This document shows, piece by piece, positions 1-64,000 of a DNA stretch of 64,000 bases (position 1 is its first letter; each line of letters opens with the position of its first letter). Below the pieces are notes generated by a model. That model was not told the origin of the DNA and ran no database searches. It worked only from the letters and a program-made list of their open reading frames with translations. This DNA is from Halorubrum trapanicum. Its GTDB lineage: Archaea; Halobacteriota; Halobacteria; Halobacteriales; Haloferacaceae. Position numbers and translations under genes: made by a program. The stretch is taken from assembly GCF_017873555.1 (NCBI RefSeq), contig NZ_JAGGKE010000001.1, positions 372,001 through 436,000 on the forward strand, read 5' to 3'.

Positions 1-60
1 TCGGACGCGACGATGGGGCGGATCGGCGAGCGGATCGCGGAACTGCTCGACGACGGCTGA
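1..60 (+). CDS. C-terminal end of a gene cut by the window edge
   Basis: Frame 1 is open from the first base to a TGA at 58-60 and encodes 19 residues ending ERIAELLDDG. The acidic composition and G/C third positions are typical of coding DNA here. The product cannot be named from so little sequence. It lies upstream of, and on the same strand as, the denitrification locus, but a palindrome and a new promoter region follow it. Confidence 0.5.
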   Translation, partial: SDATMGRIGERIAELLDDG

Positions 61-100
61 CGCGCGGCCCTCTTCGGTAGCGCCCCGGCCGTGCCGATCC

Positions 101-112
101 CGAACGTGTTCG
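101..112. promoter_or_regulatory. 12-bp palindrome CGAACGTGTTCG (denitrification operator, site 1)
   Basis: This is a perfect palindrome 41 bases before the ATG of the DUF2249-cupin gene. Four near-identical palindromes precede other genes of this locus (747, 1543, 8480, 8979). It resembles the CGAAC...GTTCG palindrome reported, as I recall, for NarO-regulated denitrification promoters of Haloferax volcanii, although the half-site spacing here should be compared. No clear TATA box is visible between it and the ATG. Confidence 0.7.
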
Positions 113-153
113 CGCCGTCCGACATGCGGCTGCGGCGTGGACGGTGAGACACG

Positions 154-696
154 ATGCCGGAACTCGACGTCAGGGAGATTCCGCCGAACGAGCGACACGA
201 CCGGATCCACGACGCGTTCGACGACCTGGAGCCGGGCGAGTCGCTCACGATAGTCAACGACCACGACCCGAAGCCGCTCTACTACGAGCTGTCGGCGGAG
301 GTCCCCGCGTTCGACGACGAGGCGTACGCGGTCGAGCGCGAGGGACCCGAGCGGTTCGTCGCCGAGCTACCGAAGGCGGCGTCGACGGGCGATCCGGAGA
401 CGGTACGGATCGACGATATCGACGGCGAGCCGGCCGCACAGGTGCTCCCCGGTAGCGAGCCGAAGACCGTCCGGCTCTCGCTGCCGGCGGGGGAGGGCGT
501 CGCGGAACACGACCACCCCGACAGGGACGTGCTGTTCCACGCGCTGGAGGGCGCCTTCGACGTCGCCCTCGACGGCGAGGACCACCGCGTCGAGGCGGGC
601 GAGCTGCTCCGGTTCGCCGGCGAGCGGAGCGTCCAGCCCACCGCGCGCGAGGACGCCACCGCGCTGATCGTGTTGGCGCCGCGGGGTGACGCGTAG
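154..696 (+). CDS. DUF2249 domain fused to a cupin domain
   Basis: The 180-residue protein has two parts. Residues about 1-75 match the DUF2249 pattern (start MPELDVREIPP, then LEPGESLTIVNDHDPKPLYYE), a small fold found beside nitrate, nitrite and nitrous-oxide genes in haloarchaea. Residues about 95-175 form a cupin barrel with GEGVAEHDHPDRDVLFHALEG, whose His and Asp residues could bind a metal. The start is fixed by the conserved N-terminus. The molecular role is unknown. The position beside nosZ and the palindrome in its promoter suggest a role in anaerobic respiration or metal handling. Confidence 0.85.
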   Translation: MPELDVREIPPNERHDRIHDAFDDLEPGESLTIVNDHDPKPLYYELSAEVPAFDDEAYAVEREGPERFVAELPKAASTGDPETVRIDDIDGEPAAQVLPGSEPKTVRLSLPAGEGVAEHDHPDRDVLFHALEGAFDVALDGEDHRVEAGELLRFAGERSVQPTAREDATALIVLAPRGDA

Positions 697-746
697 GCGC
701 CGCGGCGCTCGCGCCCCCGCCCGCTGACCGGTAACGGGGGCGACGC

Positions 747-758
747 CGAACATGTTCA
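747..758. promoter_or_regulatory. 12-bp palindrome CGAACATGTTCA (site 2)
   Basis: This site lies upstream of the halocyanin gene. It ends exactly 37 bases before a TATA-like TTACAA (795-800), the same distance as between site 3 and the nosZ TATA box. The ATG inside this palindrome (752) opens an in-frame extension of halocyanin, but using it would place a regulatory site inside the gene, so I reject that start. Confidence 0.75.
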
Positions 759-794
759 CCTCCGTTCCAGCCGAACGAAGCGACGCACGACTCG

Positions 795-800
795 TTACAA
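795..800 (+). promoter_or_regulatory. TATA-like box of the halocyanin gene
   Basis: TTACAA begins 35 bases before the ATG at 830, which implies a leaderless or nearly leaderless transcript. It lies 37 bases downstream of palindrome site 2. Confidence 0.5.
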
Positions 801-829
801 CCACACGCGACCAACCGACGACCGAACAC

Positions 830-1408
830 ATGACCGACGACACCACACTCGATCGACGGCGATTCGTACAGGCGACGACCGCGGCGGGCGCGACGCTCCT
901 GCTCGCCGGCTGTTCCGGCGACGGGTCTGACGGCGGAGACGGCGGAGACGGCGGTGACAGCTCCGACGGCGGAGACGGCGGAGACGGCGGTGACAGCTCC
1001 GACGGCGGAGACGGCTCCGACGGCGGCGACGGCGGGTCCGACGGCGGCGACACCCAGTACCTCGGCGAGGAGCCGGACTACGGCGGCTGGTTCGACGACG
1101 CCAACAACTACGAGCAGACCGTCGACGCCACCGGCCAGGACGAGGTCACCGTCGACGTCGGCGCGGGGAGCGGCCTCGCGTTCGGTCCGGCCGCGGTGGC
1201 GGTGAGCACCGGGACCACCGTCGTCTGGGAGTGGACCGGCCAGGGCGGCGGCCACAACGTCGCGGCCGAGTCGGGCGACTTCGAGAGCGAGACGGTCACC
1301 GAGGAGGGCCACACCTTCGAGTACACCTTCGAGGAGACGGGGATCCACGAGTACGTCTGTACTCCCCACAGCTCGGTCGGGATGAAGGGCGCTGTCGTCG
1401 TTCAGTGA
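830..1408 (+). CDS. Halocyanin, blue copper lipoprotein
   Basis: The 192-residue protein has a twin-arginine lipobox signal (RRRF, hydrophobic stretch, LLLAGC) and so is exported folded and lipid-anchored outside the membrane. A Gly/Asp/Ser linker follows, encoded by a 36-bp tandem repeat. The plastocyanin-like domain covers the last 115 residues and has the copper ligands His (GGGHNV), Cys and His (YVCTPHSS) and Met (VGMKG). Just upstream of nosZ, it is the likely electron donor to nitrous oxide reductase. The ATG at 830 is chosen because it gives a canonical Tat signal and leaves palindrome site 2 outside the gene. Confidence 0.92.
   Translation: MTDDTTLDRRRFVQATTAAGATLLLAGCSGDGSDGGDGGDGGDSSDGGDGGDGGDSSDGGDGSDGGDGGSDGGDTQYLGEEPDYGGWFDDANNYEQTVDATGQDEVTVDVGAGSGLAFGPAAVAVSTGTTVVWEWTGQGGGHNVAAESGDFESETVTEEGHTFEYTFEETGIHEYVCTPHSSVGMKGAVVVQ
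929..1018 (+). repeat. 36-bp tandem repeat inside halocyanin
   Basis: Two exact 36-bp units lie at 929-964 and 965-1000, followed by a partial third. They encode the GGDGGDGGDSSD-type spacer between lipid anchor and copper domain. Such repeats can change length by slippage or recombination, altering how far the copper domain sits from the membrane. Confidence 0.9.
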
Positions 1409-1542
1409 ACGCCGGCCGCGGCTGAGCCGCGAGCCGGTCACGAACGCTACGCAGTCGCTTCTTTCCGGTCGATATTCGCGAGCAGCGGGCCGTCCGCGCT
1501 CGGACCGCGTTCTCACGATCCCGAAACGCGGACGCCGATCTC

Positions 1543-1554
1543 CGAACGTGTTCG
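1543..1554. promoter_or_regulatory. 12-bp palindrome CGAACGTGTTCG (site 3, nosZ)
   Basis: This perfect palindrome is identical to site 1. It ends 37 bases before the TATATA box of nosZ (1591-1596), so a bound activator would sit upstream of TBP/TFB at the same distance as at the halocyanin promoter. Confidence 0.78.
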
Positions 1555-1590
1555 CGCGCTTCCTACCGCACAGCAAGCCGCTTGACGAGC

Positions 1591-1596
1591 TATATA
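1591..1596 (+). promoter_or_regulatory. TATA box of the nosZ operon
   Basis: TATATA lies in a short AT-rich island 56 bases before the nosZ ATG. This would give a transcript leader of roughly 30 bases. Confidence 0.65.
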
Positions 1597-1651
1597 CCGG
1601 AGTCCGCAACGTCCGCCTGTCGCGAGGGAATCGCCGCTCGCGGATTCACCC

Positions 1652-3574
1652 ATGTCGAACGACACACAGCGGCCCACGGACGCGGAAGAATCGAGCGACC
1701 AGACGACCGGCTCGGCCGACGGGTTCGACTCGATGCTTCCGGGCGTCCGTCGCCGCGACTTCATGAAGGCCGGCGCTGCGACCGGCGCGCTCGGCGGGCT
1801 GGCGGGCTGTACCAGCCTGCTGAGCGAGGACGACGGCGTCGACGGGACGGCCTCGGCGAGCGGGGTCGACAACTCCGTGCCGCCGGGCGAACACGACGAG
1901 TACTACGCGATCCTCTCCGGCGGGCAGGCCGGCGACGTCCGCGTGTACGGACTGCCGTCGATGCGCGAACTCATCCGGATCCCGGTGTTCAACCCGGACG
2001 CCTCGCGCGGCTACGGCTTCGACGACGAGAGCAAGCAGATGCTCGAAGACGCCGGCGGCTACACGTGGGGGGACACCCACCACCCGCGTATCAGCCAGAC
2101 CGACGGCGACTACGACGGCCGGTTCGCGTACGTCAACGACAAGGCGAACGGACGAATGGCCCGGATCGACCTGACGTACTTCGAGACGGACGCCATCGTC
2201 GACATCCCGAACCAGCAGGGGACCCACGGCGCCTGCGCGCAGCTGCCCGACACCGACCTCATCTTCGGCGTCGGCGAGTTCCGGACGCCGATCCCCAACG
2301 ACGGGAGCGGCGACCTCGAAGACCCGGACTCGTACGGCTCCGTGCTCGCCGCCATCAACCCCGAGTCGATGAACGTCGAGTGGGAGGTCCTCATCGACGG
2401 TAACATGGACAACGGCGACGGGAGCAAGGAGGGTCGGTACTTCTTCACGAGCGCCTACAACTCCGAGGAGGCGGCCACGGAGTCGGGGATGACCCGCGCC
2501 GACCGCGACGACGTGAAGGCGTTCGACATCCCGCGGATCGAGGCGGCCGTCGAGGCCGGGGAGTACGAGACGATAAACGAGGTGCCGGTCGTCGACGGGC
2601 GGAAGGACAGCCCGCTCAACCAGGGCGACGAGCCGATCGTTCACTACATCCCGACGCCGAAGAGTCCCCACGGAGTCAGCGTCACCCCGGACAACAACTA
2701 CGCTATCGTCAGCGGAAAGCTCGACCCGACCGCGTCGGTCATCGACATCGACGCCATCGCCGAGGTCGACGACCCGGCCGACGCGATCGTCGGCCAGCCG
2801 AAGCTCGGGCTGGGTCCGCTCCACACGGCCTACGACGGGCGCGGCCACGCGTACACGACGCTGTTCATCGACTCGCAGGTCGTCAAGTGGGACATCGAGG
2901 AGGCCGTGAACGCCGAGGCGCGCTCCGAGAGCCCGGTGATCGAGAAGATCGACGTCCACTACAACCCCGGCCACCTCATCGCCGCGGAGTCGTACACCGA
3001 GGACCCGGCCGGCGACTGGCTGGTCTCGCTGAACAAGCTCTCGAAGGACCGGTTCCTTCCGGTCGGGCCGCAACACCCCGAGAACGACCAGCTGATCTAC
3101 ATCGGCGACGACGAGAACGGGATGGAACTGGTGAAGGACTCGCCGGCGCAGGCCGAGCCGCACGACGCGTCGATCGCCCACAAGTCGAAGATAAACCCGA
3201 AGGCCGTCTACGACCCCGAGGACCTCGAACTCAGCCACACCGCCGAGGGCGAGTCGACGATGGAGCGGGTCGAGGAGGACCGCGTCGAGATCGAGATGTA
3301 CTCGACGCGGAACCACTACGGGTTCCAGGAGATGGTCGTCCAAGAGGGCGACGAGGTCGAGATGCAGGTGACGAACATCGAGACCACGAGCGACATGCTT
3401 CACTCGGTGGCGATCCCCGACCACGACGTCCACATGCGGATCGCGCCGCAGGAGACGCGGAAGGCGACGTTCACCGCGGACGAACCGGGCGTCTACTGGG
3501 TCTACTGCGCGCACTTCTGTAGCGCGCTACACTTGGAGATGCGCTCGCGGCTCATCGTCAAACCGGAGGAGTAA
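1652..3574 (+). CDS. nosZ: Nitrous-oxide reductase NosZ
   Basis: The enzyme reduces N2O to N2 outside the membrane, the last step of denitrification. The 640-residue protein starts with a twin-arginine signal (VRRRDFMKAG, residues about 30-55, ending AGC). A beta-propeller follows with His residues for the CuZ cluster, including the GDTHH pair near residue 141. The C-terminal cupredoxin domain carries the CuA site CAHFCSALHLEM (Cys619, Cys623, His627, Met630) and an upstream His near 584. It begins a tight operon with the membrane protein, nosD, nosF and nosY, and is preceded by palindrome site 3 and a good TATA box. Confidence 0.97.
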   Translation: MSNDTQRPTDAEESSDQTTGSADGFDSMLPGVRRRDFMKAGAATGALGGLAGCTSLLSEDDGVDGTASASGVDNSVPPGEHDEYYAILSGGQAGDVRVYGLPSMRELIRIPVFNPDASRGYGFDDESKQMLEDAGGYTWGDTHHPRISQTDGDYDGRFAYVNDKANGRMARIDLTYFETDAIVDIPNQQGTHGACAQLPDTDLIFGVGEFRTPIPNDGSGDLEDPDSYGSVLAAINPESMNVEWEVLIDGNMDNGDGSKEGRYFFTSAYNSEEAATESGMTRADRDDVKAFDIPRIEAAVEAGEYETINEVPVVDGRKDSPLNQGDEPIVHYIPTPKSPHGVSVTPDNNYAIVSGKLDPTASVIDIDAIAEVDDPADAIVGQPKLGLGPLHTAYDGRGHAYTTLFIDSQVVKWDIEEAVNAEARSESPVIEKIDVHYNPGHLIAAESYTEDPAGDWLVSLNKLSKDRFLPVGPQHPENDQLIYIGDDENGMELVKDSPAQAEPHDASIAHKSKINPKAVYDPEDLELSHTAEGESTMERVEEDRVEIEMYSTRNHYGFQEMVVQEGDEVEMQVTNIETTSDMLHSVAIPDHDVHMRIAPQETRKATFTADEPGVYWVYCAHFCSALHLEMRSRLIVKPEE

Positions 3575-3578
3575 ATCC

Positions 3579-4376
3579 ATGACCTCGTCGCTCGCGCGGC
3601 TGACCGAAATCCGACGCGCGCTCCCGCTGGCAGCGGCGGCGCTGCTCGTCGGCGCGCTGCTGGTCCCGGTGTGGCAGATCACGCTCACGGCGCCGCAGTA
3701 CCCCGGTCAGGAGCTGCTCATCGAGCTGTACGCCTACCCGCGTCTGGGCGGCGACTTCGCCGAGGTACAGGGGCTGAACAAGTACGCGGGCTTTTACTAC
3801 CCCGACCCGGTGTTCATCGACCCGAACTACCCCGTCAACGAGGCGGCGATAGACGTCCCCGAGTGGCTGCTCGGACCGGTCGTGTTCGTCGGTCTCGCCC
3901 TGACGGGCGCGTTCGTCGCGCTCGCGCCGACGGTCCGCAAGCTGAAGGCCGGACTCACCGCGCAGCTCGTCGGGACGATCACCGTCTTCGTCGGCATGTT
4001 CGCGTTCATCCAGTACCGGCTCTACCAGGCCGGCCACTCGCTGGACCCGGACGCGCCCCTGCGCGGCATCGACTCGTTCACGCCGCCGCTTCTGGGCTCC
4101 TACGAGGTGGCCAACATCAGCGGCTTCGCGTGGTTCGGCCCGGGCGGGTACATGACCGTCCTCGCGGTCCTGCTGCTGGCGACCGCGTACCTCGCGCGGG
4201 ACATCGAGGCGACCGTGAGCGAACTTCCGGCGCTCGCCCGCGCGCTCCCCGGCGCGATCCGCGAACGCCTTACGGGAGATGAGAGCACAGACAGGGAGCG
4301 CGACCGCGACGACGCCGAGTCGACCCGAGACACCGACCGAGACCGCGACGTCGGCGGTGGTGACCATGTCGGATGA
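3579..4376 (+). CDS. Polytopic membrane protein of the nos operon
   Basis: The 265-residue protein begins four bases after the nosZ stop. It has about four membrane segments (near residues 15-32, 90-112, 125-145 and 188-206) and a charged Asp/Arg-rich tail. After the first segment it reads VPVWQITLTAPQYP, then GGDFAEVQGLNKYAGF. From memory, a similar APQYP...GLNHYIG pattern occurs in a membrane protein next to nosZ in bacterial clade II nos clusters. The function is unknown; a role in copper delivery or in the electron path to NosZ is an inference from position only. It overlaps nosD by 11 bases. Confidence 0.8.
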   Translation: MTSSLARLTEIRRALPLAAAALLVGALLVPVWQITLTAPQYPGQELLIELYAYPRLGGDFAEVQGLNKYAGFYYPDPVFIDPNYPVNEAAIDVPEWLLGPVVFVGLALTGAFVALAPTVRKLKAGLTAQLVGTITVFVGMFAFIQYRLYQAGHSLDPDAPLRGIDSFTPPLLGSYEVANISGFAWFGPGGYMTVLAVLLLATAYLARDIEATVSELPALARALPGAIRERLTGDESTDRERDRDDAESTRDTDRDRDVGGGDHVG

Positions 4377-5871
4377 CCGCCTGGAAGCCGGATTCCTCGC
4401 GGCGGCCGTCGTCGTCGCGGTGCTCGGCGTCGCGGCCGCGGTCGCGCTCCCGGTCGCCGGCGCGGCCGGCGGTGCGGGCGTCGGCGCGGACGCGAGCGAC
4501 GCGGCCGCCCCGAACGCCTCCGGCGCTCCCGGTCTCGCCGTCACGACGGACTTCGCCGCGACGGGCGTGACCGCGCCCGACCGCGACGGGACCGCCACTG
4601 TCGACGGCGAGTCGTTCGCGTCGGCGAGGGCGGCGGTCGACGCCGCCGAGCCGGGCGACACGGTCGTCCTCGACGGCCGGTTCGACGAGCGCGTGAACGC
4701 GAGCGTCGACGACCTTCGGATCGTCGCGAGCGAGTCGGGCGCCGTGATCGACGGCGGCGGCGAGGGGCGCGTGCTCACGGTCTCCGGCGAGAACGTCACC
4801 GTCTCCGGCGTCTGGGTCCGCGGCTCCGGCAGCGACCTCGGCAGCGAGGACGCCGGCGTCTTCGTCGCGGGCGACCGCGCCCGGATCGAGTCGGTCCGGA
4901 TCACCGACACGGCGTACGGGATCTGGATCGACGGCGCCGACGAGGCCGCCGTCGAGGACGTGCGGATCGACGGCCGCGAGGACGTTTACCCGGTCACCGA
5001 CCGCGGCAACGGGATTCACCTGTTCGAGACGAGCGGGACCGTCGTCCGCGACAGCGAGATCACGGACACCCGCGACGGGATCTACTTCTCGTGGGCGACG
5101 GACGTGCTCGCCGAGAACAACACGATCCGCCACACGCGGTACGGGGTCCACTACATGTACTCGGACGACAACCGCCTCGTCGACAACGTCGCGGCCGACA
5201 ACGGCGTCGGCTACGCGCTGATGGTGAGCGAGGGGCTGACCGTCCGGAACAACACCGCCCTGCGCAACGACGGCAGCAGCGGACACGGGATCATGGCCAA
5301 GGACATCGAGGACTCGACTGTCGCCGACAACCACCTCGTCGCGAACCGGAACGGGCTCTACCGCTACAACGCGCAGGGGAACCGGCTCGTGGACAACCTG
5401 GTGTACCGCAACGGGGTCGGGATCCACAGCGCCGCCGAGAGTGGGAGCGAGGTCGTCGCGGGCAACAGCTTCGTCCGCAACGAGCGCGCCGTCCGCACGG
5501 CGCGGAACTCGCTCGTCGCGTGGAACGGCACCGACCGCGGCAACTACTGGTCGGGCGCCCGGGTCGCCGACCGCGACGGCGACGGGGTCAGCGAGGTGCG
5601 TCACCGGCCGATCGGGATCGTCGAGAACCTCATTGACGACCACCCGCAGGCCGCGGCGTTCGCGAACAGCCCGGCGTTCGAGGCGGTGCGGCTGGCCGAG
5701 AGCTCCTTCCCGGTGGTCGAGACCCCCGGGGTGGTCGACCGCCGGCCGCTCGTCGAGCCGAACCACGACTGGCGGGCGTACGAGCCGGACGCCGCGAGCG
5801 GCGGCGAGGCCGCCGGCGGGGACGGGACCCGCGCCGCGAACCGAACCGCGGACACGGAGGACACACCATGA
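4366..5871 (+). CDS. nosD: NosD, copper-site maturation protein
   Basis: The protein of about 501 residues has an N-terminal hydrophobic segment (AAAVVVAVLGVAAAVALPVAGAA) for export. A long right-handed beta-helix follows, with repeated short turns of the NxxxxN/DNxxxxN type (for example ADNHLVANRNGLYRYNAQGN), the CASH/NosD repeat pattern. In bacteria NosD with the ABC transporter NosFY is needed to build the CuZ centre of NosZ. The ATG at 4366 is favoured over the longer frame because it directly precedes a plausible signal sequence. The stop overlaps the nosF start (ATGA). Confidence 0.92.
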   Translation: MSDDRLEAGFLAAAVVVAVLGVAAAVALPVAGAAGGAGVGADASDAAAPNASGAPGLAVTTDFAATGVTAPDRDGTATVDGESFASARAAVDAAEPGDTVVLDGRFDERVNASVDDLRIVASESGAVIDGGGEGRVLTVSGENVTVSGVWVRGSGSDLGSEDAGVFVAGDRARIESVRITDTAYGIWIDGADEAAVEDVRIDGREDVYPVTDRGNGIHLFETSGTVVRDSEITDTRDGIYFSWATDVLAENNTIRHTRYGVHYMYSDDNRLVDNVAADNGVGYALMVSEGLTVRNNTALRNDGSSGHGIMAKDIEDSTVADNHLVANRNGLYRYNAQGNRLVDNLVYRNGVGIHSAAESGSEVVAGNSFVRNERAVRTARNSLVAWNGTDRGNYWSGARVADRDGDGVSEVRHRPIGIVENLIDDHPQAAAFANSPAFEAVRLAESSFPVVETPGVVDRRPLVEPNHDWRAYEPDAASGGEAAGGDGTRAANRTADTEDTP

Positions 5872-6686
5872 GAATCGACGCGACCGACGTGCGGAAGACG
5901 TACGGGGACGTGACCGCCCTCGACGGGCTCTCGCTTTCGGTCCCGAGCGGCTCGACGTACGGGATCATCGGCACCAACGGGGCCGGGAAGTCCACGCTGT
6001 TCCGGCTGCTCGTCGGCCACGACCGGCCGGACGCCGGGACGGTCAGCGTCGGCGGCACCGACGTGACCGAGGCCGGGCGGCGGGTCCGCGAGCGCGTCGG
6101 CTACCTCCCCGAACACGTCGGATTCCCCGACGGACTCTCCGGGCGAGAGGTGCTGGGGGTCCACAGAGCGATCCGCGGACTCCCGAAGGACGGGCGGACC
6201 GCCGACGCGATCGAGCGGGTCGGGCTGACCCAAGAGGAGGCCGACCGCCGCGTCTCGGGCTACTCGAACGGCATGCAGCGGCGGCTCGGGCTGGCGACCG
6301 TACTCTTGCCCGACCCCGACGTGCTCATCCTCGACGAGCCGACCGCGGGGCTGGACCCCCGCGGCGTCGACGAGTTCCACGCCATCGTCGGAGAGATAAC
6401 GGCGGAGACCGACGCGACGGTGGTGTTCTGCTCGCACGTGCTGGGGGAGGTCGAGCGGCTCTGCGACCGCGCCGCCGTCCTCCACGACGGCCGAGTGCGC
6501 GCGGCGGGGTCGGTCGACGAACTCGCCGCGGACGCTGAAACGGGGAACGGCGTCGCGGGCGACGGCGACGAACCGACGACCGCCTCCGGCCGCGACCGCG
6601 GCGGTCTCCGGGCCGCGTTCCGCGAGGCGATCGGAGGCGACGCGACACACGACTCACAGGCGGACTCCGAGGAGGTGGCGCCATGA
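5868..6686 (+). CDS. nosF: NosF, ABC transporter ATPase
   Basis: The 272-residue ATPase powers the NosFY transporter. It has Walker A GTNGAGKST (residues about 35-43), the signature region VSGYSNGMQRRL (near 130), Walker B VLILDEPTAGLDP (near 153) and a switch His in CSHVL. The last 50 residues are a low-complexity acidic tail beyond the ATPase fold. It overlaps nosD and nosY by four bases each, implying coupled translation. Confidence 0.95.
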   Translation: MRIDATDVRKTYGDVTALDGLSLSVPSGSTYGIIGTNGAGKSTLFRLLVGHDRPDAGTVSVGGTDVTEAGRRVRERVGYLPEHVGFPDGLSGREVLGVHRAIRGLPKDGRTADAIERVGLTQEEADRRVSGYSNGMQRRLGLATVLLPDPDVLILDEPTAGLDPRGVDEFHAIVGEITAETDATVVFCSHVLGEVERLCDRAAVLHDGRVRAAGSVDELAADAETGNGVAGDGDEPTTASGRDRGGLRAAFREAIGGDATHDSQADSEEVAP

Positions 6687-7672
6687 GCGACCCGACCGAT
6701 CGGCCGGTCGAGGAGCCGGAGGGCGAAACCCGTCCCGACGGCGGCCACCCGGACGCGGCGGCCACGGTCGGCGCCCTCGACGGCGGGACGGACGTCGACA
6801 CCGGTGAGTCGGGAGCGACGGCGACGGCCGAAGCGGCCGAGACCGAGACGAGCGAGGGGACCCGCGGTACGCTCCGGCACGTCTTCGTCGTCGCGGTCAC
6901 GGAGTACCGGCTCGCGGTCCGGAGCCGGTGGGCGCTCGCGCTCACCGGGCTGTTCGTATTCTTCGGCGCCGTACTCATGACGTTCAGCGGCTCCGCGGTC
7001 GGGCCGGCGGGCGCGGAGCGCGTCGTCGCGTCGCTGACGAGCCTCGCCGCCTATCTCGTCCCGCTGGCGGCGCTCGCCTTGGGCTACGACGCGATCGTCG
7101 GCCGCGAGGACGAGGGGTGGCTCGCGGTCGTGTTCTCGCTGCCGGTTCGCCGGAGCGAGGTCGTCGCCGGGACGTACCTCGGGCGGCTGGCGGTGCTGGC
7201 GGGCGCGACGGTTCTCGGGTTCGCCTTCAGCGGCGCCCTGATCGTCCGCGAGTTCGGGGTCGGCGCGCTGCCCGGGTTCCTCGGGTTCCTCGGGGGGGCC
7301 GTCGCCGTGGGGGCCGCGTTCCTCGCAGTCGCGCTGTTGCTGTCGACCGTCGCCCGCGAGAAGACCCACGCGCTCGGCGCGGCGCTGCTCGTGTGGGTCT
7401 GGTTCGTGCTGGGCCACGACCTGCTCGCGCTCGGGATCGTCGCGGCCGCCGACCTGCCGGACGCGGCGCTGTCGGCGCTGGTGCTGTCGAACCCGGTGAG
7501 CGCGTTCCGCGTGCTCGCCTTGAGCGGACTCGGCACCACCGCGGGCGGCGGGTTCACCGCCGTCCTCGCCGGGAGCGGACTGTCGACGGTCGCGCTCGCG
7601 GCGTCGCTCGTCGCGTGGTGCGTGATTCCGGTCGCGCTCGCGGCGCGGCTGGTCCGTCGCCGTCGACTCTGA
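6683..7672 (+). CDS. nosY: NosY, ABC transporter permease
   Basis: The 329-residue protein has an acidic, disordered first 65 residues and then about six membrane segments, of the ABC-2 permease type. Within it, the sequence PLAALALGYDAIVGREDEGWLAVVFSLPVRRSEVVAGTYLGR fits the NosY family (quoted here only as the motif GYDAIVGREDEG and SLPVRRSEV). It would form the membrane channel of NosFY and export a factor needed for NosZ copper-site assembly. It closes the operon; no nosL is seen downstream. Confidence 0.93.
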   Translation: MSDPTDRPVEEPEGETRPDGGHPDAAATVGALDGGTDVDTGESGATATAEAAETETSEGTRGTLRHVFVVAVTEYRLAVRSRWALALTGLFVFFGAVLMTFSGSAVGPAGAERVVASLTSLAAYLVPLAALALGYDAIVGREDEGWLAVVFSLPVRRSEVVAGTYLGRLAVLAGATVLGFAFSGALIVREFGVGALPGFLGFLGGAVAVGAAFLAVALLLSTVAREKTHALGAALLVWVWFVLGHDLLALGIVAAADLPDAALSALVLSNPVSAFRVLALSGLGTTAGGGFTAVLAGSGLSTVALAASLVAWCVIPVALAARLVRRRRL

Positions 7673-7745
7673 GTACTGAATCCGGCCGCGTCGGGCGGCC
7701 GCTACCGGCCGTTGTCTGACCGTTCTGCCGAGTCCACACCGACCC

Positions 7746-8429
7746 TTACTGAATCCGCTCGATCCCGTCGTCATCCGGCGACTCGAAGTCGATCGGGCGG
7801 CGCGGGAGGTCGTCGACGAACTCGCGAACGATGGTGCGCTCGACGCGTTGAAGCACCTCGCTACAGGTGGACTTGGCGATGCCGACGTGCTCGGCCACCT
7901 CGGTGAGCGTGCACTCTCGGGGGACGTCGTAGTAGCCGCGGTCGACGGCCTCGAAGAGGACCTCGCGCTGGCGCTCCGTGAGCGACCCGCCGGGGTTCAC
8001 GCGCTGTTGGACGTACTCGACCTCGAAGTCGGCGCCGACGTCGCGGAGGGCGTCACCGAACTCCGCGACGCGCTCGTGGTCGCCGGTGATGTCGATGCGG
8101 GCGACCCCGTCGCGGATCTCGACCGGCATCTCGATCGGGACGCCGGCCCGTCGCGCGACCGTCTGTAACAGCGGGACGAGCGCCTCGACCTGAACGGTGA
8201 CCATCCCGTCGTCCTCGGCCATCACCGAGCAGTGAGTGACGACGTCGTGCTCCTCCACCGCGCCGAGGATCGGGTCCAGCTCGTCCGCGGTGATCCGGAC
8301 CAGCGCGAACCCGGCGCCGTCGTCCGGCGTCGCGGTCAGAACCTGAAACCGCGCGTCCGGGTACTCCCGCGAGACGTCGCCGACCCACGGGCCGTCCGGA
8401 ATGGTCACGCGGAGGCGTGCCTGTGCCAT
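7746..8429 (-). CDS. Bat-type HTH regulator of the nos locus
   Basis: The 227-residue protein has an N-terminal sensory-type domain and, at residues about 155-215, an HTH_10 (bacterio-opsin activator) domain: LTERQREVLFEAVDRGYYDVP, then TLTEVAEHVGIAKSTCSEVL. The first domain contains a single Cys (THCSV), so it does not obviously carry the cysteine-rich sensor I associate with NarO. It is read divergently from the second DUF2249 gene across a 100-base region holding palindrome site 4. It is the best candidate in the window to bind the locus palindromes, possibly also controlling itself. The start at 8429 (MAQARLRV) gives the conserved N-terminus; upstream codons read through the operator. Confidence 0.85.
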   Translation of the reverse strand: MAQARLRVTIPDGPWVGDVSREYPDARFQVLTATPDDGAGFALVRITADELDPILGAVEEHDVVTHCSVMAEDDGMVTVQVEALVPLLQTVARRAGVPIEMPVEIRDGVARIDITGDHERVAEFGDALRDVGADFEVEYVQQRVNPGGSLTERQREVLFEAVDRGYYDVPRECTLTEVAEHVGIAKSTCSEVLQRVERTIVREFVDDLPRRPIDFESPDDDGIERIQ

Positions 8430-8479
8430 GTTCGTAGTTCGGCGCCCGGCGTGGAAGTACCTTCGGCTCCGCGGCGGCC

Positions 8480-8491
8480 GGAACATGTTCG
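8480..8491. promoter_or_regulatory. 12-bp palindrome GGAACATGTTCG (site 4, divergent promoter)
   Basis: This palindrome sits between the Bat-type regulator (start 8429, minus) and the DUF2249 gene (start 8530, plus). It ends 38 bases before the plus-strand ATG, close to the spacing seen at sites 1 and 5. It could control both directions. Confidence 0.7.
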
Positions 8492-8529
8492 TCACAAACC
8501 ACCCGGGGGTCGGGTCCGTACCGTCGACC

Positions 8530-8943
8530 ATGAACTCCGAACCCGGCGATCCGGCGGCGGTCGAGCGGGCGGTGACCGAGCGGACGGACGCGCCGACGGG
8601 CGGGGAGACCGTCTCCCTCGACGTCCGCGAACTGGGGCCGCCGAAACCCCTTCGCGAGACGCTCGAACGCGTGGAGACGCTCGGCGACGACGACGTCTTG
8701 GTCCAGTACAACGACCGCACGCCGCAGTTCCTCTTCCCGCGACTCGACGACCGCGGGTTCGCGTACGCCGCGGTCGAGACCGACGCGACCGACGCGGTCG
8801 TCACCGCGATCTGGCCGGCGGACGGCGAGAGGGGCGTTTCGGACGAGCGGGCAAGCGAGGGTGACGCGGCCGCGAGCGACGGGTCGCTCCCCGGCGGTCC
8901 GGGAGCGACCGATCAGGTCCCCGGAAGCGCGTCGAACTCCTGA
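8530..8943 (+). CDS. DUF2249 domain protein
   Basis: The 137-residue protein has one DUF2249 domain at residues about 25-105 (TVSLDVRELGPPKPLRETLE, then LVQYNDRTPQFLFPRLDDRG) and a low-complexity acidic tail. The family is small, often clusters with denitrification and radical SAM genes in haloarchaea, and has no established reaction. It shares the locus palindrome and lies 90 bases upstream of the radical SAM gene. The ATG at 8530 is preferred because the longer frame would run through the operator. Confidence 0.85.
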   Translation: MNSEPGDPAAVERAVTERTDAPTGGETVSLDVRELGPPKPLRETLERVETLGDDDVLVQYNDRTPQFLFPRLDDRGFAYAAVETDATDAVVTAIWPADGERGVSDERASEGDAAASDGSLPGGPGATDQVPGSASNS

Positions 8944-8978
8944 TCCGGTCGGTCGAGTCTCGCGCTTTGAGAGCCGAG

Positions 8979-8990
8979 GGAACACGTTCG
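8979..8990. promoter_or_regulatory. 12-bp palindrome GGAACACGTTCG (site 5)
   Basis: This site lies 43 bases before the ATG of the radical SAM gene. It matches the other four sites, with GGAAC and GTTCG half-sites around AC. It places the radical SAM protein in the same presumed regulon. Confidence 0.65.
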
Positions 8991-9033
8991 GGGATGCCCC
9001 CAAACGGATCCGGATCGTAGCCGACAGTAACCG

Positions 9034-10140
9034 ATGTTCGACGACCTCGACACCGACCGGCGGCCGCTGGTCCTCGTCTGGGAGGTCACGCAGGCCTGCG
9101 GGTTAGCGTGTCGGCACTGTCGGGCCGACGCGCAGCCGCGGCGGCATCCCGACGAGCTGACGACCGCGGAGGGGAAGCGACTGCTGGCGGACGCCGCCGA
9201 GTTCGGCGACGGCCAGCTGGTCGTCCTCTCCGGGGGCGACCCGCTCGCGCGCGACGACCTCACGGAGCTGGTCGCGCACGGCGACGACCTGGGTCTCCGG
9301 ATGACGATCACGCCGAGCGGGACGCGGTCGCTCACGCCCGAGCGCGTCCGCGACCTCGGCGACGCCGGAATCGCGCGGATGGCGCTCAGCCTCGACGGCT
9401 CGACCCGCGAGCGCCACGACGCGTTCCGCGGCGAGGAGAGCTTCGACGACACGGTCGCGGCCGCGCGCGCCGCCCGCGACGCCGGGATCCCGCTCCAGGT
9501 CAACACCACCGTCTGCGCCGACACGGTCGAGGACCTCCCCGCGATCCGCGACCGCGTCCGCGACCTCGGCGCCGTCCTCTGGAGCGTCTTCTTCCTCGTC
9601 CCCGTGGGTCGCGGCCGCGTCCTCGACCCCGTCTCGCCCGAGCGCGCCGAGGGTGCGATGGCGTGGCTCCACGAGGTGTCCGACGAGGAGCGCTTCGGCG
9701 TCAAGACAACCGAGGCGCCGTTCTACCGCCGCGTCGGAATCCAGCGGGCGGAGGCGGGCGAGACGGACGGCGCCGCGCAGCGGCGGGGCGGGATCACGGC
9801 CGGGCGCGGCTTCGCCTTCGTCAGCCACACCGGCGAGGTGTTCCCGTCCGGCTTCCTGCCCGAGTCCGCCGGCGACGTGCGCGAGCGGTCGGTCGTCGAC
9901 GTCTACCGGAACTCGGACCTCTTCGAGTCCCTCCGCGACCCCGACGGCTTCTCGGGGAAGTGCGGCGCCTGCGAGTTTCGCCACGTCTGCGGCGGGAGCC
10001 GCTCGCGGGCGTACGCCGCCACGGGCGACCCGACCGGCAGCGACCCGCTCTGTCCGTACGTCCCCGAGGGGTACGACGGGCCGCTTCCGGAGCGACAGCA
10101 AGCCACCGAGGGAAGCGAACGCTCCGAACCGGCGGACTGA
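9034..10140 (+). CDS. Radical SAM/SPASM protein, NirJ/AhbD-like
   Basis: The 368-residue protein has the radical SAM cluster motif CGLACRHC (Cys22, Cys26, Cys29), the GGDPL SAM-binding loop, and a C-terminal SPASM-like cysteine region (KCGACEFRHVCGG, later PLCPY) for extra iron-sulfur clusters. The closest family I recall is TIGR04053, related to the heme-pathway enzymes NirJ and AhbD, which modify porphyrin side chains. The place in the denitrification locus, next to DUF2249 and under the shared palindrome, suggests heme or cofactor maturation for anaerobic respiration, but the substrate is not shown. Confidence 0.88.
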   Translation: MFDDLDTDRRPLVLVWEVTQACGLACRHCRADAQPRRHPDELTTAEGKRLLADAAEFGDGQLVVLSGGDPLARDDLTELVAHGDDLGLRMTITPSGTRSLTPERVRDLGDAGIARMALSLDGSTRERHDAFRGEESFDDTVAAARAARDAGIPLQVNTTVCADTVEDLPAIRDRVRDLGAVLWSVFFLVPVGRGRVLDPVSPERAEGAMAWLHEVSDEERFGVKTTEAPFYRRVGIQRAEAGETDGAAQRRGGITAGRGFAFVSHTGEVFPSGFLPESAGDVRERSVVDVYRNSDLFESLRDPDGFSGKCGACEFRHVCGGSRSRAYAATGDPTGSDPLCPYVPEGYDGPLPERQQATEGSERSEPAD

Positions 10141-10154
10141 GGCCGGAAAACGGG

Positions 10155-11525
10155 TCAGGCGTACGCCTCGAACTCCTCGCCGAACGCGAGGAAGTAGCCC
10201 GTGCCGACGACGCCGATAACGGCCGCGACGGTGAACGCGACTTCGGGGCTGACGAAGTCCCACAGGTACCCGCCGACGGCCGCGCTCGGGATCACGATCG
10301 TGTTCCGGAGCAGGTAGTACGTCCCGGTGACGCGGCCGCCGGCTCCTCGCTCCGCCGGGCCGACGATCAGCGCCTTGTGCGACGGCAGCCCGGCGAACCG
10401 CAGCCCGGAGAACGCGAAGACGGCGACCATCACGGCCCAGAGCGGCAGCGCCGACCCCGCGAGCGCCGGCGCGTAGATCAGCACGACGGGGAAGAGGGCG
10501 TACACCGCGAAGCCGACCGCGACGACCGGCTTGAGTCCGACCCGCTCCGCGAGCTTCGAGGCGGGGACCATGATCAGTAAGGCGACGAGCATCTCGACGC
10601 CGAGGAGGTACCCGAAGAACGCCTGCGGCGAGAGGCTCACGTCGTAGGCGAACCCGCCGAGCGCGACGGTCGCGTCCAGCCCGACCTCGAAGAACTGCGT
10701 GACCACCAGCACGAAGAACACGTATACCATCCCGTTCGCGAACCGCACGAGCGTGTCGCCGACGAGCAGCGGGCGGAGCGGTTCGGGCATCTCGCGGAGG
10801 TCCCGCCGGATCTCGTCGAGTCCCGCGAACGAGTCGCCGAAGGAGTCGTCGCTCGCGTCGTAGAGCGCGTGCTGGACGAGCGTCCCGAGGACGCCGAAGA
10901 CGACCGCGACCGCGAGGACGAACCGGAAGCTCACGGTGAACTCCGACCGGAGACCGATGAGGACGGCCGCCAATACCGGCCCGACGAGGAACGCCGTCCG
11001 CCGGAACGTCTCTGTGCTGGCGAACCCCGCGGCCAGCCGCGAGGGGTCGGTCGCCTGCTTGACCACCGCGAACGTCGCGCCCAATCCGAACGACTTCCAC
11101 GCCTGCGCGAGGACCAGCCCGACGAATATCCAGACCCACGGCTCGACGGTGACGCCGCCGACGGTGATCGTGCCGACGCCGGGCGCGACAAGCCAGACGA
11201 GGAAGCCGAGGGTCGACAGCAGTCCGAAGACGGCCAGGGCGTACCGCGACCCGATCCGGTCCGAGACGGCGCCGCCCGGATACGGATAGATCGCCGAGAT
11301 GACGTTGCCGAACGTGCCGAACAGTCCGACGACGAACCCGGACGCTCCGAGCGCGACCATGTACTCCGGGAGGAAGCGGTTCGTCATCTGGAAGCCGAGG
11401 CTGAACGCGAACATCGCGGCCGAGAGGACGAGCACGTCGCGCTCCAGCGCGAAGAACCGACGGAACGCGTCCAGCGGTCCGGATTCCTCCGCCTCGGCGT
11501 CGACACCCCCCCGGTCGTCCGTCAC
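10155..11525 (-). CDS. Major facilitator superfamily transporter
   Basis: The 456-residue protein has about twelve membrane segments with a typical MFS loop between helices 2 and 3 (YPGGAVSDRIGSRYAL), and a central cytoplasmic loop (residues about 215-255) rich in Asp and Glu. It ends 15 bases from the radical SAM gene, tail to tail. The substrate is unknown. Proximity to the denitrification genes makes an N-oxide transporter possible, but no nitrate-transporter signature was recognised. Confidence 0.85.
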   Translation of the reverse strand: MTDDRGGVDAEAEESGPLDAFRRFFALERDVLVLSAAMFAFSLGFQMTNRFLPEYMVALGASGFVVGLFGTFGNVISAIYPYPGGAVSDRIGSRYALAVFGLLSTLGFLVWLVAPGVGTITVGGVTVEPWVWIFVGLVLAQAWKSFGLGATFAVVKQATDPSRLAAGFASTETFRRTAFLVGPVLAAVLIGLRSEFTVSFRFVLAVAVVFGVLGTLVQHALYDASDDSFGDSFAGLDEIRRDLREMPEPLRPLLVGDTLVRFANGMVYVFFVLVVTQFFEVGLDATVALGGFAYDVSLSPQAFFGYLLGVEMLVALLIMVPASKLAERVGLKPVVAVGFAVYALFPVVLIYAPALAGSALPLWAVMVAVFAFSGLRFAGLPSHKALIVGPAERGAGGRVTGTYYLLRNTIVIPSAAVGGYLWDFVSPEVAFTVAAVIGVVGTGYFLAFGEEFEAYA

Positions 11526-11654
11526 GGGTCGTCCCCCGCGGTCGCGGAAGGGTCGTGGTCGTCGACTCCGACGCGGCCACGCGGTGCGGGGACGGGAGCC
11601 ATACGCGTCGTCCGGTTCGCGTCGTCAAAAATCCACGCGGTCGGGCGGGGTGCC

Positions 11655-14546
11655 TCAGTCGTCCCGCGCCTCGGTCTCTCGAACGAGCGCGCGCAGCTCC
11701 TCGATCGAGTACGGGTCGATCCGTTTGCGCGTCCCGTCGGTCGTGTAAAACAGGCTCGCCGTGACCGCCTTGTCGCCGAACCACTCGTCGAGGACGTGGT
11801 AGTAGACGCTGAGCTGCTTTCGGTACTCCGACTGCGCGCGCCGCGTCGAGTCCGTCTTGTAATCGATTATCTCGACCCGATCGGCCGTCACGTGAACGAG
11901 GTCAACGATTCCCGAGACGGTGACGCGGCGGCCGTCGACGTCGATCGGGAGCGTGACCGGCTCCTCGACGTGTCGCTCGCCGGGCAGGTCGTCGAGGAAC
12001 GCGACGATCCGTCGCTCGTGGTCGTTCGACGGCGTCACGTCGTCACCGAGCGCGTACGCCTCGGCGAAGTCGTGGACGCGCGAGCCGAAGTCCATCCCCC
12101 GCGTCTCCGGTTCCGGTTCGGACTCGGGGGCGGTCTCCATCCGTTCGCCGGCCTCCTCGAACACCGACTCGTCCATCAGCGAGTGGGGAGTGTGGCCGAT
12201 CGGGCCGTCCGGCGCCGTCACCGCGAACGGTAGCTCCGCGTCGGCCGGCTCGCCCCGATCGACCGGCTCGACGCTGGCGTCGGTCTCCTCGGTTGCGACC
12301 GGCAGCGCGTCGAGGAACGCGTTCGGCTCCTCGCCGGCCGCGAACACGACGTGGTTCTCCGCGCGAGAGACCGCGACGTAGAGCAGCCGGCGCTCCTCGT
12401 CGTACTCCCGGGGCAGACAGCGCCGGAGGACGTCGTGCCGCCAGTTGTCGTACACGTGGGGGTAGTCCCGCACCTCGGAGTAGCGCTTTCGCAGCCTGAG
12501 TCCGACCGGGTCCCGGTACTCGATGACGCTCGATCCGCCGGCCCGCGGCGGGAACCGCCCCTCGTTCATGTTCGCCATCACGACGACCGGGTACTCCAGC
12601 CCCTTCGCCGTGTGAATCGTCTGGACGGTCACCGCGTCGTCGCCCGCGTTCGCGCTGAGATCGACCGTGGTCCCCGTCTCGACGCCGCGCTCGACGAACC
12701 GGATCAGCTCGCCGCGAGTGGCGGTCGTCGAGTCGTACATCGACTGGATCGTGTGGAGGAGGAGGTCCGCGGTGTCGCCCGTGAACCCGTAGCGGTCGAG
12801 GACGCGGCGCGCGACTGCCCCGACCGACTCCAGCTCGCGGAGCGCGTCGCGGAACGCGACCGAGTCGTCGGGGTACGACTCCGTCTCCAGCGCGCGGGCT
12901 ATCTCGTCGAACGCGTACCCGGCCCGTTCGAGGACGACCGCCCAGCCTCGGTCGGCGTCCGATTCGAGGATCCGGAGCCACGCGAGCAGCAGCTTCGCCG
13001 GATCGGTACGGAACAGCTCGATCCCCCCGTCGTAGGCCATCGGGAAGCCGTACTCGTCGGCGACGTCGAGCAGTTCCCGGCCGTAGTCCCGCGTCCGCGT
13101 GAACACCGCGATGTCACCGTGCTCCGGCGGCCGGGGCTCGCCGTCCTCGCCCTCGACGGCGTAGTCGTCGTCGCCGACGATGTCCTGAATCTTCGAGAGG
13201 ACGGCCTCGTGCTCGTCCTCGTGTCGGATCCCCTCGACGACGGTGTTGTCGAAGGCGGCGTTCGAGGAGAGTTCGACGACCTCGTCGAGCGGGGCGTCGA
13301 CCTCCTCGCCGCTCGCGGCCGGCGTCGCGATGGCCCGCTCGGAGAGGTCGATGACCGACGCCGTCGACCGGTAGTTCTCGCGGAGCTCGATCCGGGTCGG
13401 GTCGGTCCCCGCGAGCGAGACCCGGTCGGCGTCGTCGTTGAGGTCCGCGGCGAACCCCTCGATCCGCTCCTCGAAGTCGAGGATGTTGCGCACGTCGGCG
13501 TACTGGAACGAGTAGATGCTCTGTTTCCAGTCGCCGACGGCACAGAAGTTGTCCGTCCCGGAGAGCAGCAGGGCGAGCTTGAACTGGATCTCGCTCGTGT
13601 CCTGGAACTCGTCGACCATGACGTACTCGAACTGCGCGGCCTCCCGCACGCGCGGGTCCTCGCGCAGGAGCACGAACGCGAACAGCTGGAGGAAGCCGAA
13701 GGTGAGGTAGTTGCGGCGCAGCGCGAACCGGACGTACTCGACGTAAACGTCGTGGACGAACGCCTTGAGGTCCTCGCGGTCCTCGTGGAAGACTTCCCCC
13801 GCGACGTCGTCGTCGAGCCGCTTCGTCCCGCGGCCGCCGCGCAGCTCCGACTTCGACGGCGCGTCCGGGAGGTACGCCTTGTCCCGCCCGAAGCCGCTCA
13901 GGTCCTCGCGCAACGCCGACTGCTTCCGGCCGTCGTTGCGGGGGCGGTTCGCGGCGTCGAACCGCTCTTTGAACGCCTCGAAGTCGCCGTCGAGGTGCGC
14001 CTCGCCGTCTCGATACCACCCGTCGGTCGTGGGGACGATACCCTTCGAGGCGAGCTCCCGTATCAGGTCGAGCAGCTCGCCCGGCTCGGAGAGAACCCGA
14101 TAGAACTCGGCGTGCTCCGGGTGGTCGTCGCGGAAGCCGCCGAAGAACTCGCGGAACCGCTCGGACTCGATCAGCTCGTCGTCCACGACCCGCGTCGAGC
14201 CGGTGATCCGCTCGTCGAGTCCGAGGTGCGTCGGCGCGGCGTAGCCGTGCTCCCGCAGGACGTCGTGACAGTGCGAGTGGAAGGTCCGGATCGGCGCGTC
14301 GGCCAGCTCCCGCAGCCCGTACGCGCTGCGGTCGACGATCCGCTCTTTCATCTCCGTCGCGGCGCTCCGCGTGAACGTCGCCAGCAGCACGTCTTCCGGT
14401 TCGACGTCGGGGCGGTCGACGATCCGCCCGTAGCGACGGGCGATGGCGAACGTCTTCCCCGTCCCCGGACCGGCGTCGACGAGGTACACTCCCTCGGTGC
14501 TCTCGATCAGCTCTCGCTGTCGGTCGTTCGGCGTCGGGTCGGTCAT
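11655..14546 (-). CDS. UvrD/AddA-like helicase with C-terminal PD-(D/E)XK nuclease
   Basis: The 963-residue superfamily 1 helicase has Walker A GPGTGKT (residues 26-32), Walker B with VMVDEFQDTSEIQ, the UvrD-type motif DDAVTVQTIHTAKGLEYPVV, and motif VI RRLLYVAVSRAENHVV. The C-terminus adds a RecB-type nuclease with GIVDLVHV and VEIIDYKTDS (catalytic Asp, Asp, Lys) and a QLSVYYHVL helix. This is the domain order of AddA. It overlaps the next gene upstream by four bases (ATGA), so the two are co-translated and probably form one helicase-nuclease for DNA-end processing in repair or against foreign DNA. A 129-base gap separates it from the MFS gene. Confidence 0.92.
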   Translation of the reverse strand: MTDPTPNDRQRELIESTEGVYLVDAGPGTGKTFAIARRYGRIVDRPDVEPEDVLLATFTRSAATEMKERIVDRSAYGLRELADAPIRTFHSHCHDVLREHGYAAPTHLGLDERITGSTRVVDDELIESERFREFFGGFRDDHPEHAEFYRVLSEPGELLDLIRELASKGIVPTTDGWYRDGEAHLDGDFEAFKERFDAANRPRNDGRKQSALREDLSGFGRDKAYLPDAPSKSELRGGRGTKRLDDDVAGEVFHEDREDLKAFVHDVYVEYVRFALRRNYLTFGFLQLFAFVLLREDPRVREAAQFEYVMVDEFQDTSEIQFKLALLLSGTDNFCAVGDWKQSIYSFQYADVRNILDFEERIEGFAADLNDDADRVSLAGTDPTRIELRENYRSTASVIDLSERAIATPAASGEEVDAPLDEVVELSSNAAFDNTVVEGIRHEDEHEAVLSKIQDIVGDDDYAVEGEDGEPRPPEHGDIAVFTRTRDYGRELLDVADEYGFPMAYDGGIELFRTDPAKLLLAWLRILESDADRGWAVVLERAGYAFDEIARALETESYPDDSVAFRDALRELESVGAVARRVLDRYGFTGDTADLLLHTIQSMYDSTTATRGELIRFVERGVETGTTVDLSANAGDDAVTVQTIHTAKGLEYPVVVMANMNEGRFPPRAGGSSVIEYRDPVGLRLRKRYSEVRDYPHVYDNWRHDVLRRCLPREYDEERRLLYVAVSRAENHVVFAAGEEPNAFLDALPVATEETDASVEPVDRGEPADAELPFAVTAPDGPIGHTPHSLMDESVFEEAGERMETAPESEPEPETRGMDFGSRVHDFAEAYALGDDVTPSNDHERRIVAFLDDLPGERHVEEPVTLPIDVDGRRVTVSGIVDLVHVTADRVEIIDYKTDSTRRAQSEYRKQLSVYYHVLDEWFGDKAVTASLFYTTDGTRKRIDPYSIEELRALVRETEARDD

Positions 14547-17158
14547 CGGTCTCCCTCCAACAGTAGGTCGCGGTTGTCCACGCGCCGGTAGTTCGGCTCG
14601 CCCGTCAGCCCCTCGACCGGGAAGCGCTCCTCCCCGGCCCGCCGGCGGTTCAGCTCGTCGAGGCGCTCGTCGACGAACGATTCGAACGCGTCCAAGTCCT
14701 CGCGGAAGAACGCCCGCTTGCGGACGCCGTTGAGCGCCCGGATCGCCTGGTCAGCGCCCTTCTCGGCGTCGACGCCGTCGGACGTTCCGGCGTCGACGGC
14801 GGCCGTGAACCGCTCGGCGAACGCCGAGTCGCGCAGCTCGTCTCGGTCCGTCGTCTCGGGGAAGGACAGATCCGTCACGGCGTCGACGTAGCCCTGATAG
14901 CCGAGGTCGTCGAACGTCTCTCGGCAGTCCGTGTAGCCGTCGAGCAGCGTCTCGTAGGCGTCCCGAGAGCCGACGTACTCGTCGAACGAGACCGGGTGGT
15001 ACGAGACGGTCGTGAGCGCGTCGTCGAGGTCGGCGTCGCCCGCGACCACGTCGTCAATCGGTTCGAGGAAGTGGAAGAACGTGAACTCCAGCCGCTCGTC
15101 CGGGCGGAGCATCCGGTAGTAGGTCAGGTACAACGCCGCCTGGAAGTTCGGCGCGTCCGCCGGCGGATCGGTCGCCGCGCCCCTGACGACCTGCGTGGGT
15201 CGCTTCTTGCGGCCGCTCTTGTAGTCGAGGAGCTGGGTGGGTGAGCGCACGAGGTCTATCTTGCCCTTGACACCGAGGGAGTCGTCCTCGAACCAGCGCT
15301 CGGTGAGCGGGGAGTCGACCGGCTCGTCGAAGTGGTCCGCGAAGAAGTTGGTCCCCCTCCCCGATGCCGGCGTGAGGAAGTCGTCCGACTCCGGCGCGTT
15401 GTCGTCAAGGTACTCCGCGATCAGCTCCAGCCCGATGCGGTACGTTCGCCGGCGGAGGGTCTCGTCCGAGACCGTGAAGAACGCCTCGGTCTCGCCGAGC
15501 ATGGCGTCGACGAGGTCGTCGATGTCGGCGTCGGCGACGACGCCGGGATGGTTCACGTAGAACTCCGCGAAGTCGTGGAAGAGGTTCCCCTCGACGAACC
15601 GCTCCCGATCCGGCGCGTCGAGGAGCCGCCCGAAGAGGTAGTCCCGCGGGCTGTTGACGTAGCTGTTGAGCGCGGACTGGCTGACCGTCTCGACCGTCTC
15701 GGCGTCGACGCCGAGCGGTCGGCGGTCGAAGCCGACGCCGTTCGAGCGCGGTCGCCGTCGATGCTCGACCGAGTCGAGGTCGCTGAACCGCTCGAACTCC
15801 TCGTCGAGGAGGTCGCCGAAGTACAGGCAGGGCGTGACCGGCTCCCCGCCGGCCGCGTCCCGGACGAGGTAGTACTGCCGGTCGCCGCTCTGAAGCAGGC
15901 GCTGGAAGTCACCGACGTAGCGCTCGAACTGCGTCTCGGTGTCCACCCACGGCCGCTGCGGGGCCGAGTGCGTCCACTCCTCGCCCATCCCGAGGTGGAA
16001 GACCACGGGTCGGTCCACGTAGGCGGAGGACTTCGCGTCGGCGAGGAGGACGCCCTCGTTGTCCCTGTCGACCGGGACCTCGTAGGTCTGGAGGTAGTAG
16101 GCGAGGCGGTCGACTCCACCGGCGGTCACGGGTTCGTCGGCGAGTCCGAGCTCCCGTAGCTCCGCGTCGAAGCGTTCCAGTTCGACGCCGGCCTCGCTCG
16201 CGTACGCGTCGAGCGCGTCCGCGAACGTCCGGTCTTCGATACCGCCACAGAACGTCCGCAGCCACTCGACGCCCGGATCGTCGACCGCCGACAGCCGCCT
16301 GTCGCGGTCGGCCGTCGGAACGTCGACGTCCAGCTGCGCGAGCAGCGGGCGGACGTCGCCGACGGTCGTCTCGGAACCCCCGAAGCCGAGCCGGAGGAGG
16401 TGAACGAACGCCCTGTGGTGCGGGTCGTCGACGAATCCCGGACCGCCGTAAAACGGAATGTCAGCCGCTTCGAGCGCGGACTCGACGAGCGAGGAGTACT
16501 GTCCCCCGCCGTCGAGGACGACAGCGACGCGGTCGGCGTTGCGCGTCGAAACCGCGTCGAGCAGCGCCGTGACGATGTCGGTCGCCGACTCGAACACGTG
16601 GAACGGCGGGTAGTCGAACGCCTCGTCGGTGAACAGATCGACGCGGTCGAACGCGTCCGGGAGAACGCTACGCTCCAAGGCGGTCAGCTGATCGTAGCCG
16701 ACGACGGCGACCGATCGATCGTCGGCCATTCGATCCCCGTCGGTCGTTCGATCCCCGTCGATCGCGTACTCGCTGAGCCGCTTCGACGTCGTTCGGAGGG
16801 TCCGCATGACCTCGACGACTTCGCGGGTCGCGTCGTCGACGTAGGCGTCGTACTCTAAGATCGCGTCGAGACGGCCTTGGTGTTCCCAACACTGGAGCAC
16901 GTTCCCGATGGCGTACGCGATCGCCTTCCAGTCGTGGTCGGTCTCCGCGACCAGTTTGAGGAACGCGTGGCGGTCCTCCGCCTGTTCGCGCCGACCGGCC
17001 GCGAGGCGGCGCGGCGTGGTCGCGAACGTTCCGAAGTGAGGGCGGTCGAGGCGGCGGTTGATCGCGCTCGCGAGCGGGGCGTCGGGAGTGATAACGAGGT
17101 CGTACTCCGCGACCTCCGCGTAGAGTGACTCCGCACGTTTCGCTCTCCGGATAGGCAC
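14543..17158 (-). CDS. AddB-like PD-(D/E)XK nuclease subunit
   Basis: The 871-residue protein has an N-terminal helicase-like region without a convincing Walker A. Its C-terminal nuclease domain has GKIDLV and LLDYKSGRKKR (catalytic Asp, Asp, Lys), then FQAALYLTYY. The order and pairing with the AddA-like gene match AddB of AddAB complexes. I saw no C-terminal cysteine cluster of the kind that binds iron-sulfur in bacterial AddB. A promoter should lie in the 60 bases before the ATG at 17158, where an A-rich run (17183-17190) is visible. Confidence 0.85.
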   Translation of the reverse strand: MPIRRAKRAESLYAEVAEYDLVITPDAPLASAINRRLDRPHFGTFATTPRRLAAGRREQAEDRHAFLKLVAETDHDWKAIAYAIGNVLQCWEHQGRLDAILEYDAYVDDATREVVEVMRTLRTTSKRLSEYAIDGDRTTDGDRMADDRSVAVVGYDQLTALERSVLPDAFDRVDLFTDEAFDYPPFHVFESATDIVTALLDAVSTRNADRVAVVLDGGGQYSSLVESALEAADIPFYGGPGFVDDPHHRAFVHLLRLGFGGSETTVGDVRPLLAQLDVDVPTADRDRRLSAVDDPGVEWLRTFCGGIEDRTFADALDAYASEAGVELERFDAELRELGLADEPVTAGGVDRLAYYLQTYEVPVDRDNEGVLLADAKSSAYVDRPVVFHLGMGEEWTHSAPQRPWVDTETQFERYVGDFQRLLQSGDRQYYLVRDAAGGEPVTPCLYFGDLLDEEFERFSDLDSVEHRRRPRSNGVGFDRRPLGVDAETVETVSQSALNSYVNSPRDYLFGRLLDAPDRERFVEGNLFHDFAEFYVNHPGVVADADIDDLVDAMLGETEAFFTVSDETLRRRTYRIGLELIAEYLDDNAPESDDFLTPASGRGTNFFADHFDEPVDSPLTERWFEDDSLGVKGKIDLVRSPTQLLDYKSGRKKRPTQVVRGAATDPPADAPNFQAALYLTYYRMLRPDERLEFTFFHFLEPIDDVVAGDADLDDALTTVSYHPVSFDEYVGSRDAYETLLDGYTDCRETFDDLGYQGYVDAVTDLSFPETTDRDELRDSAFAERFTAAVDAGTSDGVDAEKGADQAIRALNGVRKRAFFREDLDAFESFVDERLDELNRRRAGEERFPVEGLTGEPNYRRVDNRDLLLEGDR

Positions 17159-17218
17159 GACTACCGGGAACCGGACGAGTCACAAAAAGATAGCGGGGAT
17201 ACCGCTTTGGTCGTCTTA

Positions 17219-17749
17219 CTAGGTGATCTCCTCGATCAACTCGAATCCATTCTTGAACTGAACGCGATCGTCGAACCCGTTTCGTGAGAGTACAGAGACG
17301 ATCCCCTCACCAGCGTCGATATCGGTTGTCACGATACACGCGAACTCTACGTCGCCCGTGTCGAGACGTTCCGCCGCAACTGCCGCGAGTGCGGTATCTG
17401 CCTTCTCAATCTGATCCTCCCGTCGGTTCGACGACCGTGCGATAAACGTCCGCACGTCGTCCATCACCTGCGACACGGTACTGTTCGTGTAGTCCGGTTC
17501 TTCAGCGACCGCCACCCACCCCGCGTCGATCGCGCTGTTGATCGGGGTCTGGCCCGGTGTACTCCGCTCCGGTGCGCCGCCGAGTTCATCGTACACGCGC
17601 TGTGGAATCACCAACGTGATGTCGTTCCGTCGGGCGAACTGCTCCAGCGCGGTGTACTTGTTGTTCTGCTGGCGGCCACAGGCGACGAACAACCCGGTAT
17701 CCGCGACCCAGAGGACGTCCGCCCGATTCGGAGCGAATTCTTCACTCAT
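17219..17749 (-). CDS. PIN-fold protein, probable nuclease
   Basis: The 176-residue protein opens with LWVADTGLFVACG, has a Glu in IPQRVYDELGG and closes with CIVTTDIDAGEG, the spacing of acidic residues expected of a PIN domain (PINc/VapC-like RNase). It is longer than ordinary VapC toxins (about 130 residues). It starts 11 bases after the stop of the HTH gene, so the two form an operon. The DNA is less GC-rich than its neighbours, a hint of transfer. It could be a toxin or an RNA-processing enzyme. Confidence 0.72.
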   Translation of the reverse strand: MSEEFAPNRADVLWVADTGLFVACGRQQNNKYTALEQFARRNDITLVIPQRVYDELGGAPERSTPGQTPINSAIDAGWVAVAEEPDYTNSTVSQVMDDVRTFIARSSNRREDQIEKADTALAAVAAERLDTGDVEFACIVTTDIDAGEGIVSVLSRNGFDDRVQFKNGFELIEEIT

Positions 17750-17760
17750 CGCTGCTGCCG

Positions 17761-18345
17761 TCAGTCCGCTGTCTCGGGCGGTCGCTCGCGGGCACTCCGG
17801 ATGTCCTCGAAGTACGGGTCGACCGACTCCATGTCGAGGACGACCTCTCGGAGGGCCTGTAAGACAGCGATAGCGAACGCGGGCTGTAGTTTGAGTTCAC
17901 GGGCGGCGACCCGCTCTGACATCTCGCCTTCGGCGTAGGGGATCGCGTACGTTAGTGCGGCCGCGAGCTTTCCCAGGCCGTGCTTTTCGAGCAGGAGATC
18001 GAGATCCCGATCGCGGGGTGCGCGTCCGATCGCTTCGATGAGGGTCGGAGTGACCGTGTATTCGTCCCCGTCGAGGTCGGCGGTGAGGGTGATCGGGACC
18101 GCCGAATAGACGTGCGTCTTCTGCTCTTCGTCTCGCGTCAATACCCCGAGCTCAACGAGCGTGCCCGTGTCCGAGTACGCGGTCGTCCGCGGCATCTCCA
18201 ACGCGTCAACGACGCCGTCGATCGTGACGCCTCCCTCACGGAGGACGAACGTGTACAGCCGCGCCAGCCGTGGCTCCTCCAACAGCTGGGCCACCGACAG
18301 GAGGCCGTTAACGGCGCGCTCAGGCCCCTCGGCCGTTTTTGACAT
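17761..18345 (-). CDS. HTH transcriptional regulator paired with the PIN gene
   Basis: The 194-residue protein contains a winged helix at residues about 15-85 (RLARLYTFVLREGGVTIDG, then ALEMPRTTAYSDTGTLVELGVL) followed by an all-helical C-terminal half. Such HTH plus PIN-like pairs are frequent in haloarchaea and behave genetically like toxin-antitoxin or regulator-effector modules, although I do not know a characterised example. The start at 18345 is chosen; an ATG nine bases upstream (18354) is also possible. A TATA-like TTATTAC on the minus strand lies about 25-30 bases upstream. Confidence 0.75.
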   Translation of the reverse strand: MSKTAEGPERAVNGLLSVAQLLEEPRLARLYTFVLREGGVTIDGVVDALEMPRTTAYSDTGTLVELGVLTRDEEQKTHVYSAVPITLTADLDGDEYTVTPTLIEAIGRAPRDRDLDLLLEKHGLGKLAAALTYAIPYAEGEMSERVAARELKLQPAFAIAVLQALREVVLDMESVDPYFEDIRSARERPPETAD

Positions 18346-18412
18346 ACAATTCATAATTCGTGTGTTGTGTAATAACGCTTGGGGGAGAGTTCTGGAACGA
18401 GACTGAATCGAA

Positions 18413-19654
18413 TCACACCGACTCGCGTAACGCCCACACGTCGGCCGCCGGGTCCAGGTTCGACGGTTCCGCACCCCGTGAAGTCAGGATTCCGGCGTGG
18501 TACAGCATGGCCTTCAGCTGGAACACGGTGGAGGAATGGTAGACGTTCCCGTCGGTAAGGAGCTCGCGCTGTAACTCCCCGTCGGCGTTCAGGACGCGAC
18601 TCCGGACGTCGTCGTCCCCGCGGACGAACAGTTCGACTGTGAGCGACGGGTACAACTCGTGGAGGTACTCGACGACCTCGGGGAGGCTCGGTTCGCTGAT
18701 CCCGTCCTCGTGTATGTGCTGGAGTTCCTCGACGAGCAGCTGCGTCGCCGGATAGGCGTAGACGACGCGCCTGGTGAGCATGCCCCACTTCGGCGCCAGG
18801 TCACAGAAGCGCTCCCGCGAGCGCTTCCAGTCGTCGAATTTCGCTATCGCGGCCTCGACCGATCCGTACTCCCGCAGCGCGAACCTGACGACCTCCCGGC
18901 CGAGGGGTGTCAGCCGAGCAGCGGCGGGTTGGTCGTCGATGAGGTTCAGGAAGGCCGCCCCCATCCGGGCGTCATCGGTGGCGCGCACGACGTGCTCCGC
19001 GAGGACCTGCTCCGTGTCACGCTCGTGGGAGGCCGCGAGGGGGTACGCGAGGTAGTTCTTCGGGTGGTTGAGGCCGAACGACTTGCCGGCGACGCCCTGC
19101 GCGCTGGCCTGAAATCGGATGGCCGTCGTCTCGGTCGTCGTTCGGTTCCCGACCACGCGAGGGGTTTCGACCGGATCCACGGTGCCGTCGGGGGCCACGC
19201 CGAGGACGCCGACGTTCAGCTCCCGGGCCAGGGTCCGCGCGGACTGCGAGACCGTATTCGCCGGGGCCGCGACGTACGCGGCGTTCGCCTCGTGGAGCCG
19301 GTCGTACGCCTGAATGATTCCGCGCTCGACGTCGGCGTCGCGTCGGTTCGTGTGACCTTTCGCCTCGACGACCACCAGCGGCGGGTCGTCGCCAAGTCGG
19401 TCCACGGCCAGTAGCTCGTCGCTTAGCAGCCGCACGCCGACGAGGTCGGGGTAGCCGGAGCCGACTCGGACGTGGTTGAACGGCGCCAGTTCGTCCGTGA
19501 TGGCCGGATCGATGGACTCGTCGGCGAGCCACCGGTCGGACGAAAACTGGGTATCGACGACCGCGTACCCGTCGTCGGCGTCGTCGGGGTACAGGCGGCG
19601 CTTCGCGTGCGCCAACACGCGCGGTTCCGAGAGCGGCGACGCCGCGCTTGCCAT
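18413..19654 (-). CDS. PD-(D/E)XK-like nuclease domain protein
   Basis: The 413-residue protein has, at residues about 65-135, a restriction-endonuclease-like core: SGYPDLVGVRLL, then PPLVVVEAKGHTNRRDADVERGIIQAYDRL, giving the Asp, Glu-x-Lys and trailing Gln/Tyr of PD-(D/E)XK nucleases. The C-terminal two thirds look alpha-helical and contain a winged-helix-like stretch (ARLTPLGREVVRFAL). I do not recognise the family. It follows the AddAB-like pair and the HTH-PIN pair on the same strand and may be a defence or mobile-DNA-control gene. Confidence 0.7.
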   Translation of the reverse strand: MASAASPLSEPRVLAHAKRRLYPDDADDGYAVVDTQFSSDRWLADESIDPAITDELAPFNHVRVGSGYPDLVGVRLLSDELLAVDRLGDDPPLVVVEAKGHTNRRDADVERGIIQAYDRLHEANAAYVAAPANTVSQSARTLARELNVGVLGVAPDGTVDPVETPRVVGNRTTTETTAIRFQASAQGVAGKSFGLNHPKNYLAYPLAASHERDTEQVLAEHVVRATDDARMGAAFLNLIDDQPAAARLTPLGREVVRFALREYGSVEAAIAKFDDWKRSRERFCDLAPKWGMLTRRVVYAYPATQLLVEELQHIHEDGISEPSLPEVVEYLHELYPSLTVELFVRGDDDVRSRVLNADGELQRELLTDGNVYHSSTVFQLKAMLYHAGILTSRGAEPSNLDPAADVWALRESV

Positions 19655-19982
19655 GAGGGTACAATGCCATCACCGGCTCATGAAGATGGGGGGTAACGGT
19701 GAGCGCGGTCATCGTCGCCGTGGACTCGACCGAACCGCGGCGGGAGATGCGACCCGCACCCCAGACAGACCCCGGACTCGTCCGGCTCAACACGGAGGTC
19801 CATCATGCGAACACCACCCCGCTGTTTGTCGGGTCGAACGCCCGACGCGAAGGGGCGCGATCGGTGACGTATGGAACCCGAATTATGGCCAGGTTCGGAA
19901 GGAACCTATTCGGCCGATTCCGTAGCGTAGCGAGTCGCTACGAGAGAATCCGTATTAGTCCCGAAACGGACCGTAAGTAAGT
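19655..19982. other. Intergenic region, no convincing gene
   Basis: These 328 bases separate the nuclease-like gene from tRNA-Arg. A 93-codon frame (19699-19980) starts with GTG, but its composition is poor for a haloarchaeal protein (few acidic residues, many Arg), so I do not call it. The only clear structure is the small inverted repeat at 19927-19941. Confidence 0.6.
19927..19941. repeat. 7-bp inverted repeat near tRNA-Arg
   Basis: GTAGCGA and TCGCTAC are perfect reverse complements around one G. They lie 42 bases beyond the 3' end of the minus-strand tRNA. The site could be a protein-binding palindrome or part of a tRNA trailer fold; no poly-T run follows. Confidence 0.5.
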
Positions 19983-20056
19983 GGGCGCTACAGGATTTGA
20001 ACCCGTGGCAACTTGGTCCGAAGCCAAGCACTCTGTCCAAACTGAGCTAAGCGCCC
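19983..20056 (-). tRNA. tRNA-Arg (anticodon UCG)
   Basis: On the minus strand the 74-base sequence begins GGGCGCUUAGCUCAG and ends AGCGCCC, with a perfect 7-bp acceptor stem. The anticodon arm CUUGG-CUUCGGA-CCAAG gives anticodon UCG (reads CGA). The T arm contains GGGUUCAAAUCC. CCA is not encoded. No intron is visible. Confidence 0.95.
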
Positions 20057-20388
20057 GTGCCCTCCTGTACTTCCGAGAGCGTGTTAAGTCCCGCGATTCG
20101 AAATTGGCGCCGCGCAGTCAGCGGGTCCGTCAACGTTACCGCCGTTCTTTCGATTCGCGGATGTGATACGTCCGGCCCCTGCGACGGCGCACGATTCCGG
20201 TCCAGCGATCGGAGCCGGCGGCTGAGCCGACGCGGGACCGCGCGGAGACGCGGCGGCGGCTTGCGAGGGGCGATCAAAAAGAATATTATTCGGAGCGGGC
20301 ATGTTTCGGTAGTAGATGAGTCCTGGTCGTACGGCCTCGCGGCCGAACGAGCGGTCCGCGCCGACGACGTCGCCCCCGAGGTGCGTCC
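20057..20388. other. Long leader region between tRNA-Arg and the ATPase gene
   Basis: Besides the tRNA promoter it holds an AT-rich box (AATATT near 20282) that could start the ATPase transcript with a leader of about 80 bases. Within that leader a 26-codon frame (20316-20396) overlaps the ATPase start by eight bases. It may be a chance frame or a translated leader; nothing else supports it. Confidence 0.4.
20081..20088 (-). promoter_or_regulatory. TATA-like box of tRNA-Arg
   Basis: Read on the minus strand, CTTAACAC lies about 25-32 bases before the mature 5' end of tRNA-Arg, the expected place for an archaeal TATA box. Confidence 0.5.
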
Positions 20389-20988
20389 ATGTATGAGTTG
20401 ACGCCGCATTTCGACGCCGAGGTCGAACCCGGGACCAACATCCTGTTGACCGGTCCCCCGCTCAGCGGGAAGCGGTCGATCATGATGGACATCCTCGCCG
20501 CGGGGACCGACCGCGACGAGGGCGCCATCGTCGTCACCACGAAGGACGGCGCCGACCGCGTGCTCCGCGACTACGAGAAGCGGACGCCCTACGAGGGAAA
20601 GCCCGTCGCGGTCGTCGACTGCGTCACCCGCCAGCAGGGCGGCGACATCCGTGAGTCCGACCGGATCAAGTACGCCTCCTCGCCGGTGGACATGACCGGC
20701 ATCGGGATCAAGCTCTCGGAGTTCTTCCAGGCGTTCGGCGACCGGGGTATCGAGCGGAACCGCGTGATGGTCCACTCGCTGTCGACGCTGCTGATGTACT
20801 CAGACCTCCAGACCGTGTTCCGCTTCCTCCACGTGTTCACGGGCCGGGTCCAGAGCGTCGACGGGCTGGGGCTGTACAGCATCGACTCGACGGCGCACGA
20901 CGACCAGGCGATGAACACGCTCAAACAGCTGTTCGACGGGATCATCACCGTCACCGAGGACGGCGAACCCGACATTCGGCTCCCCTGA
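20389..20988 (+). CDS. RecA-fold ATPase of the haloarchaeal DUF7504/KaiC-like group
   Basis: The 199-residue protein starts MYELTPHFDAEVEPGTNILLTG and has a P-loop GPPLSGKRS at residues 22-30. The residue after the Lys is Arg where Ser or Thr normally binds magnesium, so nucleotide hydrolysis may be altered. A hydrophobic strand followed by Ser (MVHSLSTLLMY) stands in the Walker B region. Haloarchaea carry many such short ATPases; some sit with sensory or gas-vesicle genes, but none nearby here suggests a role. An in-frame stop just upstream fixes the ATG at 20389 as the earliest start. Confidence 0.78.
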   Translation: MYELTPHFDAEVEPGTNILLTGPPLSGKRSIMMDILAAGTDRDEGAIVVTTKDGADRVLRDYEKRTPYEGKPVAVVDCVTRQQGGDIRESDRIKYASSPVDMTGIGIKLSEFFQAFGDRGIERNRVMVHSLSTLLMYSDLQTVFRFLHVFTGRVQSVDGLGLYSIDSTAHDDQAMNTLKQLFDGIITVTEDGEPDIRLP

Positions 20989-21083
20989 CGGGAGGGGTGG
21001 CAGTCCGCTCCGTGTCCTCTCGCTTTCTCCCCGCACGACGACCGGGGGATCCGCTTAATCCCGTCGCGACCGAACGAGGAGCC

Positions 21084-21506
21084 ATGCCCATCACGGACGA
21101 CGCCGGACTCGACCGCCTGCTCGACGCGGAGACCGTCGCGGTCGTCGGCTGCTCGACGACGCCCGGGAAGGCCGCCCACGACGTGCCCGCGTACCTCCAG
21201 AATCAGGGGTACCGCGTGATACCCGTAAATCCGTTCGCGGACGAGGTCCTCGGGGAGCCGGCGTACGACGCGCTCGGTGACGTGGAGGAGGAGATCGACC
21301 TCGTGGACGTGTTCCGCCCGAGCGAGGAGGTGCCGGAGATCGTCGACGCCGTCCGCGAGCGGCACGCGGCGCGCGGCGATGCCGACGCGGTGTGGCTCCA
21401 ACTGGGGATCAGCCACGACGAGGCGGCCGCGGCGGCGGAGGCCGACGGGATCGACGTGGTACAGGACCGCTGTATCAAGGTCGAACACGGTCGGCTACGC
21501 AGTTAA
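21084..21506 (+). CDS. CoA-binding domain protein (YccU-like)
   Basis: The 140-residue single-domain Rossmann protein has TVAVVGCSTTPGKAAHDVPAYLQNQGYRVIPVNP near the start (cited as the motif VVGCSTTPGKAAHDVP), a DVFRPSEEVPEIV segment and a closing VVQDRCIKVEHGRL. These are hallmarks of the CoA_binding_2 family. Family members bind CoA or a related nucleotide; the cellular role is unsettled. The ATG at 21084 gives the standard family length. Confidence 0.88.
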   Translation: MPITDDAGLDRLLDAETVAVVGCSTTPGKAAHDVPAYLQNQGYRVIPVNPFADEVLGEPAYDALGDVEEEIDLVDVFRPSEEVPEIVDAVRERHAARGDADAVWLQLGISHDEAAAAAEADGIDVVQDRCIKVEHGRLRS

Positions 21507-21652
21507 GACGGCGGGACTGTCGAGATCCCCGTTTTCAGACATCAGTTTGTCCGAAACGGCTGGTCGCTGATGCGTGCGTCTCGATCGGTTGCGGTACTGG
21601 GTGAATCGGATCTGTAGGGTAGTTGGTTATCTGTAAAATGTGGTGTTGCTGT

Positions 21653-21676
21653 CTGCTATTTGTAAGCAAATAGCAG
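21653..21676. repeat. Perfect 10-bp hairpin with TAAG loop
   Basis: CTGCTATTTG and CAAATAGCAG flank a four-base TAAG loop. It lies in an AT-rich pocket between the CoA-binding gene and repeat copy A. It could be a terminator-like or RNA-processing hairpin, or a protein-binding palindrome. No poly-T tract follows directly. Confidence 0.7.
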
Positions 21677-21713
21677 AGCTGTGGTGAACACCGTCGAATT
21701 CCCGGCAGCTCGC

Positions 21714-21720
21714 TTATAAA
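21714..21720 (+). promoter_or_regulatory. TATA-like box before repeat copy A
   Basis: TTATAAA stands 37 bases before the conserved core CCAAAGCCCC of repeat copy A. Copies B and C have AT-rich boxes 37-38 bases before the same core, which suggests that the repeat is transcribed in this direction. Confidence 0.5.
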
Positions 21721-21740
21721 CTGTTGCCCGCAGATCGGTG

Positions 21741-22015
21741 GCGAACGCCGCCAAAGCCCCGGCCGCGAGGACTCGCGTGGCTCGTTGCGGTCCTCGTCGC
21801 TCGCTACGCTCGCTCCTGCGGTCCTTACATCGCCAAGCGTCGTCCTCGCGGCCGCCCCTTTGAGTCCCGCCCCGCACAGCAACCGCACCTCACGCCTCCC
21901 CAGCCTCGCGGCTCACGGCTCGCGGCTTCGCCGCTCGCGTTCGCCGCGTCCCTCGCGCGTGCTGCTCGGCCGCAAGGCGGCCTCGCAGGCACGCGCCACC
22001 GCCCTCCGTTATAGG
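21741..22015 (+). repeat. ~280-bp structured repeat, copy A
   Basis: Copy A runs from about GCCGCCAAAGCCCC to the GCGCCACCGCC end. It shares with copies B and C the blocks CCCCTTTGAGTCCC and CGCACCTCACGCCTCCCCAG. Internal stems: GGCCGCGAGGAC (21761-21772) with GTCCTCGCGGCC (21842-21853), and GGCCGC (21968-21973) with GCGGCC (21977-21982). The reading frame is not kept between copies, so it is not a protein gene. A structured non-coding RNA or a non-autonomous element are the two main options. Confidence 0.75.
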
Positions 22016-22084
22016 AGATAGCCGTCGCCCAGGGCCAATTTAAATATCGCACCGCTGTCGATCACGGCGCCGCTCTCGCATGAA

Positions 22085-23065
22085 TCACCCCTCCCACTCC
22101 TCGAAGCTCCGATAGACGCCCTTCGAGAGGTAGCGCTCGGAGGAGTCGGGGAAGACGGTGGCGACCGCGTCGTGCGGGGCGTCGATCTCGCCGTCGCGGA
22201 CGTCGCGGGCGACCCGCTTCGCGGCGATCGCGTTCGCGGCCGACGAGGAGGCGACGAGGTGGCCCTCCTCGCTCGCGAGCCGCCCCATCTCCTCGTGGAC
22301 GTCGCGGTCGTCGATCGCGACGATCTCGTCGACGAGGTCGGGGTCGAACAGCTCGTTGCGCTCGGTGTCGTGGGTGCCGATCCCCTCGGTCTTGTACTCC
22401 TCGTGCTCCACGTCCTCGCCGAGGAACTCGCGGTACGCGGAGCCGGCCGGCTCGACCGCGACGACGTGGGTGTCGGCGTCGCGTTCGCGGAAGTAGCGGG
22501 CGATCCCCATCAGCGTCCCGGCGGTGCCGCAGCCGGCGACGACCGCGCCGACCTCGCTGTCGAGCGCCTCGTCGATCTCGGGGGCGGTCGTCTCGTAGTG
22601 CGCCTCGGCGTTGAGCGGGTTCGAGAACTGCTGGGGGACGACGGCGTCGTCCAGCTCCTCAGCGATCTGATGCGCGCGGTCGATCGCCAGCCCCATCCCG
22701 TCCTCGCTGGGCGTGTTCACGACCTCCGCGCCGAGCGCGCGCATGAGCTGCTGTTTCTCCACCGAGAAGCGCTCGGGGACGACGAAGATCGCGTTCAGTC
22801 CCAGCTGCTTGGCGGCAACGGCGAGTCCGATCCCGGTGTTGCCCGCGGTCGGCTCGACCACGGTGCCGCCCTCGCCCACGTCGCCGCGCTCCAGCATGCG
22901 TTCGAGCATGTACTTCCCGATGCGGTCCTTGATGCTCGCGCCGGGGTTGAACGACTCCAGCTTGGCGTACACCGGCACCGCGTCCGGCGCGTCGTGGACG
23001 TCGACGAGCGGCGTCTCCCCGATCGTCTCCAACACCGACGACAGGGGCTCCCGATGAGCGGTCAT
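22085..23065 (-). CDS. Cysteine-synthase-like PLP enzyme
   Basis: The 326-residue fold type II PLP enzyme has [11 protein letters not shown] near the start, the PLP lysine in [12 protein letters not shown], the phosphate-binding loop [13 protein letters not shown], and [16 protein letters not shown], which contacts the cofactor. The family makes cysteine from O-acetylserine or O-phosphoserine, or cystathionine from serine; the sequence alone does not settle which. PTAGNTG replaces the TSGNTG of bacterial CysK. The ATG at 23065 is taken; one 39 bases upstream (23104) is possible. It is divergent from thrS. Confidence 0.88.
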
Positions 23066-23261
23066 AGCCCGGCAAACGTTGCCGCGGGATTTGTGTGTTG
23101 CCATCGCTTCCTCCGGATCCGGGGATCCCGGGCGGCGGCGTGGCTTGCCGGGACCGGGACCTCTCGGGGACCGCCGTGGCGGACCGATTCGACCGTCTGA
23201 CCGTGTGACTCCGCGCCGCGGATCGAACACACTTATGCCGGTCGTCCGGCTCCGACCCTGT

Positions 23262-25211
23262 ATGAGCGAGACCGATGCGGAGGCCGAGGTGACGGTCGTC
23301 CTGCCGGACGGATCAGAGCTGACCGTACCGGCGGGGTCGACAGTCGAGGACGTCGCCTTCGAGATCGGCCCCGGGCTCGGTCGCGACACCGTCGCGGGGA
23401 AGATCGACGGCGAACTCGTCGAAAAGTACGCCGAGGTCCACGACGGCGCGCGGATCGAGATCGTCACCGACCAGTCCGACGAGTACCTCACGGTGTTGCG
23501 CCACTCCGCGGCCCACGTGTTCGCGCAGGCACTCCAGCGCCTCCACCCGGAGGCGACGCTGACGATCGGTCCCGCGACCGACGACGGGTTCTACTACGAC
23601 GTGACCGACGTCGACGTCGACGAGGACGACCTGGCCGCCATCGAAGCGGAGATGGACGAAATAATCGCGGCCGACTACGACATCGAACGCGAGGTCCGGT
23701 CGCGCGAGGAGGCGAAGGAGGTCTACGCCGACAACGAGTACAAGCAGCAGATCCTCGACGAGGAGGCCGACGGCGAGGAGGTCACCTTCTACGTCCAGGA
23801 CGGCTGGGAGGACCTCTGTCAGGGACCCCACGTCGAGTCGACCGGCGAGGTCGGCGCCGCGACGCTGCTCGAGGTGTCGGCCGCCTACTGGCGCGGCGAC
23901 GAGGAGAACGACTCGCTGACGCGGGTGTACGGCACCGCCTTCGCGAGCGAGTCCGACCTCGAGGAGTACCTCGAACTGCGCGAGCAGGCCCAGGAGCGCG
24001 ACCACCGGAAGATCGGTCAGGAGATGAACCTCTTCTCGATCCCGACGGTGACCGGACCCGGTCTCCCGCTGTACCACCCGCCGGGGAAGACGGTCCTCCG
24101 CGAGCTGTCCGACTTCGCGAACGAGCTCAACCGCGAGAACGGCTACGAGGAGGTGGAGACGCCGCACGTGTTCCGGACGGAGCTGTGGAAGCAGTCGGGC
24201 CACTACGAGAACTACAAGGACGACATGTTCCTCCTCGACGTCAACGACGAGGAGTACGGGCTGAAGCCGATGAACTGCCCGGGCCACGCGACCATCTTCG
24301 ACCAGCAGTCGTGGTCATACCGCGACCTCCCGCAGCGCTACTTCGAGAACGGGAAGGTGTACCGGAAAGAGCAGCGCGGGGAGCTGTCGGGCCTGTCGCG
24401 CGTCTGGTCGTTCACCATCGACGACGGCCACCTGTTCGTCCGCCCCGACCAGATCCGTCAGGAGATCGAGTCCGTCATCGAGATGATCTTCGAGGTCGTC
24501 GAGACCCTCGACCTGGAGGTTGAAGTCGCGCTGGCGACCCGCCCCGACAAGTCCGTCGGCGGCGACGAGATCTGGGAATCCGCCGAGGAGCAGCTCCGCG
24601 ACGTGCTCGACTCCGGCGGCTACGACTACGACGTCGAGCCGGGCGACGGCGCCTTCTACGGGCCGAAGATCGACTTCGGCTTCGAGGACGCGCTCGGTCG
24701 CGTGTGGGACGGCCCGACCGTCCAGCTCGACTTCAACATGCCCGACCGGTTCGATCTGACCTACACCGGCGAGGACAACGAGGACCACCAGCCCGTGATG
24801 ATCCATCGGGCGCTGTACGGGAGCTACGAGCGCTTCTTCATGGTCCTCATCGAACACTTCGACGGCAACTTCCCGCTGTGGCTCGCGCCGGAGCAGGTCC
24901 GGATCCTCCCCGTCTCCGACGAGACCCTCGGCTACGCCCACCGGGTGAAGAACGAACTGGAGGACGCGGGCTTCCGCGTCGAGGTCGAGGACCGCGACTG
25001 GACCGTCGGCCGCAAGATCCGCGCGGGCCACGACGACCGGCTCCCGTACATGGTGATCGTCGGCGACGACGAGCAGGAGGCCGGCACCGTCTCGGTTCGC
25101 GACCGCTTCGAGGACCAGCGCGGCGACGTCGAACTCGACGACTTCGTCGACCACCTCGTCGACGAGCGCGACGAGAAGCGGACGGAGCCGGACTTCGTCG
25201 ACGGCGAGTGA
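23262..25211 (+). CDS. thrS: Threonyl-tRNA synthetase
   Basis: The protein of about 649 residues has a TGS domain (1-70), an N2 editing domain with the zinc-type residues HSAAH (His81, His85) and LCQGPH (Cys186, His190), then a class II catalytic core with motif 1 near [21 protein letters not shown], motif 2 RVYRKEQ-type ([13 protein letters not shown]) and motif 3 ([11 protein letters not shown]), and an anticodon-binding domain from about 545. This is the bacterial-like ThrRS with the N2 domain rather than the archaeal NTD type. The start [10 protein letters not shown] gives a normal TGS start. Confidence 0.96.
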
Positions 25212-25256
25212 CGCTCGACGCGGGGCCGACGGGCGGCCGCCGGCGCGCGGCGGGAG

Positions 25257-26822
25257 TCAGGCCGGCTCGACGCCGGTGACCTCGAACTGCGCACCGCCCT
25301 CCTCGGACTCGGTGACCCGGACCGCCCAGCCGTGCGCGTCGGCGATCTCCGCGACGATGTTCAGGCCGAACCCCGTCCCGTCGCTCGCCGTCGTGAACCC
25401 CGTCTCGAACACCTGCTCCCGCTCGTCTTCGGGGATCCCCGCTCCGTCGTCGGCCACGTAGAACCCGTCGCCGTCCGCGAGCGCTCCGACCGTGACCGTG
25501 ACGTCCTCGCCGCCGTGCTCCACGGCGTCGTCGGGCCCCGCCCGACTGCTCGTTGAGTTGTGCTCCACGGCGTTGCGGAACAGGTTCTCCAGCAGCTGTC
25601 GCAGCCGCGCCTCGGCGGCCAGGATATCGAGTCCGTCGACCGCGACGCGGAGCGCTCCGCCCCGACTGTCGGTCGTCTCCCAGGCGTCGGCCGCGAGCGC
25701 GCCGAGATCGACCGGTTCCGGGTCGTCGACGTCGCCACCCTCCCTGGCGATCGTGAGCAGGTCGTCGACGAGCGCCTCCATCCGCGAGAGCGACCGCTCG
25801 ACCGGCTCGACGTGCTCGCTGTCGCACTCGTCGGCGAGGAGGTCGAGTCGCCCCCTCGCGGCCGTGAGCGGGTTCCGGAGGTCGTGGCTCACGACGCTCG
25901 CGAACTCGTCGAGGCGGTCGCGCTCGCGTTCGAGCCGCGCCGCCGCGCGCTGGCGTTCGAGCTCGTAGCTCACCCACCGCGTCAACAGCTCGACGAACGT
26001 CCGCTGCGTGTCCGTGAACGGCTCGGCGCGGGGCGTCGTCGCGGCGAAGCAGAGCGTCCCGTACTGCTCGCCGTCGGTCTCGACTCTCCCGCCGATGTAC
26101 GTCTCCAGCCCGAACGTCTGGTGTGCGGGGTCGCCGGCCCACCCCTCTGCGGAGGCGTTGACGACCGTTAACAGTTCGTCGCGTTCGATGGTCCGCTTAC
26201 AGTACGCCTCGTCGAGCGGACAGGTCTCCCCGGGCTGTAACAGGGGGTGTTCGGCGTGCGACACCTCGACGTGTTGGGTCCCGTCCTCGATCCGAGTGAG
26301 GAACCCGTTCGGTACGTCGAGGTACTCGCAGCCGAGCGTCAGAATCGCCTCGACCTTCTCTTCGAACGTGCGGTCGTGGTCCGACGAGACCGCGTAGAGC
26401 CGTTGAATCGCACGGAGGCTCTCCTGCTGTCGCTGTTCTAAGTCGCGCCGCTCGGTGATGTCCCGAAGGTAGACGGAGAGACCGCTGTCGGCTGGGAACG
26501 CGCGCACCTCGAACCAGGTGTCCAGCGGCTCGTAGTAGGAGTCGAACGAGACCGGCTCCTGGGTCGCCATGGCGCGGTGGTACTGGTCGTGGAACTCCGT
26601 CCCCTCTGACCCGGGGATCGAGTCCCACAGGTGGCACCCCTCCACCGCTCCCTCCGGTCCGACCGCGTCGTCGCTCATCGCGGACCGGAGGATCCGCCGT
26701 CCCTGCTCGTTCGCGTACGTGACCGTCCAGTCCGCGTCGAGGGCGAAGAACCCGTCCGCCATCCGGTCGAGGACGGTCTGAAGGTCCTGCTCTGATGCCG
26801 AGCCGCGCGCGGGACCGGACAT
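25257..26822 (-). CDS. PAS-GAF sensor histidine kinase
   Basis: The 521-residue soluble kinase contains a PAS domain (about 10-135, ADGFFALDADWTVTYANEQG), a GAF domain (about 150-300, including ETCPLDEAYCKRTIE), a HisKA helix with phospho-acceptor His in VVSHDLRNPLTA (about 317), and an HATPase_c domain with N box (LFRNAVEHN), G1 (VADDGAGIP) and G2 (GTGFGLNI). No membrane segment is visible. No response regulator is adjacent, as is usual for haloarchaeal orphan kinases, so its target is unknown. Confidence 0.93.
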   Translation of the reverse strand: MSGPARGSASEQDLQTVLDRMADGFFALDADWTVTYANEQGRRILRSAMSDDAVGPEGAVEGCHLWDSIPGSEGTEFHDQYHRAMATQEPVSFDSYYEPLDTWFEVRAFPADSGLSVYLRDITERRDLEQRQQESLRAIQRLYAVSSDHDRTFEEKVEAILTLGCEYLDVPNGFLTRIEDGTQHVEVSHAEHPLLQPGETCPLDEAYCKRTIERDELLTVVNASAEGWAGDPAHQTFGLETYIGGRVETDGEQYGTLCFAATTPRAEPFTDTQRTFVELLTRWVSYELERQRAAARLERERDRLDEFASVVSHDLRNPLTAARGRLDLLADECDSEHVEPVERSLSRMEALVDDLLTIAREGGDVDDPEPVDLGALAADAWETTDSRGGALRVAVDGLDILAAEARLRQLLENLFRNAVEHNSTSSRAGPDDAVEHGGEDVTVTVGALADGDGFYVADDGAGIPEDEREQVFETGFTTASDGTGFGLNIVAEIADAHGWAVRVTESEEGGAQFEVTGVEPA

Positions 26823-26998
26823 GGTACCGAGTACGCGTCGCGGCGGTTTAGGTGACGCGGATCGCCGGTCAGGGTCTCGGTGGCGGCGGTGGGGTGGGCC
26901 GACACGCGTCCGTTGCGCTCGGGTCCGTCGATCTGCCCGCCGAGACGACACGCGGTGGTTCCGTCGGGTTTTTGCCGACGCTCGCCGGAACTGAACGC

Positions 26999-28171
26999 AT
27001 GTCAAACCGGCACGCCGAACTCGGCATCGACGAGCGACCGCCCGAGGTCGGAGAGCTGACGCCCCCGGACCGCACGCTGATGGGTCCCGGGCCGAGCGAC
27101 GTCCACCCACGCGTACTCAGGGCGATGAGCACGCCGCTCGTCGGCCACCTCGACCCCTCGTTCGTCGAGATCATGGACGAGGTCCAGGAGCTGCTGCGCT
27201 ACACCTTCCGGACCGACAACAAGTGGACGATTCCGGTGTCCGGCACCGGCTCCGCGTCGATGGAGGCCGCCATCGGCAACCTCGTCGAGCCGGGCGACAC
27301 GATGTTGGTCCCGACGAACGGCTACTTCGGCGGCCGGATGAAGTCGATGGCCGAGCGCGCGGGCGGCGAGGTCGTCGAGGTGTCGGCGCCGTGGGGCGAA
27401 CCCCTCGATCCGGTCGACCTCGAGCGCGCGTTCGCCGAACACCAGCCCGACGTGTTCGGCTTCGTCCACGCCGAGACCTCTACGGGCGTCCTTCAGCCGA
27501 ACGTCCCCGAACTGACCGACATCGCGCACGACCACGACGCGCTCGTGATCGCCGACTGCGTCACCTCGCTCGGGGGCGTCGAGCTGCGCGTCGACGAGTG
27601 GGGCGTCGACGTCGCCTACTCCGGACCCCAGAAGTGCCTCTCCTGTCCGCCCGGGGCGAGTCCGCTCACCCTCAACGACCGCGCGATGGACAAGGTGCTC
27701 GACCGAGAGGAGCGACCGCGGTCGTGGTACCTCGACCTCTCGCTGTTGGAGGGGTACTGGGGCGACGACCGCTCGTACCACCACACCGCGCCGATCACGA
27801 ACGTGTACGCGCTGCGCGAGGCGCTCCGCCTCGTCGCCGAGGAGGGGATCGAGGAACGGTGGGCGCGCCACCGCCGGGTCGCCGGCGACCTGAAGGCGGG
27901 CCTTCAGGATCTGGGACTGGAGATGAACGCCCCCGACGAGTACTGGCTCCCGAGTCTGAACGCCGTCCGCGTCCCCGACGGGGTCGACGACGGCGCCGTC
28001 ATCGACCGCCTGCTCGACGAGTACGACCTGGAGATCGCCTCCGGTCTCGGCGCCCTCGAGGGCGACATCTGGCGGATCGGCTGTATGGGCTACTCCGCCC
28101 GGCCGAAGAACGTCGAGTACGTCCTCGCGGCGCTGGAGGACGCGCTGGCGCGACAGGGATTCGACGGGTAG
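26999..28171 (+). CDS. Class V aminotransferase (alanine-glyoxylate/serine-pyruvate type)
   Basis: The 390-residue PLP enzyme has LMGPGPSDVHPRVL near the start, the cofactor-contact region SGTGSASMEAAIGN, ADCVTSLGG, and the PLP lysine in YSGPQKCLSCPPG. These match the AGXT/serine-pyruvate aminotransferase family, which moves an amino group between alanine or serine and glyoxylate or pyruvate. The ATG at 26999 gives the usual family start; the longer frame reads through the promoter region. Confidence 0.92.
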   Translation: MSNRHAELGIDERPPEVGELTPPDRTLMGPGPSDVHPRVLRAMSTPLVGHLDPSFVEIMDEVQELLRYTFRTDNKWTIPVSGTGSASMEAAIGNLVEPGDTMLVPTNGYFGGRMKSMAERAGGEVVEVSAPWGEPLDPVDLERAFAEHQPDVFGFVHAETSTGVLQPNVPELTDIAHDHDALVIADCVTSLGGVELRVDEWGVDVAYSGPQKCLSCPPGASPLTLNDRAMDKVLDREERPRSWYLDLSLLEGYWGDDRSYHHTAPITNVYALREALRLVAEEGIEERWARHRRVAGDLKAGLQDLGLEMNAPDEYWLPSLNAVRVPDGVDDGAVIDRLLDEYDLEIASGLGALEGDIWRIGCMGYSARPKNVEYVLAALEDALARQGFDG

Positions 28172-28215
28172 CGACGGGCAGCGACGAATAGTAACCGATA
28201 GCAACCGATGGGACG

Positions 28216-28234
28216 GGGAGGGTTGCGCCCTCCC
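28216..28234. repeat. 7-bp perfect hairpin GGGAGGG/CCCTCCC
   Basis: GGGAGGG (28216-28222) and CCCTCCC (28228-28234) flank TTGCG, 45 bases after the aminotransferase stop. It could be a transcription-end hairpin for that gene or the first element of the structured region that follows. Confidence 0.6.
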
Positions 28235-28240
28235 AGACGT

Positions 28241-28330
28241 CTCCCTCCGGCGCGCGCGAGAAACGCGCGCGAGGGCCAGTTCGGCGCCCGGAGCGACGCG
28301 GAGGGCGCCGAACGGCGGTTGGGGAGGGAG
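28241..28330. other. Predicted three-way-junction RNA structure
   Basis: CTCCCTCC (28241-28248) can pair with GGAGGGAG (28323-28330). Inside lie an 8-bp hairpin CGCGCGCG/CGCGCGCG around AGAAA (28251-28271) and an 11-bp hairpin GTTCGGCGCCC/GGGCGCCGAAC (28279-28289, 28303-28313). The nested pairing fits a compact structured RNA or a DNA element with cruciform potential. No reading frame is supported. Confidence 0.5.
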
Positions 28331-28401
28331 AGGCCGCCCCGAGAGCGAAAGCAGAACTGTTCTACCGAAATCTCGGCCCCTGGTCACACCGCCAGCGCTG
28401 T

Positions 28402-28443
28402 CCTACCACGTCGTCAGCGCCACCCTACCACGTCGTCAGCGCC
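28402..28443. repeat. 20-bp direct duplication at the end of the MFS gene
   Basis: The same 20 bases occur at 28402-28421 and 28424-28443 (period 22). The second copy contains the last codons and stop of the minus-strand MFS gene. The duplicate lies just past the stop, as expected from replication slippage. Confidence 0.85.
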
Positions 28444-29723
28444 GCGCGCCCGTGATCCCGCGAGAGAATCGCGAGGAACGCCAAGACGCCGGTGATCGCG
28501 AACGCCCCGCCGACGTAGAAGACGGATGCCATGCTCACCTCGACCATCAGCCAGCCGGCGATGAGCGGTCCCGCAACGGATCCGGGTCGCCACACGAGCT
28601 CGCGGATCCCGAAGCTGGAGGCGACGCCGCCGTCGTCCGTGCCCTCGTCGGCGAACAGCGCCATGCTGGCCGGTTCCCGGAAGGAATCGGCGACGCCGAG
28701 CAGTCCCGACAGCGCCACCAGCGGGAGGTACGCCGGGGGTAACCCGCCGAGGAGCGGAACCGTCACGTCGGCGCCGAGCGCCGTGCCGGCGGCCGGGGCA
28801 AACGGGATCAGGACCGCTATCGCGCCGTAGGCGCCGCCGCCGGCGAAGACGAACAGCGACCGGCCGTAGGCGTCCGAGAGCCGCCCGGTGAACAGCTGCC
28901 CGACCATGTTCGTCGCCTTCTCGGCGGTGACCGTCACCGCGACCGCGGTCGCGCCGACCGCGAGCCCGCCCGCCGCCAGCTCCGTGCCGGCGTAGATCGG
29001 GATCCACGTCCGCACCATCGTCACCGCGAAGGCGTACTGTGCGCGGAACGTCGAGATGGTGAGGATCCTGCGGTTCACCGCCAGATCGGAGAACGGGAAC
29101 CCCTCGATCCGCGTCGGGTCGGCGTCGAGCATGCCCCACGTGACGAGCCACGCGACCACCATCAGCGCCGTGATGAGCGTGAACACCGGCCCGAATCCGA
29201 CGGCGTCGTAGATGGCGCCCGCGCCGAGCGACCCGAGGATCGACGCCGCGAAGGAGGCGGCGTTCGCCTTCCCGATCTTGTCCGCCCGCGTGCCGGCGTC
29301 GGCGAGCTGGCCGACGAGCGAGAGCGTCATCAGCCCCGCGCCGGTGACGACCAGCCCCTGAAGCGCGCGGACGAGGATGAACGACCCCGACGAGTCAGCG
29401 AGCGGGAAGAGGGCGTACACGCCCGCACCGGCGCCGAGAACGCAGAGCAGTACGAGCCGCTTGTCGAACCTGTCCCCCGCCCACGCGAGCGGAACCACGG
29501 CGACCGTCTGTGCGAGCGTGAAGCCGGTGGTGTACATCCCGATGACGAACCCGGCCGAGACCGTGACGCCCAGCACCGTCGTCGCCTGCGGGTCGAGCGT
29601 GTTGATGTACGTCGGCAACAGCGTGATCAGCGTGATGAACCCGAACCCCTCCGCGAACCGGGTGAGGTAGAGCGCCCAGAACTGCGATCGGTCCGCCCCG
29701 TTGCCGTCGTCCGCGTTGCTCAC
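28425..29723 (-). CDS. Major facilitator superfamily transporter
   Basis: The 432-residue protein has twelve hydrophobic segments. Its helix 2-3 loop is AWAGDRFDKRLVLL, the MFS signature. The region between helices 6 and 7 contains DADPTRIEGFPFSDLAVNRR, which is short and charged. No substrate motif was recognised. The start codon is GTG at 29723; no in-frame ATG is close. It ends 254 bases from the aminotransferase stop, across the structured region. Confidence 0.85.
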   Translation of the reverse strand: MSNADDGNGADRSQFWALYLTRFAEGFGFITLITLLPTYINTLDPQATTVLGVTVSAGFVIGMYTTGFTLAQTVAVVPLAWAGDRFDKRLVLLCVLGAGAGVYALFPLADSSGSFILVRALQGLVVTGAGLMTLSLVGQLADAGTRADKIGKANAASFAASILGSLGAGAIYDAVGFGPVFTLITALMVVAWLVTWGMLDADPTRIEGFPFSDLAVNRRILTISTFRAQYAFAVTMVRTWIPIYAGTELAAGGLAVGATAVAVTVTAEKATNMVGQLFTGRLSDAYGRSLFVFAGGGAYGAIAVLIPFAPAAGTALGADVTVPLLGGLPPAYLPLVALSGLLGVADSFREPASMALFADEGTDDGGVASSFGIRELVWRPGSVAGPLIAGWLMVEVSMASVFYVGGAFAITGVLAFLAILSRDHGRAALTTW

Positions 29724-29833
29724 ACCATATCGGCGCGTACCGCTTCAAAAGGGGTTACGATTCGAAACGTCTGCCGGGCCGGATGGCCGAGGGCCGCCGT
29801 CGGGCTTATGTGGCGTCCGAGAGACGTGCCCGT

Positions 29834-29953
29834 ATGGGCGAATCCGCCTGCGACCGCCGGTTCTGTCCGGAGTGCGACCTCGCGGTCTCGTGTGCCGACG
29901 AGGCCTGTCCGGAGTGCGGGGCGGTTATCGAACCGCCGACGAGCCGCGACTGA
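29834..29953 (+). CDS. Small zinc-ribbon protein, 39 residues
   Basis: The short frame begins MGESACDRRFCPECDLAVSC and continues with DEACPECGAVIEPP. Its paired Cys residues (FCPEC and ACPEC plus two further Cys) form a rubredoxin-type zinc ribbon. A TATA-like TTATG lies about 30 bases before the ATG, giving a leaderless transcript. Haloarchaea encode many such tiny zinc proteins, some important for stress or biofilm behaviour. This one is too short for ordinary gene calling. Confidence 0.7.
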   Translation: MGESACDRRFCPECDLAVSCADEACPECGAVIEPPTSRD

Positions 29954-30000
29954 CGTCGCCGCGGTGGTTCGGTGCGGCCCGGCTTCCCGAACGGTCGGTC

Positions 30001-30231
30001 TCACTCCGTGAGCGGGAGCAGGATTCCGAACACGAAGGGCGCGAGGAGCATCACCAGTACGCCGAACATCTCGGCCTCGACGAGCAAGGTCTGCTCCCAC
30101 GCCGGGACCGCCGCACCCGTGGAACGGAGGTACACGTCAGCGACCACTCCGAACGTGAAAAGCACCGCGCCGACCGCGAACGCGCGTTTCGTCGCTTTCG
30201 AGTAGTCGATGTCACCGTAGCGTCCTACCAT
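30001..30231 (-). CDS. Small two-segment membrane protein
   Basis: The 76-residue protein MVGRYGDIDYSKATKRAF... has two hydrophobic helices (about 18-35 and 50-72) and a conserved-looking N-terminus. Similar short proteins are common in haloarchaeal genomes and have no known role. The start at 30231 is chosen because the longer frame has Arg-rich non-haloarchaeal composition. Confidence 0.7.
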   Translation of the reverse strand: MVGRYGDIDYSKATKRAFAVGAVLFTFGVVADVYLRSTGAAVPAWEQTLLVEAEMFGVLVMLLAPFVFGILLPLTE

Positions 30232-30304
30232 ATCGACGGTCTGAACGGCGTTCGTACAAGTATCCGTCGGCTGCTCCCCGTGGATTCGTCTCCGGTACCG
30301 CGCC

Positions 30305-30359
30305 GTCGTCGTGCTGTCGTCGTGCTGTCGTCGCGCCGTCGTCACGCGGTCGTCGCGTG
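30305..30359. repeat. 11-bp tandem repeat, five units
   Basis: GTCGTCGTGCT occurs twice in a row (30305-30326), followed by three diverged units (GTCGTCGCGCC, GTCGTCACGCG, GTCGTCGCGTG). The period is about one helical turn. It lies between the small membrane-protein gene and tRNA-Lys, in non-coding DNA. Confidence 0.8.
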
Positions 30360-30381
30360 GCTGTCGCTCTGCGATTTAAGA

Positions 30382-30398
30382 ACGGGCCGGGCGCGATT
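30382..30398. repeat. Duplicated 3' end of tRNA-Lys (att-like)
   Basis: ACGGGCCGGGCGCGATT here is identical to 30509-30525, which covers the last 15 bases of tRNA-Lys plus two flanking bases. After one inserted base the match continues with TGAAC. Direct repeats of a tRNA 3' end are the usual footprint of integrase-mediated insertion. Only about 110 bases separate the copies, so any inserted element is gone. Confidence 0.6.
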
Positions 30399-30510
30399 GT
30401 GAACTACGAGAAGACGGTCGCTCGCTTCGCTCGCGCTGCGACTTCTCTACTTCAAATCGCTTCCGTCCGGTTCCTTCACCGCGTCGCTGTCGCTCCGCGG
30501 TTCAGTGTAC

Positions 30511-30583
30511 GGGCCGGGCGCGATTTGAACACGCGACCGACGGATTAAGAGTCCGTCGCTCTCCCTAACTGAGCTACCGGCCC
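30511..30583 (-). tRNA. tRNA-Lys (anticodon CUU)
   Basis: On the minus strand the 73-base sequence starts GGGCCGGUAGCUCAG and ends CCGGCCC, a perfect 7-bp acceptor stem. The anticodon arm ACGGA-CUCUUAA-UCCGU gives anticodon CUU (reads AAG). The T arm contains GUGUUCAAAUC. No intron or encoded CCA is seen. Confidence 0.95.
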
Positions 30584-30606
30584 TCACGAGTTCGTATCCC
30601 GGTCAC

Positions 30607-30615
30607 GGTAAAAGG
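30607..30615 (-). promoter_or_regulatory. TATA-like box of tRNA-Lys
   Basis: On the minus strand CCTTTTACC lies 24-32 bases before the tRNA-Lys 5' end, in the position of a TATA box. Confidence 0.5.
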
Positions 30616-30793
30616 CCTTTTCATTCGACCACGCCGGCGTCTCCGAGTCGGCGCCCGAATCGCACGAGAGCGACGGGACCGACTCGGCTCGACGGCTATC
30701 TACTGATCCGAAAGCGACTGACTCCACGACCTCCTCGCGTCCCGCGACGGCGAGAGCGCACTCGTTAAGTGTCGTGCCGCGGAAATCCCTCCA

Positions 30794-32260
30794 ATGAGTA
30801 GTGGGGCATCCGGATCCGCGCGGACCCGATACGCCATCCTCGGCTGTGGAAGCGTCGGCCACGCCGTCGCGGAGGAACTGACCGAGCGCGGCAAGGACGT
30901 CCTCATCCTCGACCGCGACGAGAGCCGCGTCGAGGCGCTCCGCGACCAGGACCTCAACGCGCGCGTCCAGGACATCGCCGAACCGGACGTCGTCGACGAG
31001 CTCGGCGACCGCGACATCGTGTTGATCCTCGCGAGCGACGTCGAGGCGAACAAGGCGGCCGTCTCGGCGGTGCGGGAGACGGGCGGCGACCACTACGTCG
31101 TCGTCCGGGCCTCCGACCCCGTCAGCGAGGACGAGTTACGGGAGCGCGGCGCCGACGTCGTGATCAACCCCTCGACGGTGATCGCCGACAGCGCACTCCA
31201 GTCGCTGGAGACGGGGGAACTGGAGTACATGGCCCGCCAGCTCGCGGAGATCATCGAGGCGGGCGGCGACCGGATGGCGATCCTCACGCACGACAACCCC
31301 GAACCCGACTCGATCGCGTCCGCGACCGCGCTCCAGGCCATCGCCGAGGCGTTCGGCGTCGACGCCGACATCGTCTACTCCGGCGACGTCGGCCACCAGG
31401 AGAACCGGGCGTTCGTCAACTTACTCGGGATCGACCTGCTGGCGCGCTCCGAGGCGCCGGACCTGTCGGAGTACGGGACCGTCGCCGCCGTCGACCTCGC
31501 GAAGTCGGCCGACGAAAGCTTCGACTTCGACGTCGAGATCGACATCTACCTCGACCACTTGGAGACGGAGGTGCCGTTCGACGCCCGGTTCGTCGACGTG
31601 CGGACCAACGTCTCCTCGACGTCGACGATCCTCACGAAGTACCTCCAGGAGTTCGATCAGTCGCCCTCGGAGGCGGTCGCGACCGCGCTCCTCTACGGGA
31701 TCCGCGCCGAGACGCTCGACTTCAAGCGGGACACGACGCCCGCCGACCTGACCGCGGCCGCCTACCTCCACCCGTTCGCGAACCACGACACGCTCGAACA
31801 GGTGGAGTCGCCGTCGATGAGTCCGGAGACGCTGGACGTGCTCGCGGAGGCGATCCAGAACCGGGAGGTTCAGGGGAGCCACCTCTTCTCGACGGCCGGG
31901 TTCATCCGCGACCGCGAGGCGCTCGCGCAGGCGGCCCAACACTTACTCAACCTCGAAGGGATCACGACGACGGCCGTGTTGGGCATCGCCGACGACAACA
32001 TCTACCTCGCGGCCCGCTCGAAGGACATCCGGCTGAACATCGGGAACGTCCTCGACGAGGCGTTCTCCGAGATGGGCGACGCCGCCGGCCACTCGACGCA
32101 GGGGTCGCTCGAAATCCCGCTCGGTATCTTCACCGGCATCGAGGCGAGCGGCGAGAACCGAGACACCCTGCTCCACCTCACCGAGGAGGCGGTCCGCCGG
32201 AAGCTGTTCGACGCGCTCGGCGTCGAGGGCGGGAGCGGCGACGGCTCGAACGGGTCCTGA
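30794..32260 (+). CDS. RCK (TrkA-N) domain fused to a DHH-family phosphoesterase
   Basis: The 488-residue protein has an N-terminal Rossmann domain (YAILGCGSVGHAVAEEL, residues about 12-130) like the RCK/TrkA-N nucleotide-binding domain. A DHH domain follows (LTHDNPEPDSIASATAL near 170, a metal motif in AAVDLAKS, then IYLDHLETEV), with a DHHA1 domain at the end. The usual Asp-His-His triad reads Asp-His-Leu here, so catalysis may be modified. Relatives cleave short nucleotides or cyclic di-AMP. Fusion to a ligand-binding domain suggests control by NAD or another nucleotide. A TATA box was not obvious. Confidence 0.88.
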   Translation: MSSGASGSARTRYAILGCGSVGHAVAEELTERGKDVLILDRDESRVEALRDQDLNARVQDIAEPDVVDELGDRDIVLILASDVEANKAAVSAVRETGGDHYVVVRASDPVSEDELRERGADVVINPSTVIADSALQSLETGELEYMARQLAEIIEAGGDRMAILTHDNPEPDSIASATALQAIAEAFGVDADIVYSGDVGHQENRAFVNLLGIDLLARSEAPDLSEYGTVAAVDLAKSADESFDFDVEIDIYLDHLETEVPFDARFVDVRTNVSSTSTILTKYLQEFDQSPSEAVATALLYGIRAETLDFKRDTTPADLTAAAYLHPFANHDTLEQVESPSMSPETLDVLAEAIQNREVQGSHLFSTAGFIRDREALAQAAQHLLNLEGITTTAVLGIADDNIYLAARSKDIRLNIGNVLDEAFSEMGDAAGHSTQGSLEIPLGIFTGIEASGENRDTLLHLTEEAVRRKLFDALGVEGGSGDGSNGS

Positions 32261-32304
32261 CGGGGCCGTTTTCAGCTTCGCGGCCGTAGCTCCGTTCAAC
32301 CTTC

Positions 32305-32532
32305 ATGTACGTCCCTGACGATCCGCCGGCGGAGTGTCCCGCCTGCGGCGACCCGTACGAGTCGGTCTCCCGGCACACCGGCGGCTTCGTGGCGAACTTA
32401 CTCGACAACGAGCGCTACCGGCGGGTGTGTTTCTATCCCGCGACCGACGACGGCGACCCCGCGGTCGACTGTTACCATCATACGCACGCGCAGGCCGGTA
32501 CCGACGCTGCGAGGCGCTATAACGACGACTGA
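32305..32532 (+). CDS. Small Cys/His-rich protein, 75 residues
   Basis: The sequence MYVPDDPPAECPACGDPYESV begins with a CPAC knuckle and later has Cys and His residues (VCFYP, VDCYHHTHAQ), probably forming one zinc site. It lies 44 bases after the RCK-DHH gene and ends tail to tail with the nucleotidyltransferase gene. The family is a conserved haloarchaeal hypothetical as far as I recall; the function is unknown. Confidence 0.75.
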   Translation: MYVPDDPPAECPACGDPYESVSRHTGGFVANLLDNERYRRVCFYPATDDGDPAVDCYHHTHAQAGTDAARRYNDD

Positions 32533-32547
32533 ACGCGGACAGCGCGC

Positions 32548-33522
32548 TCAGAACTCGTCGCCCTCGGTGATCGAGGTGTGCGAACCGATCAGCGCGCCCG
32601 AGAGGTCGACACCCCCCAAATTGGCGCCGGTGTCGATCACGGAGTTGCGGATCTCGGAGTCGGTGATCGTCGCGTCCTCGAAGACGACGGTGCGGTCGAG
32701 CGCCGAGTCGGTCACCGTCGCGCCCGACATGACGTGGACCACGTCGCCCAGGTCGGTCCGCTCGACGGTCGCGTCGTCGGCGACGAGCGTTCCGCCGTCG
32801 AGCGCGTACTCGACCGCGTCGAGGTAGCTCTCGGGGGTGCCGATGTCGAACCACGCGCCGTCGAAGGTGTACGCGTGGACCGCCCCGCGCCGCTGGAGCC
32901 ACTGGAGGAACCAGCCCGGCTCGTCGGGGTTCTCGCCGTCTTCGAGGTAGGTCGTGAGCTTCGGGAGCGTCTCGGCGGGGAAGGCGTAGCAGGCGATAGA
33001 GACGAGCGTCGACTCCGGGTAGTCGGGCTTCTCTTGGAACTCGATCACCTCGTCGCCGTCCAACTGGACGAGTCCGTACGACTTCGCCCGCTCGCGGTCG
33101 CCGACGTCGTAGGCCGCGAGCGTCGTCGTCCCCTTGTCCTCGAAGAAGTCGGCGAAGTCGGACAGATCGAAGCTGATCATGTTGTCGCCGGCGACGACGA
33201 TCAGGTCATCGTCGACGCCCTCGCGCTCGACGAGCTGTTCGAGCGCTCCCACGACGCCGAACTTCTCGTCCTCCTCGACCGTCTCCTCGACCGAGAGGGT
33301 CGGCTTCTCGAAGGGACTGTCGGCGAGGTACTCCGCGAACGTGTCGGCGAACCGCTCGTTCGTCGAGACGAACACCTCGTCGACTCGGTCGTCGGCCTCC
33401 AAGTCCTCGAATATCTCGTCGATGATGGTTCCCTCTCCCACCGGCAGGAACATCTTCGGCCGGTGTTCGGTGATCGGCCAGAGCCTGGTCGCGTAACCCC
33501 CCGCGAGTACGACTGCCTTCAT
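32548..33522 (-). CDS. Sugar-phosphate nucleotidyltransferase
   Basis: The 324-residue protein has the nucleotide-binding start MKAVVLAGGYATRLWPITEHRPKM (motif GGYATRL...RPK), LIVVAGDNMISFDLSDF, VQLDGDEVIEFQEKPDYP, and a C-terminal left-handed beta-helix of hexapeptide-like repeats (from about 250). The family activates sugar 1-phosphates with UTP or dTTP to give NDP-sugars, as in AglF-type steps of archaeal N-glycosylation. The start at 33522 is fixed by the conserved first strand. Confidence 0.9.
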   Translation of the reverse strand: MKAVVLAGGYATRLWPITEHRPKMFLPVGEGTIIDEIFEDLEADDRVDEVFVSTNERFADTFAEYLADSPFEKPTLSVEETVEEDEKFGVVGALEQLVEREGVDDDLIVVAGDNMISFDLSDFADFFEDKGTTTLAAYDVGDRERAKSYGLVQLDGDEVIEFQEKPDYPESTLVSIACYAFPAETLPKLTTYLEDGENPDEPGWFLQWLQRRGAVHAYTFDGAWFDIGTPESYLDAVEYALDGGTLVADDATVERTDLGDVVHVMSGATVTDSALDRTVVFEDATITDSEIRNSVIDTGANLGGVDLSGALIGSHTSITEGDEF

Positions 33523-33638
33523 ACGTCTCCCGTCTCGCCCCGATGACATACCTCTTGTGCCCACGCGCGTTCCGGGAGACGGGTTTCGACGTCGGTCCGA
33601 GGCCGGACGGTTTTCCCCGTCGGCGCCGAAGTCCGCGC

Positions 33639-33950
33639 ATGGAGACGACCCGTCAGCGGATCGCGAACGCGCTCCGCGAGGAACCCCGGACCGCGAGCGA
33701 CCTCGCCGCGGCGCTGTCGCTGCCGACGCCCGTCGTGTACGAACACCTCGAACACGTCTCGCGGTCGGTCGCGGACGACGAGGAACCCGGAAGCGACGGA
33801 GCCGGCGACGAGGGCGAGGAGTTCCTCGTCGCCCCGCCGACCTGCCGCGAGTGCGGGTTCGACCGCTTCGACGACCCGGTCAACGATCCGTCGCGGTGTC
33901 CGGAGTGTAAGTGCGAGCGGATCGAGGAGCCGGCGTTCGTGATCCGGTAG
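33639..33950 (+). CDS. HTH plus zinc-ribbon transcriptional regulator
   Basis: The 103-residue protein combines an N-terminal winged helix (TRQRIANALREEPRTASDLA, then LPTPVVYEHLEHV) with a C-terminal zinc ribbon (PPTCRECGFDRF and SRCPECKCERI). This is the domain pair of COG3357 predicted archaeal regulators. It is divergent from the nucleotidyltransferase gene. Targets are unknown. Confidence 0.88.
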   Translation: METTRQRIANALREEPRTASDLAAALSLPTPVVYEHLEHVSRSVADDEEPGSDGAGDEGEEFLVAPPTCRECGFDRFDDPVNDPSRCPECKCERIEEPAFVIR

Positions 33951-33986
33951 CCGGGCGATTCGGGGCCGGCGTCCCGACCGAAGCGC

Positions 33987-34664
33987 CTACAGTTCGTCGA
34001 GCAGCGTCGCGGCCGCGGCCGCCGACGAGCCCGGGCCGCGGGCGGTGATCAGGTCGCCGTCGACCGTGACGCTGGTGTCGGCGTCGAGTTCGGCGTCGAA
34101 GTCGGCGCCGGCGAGAATGACCTCGTCTTCGACCCAGTAGGGGAGCTTCCGCCCGTCGGGCATCACGTCGTTCTCGTCGACGATGTCTTCCTCCCACTCG
34201 TTCGGGAACCCGGTGATAGCGCGCCCCTCGACGAGCGGCGTCCCGTCGGCCTCGCGCGTGAACGCCAAGATGCCGACCGCGTGGCAAACGACGAGGGCGA
34301 CGCCCTCCTCGCCCGCGACCGCGTCGAGCAGCAGCTGGCGGGCGTGACGGTCCTGGTTCACGTCCCAGACGGTGCCGTGGCCCCCGGGGAAGACGACCGC
34401 GTCGTAGTCGGCGGCGTCGACCGTCGCGACGGGCGCCGGATCGTTGAGGCCGGGGTGCTCCTCGTCGACCTCGCGAAGCTCTGCGACTCGCTCCTCGCCG
34501 CCCGCAGCCTCGGGGTCCAGCGAGCGCTCGTCGACGACCGGCGGCGACCCGGAGGGGGTCGCGACGGTCACGTCGACGCCCTCCGATTCCAGCGTCGTCA
34601 GCGGCTCGATACACTCTTCGGCCCAGTAGCCTTCCTCGCTCACGACGAACAGCGCTTCGGTCAT
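33987..34664 (-). CDS. DJ-1/PfpI family protein
   Basis: The 225-residue protein of the class I glutamine-amidotransferase-like superfamily has the nucleophile elbow VVCHAVG (Cys127, His128), GGHGTVWD and GFPNEWEEDIVDE-type loops, similar to Hsp31/glyoxalase III-like members. Such enzymes handle methylglyoxal or damaged proteins, or act as peptidases; which one is not clear here. A strong TATA box at 34690-34698 on the minus strand makes the transcript leaderless from the ATG at 34664. Confidence 0.9.
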   Translation of the reverse strand: MTEALFVVSEEGYWAEECIEPLTTLESEGVDVTVATPSGSPPVVDERSLDPEAAGGEERVAELREVDEEHPGLNDPAPVATVDAADYDAVVFPGGHGTVWDVNQDRHARQLLLDAVAGEEGVALVVCHAVGILAFTREADGTPLVEGRAITGFPNEWEEDIVDENDVMPDGRKLPYWVEDEVILAGADFDAELDADTSVTVDGDLITARGPGSSAAAAATLLDEL

Positions 34665-34689
34665 GTGTACCCCGTCATTCGCGACCGCC

Positions 34690-34698
34690 ATATAAAAG
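34690..34698 (-). promoter_or_regulatory. TATA box of the DJ-1/PfpI gene
   Basis: Read on the minus strand, TTTTATATG lies 26-34 bases before the ATG at 34664, consistent with leaderless transcription. Confidence 0.7.
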
Positions 34699-34744
34699 GC
34701 GCCCGCGCCCGGCAGCGACGAGGGACGGCGCGGGGTTTATAACT

Positions 34745-35025
34745 GAACGTGGCGGTGCGGTCGGCGCGCGCCTCCGAGCGCCCTTTGGGCGCGAGGAGCG
34801 CGTGCGAGGGACGCGGTGAGCGACGGGCGACCGAAGGGAGCCCGGAGCGAACCGCGAGGCTGGGGAGGCGTGAGGTGCGGTCGCTTGCGGGGTGGGACTC
34901 GAAGGGGCGGCCGCGAGGCGGACGCAGGCGACGGGAGGACCGCAGTGAGTGAGCGGAGCGAACGAACGAGGACCGCCCCGAGCGTGCGTCCGCCTCGCGG
35001 CCGGGGCTTCGGCGGTGCTCACGTC
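34745..35025 (-). repeat. ~280-bp structured repeat, copy B (inverted)
   Basis: Relative to copies A and C this copy is reversed. Its long stem is the best preserved: 34909-34926 pairs perfectly with 34985-35002 over 18 bp, from GGCCGCGAGG to CCTCGCGGCC and beyond. The short hairpin GCGCCC/GGGCGC (34778-34783, 34787-34792) is shared with copy C. AT-rich boxes stand at both ends (TTTATAA at 34736-34742; AATATT at 35045-35050). With copy C it brackets hpt in opposite orientation. Confidence 0.75.
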
Positions 35026-35104
35026 GTCCGGTGATTCACGAACGAATATTCGGCTGCTGTCCTCCGTGCCATCGTCTCCCACCGCGATCCCGTAACCGCC
35101 ACGC

Positions 35105-35112
35105 TTTATTAA
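35105..35112 (+). promoter_or_regulatory. TATA box of hpt
   Basis: TTTATTAA lies 21-28 bases before the ATG at 35133, implying a leaderless transcript. Confidence 0.65.
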
Positions 35113-35132
35113 TCCGCCCGAGTACCCGCGAC

Positions 35133-35702
35133 ATGGACCAGTTGCGGCAGTCGCTCCTCGACGCGCCGATCATCGAGAAAGGCGAGTACCAGTACTTCGT
35201 CCACCCGATCAGCGACGGCGTCCCCATGCTCGAGCCGGAGCTGCTCCGGGAGATCGTCATCCGGATCATCCGGAAGGCGGAGCTGGAGAACGTCGACAAG
35301 ATCGTCACCCCCGCGGCAATGGGGATCCACATCTCCACCGCGCTCTCTCTGATGACCGACATCCCCCTCGTGGTCATCCGCAAGCGTCAGTACGGTCTCG
35401 ACGGCGAGGTCCCGCTGTTCCAGGAGACCGGCTACTCCGAGTCGGAGATGTACATCAACGACGTCGAGGAGGGCGACCGCGTGCTCGTGCTCGACGACGT
35501 GCTCTCGACGGGCGGCACGATGAAGGCCATCCTCGACGCGCTCACCGACGAAGTCGGCGCGGAGGTCGTCGACGTCGTCGCCGTGATCAAGAAGGCCGGT
35601 CCCAACGAGCTGGACGACACCGACTACAACGTGAAGACGCTGATCAACGTCACCGTCGAGGACGGCGAGGTCGTGGTCGTCGACGCCCAGGGCGACGAAT
35701 AG
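35133..35702 (+). CDS. hpt: Hypoxanthine/guanine phosphoribosyltransferase-like protein
   Basis: The 189-residue type I phosphoribosyltransferase has the PRPP loop [13 protein letters not shown] near residue 120 and an N-terminal segment ([25 protein letters not shown]) typical of the archaeal HGPRTase-like family. It salvages hypoxanthine and guanine to IMP and GMP, although some haloarchaeal members use adenine. It stands alone between two inverted copies of the ~280-bp repeat. The start at 35133 gives the family N-terminus and a correct TATA spacing. Confidence 0.9.
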
Positions 35703-35780
35703 GTCGTTAACTACAGATCCGCGGGGAATTCTGCGAAAGTTCCACTCGCACCTCTATTCGTAGTCGACGACGGACCGGCG

Positions 35781-36050
35781 CTGGACACTTCCAAAGCCCC
35801 AGTCGCGAGGACTCGGTGCGCTCGCTGCGGTCCTCGTCACTCGTTTCACTCGTTCCTGCGGTCCTTGCGTCGCGCGCCTTCGCCCTCGCGACTGCCCCTT
35901 TGAGTCCCACCCCGCAAGCGACCGCACCTCACGCCTCCCCAGCCTCGCGGTTCGCTCCGGGCTCCCTTCGGTCGCCCGTCGCTCACCGCGTCCCTCGCAC
36001 GCGCTCCTCGCGCCCAAAGGGCGCTCGGAGGCGCGCGCCACCGCAACAGA
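35781..36050 (+). repeat. ~280-bp structured repeat, copy C
   Basis: Copy C has the same direction as copy A. The first stem is AGTCGCGAGG (35801-35810) with CCTCGCGACT (35884-35893): two base pairs differ from copies A and B, and in both cases the partner base has changed so that pairing is kept. The small hairpin is GCGCCC/GGGCGC (36010-36015, 36019-36024). A TATA-like CTATT lies 37 bases before the CCAAAGCCCC core. Confidence 0.75.
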
Positions 36051-36071
36051 TCCGAGTCGGCCGGGATTTGT

Positions 36072-36848
36072 CTACTCGAACTCCGGCTCGCGCTTCTCGA
36101 AGAACGCCGCCATCCCCTCGCGCTGGTCGTGCGTGCCGAACAGGCCGGCCCACGCCCGCCGCTCTAAGGCGAGCCCGGTCGCCGACGATCCGTCGCCGGC
36201 CGCGTTCAGCGCCTCCTTCGCGGCCCGCAGCGCGGTCGCGGGCTTCGCGGCCAGCTCTCCCGCCAGCTCGTCGATCCGCTCGTCGAACGCGTCGTCGGCG
36301 ACGACCTCGCCGACGAAGCCGACCTCGGCGGCCTCGGCCGCGTCGATCCGCTCGCCGAGGAAGATCAGCCGGCGGGCGACCTCGTCGCCGACCAGCGCGG
36401 GAAGTCGCTGCGTGCCGCCCCAGCCCGGGATGATCCCGAGGTCGATCTCCGTCTGTCCGAGGACCGCGCTCTCGGCCGCGACCCGCAGGTCGCAGGCGAG
36501 CGCCAGTTCGCAGCCGTCGCCGAACGCGTAGCCGTCGACCGCGGCGATAGTCGGCGCGGGGAACGTCTCGATCGCGTCCGCGACGCGGTGGCCGAGCTCG
36601 GCGTACGCCTGCGCCTCGGGCGTCGACAGGTCGACCATGTGCGAGATGTCAGCGCCCGCGACGAACGCCTCGTCGCCCGCGCCGGCGAGGACGAGGACGC
36701 GCGCGTCGCGGTCGGCCGCCTCGTCGAGCGCGTCCTCGATCGCTTCGAGCGTCTCGACGGTGAGCGCGTTGAGCTGTTCCGGTCGGTCGACGGTGATCGT
36801 CGCCACGCCGCGGTCGTCGACGTCGAAGGCGATGGTGTCCCGACTCAT
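36072..36848 (-). CDS. Enoyl-CoA hydratase/isomerase family protein
   Basis: The 258-residue crotonase has the oxyanion-hole segments EAFVAGADIS and AAVDGYAFGDGCELALACD, and both candidate catalytic glutamates (in GCELAL and TEIDLGIIPGWGGTQRLP). It hydrates trans-2-enoyl-CoA in fatty-acid or branched-chain amino-acid breakdown; the exact acyl chain cannot be read from sequence. It stands alone and ends 22 bases from repeat copy C. Confidence 0.92.
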   Translation of the reverse strand: MSRDTIAFDVDDRGVATITVDRPEQLNALTVETLEAIEDALDEAADRDARVLVLAGAGDEAFVAGADISHMVDLSTPEAQAYAELGHRVADAIETFPAPTIAAVDGYAFGDGCELALACDLRVAAESAVLGQTEIDLGIIPGWGGTQRLPALVGDEVARRLIFLGERIDAAEAAEVGFVGEVVADDAFDERIDELAGELAAKPATALRAAKEALNAAGDGSSATGLALERRAWAGLFGTHDQREGMAAFFEKREPEFE

Positions 36849-36939
36849 ACGCGGTCCGTCACGGGGGGGCGTGAAAACGGTTCGGCAGGCGGGTCCGGCG
36901 GGCCAGAAACGTCGTCGACGGCCGGCCGCGGTGCGCCCG

Positions 36940-37161
36940 TCAAACCTCTTCGCGGCTGTCGATCCCCGTGTAGATGAACCACGCCGTCGTGTACACGCCG
37001 ACGAACAGCAGGTAGCCGACGATCAGCCCTCCGAGCTGTCGGCTCGCGAGCCCGTCGGGGAGCGTCCGCGAGAGGATCCCGAGGGCGAGGGCGAAGACGA
37101 CGAGCGAGAACAGCCCGGAGAGGGCGTACACGCCGAGGTCCGAGGTGAGGCGGTCGCGCAC
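36940..37161 (-). CDS. Small two-segment membrane protein
   Basis: The 73-residue protein starts with GTG and has two hydrophobic helices (about 10-31 and 43-64) with RTLPDGLASRQLGG between them. The function is unknown. It is divergent from htrA, and its coding signal (acidic/hydrophobic composition, G/C third positions) is good despite the size. Confidence 0.7.
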   Translation of the reverse strand: MRDRLTSDLGVYALSGLFSLVVFALALGILSRTLPDGLASRQLGGLIVGYLLFVGVYTTAWFIYTGIDSREEV

Positions 37162-37294
37162 GCCCCCACAAACGAGGCCGAGTTACATACCCCCATCGGT
37201 CGCGCGCCGAATCGCGGGATGGCGGGCGCGAGACCGGTCTCGGTCGGAGACGGGCGCCCGATCGCTTAATCGGACGCGACGCCTATCGGGCGAC

Positions 37295-38434
37295 ATGGAG
37301 CGCACCCGACGCGAGGTCCTCGGCTCGGGCGCGGCGCTCGCGGCTGTCGCCGCGGCCGGCTGTCTCGACGCGATCGGCGGCACCGACGGCGAAACGGCAA
37401 ACGACGCGGCGGGAGCGGTCCCCCAGACCGACCCGCCAGTCGACGACCCGGCGAGCGGCTCCGGCTACGACGCGGTGTACGACGCGGTCGCCCCCTCCGT
37501 CGCCCGCGTCCAGACGTACGTCGAGAGCCGCGAGACGATTTTCGGTCCCGGCGAGGGGGGCGAGGCCGGACAGGGGTCCGGCTTCCTGTACGACGACCGC
37601 CGCCTCGTCACGAACGACCACGTCATCGGGGACCCGGACACGATCCGGGTACAGGGGGCCGACGAGCGCTGGGTGAACGCGACGGTCGTTGGGCGCGACC
37701 CCTACAGCGACCTCGCCGTCGTCGAACTGGACGGCGACCTCCCCGGCGACCCGCTCCCGGTGGCGAGCGAGCTGCCCGACATCGGCTCGGAGGTGCTCGT
37801 CGTCGGCGCGCCCCTCGGGCTGGAGGGGTCCGCGACGCAGGGGATCGTCAGCGGCCGGAACCGGACGATTCCCGCCTCGTCGACCGCGGCGGGGCGGTAC
37901 TCGATCGCCGACGCGATCCAGACGGACGCCGCGTTGAACCCCGGCAACAGCGGCGGACCGATCGTCACCCTCGACGGCACCGTCGTCGCCGTCGCGACCG
38001 CGACGCAGGGGGAGAACCTCGGCTTCGGCGTCTCCGCGCGGCTCGTCAACGAGGTCGTCCCGGAGCTGATCGCGTCCGGAAGCTACGACCACTCGTACAT
38101 GGGCGTGAGCGTGCTGGAGGTCGACCCGCTGATCGCGGCCGGCAACGACCTCCCGGAGGCGCGCGGCGTGTACGTCCGCGGCGTGGTCGACGGCGGCCCG
38201 GCCGACGGCGTCCTCCGCGGCGCAACCGGCGAGACGACGGTCGAGGGCGCGAGCGTCCCGACCGGCGGCGACGCCATCGTCTCGCTCGACGACACGGAGG
38301 TGGCCGAGAGCGCCGACCTCTCGCAGTTCCTCGCGCTGGAGGCGCGTCCCGGCGACACCGTCTCCGTGGGCGTCGTTCGCGACGGAGACGAGCGGACCGT
38401 CGAGGTGACCCTCGGGGAGCGACCCGACCCGTGA
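37295..38434 (+). CDS. HtrA/DegP-like serine protease, Tat lipoprotein
   Basis: The 379-residue protein starts MERTRREVLGSGAALAAVAAAGC, a twin-arginine signal with lipobox, so it acts on the outer face of the membrane. The trypsin-like domain has the triad His109 (TNDHVIG), Asp in PYSDLAVVEL and Ser219 (NPGNSGGPI). A PDZ domain follows (about 270-375, DAIVSLDDTEV). The role is degradation or refolding of damaged exported proteins. The ATG at 37295 is fixed by the signal peptide. Confidence 0.93.
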   Translation: MERTRREVLGSGAALAAVAAAGCLDAIGGTDGETANDAAGAVPQTDPPVDDPASGSGYDAVYDAVAPSVARVQTYVESRETIFGPGEGGEAGQGSGFLYDDRRLVTNDHVIGDPDTIRVQGADERWVNATVVGRDPYSDLAVVELDGDLPGDPLPVASELPDIGSEVLVVGAPLGLEGSATQGIVSGRNRTIPASSTAAGRYSIADAIQTDAALNPGNSGGPIVTLDGTVVAVATATQGENLGFGVSARLVNEVVPELIASGSYDHSYMGVSVLEVDPLIAAGNDLPEARGVYVRGVVDGGPADGVLRGATGETTVEGASVPTGGDAIVSLDDTEVAESADLSQFLALEARPGDTVSVGVVRDGDERTVEVTLGERPDP

Positions 38435-38484
38435 GACCGCGCCGGCGGTCGCCGGCCGCGGCACCGTTGCGCGGATTGCAACCC

Positions 38485-38490
38485 CTATAA
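38485..38490 (+). promoter_or_regulatory. TATA box of aroC
   Basis: CTATAA lies 23-28 bases before the ATG at 38513, so the aroC transcript should be leaderless. Confidence 0.6.
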
Positions 38491-38512
38491 GCCCCCGGCC
38501 ACACGTGCGGGT

Positions 38513-39700
38513 ATGAACGGGAACCGGTTCGGCCGACTCTTCCAGCTGACGACCTACGGCGAGAGCCACGGCGACGCGATGGGCGTCACCGTCTCCGGCG
38601 TCCCCGCGGGCGTCGAGCTCGACGAGGAGGCGATCCAGGCGCAGCTCGACCGGCGCAAGCCGGGGCAGTCGATGATCACGACCTCGCGGGGCGAGCCGGA
38701 CGAGGTCGTCGTCAACTCCGGCGTCCAGGACGGCTACACCACCGGCACGCCGATCGGCATGGTGATCCAGAACAAGGACGCCCGGTCGGGCAAGTACGAG
38801 CCGTACGTCACCGCGCCGCGCCCCTCGCACGGCGACTACACCTACTCCGCGAAGTTCGGCACGCGCAACTGGGGCGGCGGCGGGCGCTCCTCGGCGCGCG
38901 AGACCGTCAACTGGGTCGCGGCCGGCGCGGTCGCCGAGCAGGTGCTCGCCGCCTCCGACCACGACGTGGCGATCAAAGCCCACGTGAACCGGATCGGCGA
39001 CGTCAAGGCCGACGCGGTGAGCTTCGACCAGCTGCTCGACCGAAGCGAGGAGAACGACGTGCGCTGCGCCGACCCGGACGCGGCCGCCGAGATGCAGGAG
39101 CTGATCGAGGAGTACCAAGAGGCGGGCGACTCCATCGGCGGCTCGATCTACTTCGAGTGTCGGGGCGTTCCGCGCGGACTCGGCGCGCCGCGCTTCGACG
39201 GCTTCCCGAGCCGGCTCGGGCAGGCGATGTTCTCGATCCCCGCGACGACGGGCGTCGAGTTCGGGCTGGGGAAGGACGCGGTCGACGTGACGGGCAGCGA
39301 GCGCAACGAGGACTGGACGTTCGACGACGGCGAGTCGTTCGACCACGTCGAGAGCGAGGCGGGCGACCCCGTCCCCGTCGGCAACGATCACGGCGGGCTT
39401 CAGGGCGGGATCACGACCGGCGAGCCGATCTACGGCGAGGCGACGTGGCACGCCCCCACGTCGATCCCGAAGAAGCAGCGCTCCGCCGACTGGGAGACGG
39501 GCGAGGAGAAGGAGATCCAAGTCGTCGGCCGCCACGACCCCGTCCTCCCGCCGCGGGCCGTCCCCGTCGTCGAGGCGATGCTCTACTGTACCGTCCTGGA
39601 CTTCATGCTGCTCGCCGGCCGGATCAACCCCGACCGCGTGGACGGGAATCCGGGCCAGTACGACACCGAGTACCATCCGAGCAGCCCGGAGAACGAGTAG
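38513..39700 (+). CDS. aroC: Chorismate synthase
   Basis: The enzyme converts EPSP to chorismate, the last shared step to aromatic amino acids, using reduced FMN. The 395-residue protein has the family patterns TYGESHGDAMGVTVSGVPAG (residues 14-33), RPSHGDYTYSAKFGTRNWGGGGRSSARET (cited by its ends RPSHGDYTY and GGGGRSSARET) and NDHGGLQGGITTGEPIY. Both conserved His residues (in ESHGD and RPSHGD) are present. No other aro gene is adjacent. Confidence 0.97.
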   Translation: MNGNRFGRLFQLTTYGESHGDAMGVTVSGVPAGVELDEEAIQAQLDRRKPGQSMITTSRGEPDEVVVNSGVQDGYTTGTPIGMVIQNKDARSGKYEPYVTAPRPSHGDYTYSAKFGTRNWGGGGRSSARETVNWVAAGAVAEQVLAASDHDVAIKAHVNRIGDVKADAVSFDQLLDRSEENDVRCADPDAAAEMQELIEEYQEAGDSIGGSIYFECRGVPRGLGAPRFDGFPSRLGQAMFSIPATTGVEFGLGKDAVDVTGSERNEDWTFDDGESFDHVESEAGDPVPVGNDHGGLQGGITTGEPIYGEATWHAPTSIPKKQRSADWETGEEKEIQVVGRHDPVLPPRAVPVVEAMLYCTVLDFMLLAGRINPDRVDGNPGQYDTEYHPSSPENE

Positions 39701-39780
39701 CGGGGGACGCTGGTTCGGCGCGGTTTTTCGCGGTGGCAACGGATTCGAGAGCCGACGAGTCGTTGACTCGCCCACAAATT

Positions 39781-39799
39781 TATTACAGAATATTACAGA
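39781..39799 (+). promoter_or_regulatory. Direct repeat in the promoter of the HTH/MazF-like pair
   Basis: TATTACAGA occurs at 39781-39789 and 39791-39799 (period 10), immediately before the start codon region and overlapping the likely TATA/TSS zone (ATTTATTAC just upstream). One-turn spacing on the same face suits binding of the HTH partner for autoregulation. Confidence 0.55.
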
Positions 39800-39808
39800 C
39801 TATGGCAC

Positions 39809-40132
39809 ATGCCGATCGGTATCGACGCGTTCGACGACGAACCGGAGGCGGCACTCGACGTGGCCCCCGGGACCCAACCGTATCGGGTCCTCGCGTTCCT
39901 CGCCGGGCACGACGACCAAGCGTTCACACAAACCGAGATACACGAGGAGACAGGAATCAAGCGCGGGAGCGTCGGTGCCGTCTTATCGCGACTCGCGGAC
40001 CGCGGACTCGTCCGCCATCGGGGTCGGTACTGGGCGATCGCCGAGGACGAGCGGCTCGCGTCGTTCGCCGCGCAGCGGGCGGCGAGTTCGGCGTCGACGA
40101 CGGACGATTACTACGGCGAGGACGAAGCGTGA
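39809..40132 (+). CDS. MarR-like HTH protein, probable antitoxin/autoregulator
   Basis: The 107-residue protein has a winged helix at about 25-85 (YRVLAFLAGHDDQAFTQTE, then GIKRGSVGAVLSRLADRGLV, RYWAIAEDE). Its stop overlaps the GTG start of the next gene (GTGA), a tight two-gene operon. Its promoter holds a 10-bp-period direct repeat. Together these suggest an antitoxin that represses its own operon. Another ATG seven bases upstream is in a different frame. Confidence 0.8.
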   Translation: MPIGIDAFDDEPEAALDVAPGTQPYRVLAFLAGHDDQAFTQTEIHEETGIKRGSVGAVLSRLADRGLVRHRGRYWAIAEDERLASFAAQRAASSASTTDDYYGEDEA

Positions 40133-40458
40133 CCGAGGAACGCGGGGCGGTGGTCAAGGGGCCGGATCTGTTCGCGGACAACGAGTTCCGGCCGTACGTC
40201 CGGATTAACGACGACACGCACCCGTTCGCCGACGAGGAGGCCGTCTACGTCACCGCGACGACGACGCGCCGCTCGGCCGCGATCCCGCTCACAGAGGAGG
40301 ACTTCGCCGACGGTGGTCTCCCGCGCGAGACGTACGTCAACCCGTGGACCGTCGTGACGATACGGCACGCGGACATTTACGGCGAGGAGGGACGGCTCAT
40401 CGAGGAGACGACGGAGGCGATCGCGAGGGCGACGGCGGGGTATCTGGGGGTTCGCTGA
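40129..40458 (+). CDS. MazF/PemK-like protein, probable toxin
   Basis: The 109-residue protein starts with GTG. Its sequence VKGPDLFADNEFRPYVRINDD, then YVTATTTRRSAAIPLTEEDF and ETYVNPWTVVTIRHADI has the order of strands and the small SH3-like size of MazF/PemK mRNA interferases (P-x-V near the start, T-x-x-x-R, then S-x-v-x-p strands). The match is by pattern, not by a search. The overlap with an HTH gene supports a toxin-antitoxin pair. Confidence 0.65.
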   Translation: MTEERGAVVKGPDLFADNEFRPYVRINDDTHPFADEEAVYVTATTTRRSAAIPLTEEDFADGGLPRETYVNPWTVVTIRHADIYGEEGRLIEETTEAIARATAGYLGVR

Positions 40459-40492
40459 GTGCGTAAGGGTCGGAAGATAGCGGTTTGGGTCC

Positions 40493-40702
40493 TCACTCCC
40501 CCGGCGTCCACTCGCAGGCGTTCCCCGCGGTGAGGTCGTTCTCGTCGACGTGCGCCGAGAGGCACGCGTAGTTACAGAAGTACCTCGGCGAGCCGCAGCC
40601 GTCGTCGCAGTCGCGCACGCAGATCGGGTCGTGATCGAAGATCCGCGAGCCGCAGTACGCGCAGGACTCGTCGGCGTCGGGCGTCGACACGGTCGTGGAC
40701 AT
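40493..40702 (-). CDS. Small zinc-finger protein, 69 residues
   Basis: The protein has CAYCGSRIFDHDPICV, then DDGCGSPRYFCNYACLSAHV. The Cys pairs (CAYC, CNYAC) and extra Cys/His make one or two zinc sites, with a motif like that of haloarchaeal DUF7576-type small proteins. The role is unknown. It lies between the MazF-like gene and the ZIP transporter. Confidence 0.78.
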   Translation of the reverse strand: MSTTVSTPDADESCAYCGSRIFDHDPICVRDCDDGCGSPRYFCNYACLSAHVDENDLTAGNACEWTPGE

Positions 40703-40753
40703 GGGCGGAGACAGGGCGTACCGCCTTGAAAAGGCGTCGCGCGTCCGTGCGAC

Positions 40754-41644
40754 TCACACCACGACGACGGCGTCGACGACGACGAGCAACACGAAGCCGA
40801 CGAGGAAGGCGCCGGTCGCGGCGTCGGCGTGTCCGTGCCCGTGCGAGGAGGGGATCAGCTCCCGGAAGACGACCGCGAGCATCGCGCCGGCCGCGAACCC
40901 GGACGACACCGGGAACAGCCCGGCGCTCAGTCCGACGAGCGAGTAGCCGAAGACGGACGCGACGACCTGCGGGACGACCCCCGAGAGAGTGGTGTACCAG
41001 ACCACTCGGAGGTTCGGCATCCCCGTCTCGGCCATCGGCACCGCGAAGGCGAAGCCGTCCGGAACGTTCTGGAGACCGATGACGATCGCGAGCAGCAGCG
41101 CCACCTCCTCTAACCCGGACGCGAACGCGACGCCGATCGCCAGCCCCTCCGGCGCGTTGTGGAGGGTGATCGCCCCGCCGATGAGCAGCGCCTTCCGGAG
41201 CGACGACTCGCGCTCGGCGAGGAGTCCGGCGTCGTCCGCTGCCGTCCCGGCGCCGGCGTCGCTTTCATCGCTTCGGCCGGTCGCTTCGGCGACCGGATCC
41301 GCTGCCGGGGTCTCCATCACGGCCACGTCGTCGTCGGTCGCGCCCCCCTCCGCGAACCACTCTCGGTACTCCGCGTGGAGGTGCGGGATGAGGTAGTTCC
41401 CGCCGAGCAGCGCGAAGCCGCCGAGGAGCACCCCGGCCATCACCGCGCGGAGCGTCCCCTCCTCCATGCCGGGGATCACGAGACCGAACACGCTGGCGGC
41501 GACCATCAGCCCGGCCGCCAGCCCGAGGGCGGCGTCGTAGACGCGGTGAGTCACGCGGTTCCGGAAGAACACCGGGAGCGCTCCGAGACCGGTCGCCAGT
41601 CCCGCGACACCTGTCACGCCGAGGACCGTCGCGAGCGTCGTCAT
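40754..41644 (-). CDS. ZIP family metal transporter
   Basis: The 296-residue protein has about eight membrane segments. Helix 4 carries ITLHNAPEGLAIG and helix 5 IGLQNVPDGFAFAVP, the paired metal-binding motifs of the ZIP family (zinc, iron or manganese uptake). An acidic loop between helices 3 and 4 (residues about 105-160) contains only a few His. A HGHGHAD stretch lies before the last helix. The ATG at 41644 begins a clean first membrane helix. Confidence 0.93.
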   Translation of the reverse strand: MTTLATVLGVTGVAGLATGLGALPVFFRNRVTHRVYDAALGLAAGLMVAASVFGLVIPGMEEGTLRAVMAGVLLGGFALLGGNYLIPHLHAEYREWFAEGGATDDDVAVMETPAADPVAEATGRSDESDAGAGTAADDAGLLAERESSLRKALLIGGAITLHNAPEGLAIGVAFASGLEEVALLLAIVIGLQNVPDGFAFAVPMAETGMPNLRVVWYTTLSGVVPQVVASVFGYSLVGLSAGLFPVSSGFAAGAMLAVVFRELIPSSHGHGHADAATGAFLVGFVLLVVVDAVVVV

Positions 41645-41751
41645 GCGTTTCGCAACCGCACACGGATTGATAAAGGGCCGGGGGCGGACGCCGGGGCGAC
41701 GGACACCGGGCCGGCGGCCGTCGGAGCGGCGGCCGTCGCCGGGGATCGCGA

Positions 41752-42309
41752 TCAGCGGACCGCCACGCGCCGGAGGTCGCGGCCGTAGGCGGCGAGACCG
41801 ACGACGAGGGTCGCGACCGCGCTCACCGGGAGGACCGAGAGCCAGCCGGCGGTCGCCCCGACGCCGAAGCGCACCCCCAGTCCCGCGGCGACCCACAGCG
41901 TCGCGGCCGCGGCGAGGACGAGCAGTCCGCCCGTCACCCGCCGGTCCTCTCGCCCGAGCGCGACCCCGCCCGTGGCGCTACCGGCCGCGAGCAGGTGGAA
42001 GCCGACCGCGAGCGGCCACGCCCGGATCGACGGCGGGAGCGTCGCGAACGGGCGCGGCTGGTCGAGGAAATACGCCCACACCGGGTAGCCGCCGACGCCG
42101 CCCCCGTCGGCGCCGAGCGTCACGAACCCCCAGAGGCTCACCAGCGTCGGGGCGTCGTCGCCGCCCGGAACGACCACCATCGGGACCGCGAGCAGGCCGA
42201 CGACGAGGAGCCACTCGACGCGCCCGCTGGTCGACGGACTCTCCGGTCCCGACCCGGATCGCGACGCCGACTCCGCGGCCGACCGCGAACCGCCGCCCGG
42301 TCTCACCAT
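41752..42309 (-). CDS. Haloarchaeal membrane protein (TIGR04206-like)
   Basis: The 185-residue protein has a disordered N-terminal tail of about 30 residues, then five hydrophobic segments, with YPVWAYFLDQPRPFATLPPSIRAWP between helices 1 and 2 (motif YFLDQPRP...LPPSIRAWP). I associate this pattern with the haloarchaeal family TIGR04206, which has no known function. It is divergent from the next membrane-protein gene. Confidence 0.7.
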   Translation of the reverse strand: MVRPGGGSRSAAESASRSGSGPESPSTSGRVEWLLVVGLLAVPMVVVPGGDDAPTLVSLWGFVTLGADGGGVGGYPVWAYFLDQPRPFATLPPSIRAWPLAVGFHLLAAGSATGGVALGREDRRVTGGLLVLAAAATLWVAAGLGVRFGVGATAGWLSVLPVSAVATLVVGLAAYGRDLRRVAVR

Positions 42310-42429
42310 ACGAGCGGTTCGACCCTCGGAAGTAAGTATGGTCGGAAAACGCGGCCGAGGTCAGCCGCGACGGCGAGCGTCGCCGCGGCGTCGAGAGATT
42401 TTAAGCGTTCCCCGCGAGAACGACCGCCC

Positions 42430-43281
42430 ATGCCAGCCCTCCGCTCGATCCGACCCGCGGTCGGTGCCGTCGCGAAGAACCCCGTTCTCGTCGGGGTCTC
42501 GGCGCTGTTCGCGCTCGCACAGCTCCCCGATCTCCTCGTGGGACCGGCCGCCAGCCCGGAGCTCTCGGCGGCGGTGTCGGCGCTGACGTTCGGGATCCTG
42601 CTCCTCGTCGCCCCCTTCTTCCAGGGCGGCCTGCTCGCGATGGCGGACGAGGCGCTCGACCGGAAGACGGGCCTCGCGACGCTCGTCTCGGCGGGGAAGG
42701 AACACTACCTGCCGCTGCTCGTCGCGTACCTCGCGGTCCTCGGCGTGAGCCTCGCGTTCGGCTTCCTCGCCTTCGTCGGCGTGCTCCTCGGGGTCGCCGG
42801 CAACCTCCTCAGCGAGCCGTCCGGATTCCTCGTCGTCCCCGCCGAGGACGTGACGCTCGTCGCGGTGCTCGCGATCATCGCCGTCGGGCTGTTCGGCGCG
42901 TACCTGCTCGTCACGTTCCTGATCCAGTTTTACGCGCACGCCGTCGTCGTCGACGACGCCGAACTCGTCGCCGCGTTCCGCCGCAGCGTCCGAGTCGTGC
43001 GATCGAACCTCGGCGTCACCCTCCTGTACACGGTTCTCCTGACCGCCGGCGCCTCCGCGTTCGGTCTCCTCGTCGCCGTCGCGTCGCTGTCGCTCGCACC
43101 GGCGCCGGCGATCGAAAACGCCCCGGCGTGGGTCCCGACCGTCGAGGTCGGCACGGGGGGAGCCGTCGGCGTCGGGGTCGCGGTGGTGGTCGTTACCGGC
43201 GTCCTCGGCGCGCTGTGGGCGACCTACTCCGTGGCGTTCTACCGCGCGCTCTCGGATCGGACCCCCGCTGCGGGGCGGTAG
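42430..43281 (+). CDS. Membrane protein, DUF7847-like
   Basis: The 283-residue protein has about six membrane segments. It starts MPALRSIRPAVGAVAKNPVLV, typical of haloarchaeal integral proteins of the glycerophosphoryl-diester-type membrane family (DUF7847), and includes FYAHAVVVDDAELVAAFRRSV. No enzyme motif is seen. It precedes the HtpX-like protease by 133 bases. Confidence 0.72.
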   Translation: MPALRSIRPAVGAVAKNPVLVGVSALFALAQLPDLLVGPAASPELSAAVSALTFGILLLVAPFFQGGLLAMADEALDRKTGLATLVSAGKEHYLPLLVAYLAVLGVSLAFGFLAFVGVLLGVAGNLLSEPSGFLVVPAEDVTLVAVLAIIAVGLFGAYLLVTFLIQFYAHAVVVDDAELVAAFRRSVRVVRSNLGVTLLYTVLLTAGASAFGLLVAVASLSLAPAPAIENAPAWVPTVEVGTGGAVGVGVAVVVVTGVLGALWATYSVAFYRALSDRTPAAGR

Positions 43282-43414
43282 GCGTGACTCACCGGTGTCC
43301 GAACCGCGGGTCGAACCACCTGACCCGGACGGGCGCCGGACTCCTCCGGCCGCGGCGTTCGACGCGGACCGAGGGCATTTAACCGCCGGGGGCGAACCGG
43401 TCGATCGACATCCG

Positions 43415-44536
43415 ATGTCGCCCTCCGTCCCCTCGTTCGGGAGCGCCGAGCGGTCGGCGTCCGCCGACGGCGCCAGCGACTCCCGCGGTCCCGGCGCGTC
43501 CGGCGGATCCGGTAGGCTCGGATCCGACCGCGGCCTCCGGATCCGGATGCTCGTCGCGACCGCGCTGGTCGTCGCGCTCCCGTTCGCGTTCGTGTACGCG
43601 TTCGTCTTCCTGATCAACGCGGTCGGTCTCCCGCTGTTGGAGTGGGCGAACGAGCGCCCCTACACCGGCGAGGTGTACGTCGATCCCGTCTTCCTCGCGG
43701 TCGTCGTCTTCGGCGGACTCGCCGTCCAGTACCGGTACGGGCCGCGGACCGTGCTGCGCTCGGTCGGCGCGCGGCGCGTCTCGGCCGACGAGTACCCCGA
43801 ACTCCGCGCCGCGGTGACGCGGCTGGCCGCGCAGGCCGACGTGCCCGTCCCAGATATCGCCGTCAAGCGAACCGAGCTCCCGAACGCGTTCGCGGTCGGG
43901 ACGTCGGGCGACGGCACCGTCGTCGTCACAACGGAGCTCCTCGACCGGCTCGACGACGAGGAGCTGGACGCCGTGCTCGCCCACGAGCTGTCGCACCTCG
44001 CGAACCGCGACGCGAGCCTGATGACGGTCGCGTGGGTGCTGCCGACGGTCACCTACTACGTCGCCGCCCTCGCCTTCTACGTCCTCTACGGCCTGTTCAA
44101 GCTCCTCCAATTCGGCGGTGGCGGGGGCGGAGGCGACCGAGACGGGCGCGCGCTCGCGGTCGGTCTCGTCGTGATCACCGTCAGCGCGCTGCTGACGCTC
44201 ACCGTCTCCGCGATGTTCTGGGTCGGGAGCGTCCTGATCCACCGCGTGCTCTCGCGATACCGCGAGTACGCGGCCGACCGCGGGGCCGCGGAGATCACCG
44301 GCTCGCCCGCCGCGCTGGCGAGCGCCCTGCGGACCGTCGACGAGGTGATGCCGGAGGTGCCCGACAGCGACCTCCGCGAGCTCGACGGCGGCGCGGAGGC
44401 GCTGTACCTCGCGCCGCTGGAGGCCCGGGCGTTCGGCGACAAGGAGCTGGTCAGCACGGACGTGTTCCCGGAGACGCACCCGCCGACCCGAGAGCGGATC
44501 GCGCGGCTCCGCGAGCTGGCGGGTGAGGAGGCGTGA
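43415..44536 (+). CDS. HtpX-like M48 membrane metalloprotease
   Basis: The 373-residue protein has membrane segments near 45-70 and 80-100, the zinc motif HELSH (residues 190-194), two more membrane helices around a Gly-rich loop, and the third-ligand Glu region SRYREYAADRGA. HtpX-type enzymes degrade damaged membrane proteins on the cytoplasmic face. A CATTTAA box lies 33-39 bases upstream. The stop overlaps the next gene's GTG start by four bases. Confidence 0.92.
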   Translation: MSPSVPSFGSAERSASADGASDSRGPGASGGSGRLGSDRGLRIRMLVATALVVALPFAFVYAFVFLINAVGLPLLEWANERPYTGEVYVDPVFLAVVVFGGLAVQYRYGPRTVLRSVGARRVSADEYPELRAAVTRLAAQADVPVPDIAVKRTELPNAFAVGTSGDGTVVVTTELLDRLDDEELDAVLAHELSHLANRDASLMTVAWVLPTVTYYVAALAFYVLYGLFKLLQFGGGGGGGDRDGRALAVGLVVITVSALLTLTVSAMFWVGSVLIHRVLSRYREYAADRGAAEITGSPAALASALRTVDEVMPEVPDSDLRELDGGAEALYLAPLEARAFGDKELVSTDVFPETHPPTRERIARLRELAGEEA

Positions 44537-45954
44537 CGGGCGACGAACGCCCCTCGTCGCCGCCGACCCGCCGGCGGTTCCTCGCGGGCGTCGCGACCGC
44601 CTTCGCGGCGGCGACCGCCGGCTGCGGCTACGTCCCGGGCGGCGGCGACCTCGCGTGGCGGGAGTCGCTCCGGGTCGGGAGCCTGGCGTTCGGTTCCGAC
44701 AGGCGGTCCCTCCCGGCCGAGGATCGGCTGGTCACCGTCGAGAACCAGTCCGGGCGCGACTACGACTTCGAGGAGGAGGTCTGGCGCGACGTCGAGAACG
44801 CGGCCGTCTCGGTCCTCACGCCCGACGGGACTCTCCGGAGCGTCGGCGAGACGGAACGGCAGGCCGTCGGTGCGCCCGCGGTCGGCGGCGACGCCGTCTT
44901 CCTCCCGCTCGAACGGGATCGACTGACGGCGGTCGACCTGTCGGAAGGGGAACCGTCAGCGGGCGGTTCGTCCGAGGCGGATCCCGCCGGGAGCGACGGC
45001 TCGACGGAGGAGTCGGCGGACGGCGCGGTCCGCTGGCGGATCGACGCCGGATCGCTCCTCGCGACCGGATCCGAGGGCGGGTCCGGGAACGACGGGACGG
45101 CCGACGGGGACGAGACGACCGACGGAGACGGGACGGCCGACGGGGACGAGACGACCGACGGAGACGGGACGACCGACGGGGGTGGGTCGTCCCTCCGCGG
45201 CGTCCGCGCGAGCGACTCGATCGTCGTCGCGGTGGGAGCGCACGGGATCGCGGCGGTCGACGCGGAGACGGGCGACCGCGCGCTCGCGGTCCCGGACCTG
45301 TGGACCGACGAGAGCGGCGGGTCCCCCGCCGACCCGACGCCGCGCGTCGCGGTCGACGACGCTACCGTGTGGGTTCTGATCCCCGGAGACGCGGCGGCAA
45401 CCGAGAACGGCGACGCGACGGTCGTCGGGTACGATCGGACGGGAGCGCGCCGCGTCGAGCGTGCCGTCGACGACGCGAACGACTGGATCGTCGCCGTCGA
45501 CGGCACCGTCGCGGTCGGCGGCGCCGACGGGACGCTCACCGGATACGACCGCGAACTCGAACGCCGGTTCGCGCTCGACGCGCAGGCCCCCGAGAGCCGA
45601 CCGCCTCACGTCTCGGGCGAGGGACGCCTCTACTACTCGCACGGGCGGACGGTCGTCGGGGTCGACGTCGACGCGGGCGAGGTCGCGTTCGAGCGGTCGG
45701 ATCTCCCCCGGGGTCACCTCGCCGTCGACGAGCGGGGCGCGTACGTCGCGGAGCGCGGGGACGGATTCGACGACGCGGAAGCCCGGATGGTCGCCGTCGG
45801 TACCGACGGGTCGGTTCGGTGGGAGACACCGTTCCCGGAGGGCGTCGAGCCGTCGGAGCTGTTCGCGATCGGCGGGCGGCTGGTCGCCCTCGACGGCGGC
45901 ACGGCGTACGGGTTCCGCGCGACCCCGGGCGAGCGCTGGTCGCCGCTCGGGTAG
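44533..45954 (+). CDS. Tat lipoprotein with PQQ-like beta-propeller
   Basis: The 473-residue protein starts with GTG and has a twin-arginine signal (TRRRFLAGVATAFAAATAGC). The rest has repeated strands of the PQQ-type propeller (GDAVFLPLERDRLTAVDL, IVVAVGAHGIAAVDAETGD, TVVGYDRTG and similar), interrupted by a low-complexity Asp/Gly/Thr segment encoded by a 36-bp tandem repeat. Such proteins serve as extracytoplasmic scaffolds or dehydrogenases; no cofactor site is certain. It is translationally coupled to the HtpX-like gene, perhaps as a partner or quality-control factor. Confidence 0.85.
   Translation: MTGDERPSSPPTRRRFLAGVATAFAAATAGCGYVPGGGDLAWRESLRVGSLAFGSDRRSLPAEDRLVTVENQSGRDYDFEEEVWRDVENAAVSVLTPDGTLRSVGETERQAVGAPAVGGDAVFLPLERDRLTAVDLSEGEPSAGGSSEADPAGSDGSTEESADGAVRWRIDAGSLLATGSEGGSGNDGTADGDETTDGDGTADGDETTDGDGTTDGGGSSLRGVRASDSIVVAVGAHGIAAVDAETGDRALAVPDLWTDESGGSPADPTPRVAVDDATVWVLIPGDAAATENGDATVVGYDRTGARRVERAVDDANDWIVAVDGTVAVGGADGTLTGYDRELERRFALDAQAPESRPPHVSGEGRLYYSHGRTVVGVDVDAGEVAFERSDLPRGHLAVDERGAYVAERGDGFDDAEARMVAVGTDGSVRWETPFPEGVEPSELFAIGGRLVALDGGTAYGFRATPGERWSPLG
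45096..45180 (+). repeat. 36-bp tandem repeat in the propeller lipoprotein
   Basis: Two exact 36-bp units (45096-45131, 45132-45167) and part of a third encode GDETTDGDGTAD-type linkers. The unit length is the same as in the halocyanin repeat, but the sequence differs. Confidence 0.9.
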
Positions 45955-46005
45955 AAGCGAAATCGGTCGGGAAGAAGCGAGATCGAGCGAGCCGACCGCG
46001 ACGCG

Positions 46006-47349
46006 TCAACCCAGCAGGCTCTCGCCGTCGAACTCGGCGTCGACGTCGACGTCCATCAGGTCGAGGACGGTCGGGGTCACGTCGAAGAGGTTCGCGTCGG
46101 TCAGGTCGAGGTCGGGGTCGGTCGCGTACAGCAGCGAGTTCTCGAACTTGTGCATCCCGTTTCGCGGGCCTTCGGTGAAGACGGCCTCCTTGCCCGAGAA
46201 GCCGGACTTGAGGTCGAACCCGTCCGCGGGAATGACGACCAGGTCCGGGGCGATCTCGTCGTGGTCGCCGTCGAAGACGGTCTCGCCTTTCACGATCCGC
46301 TTGCACACCTCTCGGCCGTCCGGCCCGGTGAGCGATTCGAGGTCGTCGATGAGTTCCTCGCGCGTCTCCTCGTACTCCGCTTCGGGAACGACGCCGTTCG
46401 GCTCGCGTCCCTCCAGGTTGAGGTAGAACCGGCCGGGAATGAGCGAGTACGCGCGGGTCTCGTCGTCGATGTCCGTGAGCGAGTCGTGGTCGGCGTCCTC
46501 GTAGGAGAGCCACCCCTCGTCGGCGAGGAACTGGTTGAAGTTCACCTCCCAGTTCAGCTCAGTGAAGCCGTGGTCGGAGGCGACGATCAGCGTGGTGTCG
46601 TCGTCCAGCGAGTCGCGGATCTCGCCGATGTACCCGTCGAGCCGCCGGTAGAACTCGAGGAACTCCTCGGCGTACTCGCCGTCGTTCGCGTAGTCGCCGA
46701 ACAGGAAGTGGTTCACCCGGTCGGTGCTCATGAAGACGCCGAAGAAGAGGTCCCAGTCGTCCTCGGCGAGGTAGTGAGAGAAGGCCTCGTACCGGGCGTC
46801 GAGGGTCGCGTACGCGTTCTCGACGAACTCCGTCTTGTCGTCGTCGTGGCCGAGCTTGGCGTTGACGTCGATGCGGTAGTCGAAGCCGTCGAGCGTCTCG
46901 CGGACCGACTCGTCGCTCGCGGCCGCGTCGAGGTCGGGCGAGAGGAAACCGGAGACCATCCGCTGGACCCGCGTCGACGGCGGGAACGTCACGGGAACGT
47001 TGAGGACGGTCGCGTCGCGGCCGGCGTCGGTGACGCGGTCCCACAGCCGGGTCGCCTTCACGTGGCGCCCGAGCGGGACGTACGTCTCGTAGGAGTCGAC
47101 CTCGCGATCCTGAAAGCCGTACACGCCCGTGGCGCCGGGGTTCACGCCGGTCGTGAGGCTCGGCCAGCACGCGCTCGACTCCGGCGGGACGATGCTCTCC
47201 AGCCGCCCGCCGGAGCCGGTCTCGGCGATGTCGGTCAGGTTCTCGAAGACGTCGGGATGGTCCTCGACGAGATCGAGCGGTACGCCGTCGATTCCGAGGA
47301 AGACGACGCGGCCGTCGTCGTCGCCGCGGAGCCGGTCGAACAGACCCAT
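46006..47349 (-). CDS. Alkaline-phosphatase-superfamily phosphodiesterase
   Basis: The 447-residue protein has the metal Asp in VVFLGIDGVPLDLV, a nucleophile region ESSACWPSLTTGVNPGATG, then MSTDRVNHF and LIVASDHGFTELN for the remaining metal ligands. This is the type I phosphodiesterase/nucleotide-pyrophosphatase group. Substrates range from nucleotides to sugar phosphates and phosphoglycans. The start MGLFDRLRGDD is preferred; an upstream ATG at 47376 is possible. It is divergent from the PAPS-reductase-family gene. Confidence 0.88.
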   Translation of the reverse strand: MGLFDRLRGDDDGRVVFLGIDGVPLDLVEDHPDVFENLTDIAETGSGGRLESIVPPESSACWPSLTTGVNPGATGVYGFQDREVDSYETYVPLGRHVKATRLWDRVTDAGRDATVLNVPVTFPPSTRVQRMVSGFLSPDLDAAASDESVRETLDGFDYRIDVNAKLGHDDDKTEFVENAYATLDARYEAFSHYLAEDDWDLFFGVFMSTDRVNHFLFGDYANDGEYAEEFLEFYRRLDGYIGEIRDSLDDDTTLIVASDHGFTELNWEVNFNQFLADEGWLSYEDADHDSLTDIDDETRAYSLIPGRFYLNLEGREPNGVVPEAEYEETREELIDDLESLTGPDGREVCKRIVKGETVFDGDHDEIAPDLVVIPADGFDLKSGFSGKEAVFTEGPRNGMHKFENSLLYATDPDLDLTDANLFDVTPTVLDLMDVDVDAEFDGESLLG

Positions 47350-47483
47350 GTCCGCTGGTTCCGCGGCGGTCGACATATCCCTTGTGTTCCACGAGACCGC
47401 GGCGGCGACGGCCCACGCGTCGGCGGTCGCCCGCGGCCGAGATTCAGAAGGCATATCTCCCTTCGCGCCGACGGGTTCGGCGT

Positions 47484-48455
47484 ATGAGCGACGACTTCCC
47501 GGCGAGCGTCGACGTCGATTACACGGACGGCGAGGGCGAGAGTCCCGACGACTACCCGTCGATCCAGCACAAAATCGAGAAGGCGGTCGAGGTCACCCGC
47601 CGCGGGCTCGAACAGTACGACAACCCCGCGGTGATGTGGACCGGCGGCAAAGACTCCACGCTGACGCTGTACTTCATCAATCAGGTGGCCGAAGAGTACG
47701 GCTACGAGAAGCCCACCGCCGTGTTCATCGACCACTTCCAGCACTTCGACTCGATCACCGACTTCGTCGAGCACTGGGCCGACGAGTGGGGGATCGACCT
47801 CGTGTACGCCCGCAACGACGACGTCGGCGCGTACGTCGAAGAGCACGGTCTCGAACCGGGTGACGACATCCCCGTCGACGCGCTCTCGGAGCACAACCAG
47901 CACCACATCCGAGAGATCCTGGAGTTCGAAGAGGACGCGTTCCCGTTCCTCTTGGACACCTACGTCGGGAACCACCTGCTGAAGACGGTCGCGCTCAACG
48001 ACGCACTCGAGGAGTACGACATCGACGGCGTCATCTCGGGCGTCCGCTGGGACGAACAGGAGGCCCGCGCCGACGAGACGTTCTTCTCGCCGCGCCACGA
48101 TCCTGATCTGTTCCCGCCCCACGATCGCATCCAGCCCATCCTCCAGTTCGCCGAGACCGACGTGTGGGACGCCTTCTGGAACTTCGTGGTGCCGGACACC
48201 GTCGACGCGTTCCCCGACGAGGGGTACATCCCGCAGGCCGACGACGACCTCCCCGAGGGGGTCACCCAAGCGGACGTACCCATCTCGCCGAAGTACTTCG
48301 CCGGATTCCGCTCGCTCGGCAGCGAGGTCTCGACGGAGAAGACGACCGAAGAGCCCGCGTGGCTCCAGAACCTCGAGGGCACGACCGAGCGCGCCGGCCG
48401 CGCCCAGGACAAAGAAGACCTGATGGAGCGCCTGCGCGACCTCGGCTACATGTAA
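47484..48455 (+). CDS. Phosphoadenosine phosphosulfate reductase family protein
   Basis: The 323-residue protein has the PP-loop MWTGGKDSTLTL (near residue 50), then FIDHFQHFDSI and GVRWDEQEARADE. The family includes PAPS/APS reductases and sulfate adenylyltransferase-like (CysD) enzymes. Typical reductase C-terminal Cys (ECGLH) is absent, so a simple reductase role is doubtful, and CysD-like or N-type ATP pyrophosphatase activity is possible. It ends in a T-run at 48480-48486. It may serve sulfate activation. Confidence 0.85.
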   Translation: MSDDFPASVDVDYTDGEGESPDDYPSIQHKIEKAVEVTRRGLEQYDNPAVMWTGGKDSTLTLYFINQVAEEYGYEKPTAVFIDHFQHFDSITDFVEHWADEWGIDLVYARNDDVGAYVEEHGLEPGDDIPVDALSEHNQHHIREILEFEEDAFPFLLDTYVGNHLLKTVALNDALEEYDIDGVISGVRWDEQEARADETFFSPRHDPDLFPPHDRIQPILQFAETDVWDAFWNFVVPDTVDAFPDEGYIPQADDDLPEGVTQADVPISPKYFAGFRSLGSEVSTEKTTEEPAWLQNLEGTTERAGRAQDKEDLMERLRDLGYM

Positions 48456-48479
48456 CGCTCGGCCGAGACTTCGACCGGA

Positions 48480-48486
48480 TTTTTTT
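48480..48486 (+). terminator. Poly-T transcription end of the PAPS-family gene
   Basis: Seven T residues follow 25 bases after the stop codon at 48455, the typical archaeal intrinsic termination signal. No strong hairpin is needed or seen. Confidence 0.6.
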
Positions 48487-48552
48487 GATCGTGTGAAAGA
48501 GCCGAGTCAAACATGGCCGCGTACCGATTCCGTGTCTACACCCACGCGAGCG

Positions 48553-48559
48553 TATTTAT
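48553..48559 (+). promoter_or_regulatory. TATA box of vapBC
   Basis: The AT-rich TATTTATG region lies about 25-30 bases before the vapB ATG at 48583, directly upstream of the palindromic operator. Confidence 0.6.
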
Positions 48560-48575
48560 GTATGGGTACCCATAC
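48560..48575. promoter_or_regulatory. 16-bp perfect palindrome, vapBC operator
   Basis: GTATGGGTACCCATAC is a perfect inverted repeat located between the TATA box and the vapB start. Binding by the VapBC complex here would block RNA polymerase, the common autoregulation of such operons. Confidence 0.75.
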
Positions 48576-48582
48576 GTAAGTC

Positions 48583-48816
48583 ATGAGCAAGAATATCTCG
48601 ATCAGCGACGACGTGTACCGCCGGCTCAAACGCGAGAAGGGCGATCGGAGTTTCAGCGATCTCATCGCCGACACGCTGGACGAGGGGGGCCGGCTCGCTG
48701 ACGTGACCGGACAGCAGGTGCTCGACCCGGAGACGTACGCTGAGGTCGACGCCGAGATCGAGCGGCTGAGCGACGGGACGCTGGATCGACTGACCGACAG
48801 AGCGACTGATCGATGA
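48583..48816 (+). CDS. vapB: VapB-type antitoxin
   Basis: The 77-residue protein begins MSKNISISDDVYRRLKREKGDRSFSDLI, an AbrB/RHH-like DNA-binding N-terminus of the archaeal VapB (DUF217-like) group, followed by a toxin-neutralising helical tail. Its stop overlaps the vapC start by four bases (ATGA). A perfect palindromic operator precedes it. Confidence 0.9.
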   Translation: MSKNISISDDVYRRLKREKGDRSFSDLIADTLDEGGRLADVTGQQVLDPETYAEVDAEIERLSDGTLDRLTDRATDR

Positions 48817-49226
48817 AGCTGCTCGACACATCGGTCGTCGTCGACATCGACCGCGGCGGTATCGACGAGAAGGTACAGGCCCTCGACGAGCAGGGTCGCC
48901 ACGCGCTCAGCATGGTGACGGTGACGGAGCTCCGACTGGGCGTCGAACTACAGTACGATCGCGGAACCGACGCGTATCGACAGGCGATGGACGACCTTGA
49001 TCGACTCCTCGCGCGCTTCGAGGTGTACCCGATCTCACGGCCGATAACGACGGCGGCCGCCGAGATAATCGCGGATCTCCGAGACGACGGGCAGCGGCTC
49101 GACGACTTACACGACGTGTACATCGGCGCGACCGCACGCGCACAGCAGTTGCCGGTGTTGACGGCGAACGTCGATCACTTCGAGCGCATCGAGAACGTGC
49201 CGGTCGTCGACTGGGCGGAATTCTGA
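48813..49226 (+). CDS. vapC: VapC-type PIN ribonuclease toxin
   Basis: The 137-residue PIN domain has the acidic quartet Asp5 (LLDTSVVVD), Glu39 (TVTELRLG), Asp101 (LHDVYIGATA) and Asp121 (TANVDHF). VapC toxins cleave specific RNAs, often tRNAs, when free of VapB. All catalytic residues are intact, so the module looks functional. It ends 35 bases before the stop of the convergent epimerase gene. Confidence 0.92.
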   Translation: MKLLDTSVVVDIDRGGIDEKVQALDEQGRHALSMVTVTELRLGVELQYDRGTDAYRQAMDDLDRLLARFEVYPISRPITTAAAEIIADLRDDGQRLDDLHDVYIGATARAQQLPVLTANVDHFERIENVPVVDWAEF

Positions 49227-49260
49227 ACGGTGGCCGAGTACCGCCTGGCGTTCCCAAGAA

Positions 49261-50178
49261 CTACTCGTCGCGGTACGGCTCACACACGAGTTCGACGCCC
49301 TCCTCGAAGCCGATCTCCGGCTCCCAGCCGGTCGCCTCGTGGAACGTCGAGTAGTCGGCCATCGTGTCGTGGACGTAGCCGTCGAAGGGGCACTCGATGT
49401 AGACGGGGTCGATGTCGGTGCCGAGCGCGTCGTTGATCATCGCGACCATCTCGTTGAACGAGTACGCCTCCTGGGTGCCGACGTTGTACACGCCCGTCAG
49501 TTCGTGGTCGGCCGCCAGCTCGCAGGCGCGGGCCACGTCCGAGACGTGCGTGAAGTCGCGGGTCTGGCTGCCGTCGCCGAACAGCTCGGGCGCCTCGCCG
49601 TTCGCGATGGCGTCCGCGAACTGCGCGACCGTGTTCGCGTACTCGCCTTTGTGTTCCTCGTTGCCGCCGAACCCCTGGTACACCGAGAAGAACCGGAGGC
49701 CGGCCATGTTCATCTCGTGGTGGTTCGCGTAGTACTCGGCGTAGCGCTCGCGAGCGAGCTTCGAGGCCTCGTAGGCGGTGCGCGCCTCGACGTCCATGTC
49801 GACCGGGGAGGGTTCGGTGCGGCTCCCGTAGATCGAGGAAGTGGAGGCGTAGACGACGGTGTCACAGCCCGCTTCGCGGGCGCGCTCGACGGTGTTGACG
49901 AACCCCTCGACGTTGACCCGGCAGCCGCGCTGGGGGTCGGACTCGTGCATGTTCCGCGAGGAGAGCGCGGCGAGGTGGAAGACGACGTCGACGTCGACGG
50001 GGAACTCGCCGTCGACGACCGAGGCCTCGACGAACTCCACGTCGGAATCGAGGTTCTCGGACGTCCCGAGATAGGTGTCGTCGACCGCGATCACGTCGTT
50101 GTCGGCCGCGAGGCGGTTCGCGAGGTTCGAGCCGATGAAGCCGGCGCCGCCCGTGACGAGGACGCGTTTGTCCTGCAT
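49261..50178 (-). CDS. NAD-dependent sugar epimerase/dehydratase (extended SDR)
   Basis: The 305-residue protein has the Rossmann loop TGGAGFIGSN (Gly10-Gly16), a Ser/Thr stretch YASTSSIYG and the catalytic YEASK (Tyr and Lys). This is the NDP-sugar epimerase/dehydratase family, for example UDP-glucose 4-epimerase. It probably supplies an activated sugar for the glycan locus. A TATA-like GATAATCC (minus strand, near 50203-50209) lies 25-31 bases before the ATG, right beside the decayed insertion sequence. Confidence 0.9.
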   Translation of the reverse strand: MQDKRVLVTGGAGFIGSNLANRLAADNDVIAVDDTYLGTSENLDSDVEFVEASVVDGEFPVDVDVVFHLAALSSRNMHESDPQRGCRVNVEGFVNTVERAREAGCDTVVYASTSSIYGSRTEPSPVDMDVEARTAYEASKLARERYAEYYANHHEMNMAGLRFFSVYQGFGGNEEHKGEYANTVAQFADAIANGEAPELFGDGSQTRDFTHVSDVARACELAADHELTGVYNVGTQEAYSFNEMVAMINDALGTDIDPVYIECPFDGYVHDTMADYSTFHEATGWEPEIGFEEGVELVCEPYRDE

Positions 50179-50209
50179 GGGTTACGCTCGTTCGGGCGTC
50201 CGGATTATC

Positions 50210-50972
50210 GTGTCGGTCCGGCGTCGACAGAGAGTGGAGATGAAATGTTAACTTGTGGATACTCTTGTAAATGGTACTTAGATAAGCTGATCCCATGCCA
50301 AGACAAACGATTGTAACCGGTTTTCGGCGGTATCGGTTCGACGTGGCAAAACGTATTTGAGAAGTGGTTTATTCATTGCTTTACTTCATGAAGGACACGT
50401 TCGACAGCATTTCGAGTCCCATATGTGACGTGTTGGAATCGGAACCCGTGGCGATGACAGGCCGCGTGTAACCATGGCGCACCCTCGACGGGAAAGACCG
50501 GGTTGTCAATCTGGTGTTTTTCACGCAGTTCTGAGAGAAACATCGATATGATCGCGTTTGTTCTCTCGGATAGAGCCGTACGTGGACAAGCGGTTCGTGT
50601 CGGGATCGACGGCAGCGTACAGCCAATATCGCTCAGGTTTGGGATCTATCACGACTTCATCGACCGCGACGAGACTCGAGTTGGGACCGTCTGTCGGCTG
50701 TAAATCGGCTTTTTGTACCCCTCGGTGGACTGTAGTTCAACGGGGATCGGCATCCAAGTTTTCAATTATCGAAACGGTATTCGAAAATGATATTCCAGCC
50801 AAATGGAGTCGGATACCGAGTTTTATCGCCGGTTCGGGCGTCACCTCTCGCTCCAGAAAATCTAACTCGATACAGCCGCTACCGCCGTTGAGACGGTCGA
50901 AACTGAGCATAGACCGTTCGATCCTCTGACCACCTCATTCCCGGCCTTATCTCAACACTACCCCACCGACAC
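50210..50972. mobile_element. Possible extent of the IS6-type element
   Basis: GTGTCGGT at 50210-50217 is repeated inverted (ACCGACAC) at 50965-50972 and brackets the transposase pseudogene, giving an element of about 763 bp, near the size of haloarchaeal IS6-type elements. The match is only 8 bp, so these ends are tentative. A target duplication was not identified. Confidence 0.35.
50278..50910 (-). pseudogene. Decayed IS6-family (ISH14-like) transposase
   Basis: Reading the minus strand and joining frames restores a full-length transposase: MLSFDRLNGGSG..., TPEPAIKLGIRLHLAG, TTVHRGVQKADLQPTDG, VAVDEVVIDPKPERYWLYAAVD, then after frameshifts VHVRLYPREQT, MFLSELREKH, GAPWLHAACHRHGF, GTRNAVERVLHEV, SNTFCHVEP and NRLQSFVLAWDQLI. 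A TGA at 50737-50739 and several frameshifts, plus an early stop at 50373-50375, break it. The second catalytic Asp is replaced by Glu (PVEGAPWL). It lies between the epimerase and the flippase genes. Confidence 0.85.
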
Positions 50973-50979
50973 CTCGAAA

Positions 50980-52443
50980 TCACGCGATACGCTCTTTGAT
51001 CCGCCTGAGGGCGGGGAGGAGAACATTGCCGAGCGTTAGTCGAAAGTGCGGACTAAGAACGGCTAATGTACCGAAGTAGACGGCAGCGCCGAAACCGATA
51101 AGTCCGACGACCGGGAGCCACCACGACAGCGCAATCAAGGGCCTGACGGCGATGATAGTGATGTACATCAGTACTGCGCTCCCGAACTGTGCCCACAGCG
51201 GCCAAGGGAGGATGATACCGCCCAACTCTCTTTTGCTTAAGTATTGGTAGGAAAATAATACTACTACTTCGACAAAAAGGGTCGCCGCAATAATCCCCAG
51301 CAGGCCGTCCCAGTAGTAACCGAGCACACCGGCGAGCGGAAGGTGGATGATGAGTGCCGCTGTCCGGAGTCGGAAGACGAACTGCGGCCGGTCAGAGCTT
51401 TCGAGCGCCGTCGCGAACGGGTCCTGATAGATGTAGAAGATGAAGAAGCCGGCCACACCAACGAGTGCGGCTCCCCCAGCGCCGAAGCTTGACCCGAAAA
51501 AGGTCCGCATTAGTGCCGCTGGCATCGCCAGCGCACCGAAGAACATCGGGAGGACAAGCAGCCCCGAGTATGCGACGGTGTTCACTACATCCTCCCTGAT
51601 TTCTTGGCCGAGCGAGGTGAGTCCACTCACTTTCACTCCGAGCGCGTTTGAGATGCTCCCCGAGAGCTGTTGGGCCGGCGTGACGATCCGGAGCGCCGTC
51701 TCGTAGAATCCCACTGCCGCGTCCCCCGCGAAGAAGCCGATGAGGATCACGTCGACACGCTTGTAGAAGTCCTCGACGACAGCGGTCGGCACAGAGTAGC
51801 GCGCAAAGACGAAGAGGTCCTCGCTAGTGTCACCGAATCCCTTGAGTCTGGGTCGGACGCCGGCGGCAGCAAACACTCCGAGCGCGGTGATGAGCGTTCC
51901 GCCAGCGAGGCCAGCAAGCAGGCCGAACGCTTCGTAGCCCGCGAACAACAGCGGAAGCTGGAATCCGAGTGTGAGTACGCTCCGGACGGTGTCGGCCCAC
52001 AGCGAGCGGCTCGGGTATCCCAGCCCGGCGTAAAAGCGATTGAGTATCTGGAAGAGTCCGACCGTGGCGAGCACGGCTACGACGGCCGTGACGACGAGCG
52101 GCGTCATTGGCAAGAACGAGGTGTAGTACGCGACGGCAAACGTGGCAGTCGCGACGACGACGACCCACGCGAGGTGGAACGCTATCCCCACTGCCAGATA
52201 CGGACGGGGGTCCGCACCCGCCTCGCTGACGCGCTTCTTCAGGGCAACCCCGACACCCGCGTCGACGCGGACAAGGAGGAGCGCTATCGCGAGCGCGAAG
52301 TAGTACCGCCCCGTCCCCGCGGGGCCGAGGACGCGAGCGAATAACACCACCCCGACGAACCCCAGTCCGGACATCGTAAATTTCGCTGCGACCGAGGAGA
52401 GGGCTTCGCTACCCAGATCGAGGTCAGCGGTGTTCTCCGCCAT
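50980..52443 (-). CDS. Polysaccharide/lipid-linked glycan flippase (Wzx-like)
   Basis: The 487-residue protein has about fourteen membrane segments and begins with SSVAAKFTMSGLGFVGVVLFARVLGPAGTGRYYFALA, the MOP/Wzx family entry pattern (motif ARVLGPAGTGRYY). It probably moves a lipid-linked glycan across the membrane for AglB or another ligase. The gene is less GC-rich than housekeeping genes of this window, common in glycan loci. It starts three bases after the upstream hydrolase stop, so it is co-transcribed. Confidence 0.88.
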   Translation of the reverse strand: MAENTADLDLGSEALSSVAAKFTMSGLGFVGVVLFARVLGPAGTGRYYFALAIALLLVRVDAGVGVALKKRVSEAGADPRPYLAVGIAFHLAWVVVVATATFAVAYYTSFLPMTPLVVTAVVAVLATVGLFQILNRFYAGLGYPSRSLWADTVRSVLTLGFQLPLLFAGYEAFGLLAGLAGGTLITALGVFAAAGVRPRLKGFGDTSEDLFVFARYSVPTAVVEDFYKRVDVILIGFFAGDAAVGFYETALRIVTPAQQLSGSISNALGVKVSGLTSLGQEIREDVVNTVAYSGLLVLPMFFGALAMPAALMRTFFGSSFGAGGAALVGVAGFFIFYIYQDPFATALESSDRPQFVFRLRTAALIIHLPLAGVLGYYWDGLLGIIAATLFVEVVVLFSYQYLSKRELGGIILPWPLWAQFGSAVLMYITIIAVRPLIALSWWLPVVGLIGFGAAVYFGTLAVLSPHFRLTLGNVLLPALRRIKERIA

Positions 52444-52446
52444 CCG

Positions 52447-53583
52447 TTACTTGTAGCCCAGTGCTTCGAGGTCGTCTTCAGGGAGTTGGTCCTTCGAGAC
52501 GGGCTCTGCTGCGGTGGCGGCCCACTCCTCCAACGCGAGTTCGAGGTCACGGTCCGTCGCTGTTTCGCCGTCGAGGGTGCGAATGCCCTCTGCGTTGGCA
52601 AAGTGCTGAGCGTTCATCGCGGCATGGCTGCCGTTCGACGCAGCAAACGCGGTACCTCGCGAGAGATCCCCGTCACCGTGTTCAGCGCCCAGAAATACAG
52701 AGGGAATATCCACGAGGCTCCGGACCTCGCTGTCGGCAAGGTCGACAGAAAGGTTCCGCCCGGTGGCTGGCACGCGCAGTATCTCGGGGCACATCGTCGC
52801 GTGGTGGCCCCACTCACCGTACTCACCGAGCAACTCGCCGTGGTCCGCGCAGAACAACACTCTTGTCTCGTCGGGCACCGCTTCCCAGAGGCGCGCGAGG
52901 CGGTCATCCAGTTCCTGAACCTCGCCCCGGTAGAGTTCACGTCCGAGTTCGACGTCGTCCTCGCTCCCGCGGCCGTCGAGCAGGCGGCGGGTGACCTTCT
53001 GGGCCTCCGTCCGCGAGACCGGGGCGTCGTCTGGGTTGTACGGGTGGTGAGGCTCCATAAAGTGGAGCCAGCCGAACCAGTCGCCGTCGGGCGCCTCCGT
53101 CGCGACGTCCTCCAACAGGTCGTCGATGACCTCGGCCGCGGGTCGGTAGTCGCGAGAGGCGTCTCCAACCGTGCCCCGCAGGCTCTGGTATGCGTTGTAC
53201 GCCCGCGAGGCGATTCCGTAGACGGTGCTCTGAGGCGTCATGTTCGCCGCAACCCGGTCCTTCAGCGAGGATCCGTCGCGCTCGGGTTCGACGAAGCGGT
53301 CGAAACCCGCGTCGTAGCCGTAGCGTTCGGAGAGGAAGCGGTTCGTCGAAACGCCAATTTTGTAGCCGGCGTCGACCTTCGGCACGAAGCTCTCCTCGGG
53401 CGTCACGCCTGCCTCGTCCGGATAGACCCCACCGATGATCGACTGGAAACAGGATGGTGTCGCCGTGTTCGTCGCGAACGTCGCTGGGTGGGCCTCGCCG
53501 AGGAACGCCCGCGTCTCAGGCATGTACTGGTAGTGGTCGTAGCGTAGGGAGTCCACGGTGACGAGAAGGGCGGGCGGGCTCAT
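52447..53583 (-). CDS. Sulfatase-like alkaline-phosphatase-superfamily enzyme
   Basis: The 378-residue protein has the metal Asp in LLVTVDSLRYDHY, a nucleophile region NTATPSCFQSIIGG, GWLHFMEPHHPY and VLFCADHGELLGEYG with the late metal ligands. The Cys-x-Pro-x-Arg sequence needed for formylglycine of classic sulfatases is not present, so a phospho- or phosphoglycerol-transfer role is as likely as sulfate removal. It ends LEALGYK, like its three paralogues upstream. The start MSPPALLV at 53583 is taken; nine codons more are open. Confidence 0.85.
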   Translation of the reverse strand: MSPPALLVTVDSLRYDHYQYMPETRAFLGEAHPATFATNTATPSCFQSIIGGVYPDEAGVTPEESFVPKVDAGYKIGVSTNRFLSERYGYDAGFDRFVEPERDGSSLKDRVAANMTPQSTVYGIASRAYNAYQSLRGTVGDASRDYRPAAEVIDDLLEDVATEAPDGDWFGWLHFMEPHHPYNPDDAPVSRTEAQKVTRRLLDGRGSEDDVELGRELYRGEVQELDDRLARLWEAVPDETRVLFCADHGELLGEYGEWGHHATMCPEILRVPATGRNLSVDLADSEVRSLVDIPSVFLGAEHGDGDLSRGTAFAASNGSHAAMNAQHFANAEGIRTLDGETATDRDLELALEEWAATAAEPVSKDQLPEDDLEALGYK

Positions 53584-53626
53584 CGTCCGTCCTTCGCTCC
53601 CGTTGGGCATAAATCTCGTGCGGCGC

Positions 53627-54583
53627 TCATCTGTACCCCAGCGCGGTCAAGCGGTCTTCTAGCGTCGACTGTTCAAGTTCGACCTCCACGGGTTCGATCT
53701 TGGGTTCCAGAGTCCACTCATCGGTGGCGCTCGTCTCCACCCACGGCACTTCCCGGAGGGCGGACGCCGGGACGTGACGATAGTGGCCGTAAAGGCCCCA
53801 CTCGCCGAAGGCCTCGCCGTGGTCGCTGGAGATGATAACTGTTCCGGAGTCGAGGTTCTTCAGGAGGGGCGCAACCCCGTCCTCAAGCACCCAGCGGAGG
53901 TTGTCTCGGTAGGCGGCCCACGCCTCTTCTTGGTCTATCTCACCCATCTGGAGGAGGTCCCAAACCGATTTTTCAGCCTCGCCGCGCTCGTCTGCCTCCG
54001 CGCGGTCGCCCACGTCGAGCGATCGGTAAGGAACGTGAGGTTGCATGTAGTGGACGATCAGGCGGTCGAAGTTTCCCTCCCGGCCGACCGAGACGGCCCG
54101 ATCGGTGACAGTTTCGGGCGGGACGACACCGAGGTCGTCGTCCCAGCCGTAACGCCACACCTCGTCAAGTAGGCCGAACGCTTCGGGGTCGGGTTCGAAG
54201 GCGTCGCCGAACTCTTGTGAGAAGTTGTTCGCGCAGACGTAGGCGGTGTCAGCTATTGTTTCCGGATCCGCGCCCGCGAACGTCCGGTCAAGGAACTCCC
54301 ATGACGTGGAACCGACCGAAGTGAAAGAGGGGATGTCACCGGGGAGGAAGTCGTACTCGTTACTCACTTCGGCCATCACGTCGGGACGGCAGGTGTCGAG
54401 GAGCAGGAGGACATCCCACTCCTCCTCGTAGACGTTCGTACCCCGCTGATCGAACCCAAAGGTGTGAGAGGAGTGACGCAGGGCGCCGCCCCAAAAATCA
54501 AGAGCAGCTGAACGCCCGCCCTTACGCAATCCGTACTGGTCGAGTTTGAACCGGGACTCCTCAACCCAGTCGACAAACGTCAT
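53627..54583 (-). CDS. Sulfatase-like protein, tandem paralogue 1
   Basis: The 318-residue protein has WDVLLLLDTCRPDVMAEV (metal Asp), a candidate nucleophile SVGSTSWEF, LIVHYMQPHVPYRS and IISSDHGEAFGEWGLYGH. It is closely related to the next two upstream genes and overlaps the second by four bases. No signal peptide is visible, so it probably works in the cytoplasm or at the inner membrane face. The tail DRLTALGYR is a family signature. The substrate, presumably a glycan or lipid phosphate/sulfate, is unknown. Confidence 0.82.
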   Translation of the reverse strand: MTFVDWVEESRFKLDQYGLRKGGRSAALDFWGGALRHSSHTFGFDQRGTNVYEEEWDVLLLLDTCRPDVMAEVSNEYDFLPGDIPSFTSVGSTSWEFLDRTFAGADPETIADTAYVCANNFSQEFGDAFEPDPEAFGLLDEVWRYGWDDDLGVVPPETVTDRAVSVGREGNFDRLIVHYMQPHVPYRSLDVGDRAEADERGEAEKSVWDLLQMGEIDQEEAWAAYRDNLRWVLEDGVAPLLKNLDSGTVIISSDHGEAFGEWGLYGHYRHVPASALREVPWVETSATDEWTLEPKIEPVEVELEQSTLEDRLTALGYR

Positions 54584-55617
54584 ACGTACCCGAGGGCTTC
54601 GAGGCGGTTCTGGCGCTCCGAATCGGACACCTCGGACTCGGTAGGTCCGGTCTCTACCACGAGTTCGCCCGAGTCTGTCGCGCTCGTCTCCACCCACGGA
54701 ACCTCCTTCAGCGTCCGAATTGGAACGTAGGGTGGGTGGGCGTATGTGCCCCACTCCCGGCCGGTCGGGCCGTTGCCGGTCCACTTCTGTAGCCCCCAGC
54801 GACCGAACACCTCGCCGTGGTCGCTGGTGAGGACGACCGTATCGGCGTCGACGTTGTTCAAGAGTGGTTCGACACCGTCTTCCATCACCCAGCGGAGGTT
54901 GTCACGGTAGGCGTCCCACACTTCCTCAACCGAAACTTCACCCGCGCGGAGTTCCTCCCACATCTCGCGCGCCGGGTGGGTCGCGCCCTGGTTGCCGATA
55001 CCGGGTTTCTCGTCCCAGCCGTAGCGGTCGATCATCGAGCGATAGGGGGCGTGGGGCTGCATATAGTGAACGACCAGCTGCTCGGGATCGTATTCGCGCG
55101 CGGCGGCGACGGCGCGCTCGGTGACCACGTCGGGTGGCGTCGTGTAGTCGTCGTCGTTCCAGCCGTACTTGTGGACCTCGTCCAGGTGGAGGAGGGCGTC
55201 CTCGTCGATATGCTCAGCGAACAGGTTGGACGTGACGTACGCTGTATCCGCCAGCTTCTCGGTGTAGTTCCCGTTGACGCTCCGGTCTATCGTCGGTTCG
55301 GGGTAGTCTCCGTTGGTGAAGTTCTTCTTCACCCACTCAACGGAGGCCGACCCGAGGGAGATGTGGGTCGGCACGTCTCGGGGGACGTAGTCGTACTCCC
55401 CGGCCATTTCCGCGAGCAGATCTGGACGACAAGTGTCGAGGACGACCAGCACGTCCCACTCGCGCTCAAACACCGACGTGCCGTAGTTGTAGCCGTTCCG
55501 TCCGACCCGGTCGAGGACGCCCGTAAGGAGTGCCTCAGCGGAGCCCCGCCCGCCGGTGAGGGCCCCGTACTCCGCCACGCGCTCCCGGGATTCGTCCATC
55601 CAGTCCTGAAGCGTCAT
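54580..55617 (-). CDS. Sulfatase-like protein, tandem paralogue 2
   Basis: The 345-residue protein has WDVLVVLDTCRPDLLAEM, the candidate nucleophile region SLGSASVEW, QLVVHYMQPHAPYRSM and VVLTSDHGEVFGRWG. Relative to its paralogues it has an insertion of about 15 residues after FGRWG (QKWTGNGPTGREWGTYAH) and ends RLEALGYV. A TATA-like box at 55677-55685 suggests that it is the first gene of a transcription unit that continues through paralogue 1, the sulfatase-like gene and the flippase. Confidence 0.82.
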   Translation of the reverse strand: MTLQDWMDESRERVAEYGALTGGRGSAEALLTGVLDRVGRNGYNYGTSVFEREWDVLVVLDTCRPDLLAEMAGEYDYVPRDVPTHISLGSASVEWVKKNFTNGDYPEPTIDRSVNGNYTEKLADTAYVTSNLFAEHIDEDALLHLDEVHKYGWNDDDYTTPPDVVTERAVAAAREYDPEQLVVHYMQPHAPYRSMIDRYGWDEKPGIGNQGATHPAREMWEELRAGEVSVEEVWDAYRDNLRWVMEDGVEPLLNNVDADTVVLTSDHGEVFGRWGLQKWTGNGPTGREWGTYAHPPYVPIRTLKEVPWVETSATDSGELVVETGPTESEVSDSERQNRLEALGYV

Positions 55618-55676
55618 ATTGAGCTGTCATCGCGCCGTGCGGCACGACGTGTTATCGGGAGAGTTGGCCCCGCTCC

Positions 55677-55685
55677 TTTTAATAC
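55677..55685 (-). promoter_or_regulatory. TATA-like box for the sulfatase-like/flippase operon
   Basis: On the minus strand GTATTAAAA lies about 60 bases before the ATG at 55617, giving a leader of roughly 35 bases. It is the only AT-rich stretch of the 147-base gap. Confidence 0.55.
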
Positions 55686-55764
55686 TTCCCTATTGGTAGC
55701 GCCCCGTGACCCGGAGACGGCCGTCACAGGGACTCTCAATGAGGTTCAAGGGCATCGAGGGGAG

Positions 55765-56730
55765 TCAGCGGTAGCCCAGCGCTGCGAGGCGGTCCTCAAC
55801 CTCCCGGTCGCTCAGCCGGGTGGCCTCGGGCTCTATCTCCGGATCGAGTTCGCCCGAGTCGCTCGCCTCCGTCGTCGCCCACGGCACCCGCTTGAGCGGC
55901 GGGATGGGCGCAGGCGTGCTGTGACCGTAGTACCACCAGTCGCCGAACCCCTCGCCGTGGTCGCTAGTCACGGCTACTGTGCCGTCGATGTTCTCCAAAA
56001 GCGGCGCGACACCGCTGTTGAGAACCCAGCGCAGTGTGTCCCGGTAAGCCCTCCACGTCTCATCGACGGTGAGGCGGCCCGTCCTCAGGCGCTCCCACAT
56101 ATTCATCTCCGGGCGGTCATCCGGGTTATCCATTCCCACGGTGAGGGAGTACCACTCGGGGTGTTCCTGAACGAAGGTCCTGTAGGGGGCGTGAGGCTGC
56201 ATGTAGTGGACGATCAGTCGCTCGGCGTCGTGTTTGCGGCCGATGGCGACGGCGCGGTCGGTGAGGTTCTCCGGCGGGACGTTCCCCCAGTTCACATCCC
56301 ACGCGTACTTCCAGACCTCGTCTATCAGGTAGAGCGCGTCGGGGTCGGGTATGTCTCTGGTGTGCGGATTCGCGCTCACATAGGCCGTCTTCTCCAGTTC
56401 CTCGCCGTGCTCGTCGGGGTCGAAGGTCTTGCGTATCCACTCCGGCGAGCGCGACCCGACGGAGTTGATCCGGTCTCGCTCCGGGTTGTACCCCGAGAGG
56501 AAGTCGTACTCCTCGCTGACTTCGGCCAGCAGGTCGGGGCGACAGGTGTCCAACACGACCAATACGTCCCACTCTTTCTCCCAGACAGGAGTGCCGTAGT
56601 TGTATATGTGTTCGCCGATTTTGCCCAGCCCACCTTCGTACAACTCTTGGACGGCGCCGTAAACGCCCGTCGCCGCGCCGTCGCGCCCGAAGCGTTTGAC
56701 GCTGTTCTCGACCCACTCGCCGAGCGTCAT
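55765..56730 (-). CDS. Sulfatase-like protein, tandem paralogue 3
   Basis: The 321-residue protein has WDVLVVLDTCRPDLLAEV, SVGSRSPEW, LIVHYMQPHAPYRTF and VAVTSDHGEGFGDWWYYGH, ending RLAALGYR. It overlaps the upstream glycosyltransferase by four bases and so belongs to the GT2-GT4 transcription unit, whereas paralogues 1 and 2 follow a separate promoter. Three related genes in one strand order indicate tandem duplication followed by divergence. Confidence 0.82.
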   Translation of the reverse strand: MTLGEWVENSVKRFGRDGAATGVYGAVQELYEGGLGKIGEHIYNYGTPVWEKEWDVLVVLDTCRPDLLAEVSEEYDFLSGYNPERDRINSVGSRSPEWIRKTFDPDEHGEELEKTAYVSANPHTRDIPDPDALYLIDEVWKYAWDVNWGNVPPENLTDRAVAIGRKHDAERLIVHYMQPHAPYRTFVQEHPEWYSLTVGMDNPDDRPEMNMWERLRTGRLTVDETWRAYRDTLRWVLNSGVAPLLENIDGTVAVTSDHGEGFGDWWYYGHSTPAPIPPLKRVPWATTEASDSGELDPEIEPEATRLSDREVEDRLAALGYR

Positions 56731-57992
56731 TCCGCGTCACCCCCCTCGAACGGGTCCGGTGGCTGGGTTTCACCGCCCCGCGTGTCTCCCGAACCGGAGT
56801 CGGACTCCCCGGATACGTCCGTCTCGAGCACCGTCACGCAGGACTCAGACTGCGCTCGTGCGACGGCCTCGCGCATCCCCTCGCGGAACGCCGCTGTACT
56901 GTAGCGCTCGGCGAAGGTCTGGATCTGCGCGGAGGACCATGCGACGCCCTCCTGTTCGAAGCGCGCTATCGACTCGCGAATACTCGCTGGGTTGGGGCCG
57001 TGGGTGTAGCCGTTCTCACCGTCCCGAACTTGGTACTTTGTGTACCCCTCCGCGACCCCGAGGACCGGGGTACCACTCGCGAAGGCCTCAACGGGTATCA
57101 TCCCGAAGTCCTCGTTCATCGCGTTGAACAACAGAGCCTTCGCCTCACCGAGGCGACGTTTCTTCTCGGTCTCGTCCATGTAACCAACGAATGTGACGTT
57201 CTCGGGCGCGCGCGATTCAAGGGCGCCGCGCTCCCTGCCCGCACCGCCAACAACGAGTTCGGTGTCTAATTCGTCGAAAGCGTCGACGATGGCGCCGATT
57301 CTCTTCTCCGGGATGAGCCGGGAGTACGTCAGGTAGTAGTCCGCTCGCTCGCGGGGTTCGTACTCCCCAACAGGGACCGGTGGGTAGACGACACTCACCT
57401 TTTCGCTGGGGACGCCCCAGTAGCGCTGGACCCGCCGCGCGACGAGTTCGCTATTGGCGACGAAGCGGTCTGGGTAGTTCGTGTTCGGCAGGAACAGCGT
57501 CCGAGCGAGGAAGGCATAGAGACGGGTTATCGGACTCCCAGCACGCTGCTGGAACAGGTCGTATGGCGTGCGCGGCGTGCTGTGGATATAGTGTACGAGC
57601 GTTTGTTCATCTTCGGGGACATACCATGACAGTTCGTTCTTCGAGAGGACGAGCGTGTCGTACTCGGTTAGCTCGGGGAGTCGCTGCGCAGCCCACGCGT
57701 AGTAGAGGTCTCGTGTGAGGATGTTCCGTTTCAGGAAGGAGACGGGCGAGTCATTGAATAGGCTTGTCGTCTCCACGTCGGTGGGCAGATAATCAGGATC
57801 ACCGAAACCATAGTAGAGTGGCGCATCAAAGAGCCGTGCGAGTTCGTCTGAGACCCGTTCGGCACCACCGCGTTCGAGGTAGTTGCCGTGTGCGACGGCG
57901 ACGCTCCCGAAAGTCTCAGCGTCAACTGACTTTAGGTCCGTATCAGCGGTCTCGTCCACGTCGTCGTCATCTCCCGCTTCTTTCATACTCAT
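56727..57992 (-). CDS. Glycosyltransferase, GT4 family
   Basis: The 421-residue protein has a GT-B fold: an N-terminal half with AVAHGNYLERGGAERV, then YYLTYSRLIPEKRIGAIVDAF opening the nucleotide-sugar domain and the E-x7-E motif NEDFGMIPVEAFASGTPVLG. It would transfer a hexose from an NDP-sugar onto the growing lipid-linked glycan in the cytoplasm. The last 40 residues are a low-complexity acidic tail. It overlaps both neighbours by four bases. Confidence 0.92.
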   Translation of the reverse strand: MSMKEAGDDDDVDETADTDLKSVDAETFGSVAVAHGNYLERGGAERVSDELARLFDAPLYYGFGDPDYLPTDVETTSLFNDSPVSFLKRNILTRDLYYAWAAQRLPELTEYDTLVLSKNELSWYVPEDEQTLVHYIHSTPRTPYDLFQQRAGSPITRLYAFLARTLFLPNTNYPDRFVANSELVARRVQRYWGVPSEKVSVVYPPVPVGEYEPRERADYYLTYSRLIPEKRIGAIVDAFDELDTELVVGGAGRERGALESRAPENVTFVGYMDETEKKRRLGEAKALLFNAMNEDFGMIPVEAFASGTPVLGVAEGYTKYQVRDGENGYTHGPNPASIRESIARFEQEGVAWSSAQIQTFAERYSTAAFREGMREAVARAQSESCVTVLETDVSGESDSGSGDTRGGETQPPDPFEGGDAE

Positions 57993-59131
57993 TCGTAGAT
58001 CTCCCTGAGTTCCGCGTCCACTTCCCATGTTCCGTCTCCTTTCCCACGGAGCAGATCGATTCCCCCCCGGAGAAGCGATACCTGTGTGTCGAATAGCGAG
58101 TACAACGCTTGGACGGGACCGAGCAGATCCTTCTGTCCGAGGTACGTGAACAGTCCCACTCCCACCGGTAGGGCAAGCCCGACGGCCCCGAACTGTAGAA
58201 TTACCCCGGCTGTCCCAACGATCAGCGTCAGCGCCAGCAGCCACGGCGAGGCGATCATGAACCACCAGTTGAACGGCAACACCGCTCGCCCGTATTTGCC
58301 GTACCGGCCGAGTGCGTCGCGATGCTGAACCAACAGTCGGATCAACCCCATCGCGCGCCGGTCCTTCTGCTTGCGTCGCTTCACGAACTCCGAGTGGCTG
58401 GCCTCCTTGTACCGTACCGCGGGATCGAAGATCACGCGCCCGCCCTGTCGACGGATCTTCAGGGCGAGTTCGGTGTCGTCGGCGAGCGAGTTCGGGTCAA
58501 TCGGGAGCAGCGCGTCGTTCTCGAACGCCGAAAACGGCCCGTGGAAGATCAGCGTCGAGTCGAGATGTGACTCCAGCTGTTGGATGTGCGACTGAACGCC
58601 CCGGTATCCCGACTCCACGCCGCTGCCGCCGAGGACTTCGACGTTGCGCCCCGTGACGGCGTCCACTTCGGGGTCAGCGAGGTTCGCGGCCGCCTCCCGA
58701 AGGACGTCCGGGGGGAGCTTCGAGTCGCAGTCGGTCTTCACGACCATCTCGCGCCCGGCCGCCTCGTACGCCTCGTTTAGCGCGGGCGCGAGCCCGCGAC
58801 GCTCGTCTTCCTCGATCAGCGTGAGGTCCGGAACCTCCAAGTCTGAGAAGTAGTCGCGGATGATCTCGCGCGTTTCGTCCGTCGACGAGTCGACGACGAC
58901 GAGTTCGACCTCCTCCATCGGATAGTCCAAGGCCAGCAGGTCGTCGAGTTTCGCTTCGACGATCCGGGACTCGTTGTACGTCGGGAGGACGATACTAACC
59001 GGGGGTTCGGCCTCGGACTTGGCTGCCGGTGACCCGGACGGACGCAACCACGCGTACAGCCCGAGAAACGCGATGTACGGGGCCGCCGTCACCGCGAGCA
59101 GCACGCCGGCGACGGCCGCGAATGGACTCAT
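57989..59131 (-). CDS. Membrane glycosyltransferase, GT2 family
   Basis: The 380-residue protein has an N-terminal membrane helix, a GT-A domain (PPVSIVLPTYNESRIVEAKL, DSSTDETREII, the DxD-type VKTDCDSKLP and ADDTELALKIRRQGGRV), and two or three C-terminal membrane helices. It fits processive or lipid-acceptor transferases such as dolichol-phosphate sugar synthases. It is first in its operon; a TATA box at 59155-59161 makes the transcript leaderless. It is divergent from aglB. Confidence 0.92.
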   Translation of the reverse strand: MSPFAAVAGVLLAVTAAPYIAFLGLYAWLRPSGSPAAKSEAEPPVSIVLPTYNESRIVEAKLDDLLALDYPMEEVELVVVDSSTDETREIIRDYFSDLEVPDLTLIEEDERRGLAPALNEAYEAAGREMVVKTDCDSKLPPDVLREAAANLADPEVDAVTGRNVEVLGGSGVESGYRGVQSHIQQLESHLDSTLIFHGPFSAFENDALLPIDPNSLADDTELALKIRRQGGRVIFDPAVRYKEASHSEFVKRRKQKDRRAMGLIRLLVQHRDALGRYGKYGRAVLPFNWWFMIASPWLLALTLIVGTAGVILQFGAVGLALPVGVGLFTYLGQKDLLGPVQALYSLFDTQVSLLRGGIDLLRGKGDGTWEVDAELREIYE

Positions 59132-59154
59132 GCGTCGCGCTTGACGCCTGGAGG

Positions 59155-59161
59155 ATAAAAA
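59155..59161 (-). promoter_or_regulatory. TATA box of the GT2-GT4 operon
   Basis: On the minus strand TTTTTAT lies 24-30 bases before the ATG at 59131, consistent with leaderless transcription. Confidence 0.65.
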
Positions 59162-59211
59162 CCCACGCGGATAGTGACGGACCCGCGGTCGACGGCTCGG
59201 AATCGTCCGCG

Positions 59212-59218
59212 TATATAA
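59212..59218 (+). promoter_or_regulatory. TATA box of aglB
   Basis: TATATAA lies 37-43 bases before the aglB ATG at 59255, implying a leader of about 10-15 bases. Together with the box at 59155 it makes a short divergent promoter. Confidence 0.65.
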
Positions 59219-59254
59219 CAAGTCTTAAGCGCGTTTTCACAGTGGCATTTTGTA

Positions 59255-62200
59255 ATGAGCCAGCAACAGGACTCGTCCGAGGGTTCGGGTTCGTCCCCGC
59301 TCGACCTTCTCGAACGCTGGTTCCACGTCCCAGTGCTCGTCGGCGTGTTCGCCGTCATGCTGTGGACGCGGATCCGGTCGTACGGCAACTTCGTCCGCGA
59401 CGGCGAAGTGTACTTCCGCGGCAACGACGCGTGGTACCACCTCAGAGAAACGACCTACCTCATGGAGAACTGGCCGAACACGCTTCCATTCGACCCGTGG
59501 ACGGGGTTCCCGTACGGGAACAGTGCGGGGCAGTTCGGCACCCTTTGGGACCACATCATGGCGGTCGGTATCTGGATCGCCAGCCCGATCATGGGCAGTG
59601 CCGAGGAGGTCATGCTCGTCATGTCCCCCATCGTCGGCGCGCTCGTCGCGGTACCGACGTACTTCATCGCGCGTCGGTTCACCGAGCGCGTTCCCGCGCT
59701 CGCCGGCGCGGCGACCCTCGCGCTGTTTTCGGGTACTTTCTTCCGGTACTCGCTCGTCGGCTTCCCCGACCACAGCGCGGCCGAAGTCTTCTTCCAGAGC
59801 ACCGCCGTCCTCGCGTTCCTCGTCGCCTTCGGCGTCGCGGAGCGCGAGAAGCCGGTGTGGGAACTCGTGGTGGATCAGGACTGGGAGGCCCTGAAACGCC
59901 CCGTCACGTACGCGGTCGCGGCCGGCGTCGCGCTCGGACTCTACCTCTGGACGTGGCAGCCCGGCGTCCTGATGGTCGGGTTCACGGGGATCTTCCTCGC
60001 GATCAAGCTCACGAGCGACGCCTACCACGGGAAGAGTCCGGAACCGGTCGCGTTCGCCGGCGCGGTCGCGATGACGGTCACGGGTCTGATGCAAGTCGTC
60101 CCGCTGAACCAGTTCGGATTCGACACCACCGGCTACTCCCTGCTCCAGATCGTTCTCCCCCTCGGCGTCGCAGTCGGCACCGTCTTCCTCGCGTGGCTCG
60201 CCCGCCAGTGGGAGGCACGCAACCTCGGCAACGACACCTATCCCGCGGCTGTCGGCGGTCTCATCCTCGCATCCGCGGGCTTCGTCTGGCTCGCGATCCC
60301 GTCACTGTGGTCGACGCTCGTCGGGAATCTCCTCAACACCGTCGGCTTCTCGGCTACGGCGAATACCCGCACCATCGGCGAAGCCCAACCCCCGCTCCAA
60401 GACGCCTCCTTTGCCGACTTCGTCCTCTCGCAGTACGGGCTCGCCTTCTTCCTCGCGCTGGCGGCGATCCTCTACGTCCTCGCTCGCCCGCTCTACCGGT
60501 CGGACGACACGAACCACACCCTCTACATCCCGGCCGCGCTCGCCGTCGTCGGCTCCGTCTACGTGGTCCCGCAGGCGTACGGCGCGATCGGCGGTCTCGT
60601 CGGCGTGAGCTGGCAGGTGATCGGTCTCCTCGTCGCCGCGGCGTTCCTCGTCGGCGCGACGTTCCTCGTCGAGTACGACACCCAAGAGCTGTACTTCGTC
60701 GTGTGGGCGGCGTTCATCGGAAGCGCGGCGTTCACGCAGGTCCGATTCAACTACTATCTCGCCGTCATCGTCGCGGTCGGCACGGCGTACTTCCTCCAAG
60801 TGGCGCTCGACGCTCTCGATCTCACCTCACTCGACGCGCTCCGCGATATCGAGGGGTGGCAGGTGCTGACGGTGGTCGCGGTGCTCGCCGTCCTCATCGT
60901 TCCCCTCGTCGGCGTCGCCACGCCGGTCTGGCAGGCGGGCAACTCCAGCGATCCCGGCAGCGTCGTCCAGTGGGACGAGAGCCTCCAGTGGATGAACGAC
61001 GAGACCCCGCAGCCGGGCGAGCTCGAGGGCGCGGACAACCCGATGGAGTTATACGGCACCTACGAGCGCCCGGCCGACGGCGACTTCGAGTACCCGGAGG
61101 GCGCCTACGGCGTCCAGTCGTGGTGGGACTACGGCCACTGGATCACCACGCGCGCCGAGCGCATCCCGAACGCCAACCCGTTCCAGCAGAACGCCGGCGA
61201 GGCCGCCGACTACCTCCTCGCGCCGAGCGAGGAAGAAGCCGCGGAGGTCCTCGCGAGCCAGAGCACCGAGGGCAACGACACCCGCTACGTGATGGTCGAC
61301 TGGCAGATGGCGTCGCCGAACTCCAAGTTCAACGCCCCGGTCACCTTCTACAGCGGTAACGAGACGGTCAACGACTTCAACGAGCTGCTCTACCAGCAGG
61401 TCGAGGGGCAGGACGGCCAGCAGGGCGGGCTCCAGGCCGCGCTTCAAATACGGACGCAGCGCTACCACGAGAGCCAGATGATCCGGCTGTACCAGCACTA
61501 CGGGAGCGCGGTCGAGCCGGAGCCGGTCGTGCTCGACTGGGAGCCGCGGACGGCCCAGACCCAGTCCGGCGAGCAGGTCGACATCAAGGTCCTCCCGAGC
61601 GAGGGCGAGCCGATCCAGCGGTTCGACAATCTCTCTGCCGCGCAGTCGTACGTCGAGGAGGACGGCTCGGCACAGGTCGGCGGCGTCATGGGCGTTCCCT
61701 CGGAGCGGCTCGACGCCCTCGAACACTACCGGCTGGTCCACGCCACGCAGTCCCCGGGACAGTCGCCGTACGCGCAGCAGGCGCAGATCCTCGCCCAGCA
61801 GTTCGGGATCGACCTCCAGTCGACGTTCGGCGAGTCGCTGTTGGGCGCGTTCAGCGACGACTTCGTCAAGACGTTCGAGCGGGTTCCGGGCGCGACGGTC
61901 GAGGGGTCGGGCGCCGAACCCGGCCAGGAGGTCGAGGCGACCGTCGAGATGGAGAAGCCGAACGGGCAGACGTTCGAGTACACGCAGTACGCGACCGCCG
62001 ACGACGACGGAAGCTTTGAGCTCACGCTCCCGTACTCGACGACGGGCTACGACGAGTTCGGTCCCGAGAACGGGTACACGAACACGAGCGTCCGCGCGAC
62101 CGGGCCGTACAACGTCACCACCGAGCAGACGACCGGCGACGACCTCTACACCACCCAGCGCGTCGGACAGGTCGAGGTCACCGAGGGCCAGGTCGTCGGC

Positions 62201-62392
62201 GCCGACGACTCGGCCGCGACGGTCGAGCTCGAAGAGCAGATCATCGACTGCCCGAGCGGCGACGCGGAGTGTCCGGTCGACGACGGCAGCGGGAGCGACG
62301 GCGGGAACTCGACGAACTCGACCGACGCGGGGTCGCTGATCGGAGTCGAGCCGGCCGCAACGACCGCGACGACCGCGACCGCACCGAACTGA
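59255..62392 (+). CDS. aglB: Oligosaccharyltransferase AglB
   Basis: The 1045-residue enzyme moves glycans from dolichol phosphate to Asn in N-x-S/T sites on the outer face of the membrane. It has a first helix and an external loop with the metal-binding RGNDAWYHLRE, about thirteen membrane segments up to residue 560, and a soluble C-terminal domain with the catalytic WWDYGHW (residues 623-629) and later segments typical of haloarchaeal AglB. The last 60 residues are acidic and Thr/Ser-rich. It adjoins glycosyltransferases and a DUF368 gene, as in other archaeal N-glycosylation loci. Confidence 0.97.
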   Translation: MSQQQDSSEGSGSSPLDLLERWFHVPVLVGVFAVMLWTRIRSYGNFVRDGEVYFRGNDAWYHLRETTYLMENWPNTLPFDPWTGFPYGNSAGQFGTLWDHIMAVGIWIASPIMGSAEEVMLVMSPIVGALVAVPTYFIARRFTERVPALAGAATLALFSGTFFRYSLVGFPDHSAAEVFFQSTAVLAFLVAFGVAEREKPVWELVVDQDWEALKRPVTYAVAAGVALGLYLWTWQPGVLMVGFTGIFLAIKLTSDAYHGKSPEPVAFAGAVAMTVTGLMQVVPLNQFGFDTTGYSLLQIVLPLGVAVGTVFLAWLARQWEARNLGNDTYPAAVGGLILASAGFVWLAIPSLWSTLVGNLLNTVGFSATANTRTIGEAQPPLQDASFADFVLSQYGLAFFLALAAILYVLARPLYRSDDTNHTLYIPAALAVVGSVYVVPQAYGAIGGLVGVSWQVIGLLVAAAFLVGATFLVEYDTQELYFVVWAAFIGSAAFTQVRFNYYLAVIVAVGTAYFLQVALDALDLTSLDALRDIEGWQVLTVVAVLAVLIVPLVGVATPVWQAGNSSDPGSVVQWDESLQWMNDETPQPGELEGADNPMELYGTYERPADGDFEYPEGAYGVQSWWDYGHWITTRAERIPNANPFQQNAGEAADYLLAPSEEEAAEVLASQSTEGNDTRYVMVDWQMASPNSKFNAPVTFYSGNETVNDFNELLYQQVEGQDGQQGGLQAALQIRTQRYHESQMIRLYQHYGSAVEPEPVVLDWEPRTAQTQSGEQVDIKVLPSEGEPIQRFDNLSAAQSYVEEDGSAQVGGVMGVPSERLDALEHYRLVHATQSPGQSPYAQQAQILAQQFGIDLQSTFGESLLGAFSDDFVKTFERVPGATVEGSGAEPGQEVEATVEMEKPNGQTFEYTQYATADDDGSFELTLPYSTTGYDEFGPENGYTNTSVRATGPYNVTTEQTTGDDLYTTQRVGQVEVTEGQVVGADDSAATVELEEQIIDCPSGDAECPVDDGSGSDGGNSTNSTDAGSLIGVEPAATTATTATAPN

Positions 62393-62474
62393 CCGCGGTC
62401 CCCGAGACGGCGGCCGACGGGGGCGCCCGATCCCGTCCCTTCATTACCGCCGCTCCGCTTTTCGACGCACGAAG

Positions 62475-63419
62475 ATGGTCGAGTTTCGCGAATGGGCGAC
62501 GCTGTATCTGAAAGGCGTGGCGATGGGGAGCGCCGACGCCGTGCCGGGCGTCTCCGGCGGGACGATCGCGCTCATCGTCGGGATCTACGAGCGGCTCGTG
62601 GCCGCGATCACGGCCGCGACTCCCTCGCGACTCCGGCGGATACTCGCGGGCGTGCGCCCGGCGAGCCGCGCCGACGCGCGGACCGCGTTCCGCGAGCTCG
62701 ACGCCGGCTTCCTCCTCGCGCTCGGCGCGGGGATCGGCACCGCGGTCGTCGCGGTGTTGAGCGGCGTCGACTACCTGCTCGCGACCCGCCCGGTCGCGAC
62801 CTACGGGTTCTTCTTCGGGCTGATCGCCGCGAGCGCGGCCGTGCTCTTCGCCGACGTCGACCTCTCGACGCCGCGACGGAAGGCGGCCGCGTTCGGCGGA
62901 TTCGCGGCCGCGTTCCTCGCGTCCGGGTACGCCTCCGCCGCGGTCGAAAGCTCCCTGCCCGTCGTCGCCGTCGCCGGCGCGGTCGCGGTCAGCGCGATGA
63001 TACTCCCCGGTATCTCCGGCTCGCTACTGCTGATCGTCCTCGGTCAGTACGACTACATGGCGGGGACGGTGGGCCGGTTCGTCGACGGCGTCGTCGCGCT
63101 CGCGCTGGGTCGGGGGACCGACGGGATCGTCGAGACCGCGCCGGTCGTCGCCGCGTTCTGCGCGGGCGGCATCGTCGGACTGGTCACCATCGCGCACGCG
63201 GTCCGGTACGCGCTCTCCCGCGCCCGCGAGGCGACGCTGGCGTTCCTCGTGAGCCTGGTCGTCGGCGCGCTCCGGGCGCCGCTCATCGAGACGGGAGACA
63301 CCTTGTTCGAGAGCGGCGAGTCGTGGCGGGCGGCCGCGCCGCGGTTCGCGCTGGCGGCGCTCGCCGGCGCCGGCGTCGTGCTCCTGTTGAACCGCTACTC
63401 CGCGGCGATCGAGTACTAA
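62475..63419 (+). CDS. DUF368 membrane protein, candidate polyprenyl-phosphate transporter
   Basis: The 314-residue protein has about eight to nine membrane segments and the DUF368 start KGVAMGSADAVPGVSGGTIALIVGIYERL (motif GSADAVPGVSGGTIA), repeated in a mirrored motif MILPGISGSLLLIVLGQY. Bacterial DUF368 proteins (PopT) have been reported to return undecaprenyl phosphate to the inner leaflet after glycan transfer. Being 82 bases after aglB, it may recycle dolichol phosphate released by AglB; this is an inference for archaea. Confidence 0.88.
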   Translation: MVEFREWATLYLKGVAMGSADAVPGVSGGTIALIVGIYERLVAAITAATPSRLRRILAGVRPASRADARTAFRELDAGFLLALGAGIGTAVVAVLSGVDYLLATRPVATYGFFFGLIAASAAVLFADVDLSTPRRKAAAFGGFAAAFLASGYASAAVESSLPVVAVAGAVAVSAMILPGISGSLLLIVLGQYDYMAGTVGRFVDGVVALALGRGTDGIVETAPVVAAFCAGGIVGLVTIAHAVRYALSRAREATLAFLVSLVVGALRAPLIETGDTLFESGESWRAAAPRFALAALAGAGVVLLLNRYSAAIEY

Positions 63420-63535
63420 CTCGCTGCGGGATAGATCAGTTGCCGCGGAGCAGATCAGTCGCCGCGGGGCGGAGCGCGTCGCTCGACTGAGCGCACCGCG
63501 CAACGCCTTTTCCGTTCCCGCCCGTACGCACGCCC

Positions 63536-64000
63536 ATGGTTCAGATGGAATCCGACTCGGCGCTCGACCGCGGCGACGCCGCGCCCGACTTCGAACTGCC
63601 CGGGACCGACGGGGAGACGTACGCGCTCGACGACTTCGAGGCGGACGCGCTCCTCGTCGTGTTCACGTGTAACCACTGCCCGTACGCGAAGGCGAAGATC
63701 GACCTGCTGAACGACCTGGCGGCCGAGTACGACGAACTCGCCGTCGTCGGGATCAACCCCAACGACGCCGACGAGTACCCCGAGGACTCCTTCGAGACCA
63801 TGCGTCAACGCGTCGCCGACGGGACGGTCGCGTACGACGCGTACCTCCGCGACGAGACCGGCGAGGTCGCGGCCGCCTACGACGCGGTGTGTACGCCCGA
63901 CCCGTTCCTCTTCGGCCGCGAAGACGGCGCGTGGCGGCTGCGGTATCACGGCCGGCTCGACGACGCCCTCAACCCCGACGACGAGCCGACGGAGTTCTAC
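63536..64000 (+). CDS. Redoxin/thioredoxin-like peroxidase, cut by the window edge
   Basis: The first 155 residues show an AhpC/TSA-like redoxin fold: GDAAPDFELPGTDGETYALDDF, the CxxC active site FTCNHCPYAKA (Cys45, Cys48), and a VAAAYDAVCTPDPFLFG segment close to the cis-Pro region. It reduces peroxides or protein disulfides in the cytoplasm. The frame is open at base 64000, so the C-terminus is missing. Confidence 0.88.
   Translation, partial: MVQMESDSALDRGDAAPDFELPGTDGETYALDDFEADALLVVFTCNHCPYAKAKIDLLNDLAAEYDELAVVGINPNDADEYPEDSFETMRQRVADGTVAYDAYLRDETGEVAAAYDAVCTPDPFLFGREDGAWRLRYHGRLDDALNPDDEPTEFY

Follow-up and report, generated by a model that had tools for sequence, protein, structure and literature searches.

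What do four tandem enzymes of the sulfatase/phosphatase superfamily do inside an archaeal N-glycosylation cluster? The genes in question (p1-p4, Table 1) occupy positions 52447-56730 of the window, the 64,000-nucleotide stretch of Halorubrum trapanicum DNA analysed here. All four lie on the minus strand of an aglB-anchored cluster, with glycosyltransferases, a flippase and aglB as neighbours, so that the tandem duplication in a glycan locus described by a first-pass annotation is borne out. We give a probability of about two-thirds to the reading that p1-p4 act as sulfotransferases on the lipid-linked glycan, which AglB then passes on to protein. This reading is based on their family membership, fold, residues and genomic context, together with the sulfation by Agl30 and Agl31 reported in PMC11980604.

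Table 1. Genes of the p1-p4 block and its surroundings (positions in the window)
Feature	Position	Strand	Length	Remark
CysD-like gene	47382-48455			PF01507
NAD-dependent nucleotide-sugar epimerase/dehydratase	49261-50178	-		
Polysacc_synt-type flippase	50980-52443	-		
p1, more distant PF00884-type enzyme	52447-53583	-	378 aa	Thr42 at sulfatase formylglycine Cys position
p2, tandem paralogue, Agl30 family	53627-54583	-	318 aa	Nucleophile candidate S94
p3, tandem paralogue, Agl30 family	54580-55617	-	345 aa	Nucleophile candidate S92
p4, D[A/T]CRxD-family (Agl30-family) alkaline-phosphatase-superfamily enzyme	55765-56730	-	321 aa	
GT4-type glycosyltransferase	56727-58265	-		ORF end shares 4 bases with p4 start
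GT2-type glycosyltransferase	57989-59221	-		
AglB oligosaccharyltransferase	59255-62392	+		TIGR04154, E 5e-276; divergent
Polyprenyl-phosphate transporter-like protein	62475-63419	+		PF04018

The grouping into three close relatives and one more distant enzyme holds. p2, p3 and p4 are 44-47% identical to one another and have LDTCRPD, VHYMQPHxPYR and SDHGE in common, whereas p1 is about 28-34% identical to them over 104-120 residues and is related by profile-profile comparison with a probability of 99.7%. For p2, the GTG start at 54784 in the ORF list was judged too early; ATG 54583 is preferred because it shares bases with the p3 stop codon and lines up with where p3 and p4 begin. An alternative upstream ATG would lengthen p1 to 387 aa. 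In Pfam, p1 matches PF00884 (E 2.7e-12) and also PF01663, whereas p2-p4 stay under the PF00884 cut-off (15.7-19.5 bits versus 25); p3 has a weak PglZ match. A simple hydropathy scan over residues 1-70 of p2-p4 shows no transmembrane domain (best 19-residue mean 0.61-0.77). The two structure models (pLDDT 94 and 87), for p4 and p1, adopt the alkaline-phosphatase-superfamily fold. In PDB and structure-library searches, which are no proof that a relative is missing, p4 scored highest against EptA (Z 14.2), with sulfatases close behind at about 13.3-13.7, and p1 gave Z 29 to the sulfatase BT1596, which acts on a uronic acid 2-O sulfate according to PMC11980604. PAPS-fold sulfotransferases were ruled out, as Pfam finds no PAPS-binding sulfotransferase domain (Sulfotransfer_1/3) in p1-p4 and the models have the alkaline-phosphatase fold.

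The conserved residues of p4 are D61, S95, H175, H180, D257, H258 and H270, counted among family ORFs scoring above 60 bits (179, of which 152 are distinct, out of 232 matches). D61 occurs in 150/150 relatives, H175 in 150/150, H180 in 149/150, and D257, H258 and H270 each in 148/148. Alignment A3 comprised 104 rows: three window sequences and 101 of 105 references, four near-copies being omitted. The DTCRPD motif proposed by the first-pass annotation is a local form of a wider D[A/T/G]CRxD, with Ala at position 62 in 108/150 relatives and Thr in 20/150; in this fold the motif carries a metal-binding Asp. That annotation also looked for a nucleophile in SxGSxSxE. The motif appears to hold it, and on the alignment the best candidate is the third Ser (position 95), which is Ser or Thr in 150 of 150 relatives (135 Ser, 15 Thr); the GS serine, Ser in just 127 of 150, was rejected. 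By profile-profile alignment p4 S95 corresponds to p1 Thr42, which in turn falls opposite the sulfatase Cys in the alignment with 4upl. None of p1-p4 carries the C-x-P-x-R (C/S-x-P-x-R) formylglycine signature, as had been noted; at the aligned place p1 reads Thr42-Pro-Ser-Cys-Phe and p2-p4 read S-x-G-S-x-S-x-E-W/F. A Ser or Thr thus takes the position of the formylglycine cysteine, and p1-p4 are therefore not formylglycine sulfatases, which sequence and fold together rule out. Catalytic residues missing from models would have counted against the annotation's proposal; all are present in sequence, metal ligands included, and in the p4 and p1 models each nucleophile candidate lies where a helix begins.

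What reaction this fold performs is indicated by Halobacterium salinarum, where the AglB cluster encodes two alkaline-phosphatase-superfamily proteins, VNG1056C (Agl30) and VNG1057C (Agl31), that sulfate the N-glycan. PMC11980604 (2025) shows this with gene deletions, mass spectrometry and heterologous expression, and reports that deletion of VNG1063H leaves N-glycan sulfation unchanged. Glycan sulfation by this fold is consequently a known step, first demonstrated in that 2025 paper, rather than one not yet described, as the first-pass annotation had it; the window genes are further paralogues.

The link to Agl30 was drawn from primers printed in PMC11980604, so that membership is based on primer-coded fragments with reading frames picked by fit, not on the full sequence. 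Translated, the VNG1056C primers give DFGHLDM, ITDRTV and HLEDLGYL, and one family member (L076:10944-11918) matches 18 of the 21 residues, with the fragments in the same order. This ORF and its near-copy in L083 scored 107/114, and the best ORF outside the family 71. Across 1.88 Mb of loci, the forward primer at ≤5 mismatches fits the L076 place only, with 3 mismatches, against 0.009 fits expected at ≤3. The VNG1063H primers encode VHYFQPH and KIDEDV, and VHY[MF]QPH occurs in 134 ORFs, every one a family member, in loci partly selected with VHYMQPH. On these fragments, VNG1056C and VNG1063H are both assigned to the p2-p4 family. The primer-coded VNG1057C fragments gave no convincing match (best two-fragment score 41, equalled by unrelated ORFs). 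H. salinarum itself was absent from the genomes found, its S-layer peptide being matched at best at 83%.

p2, p3 and p4 are 38, 33 and 38% identical to the Agl30 orthologue identified through these fragments, over 299-345 residues (E 1e-46 to 1e-64). A tree made with FastTree only (145 rows after length filtering, window copies merged, several long branches) places them in another branch than Agl30, making them paralogues and not orthologues. Like the window proteins, Agl30 belongs to an AglB cluster and has the alkaline-phosphatase fold, and PMC11980604 gives it no InterPro protein family, just as p2-p4 fall below the Pfam cut-off. The window genes differ in standing three in tandem; Agl30 is also described there as membrane-associated, with a predicted transmembrane segment at 21-39, whereas hydropathy gives none for the window proteins. 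Agl31 resembles p1 in being sulfatase-like and soluble and in adjoining Agl30 as p1 adjoins p2, and its primer-coded C-terminus (LEELGYT) carries the LxxLGY of the window enzymes.

p1-p4 could instead transfer phospho groups in the manner of EptA and LtaS, placing phosphoethanolamine, glycerol-phosphate or another phosphodiester on the glycan from a lipid or nucleotide donor, which we regard as unlikely. EptA is the top structural and best Foldseek match of p4, the nucleophile is a Ser/Thr, and some plasmid relatives are labelled "LTA synthase family protein", most being hypothetical. Sulfatases, however, come within 1 Z unit of EptA for p4. EptA/MCR enzymes share the fold and about 17% identity with p4, and they have a hydroxyl nucleophile and a similar metal-site layout; in EptA and LtaS, as in the p4 and p1 models, the nucleophile stands at a helix start. 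The group they transfer is phospho, and EptA and LtaS have an N-terminal transmembrane domain and work outside the membrane, whereas p2-p4 have no such domain in their first 70 residues. Within the family itself, VNG1063H has no sulfation phenotype on deletion, which favours phospho-transfer, but Agl30, the sole member with a demonstrated reaction, adds sulfate (both from PMC11980604). Of the earlier suggestion that phospho- or sulfo-groups are added or removed on a surface glycan, the adding of sulfo- (or phospho-) groups is supported.

Locus conservation bears on the acceptor. In all eight of the closest loci (L009-L016, several genera), two to four family genes are followed by p1, with AglB nearby. 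Only 22 of 80 related loci (at most about 21 kb each) place aglB near family members, and further copies in the same genome, on C12 and at C1:235 kb, are distant from aglB. Both facts could suit sulfotransferases for another surface polymer, such as an exopolysaccharide or glycolipid, that merely share the aglB locus; retention of the p1-p4 block with aglB in 8/8 closest loci makes this quite doubtful. Very improbable is a hydrolytic role inside the cell, with sulfatase or phosphatase activity serving to trim or recycle sugar esters, since, although p1 falls in PF00884 and has a sulfatase-like fold, all four proteins lack the formylglycine signature, the neighbours are biosynthetic and keep their order with aglB, and the known relatives are transferases according to PMC11980604.

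In the preferred sulfotransferase reading, p2, p3 and p4 would be Agl30-family enzymes, most likely on the cytoplasmic face, each adding sulfate to a particular hydroxyl of one sugar in a dolichyl-phosphate-linked glycan. The sulfated glycan would then be moved by the flippase and attached to protein by AglB. p1 shares the fold but forms a class of its own; it probably sulfates a different position, much as Agl31 complements Agl30. The metal-bound Ser/Thr (S95 in p4, Thr42 in p1) would accept the sulfo group and pass it to the sugar hydroxyl. In Cys-to-Ser sulfatase mutants, the sulfated intermediate is not readily hydrolysed. The sulfated Ser/Thr would likewise resist ready hydrolysis because there is no formylglycine, favouring transfer. 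The type I sulfatases BT1596 and FA22070 share the fold and differ at this residue. We infer that the p1-p4 paralogues retain the sulfation reaction, and infer likewise the acceptor sugars, covalent intermediate and donor.

For the donor, no standard ATP sulfurylase, CysDN or canonical sulfotransferase was recognisable in the p1-p4 host genome, which weighs against the sulfotransferase reading. APS kinase matches over the Pfam cut-off occur in 58/60 family genomes and 13/13 Halobacterium, and full-length matches above 150 bits in only 4/60 family genomes (G034, G036, G042, G058). The others score 20-30 bits, mostly over part of the profile, and we take them for other P-loop kinases, although a divergent APS kinase may be among them. 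Among the 34 of 73 genomes listed, CysN matches are read as elongation factor 1-alpha, given that they are typically about 422 aa long and have an EF-2-like gene as neighbour; about a dozen of these genomes have a second CysN-like gene. A neighbourhood link between the family and the CysD-like gene was rejected, as 0 of 80 loci hold a relative of that gene. The C-terminal LxxLGY tail is common to these alkaline-phosphatase-fold enzymes and the haloarchaeal CysD-like protein. It may be old and unrelated to joint function, since bacterial CysD likewise ends in GY and the enzyme tail includes the end of a model helix. A speculative and rather improbable alternative is that the Agl30 family is PAPS-independent: the CysD-like protein (PF01507), alone or with a partner, would activate sulfate, and APS, another mixed anhydride or a sulfated lipid would feed the Ser/Thr ping-pong, with LxxLGY perhaps serving as a common docking tail through which activated sulfate is handed over.

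The family is present in 59 of the 60 haloarchaeal genomes searched. The sulfotransferase reading would tie this large family, annotated as hypothetical or sulfatase/LTA-synthase-like, to a reaction demonstrated in a single species, and would give it a defined catalytic residue available for mutation. It also makes the donor question testable in cells without a recognisable standard ATP sulfurylase, APS kinase or sulfotransferases. The capacity for sulfation would then be widespread in haloarchaea and expanded through tandem duplication.

The four enzymes recognized by the first-pass annotation, the tandem alkaline-phosphatase-superfamily genes p4, p3, and p2 and the distant fourth gene p1, were rightly observed as a set and are well placed. 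Two glycosyltransferase genes lie upstream of the block and a flippase gene lies downstream, all in the same direction. The end of the GT4-type glycosyltransferase gene overlaps the start of p4 by 4 bases, and the end of p3 overlaps the start of p2 by 4 bases, given a p2 start at 54583. The p4-p3 gap contains a TATTAAAA box, possibly a candidate internal promoter. A broken transposase-like remnant, which we take to be IS6-type, occupies a lower-GC stretch between the flippase and epimerase genes.

Features of the glycan locus and its surroundings
Feature	Position	Strand	Basis
p1-p4 block	52447-56730	minus	ORFs
p4-p3 gap	55618-55764		
aglB	59255-62392	divergent from p1-p4 block	annotation by profile
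CysD-like PF01507 protein	47382-48455	+	PRK05253 6.3e-21
PF01663 phosphodiesterase/nucleotide pyrophosphatase	46006-47454	minus	1.5e-46
Transposase-like remnant	~50320-50930	minus	

The glycan-modifying step had been taken as undescribed. Enzymes of this kind were first shown at work in 2025, as the text of PMC11980604 describes, and primer-coded fragments tie them to the present family. According to that text, deletion of VNG1056C (Agl30) in Halobacterium salinarum lowers a di-sulfated N-glycan peptide 250-fold and deletion of VNG1057C (Agl31) lowers it more than 50-fold, the Haloferax volcanii glycan gains sulfate upon expression of either gene, and deletion of VNG1063H has no such sulfation effect. 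Family membership was tested through the paper's printed primer table. Translated, the VNG1056C primers give DFGHLDM, ITDRTV, and HLEDLGYL, and 18 of these 21 residues occur in order in a Natrialba asiatica ORF (L076:10944-11918), a family member inside an aglB locus. Of a possible 114, this ORF and its copy in L083 reach 107, ahead of 80 for the next-ranked family member and 71 for the best non-member, among 2368 distinct ORFs of at least 250 aa. Allowing up to 5 mismatches, the forward primer finds one site in 1.88 Mb, with 3 mismatches; 0.009 sites are expected by chance at that level or better. The VNG1063H primers encode VHYFQPH and KIDEDV, and all 134 ORFs with VHY[MF]QPH are family members, although VHYMQPH partly guided the choice of loci. 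Together with the deletion results, these matches indicate that one or more family members are demonstrated sulfotransferases and that another has no known target. Passages in PMC3871713 and PMC5867893 describe a contribution of Haloferax volcanii Agl7 to lipid-linked hexose sulfation, and passages in PMC13308652 confirm that in Halobacterium the whole lipid-linked tetrasaccharide is assembled before sulfation. Searches of an open-access library turned up no further report of an archaeal alkaline-phosphatase-superfamily sulfotransferase like Agl30/Agl31. The p1-p4 enzymes are new members of this kind.

Comparison of 152 distinct family members shows that the DTCRPD motif noted at first exists but is only one form of a wider D[A/T/G]CRxD. 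In p4 numbering, D61 and R64 (150/150), Ser or Thr at position 95 (150/150), H175 (150), H180 (149/150), and D257, H258, and H270 (148/148) are fixed or nearly so, and p2-p4 carry every one of these residues. AlphaFold models of p4 (mean pLDDT 93.7; 104 window and related-locus sequences) and p1 (87.2; 28 sequences) place Ser95 and Thr42, respectively, at a helix start. By VIA-align, p4 matches EptA (4kav; Z 14.2, 3.2 A, 201 residues) and, in a tie, the sulfatases 6hhm (Z 13.7) and BT1596 (5g2u; Z 13.3), the two sulfatases that PMC11980604 also gives for the Halobacterium proteins; the p1 model aligns with BT1596 at Z 29.1. Profile-profile comparison joins the p2-p4 and p1 groups (probability 99.7%) with Ser95 opposite Thr42, which in turn aligns opposite the cysteine of sulfatase 4upl. 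Judged by these residues, formylglycine cannot form at this position in either group.

The window proteins share 33-38% identity with the Agl30 orthologue and form a separate branch in FastTree, where some branches are long. There, each of p2 and p4 clusters, at starred support, with its own counterparts from Halorussus, Haloferax, and Halobonum; p3 clusters with its Halolamina counterpart. This grouping by counterpart across genera indicates that the tandem copies are old and have been kept apart, and the kept set suggests several distinct acceptor positions. GTDB genomes yielded 214 confirmed stretches; among the best 80, kept as loci, the closest p4 relative by identity is from Halolamina pelagica (74%), where the p1 neighbour is the same. 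The p4 counterpart in this species (L015:10010-10914) is split over two ORFs, reflecting a broken gene or a sequencing error. All 8 closest loci (L009-L016) have two to four family genes, then a p1 orthologue, with aglB near.

A profile built from three sequences matches 59 of 60 genomes of the same taxonomic family, the window's own included (the exception is 80% complete), and all 13 Halobacterium genomes. It also matches 47 plasmid records, with a haloarchaeal host for all among the 40 matches listed. Additional members occur in the window's own genome (L099:8594-9538, minus, and 10924-11808, plus; L098:8498-9364, minus); the pair on contig C12 has larger alkaline-phosphatase-fold genes nearby, and the copy on contig C1 lacks the LGY tail.

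Sulfate activation was surveyed in these 73 genomes and 14 controls. ATP sulfurylase (PF01747) was found in 0/73 genomes and 5/14 controls, CysD above its cut-off in 0/73 and 4/14, and CysN above its cut-off in 0/34 among the genomes listed and 4/14. APS kinase exceeds 150 bits in 4/60 same-family and 0/13 Halobacterium genomes; at the loose Pfam cut-off, 58/60 and 13/13 match at 20-30 bits. PF13469 sulfotransferases occur in 2/60 same-family genomes (G034, G058), adjoining full-length APS kinases (L155 and L157; L158), a canonical sulfation pairing that is rare among haloarchaea. The kinase open frames there span 326 and 302 aa, roughly double the length of the domain. From these few or absent matches, the PAPS route is not recognizable in most of these genomes.

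The CysD-like protein is present in 72/73 genomes, and one of its genes lies inside the window, adjoined by the PF01663 gene, whose product lacks the LGY tail. The one solved structure found to be related to the CysD-like protein is CysD (1zun_A, E 4.5e-9). An L..LGY motif within 3 residues of the C-terminus occurs in 241 of 4216 distinct ORFs (loci and window), nearly all resembling alkaline-phosphatase-superfamily proteins. The CysD-like protein clearly stands apart from these; its window copy has this LxxLGY tail in common with the sulfotransferase-family enzymes. All 32 haloarchaeal CysD-like ORFs found in the stretches examined, overlaps included, end in LRDLGYM. The common tail may reflect docking, shared packing, or chance.

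The main text of PMC11980604 does not contain the words PAPS, phosphoadenosine, or "sulfate donor". A PAPS route that goes unrecognized, yet a near-universal Agl30 family, either presents a true puzzle or signals divergent enzymes that escaped the models. The most valuable remaining point is which molecule donates the sulfate.
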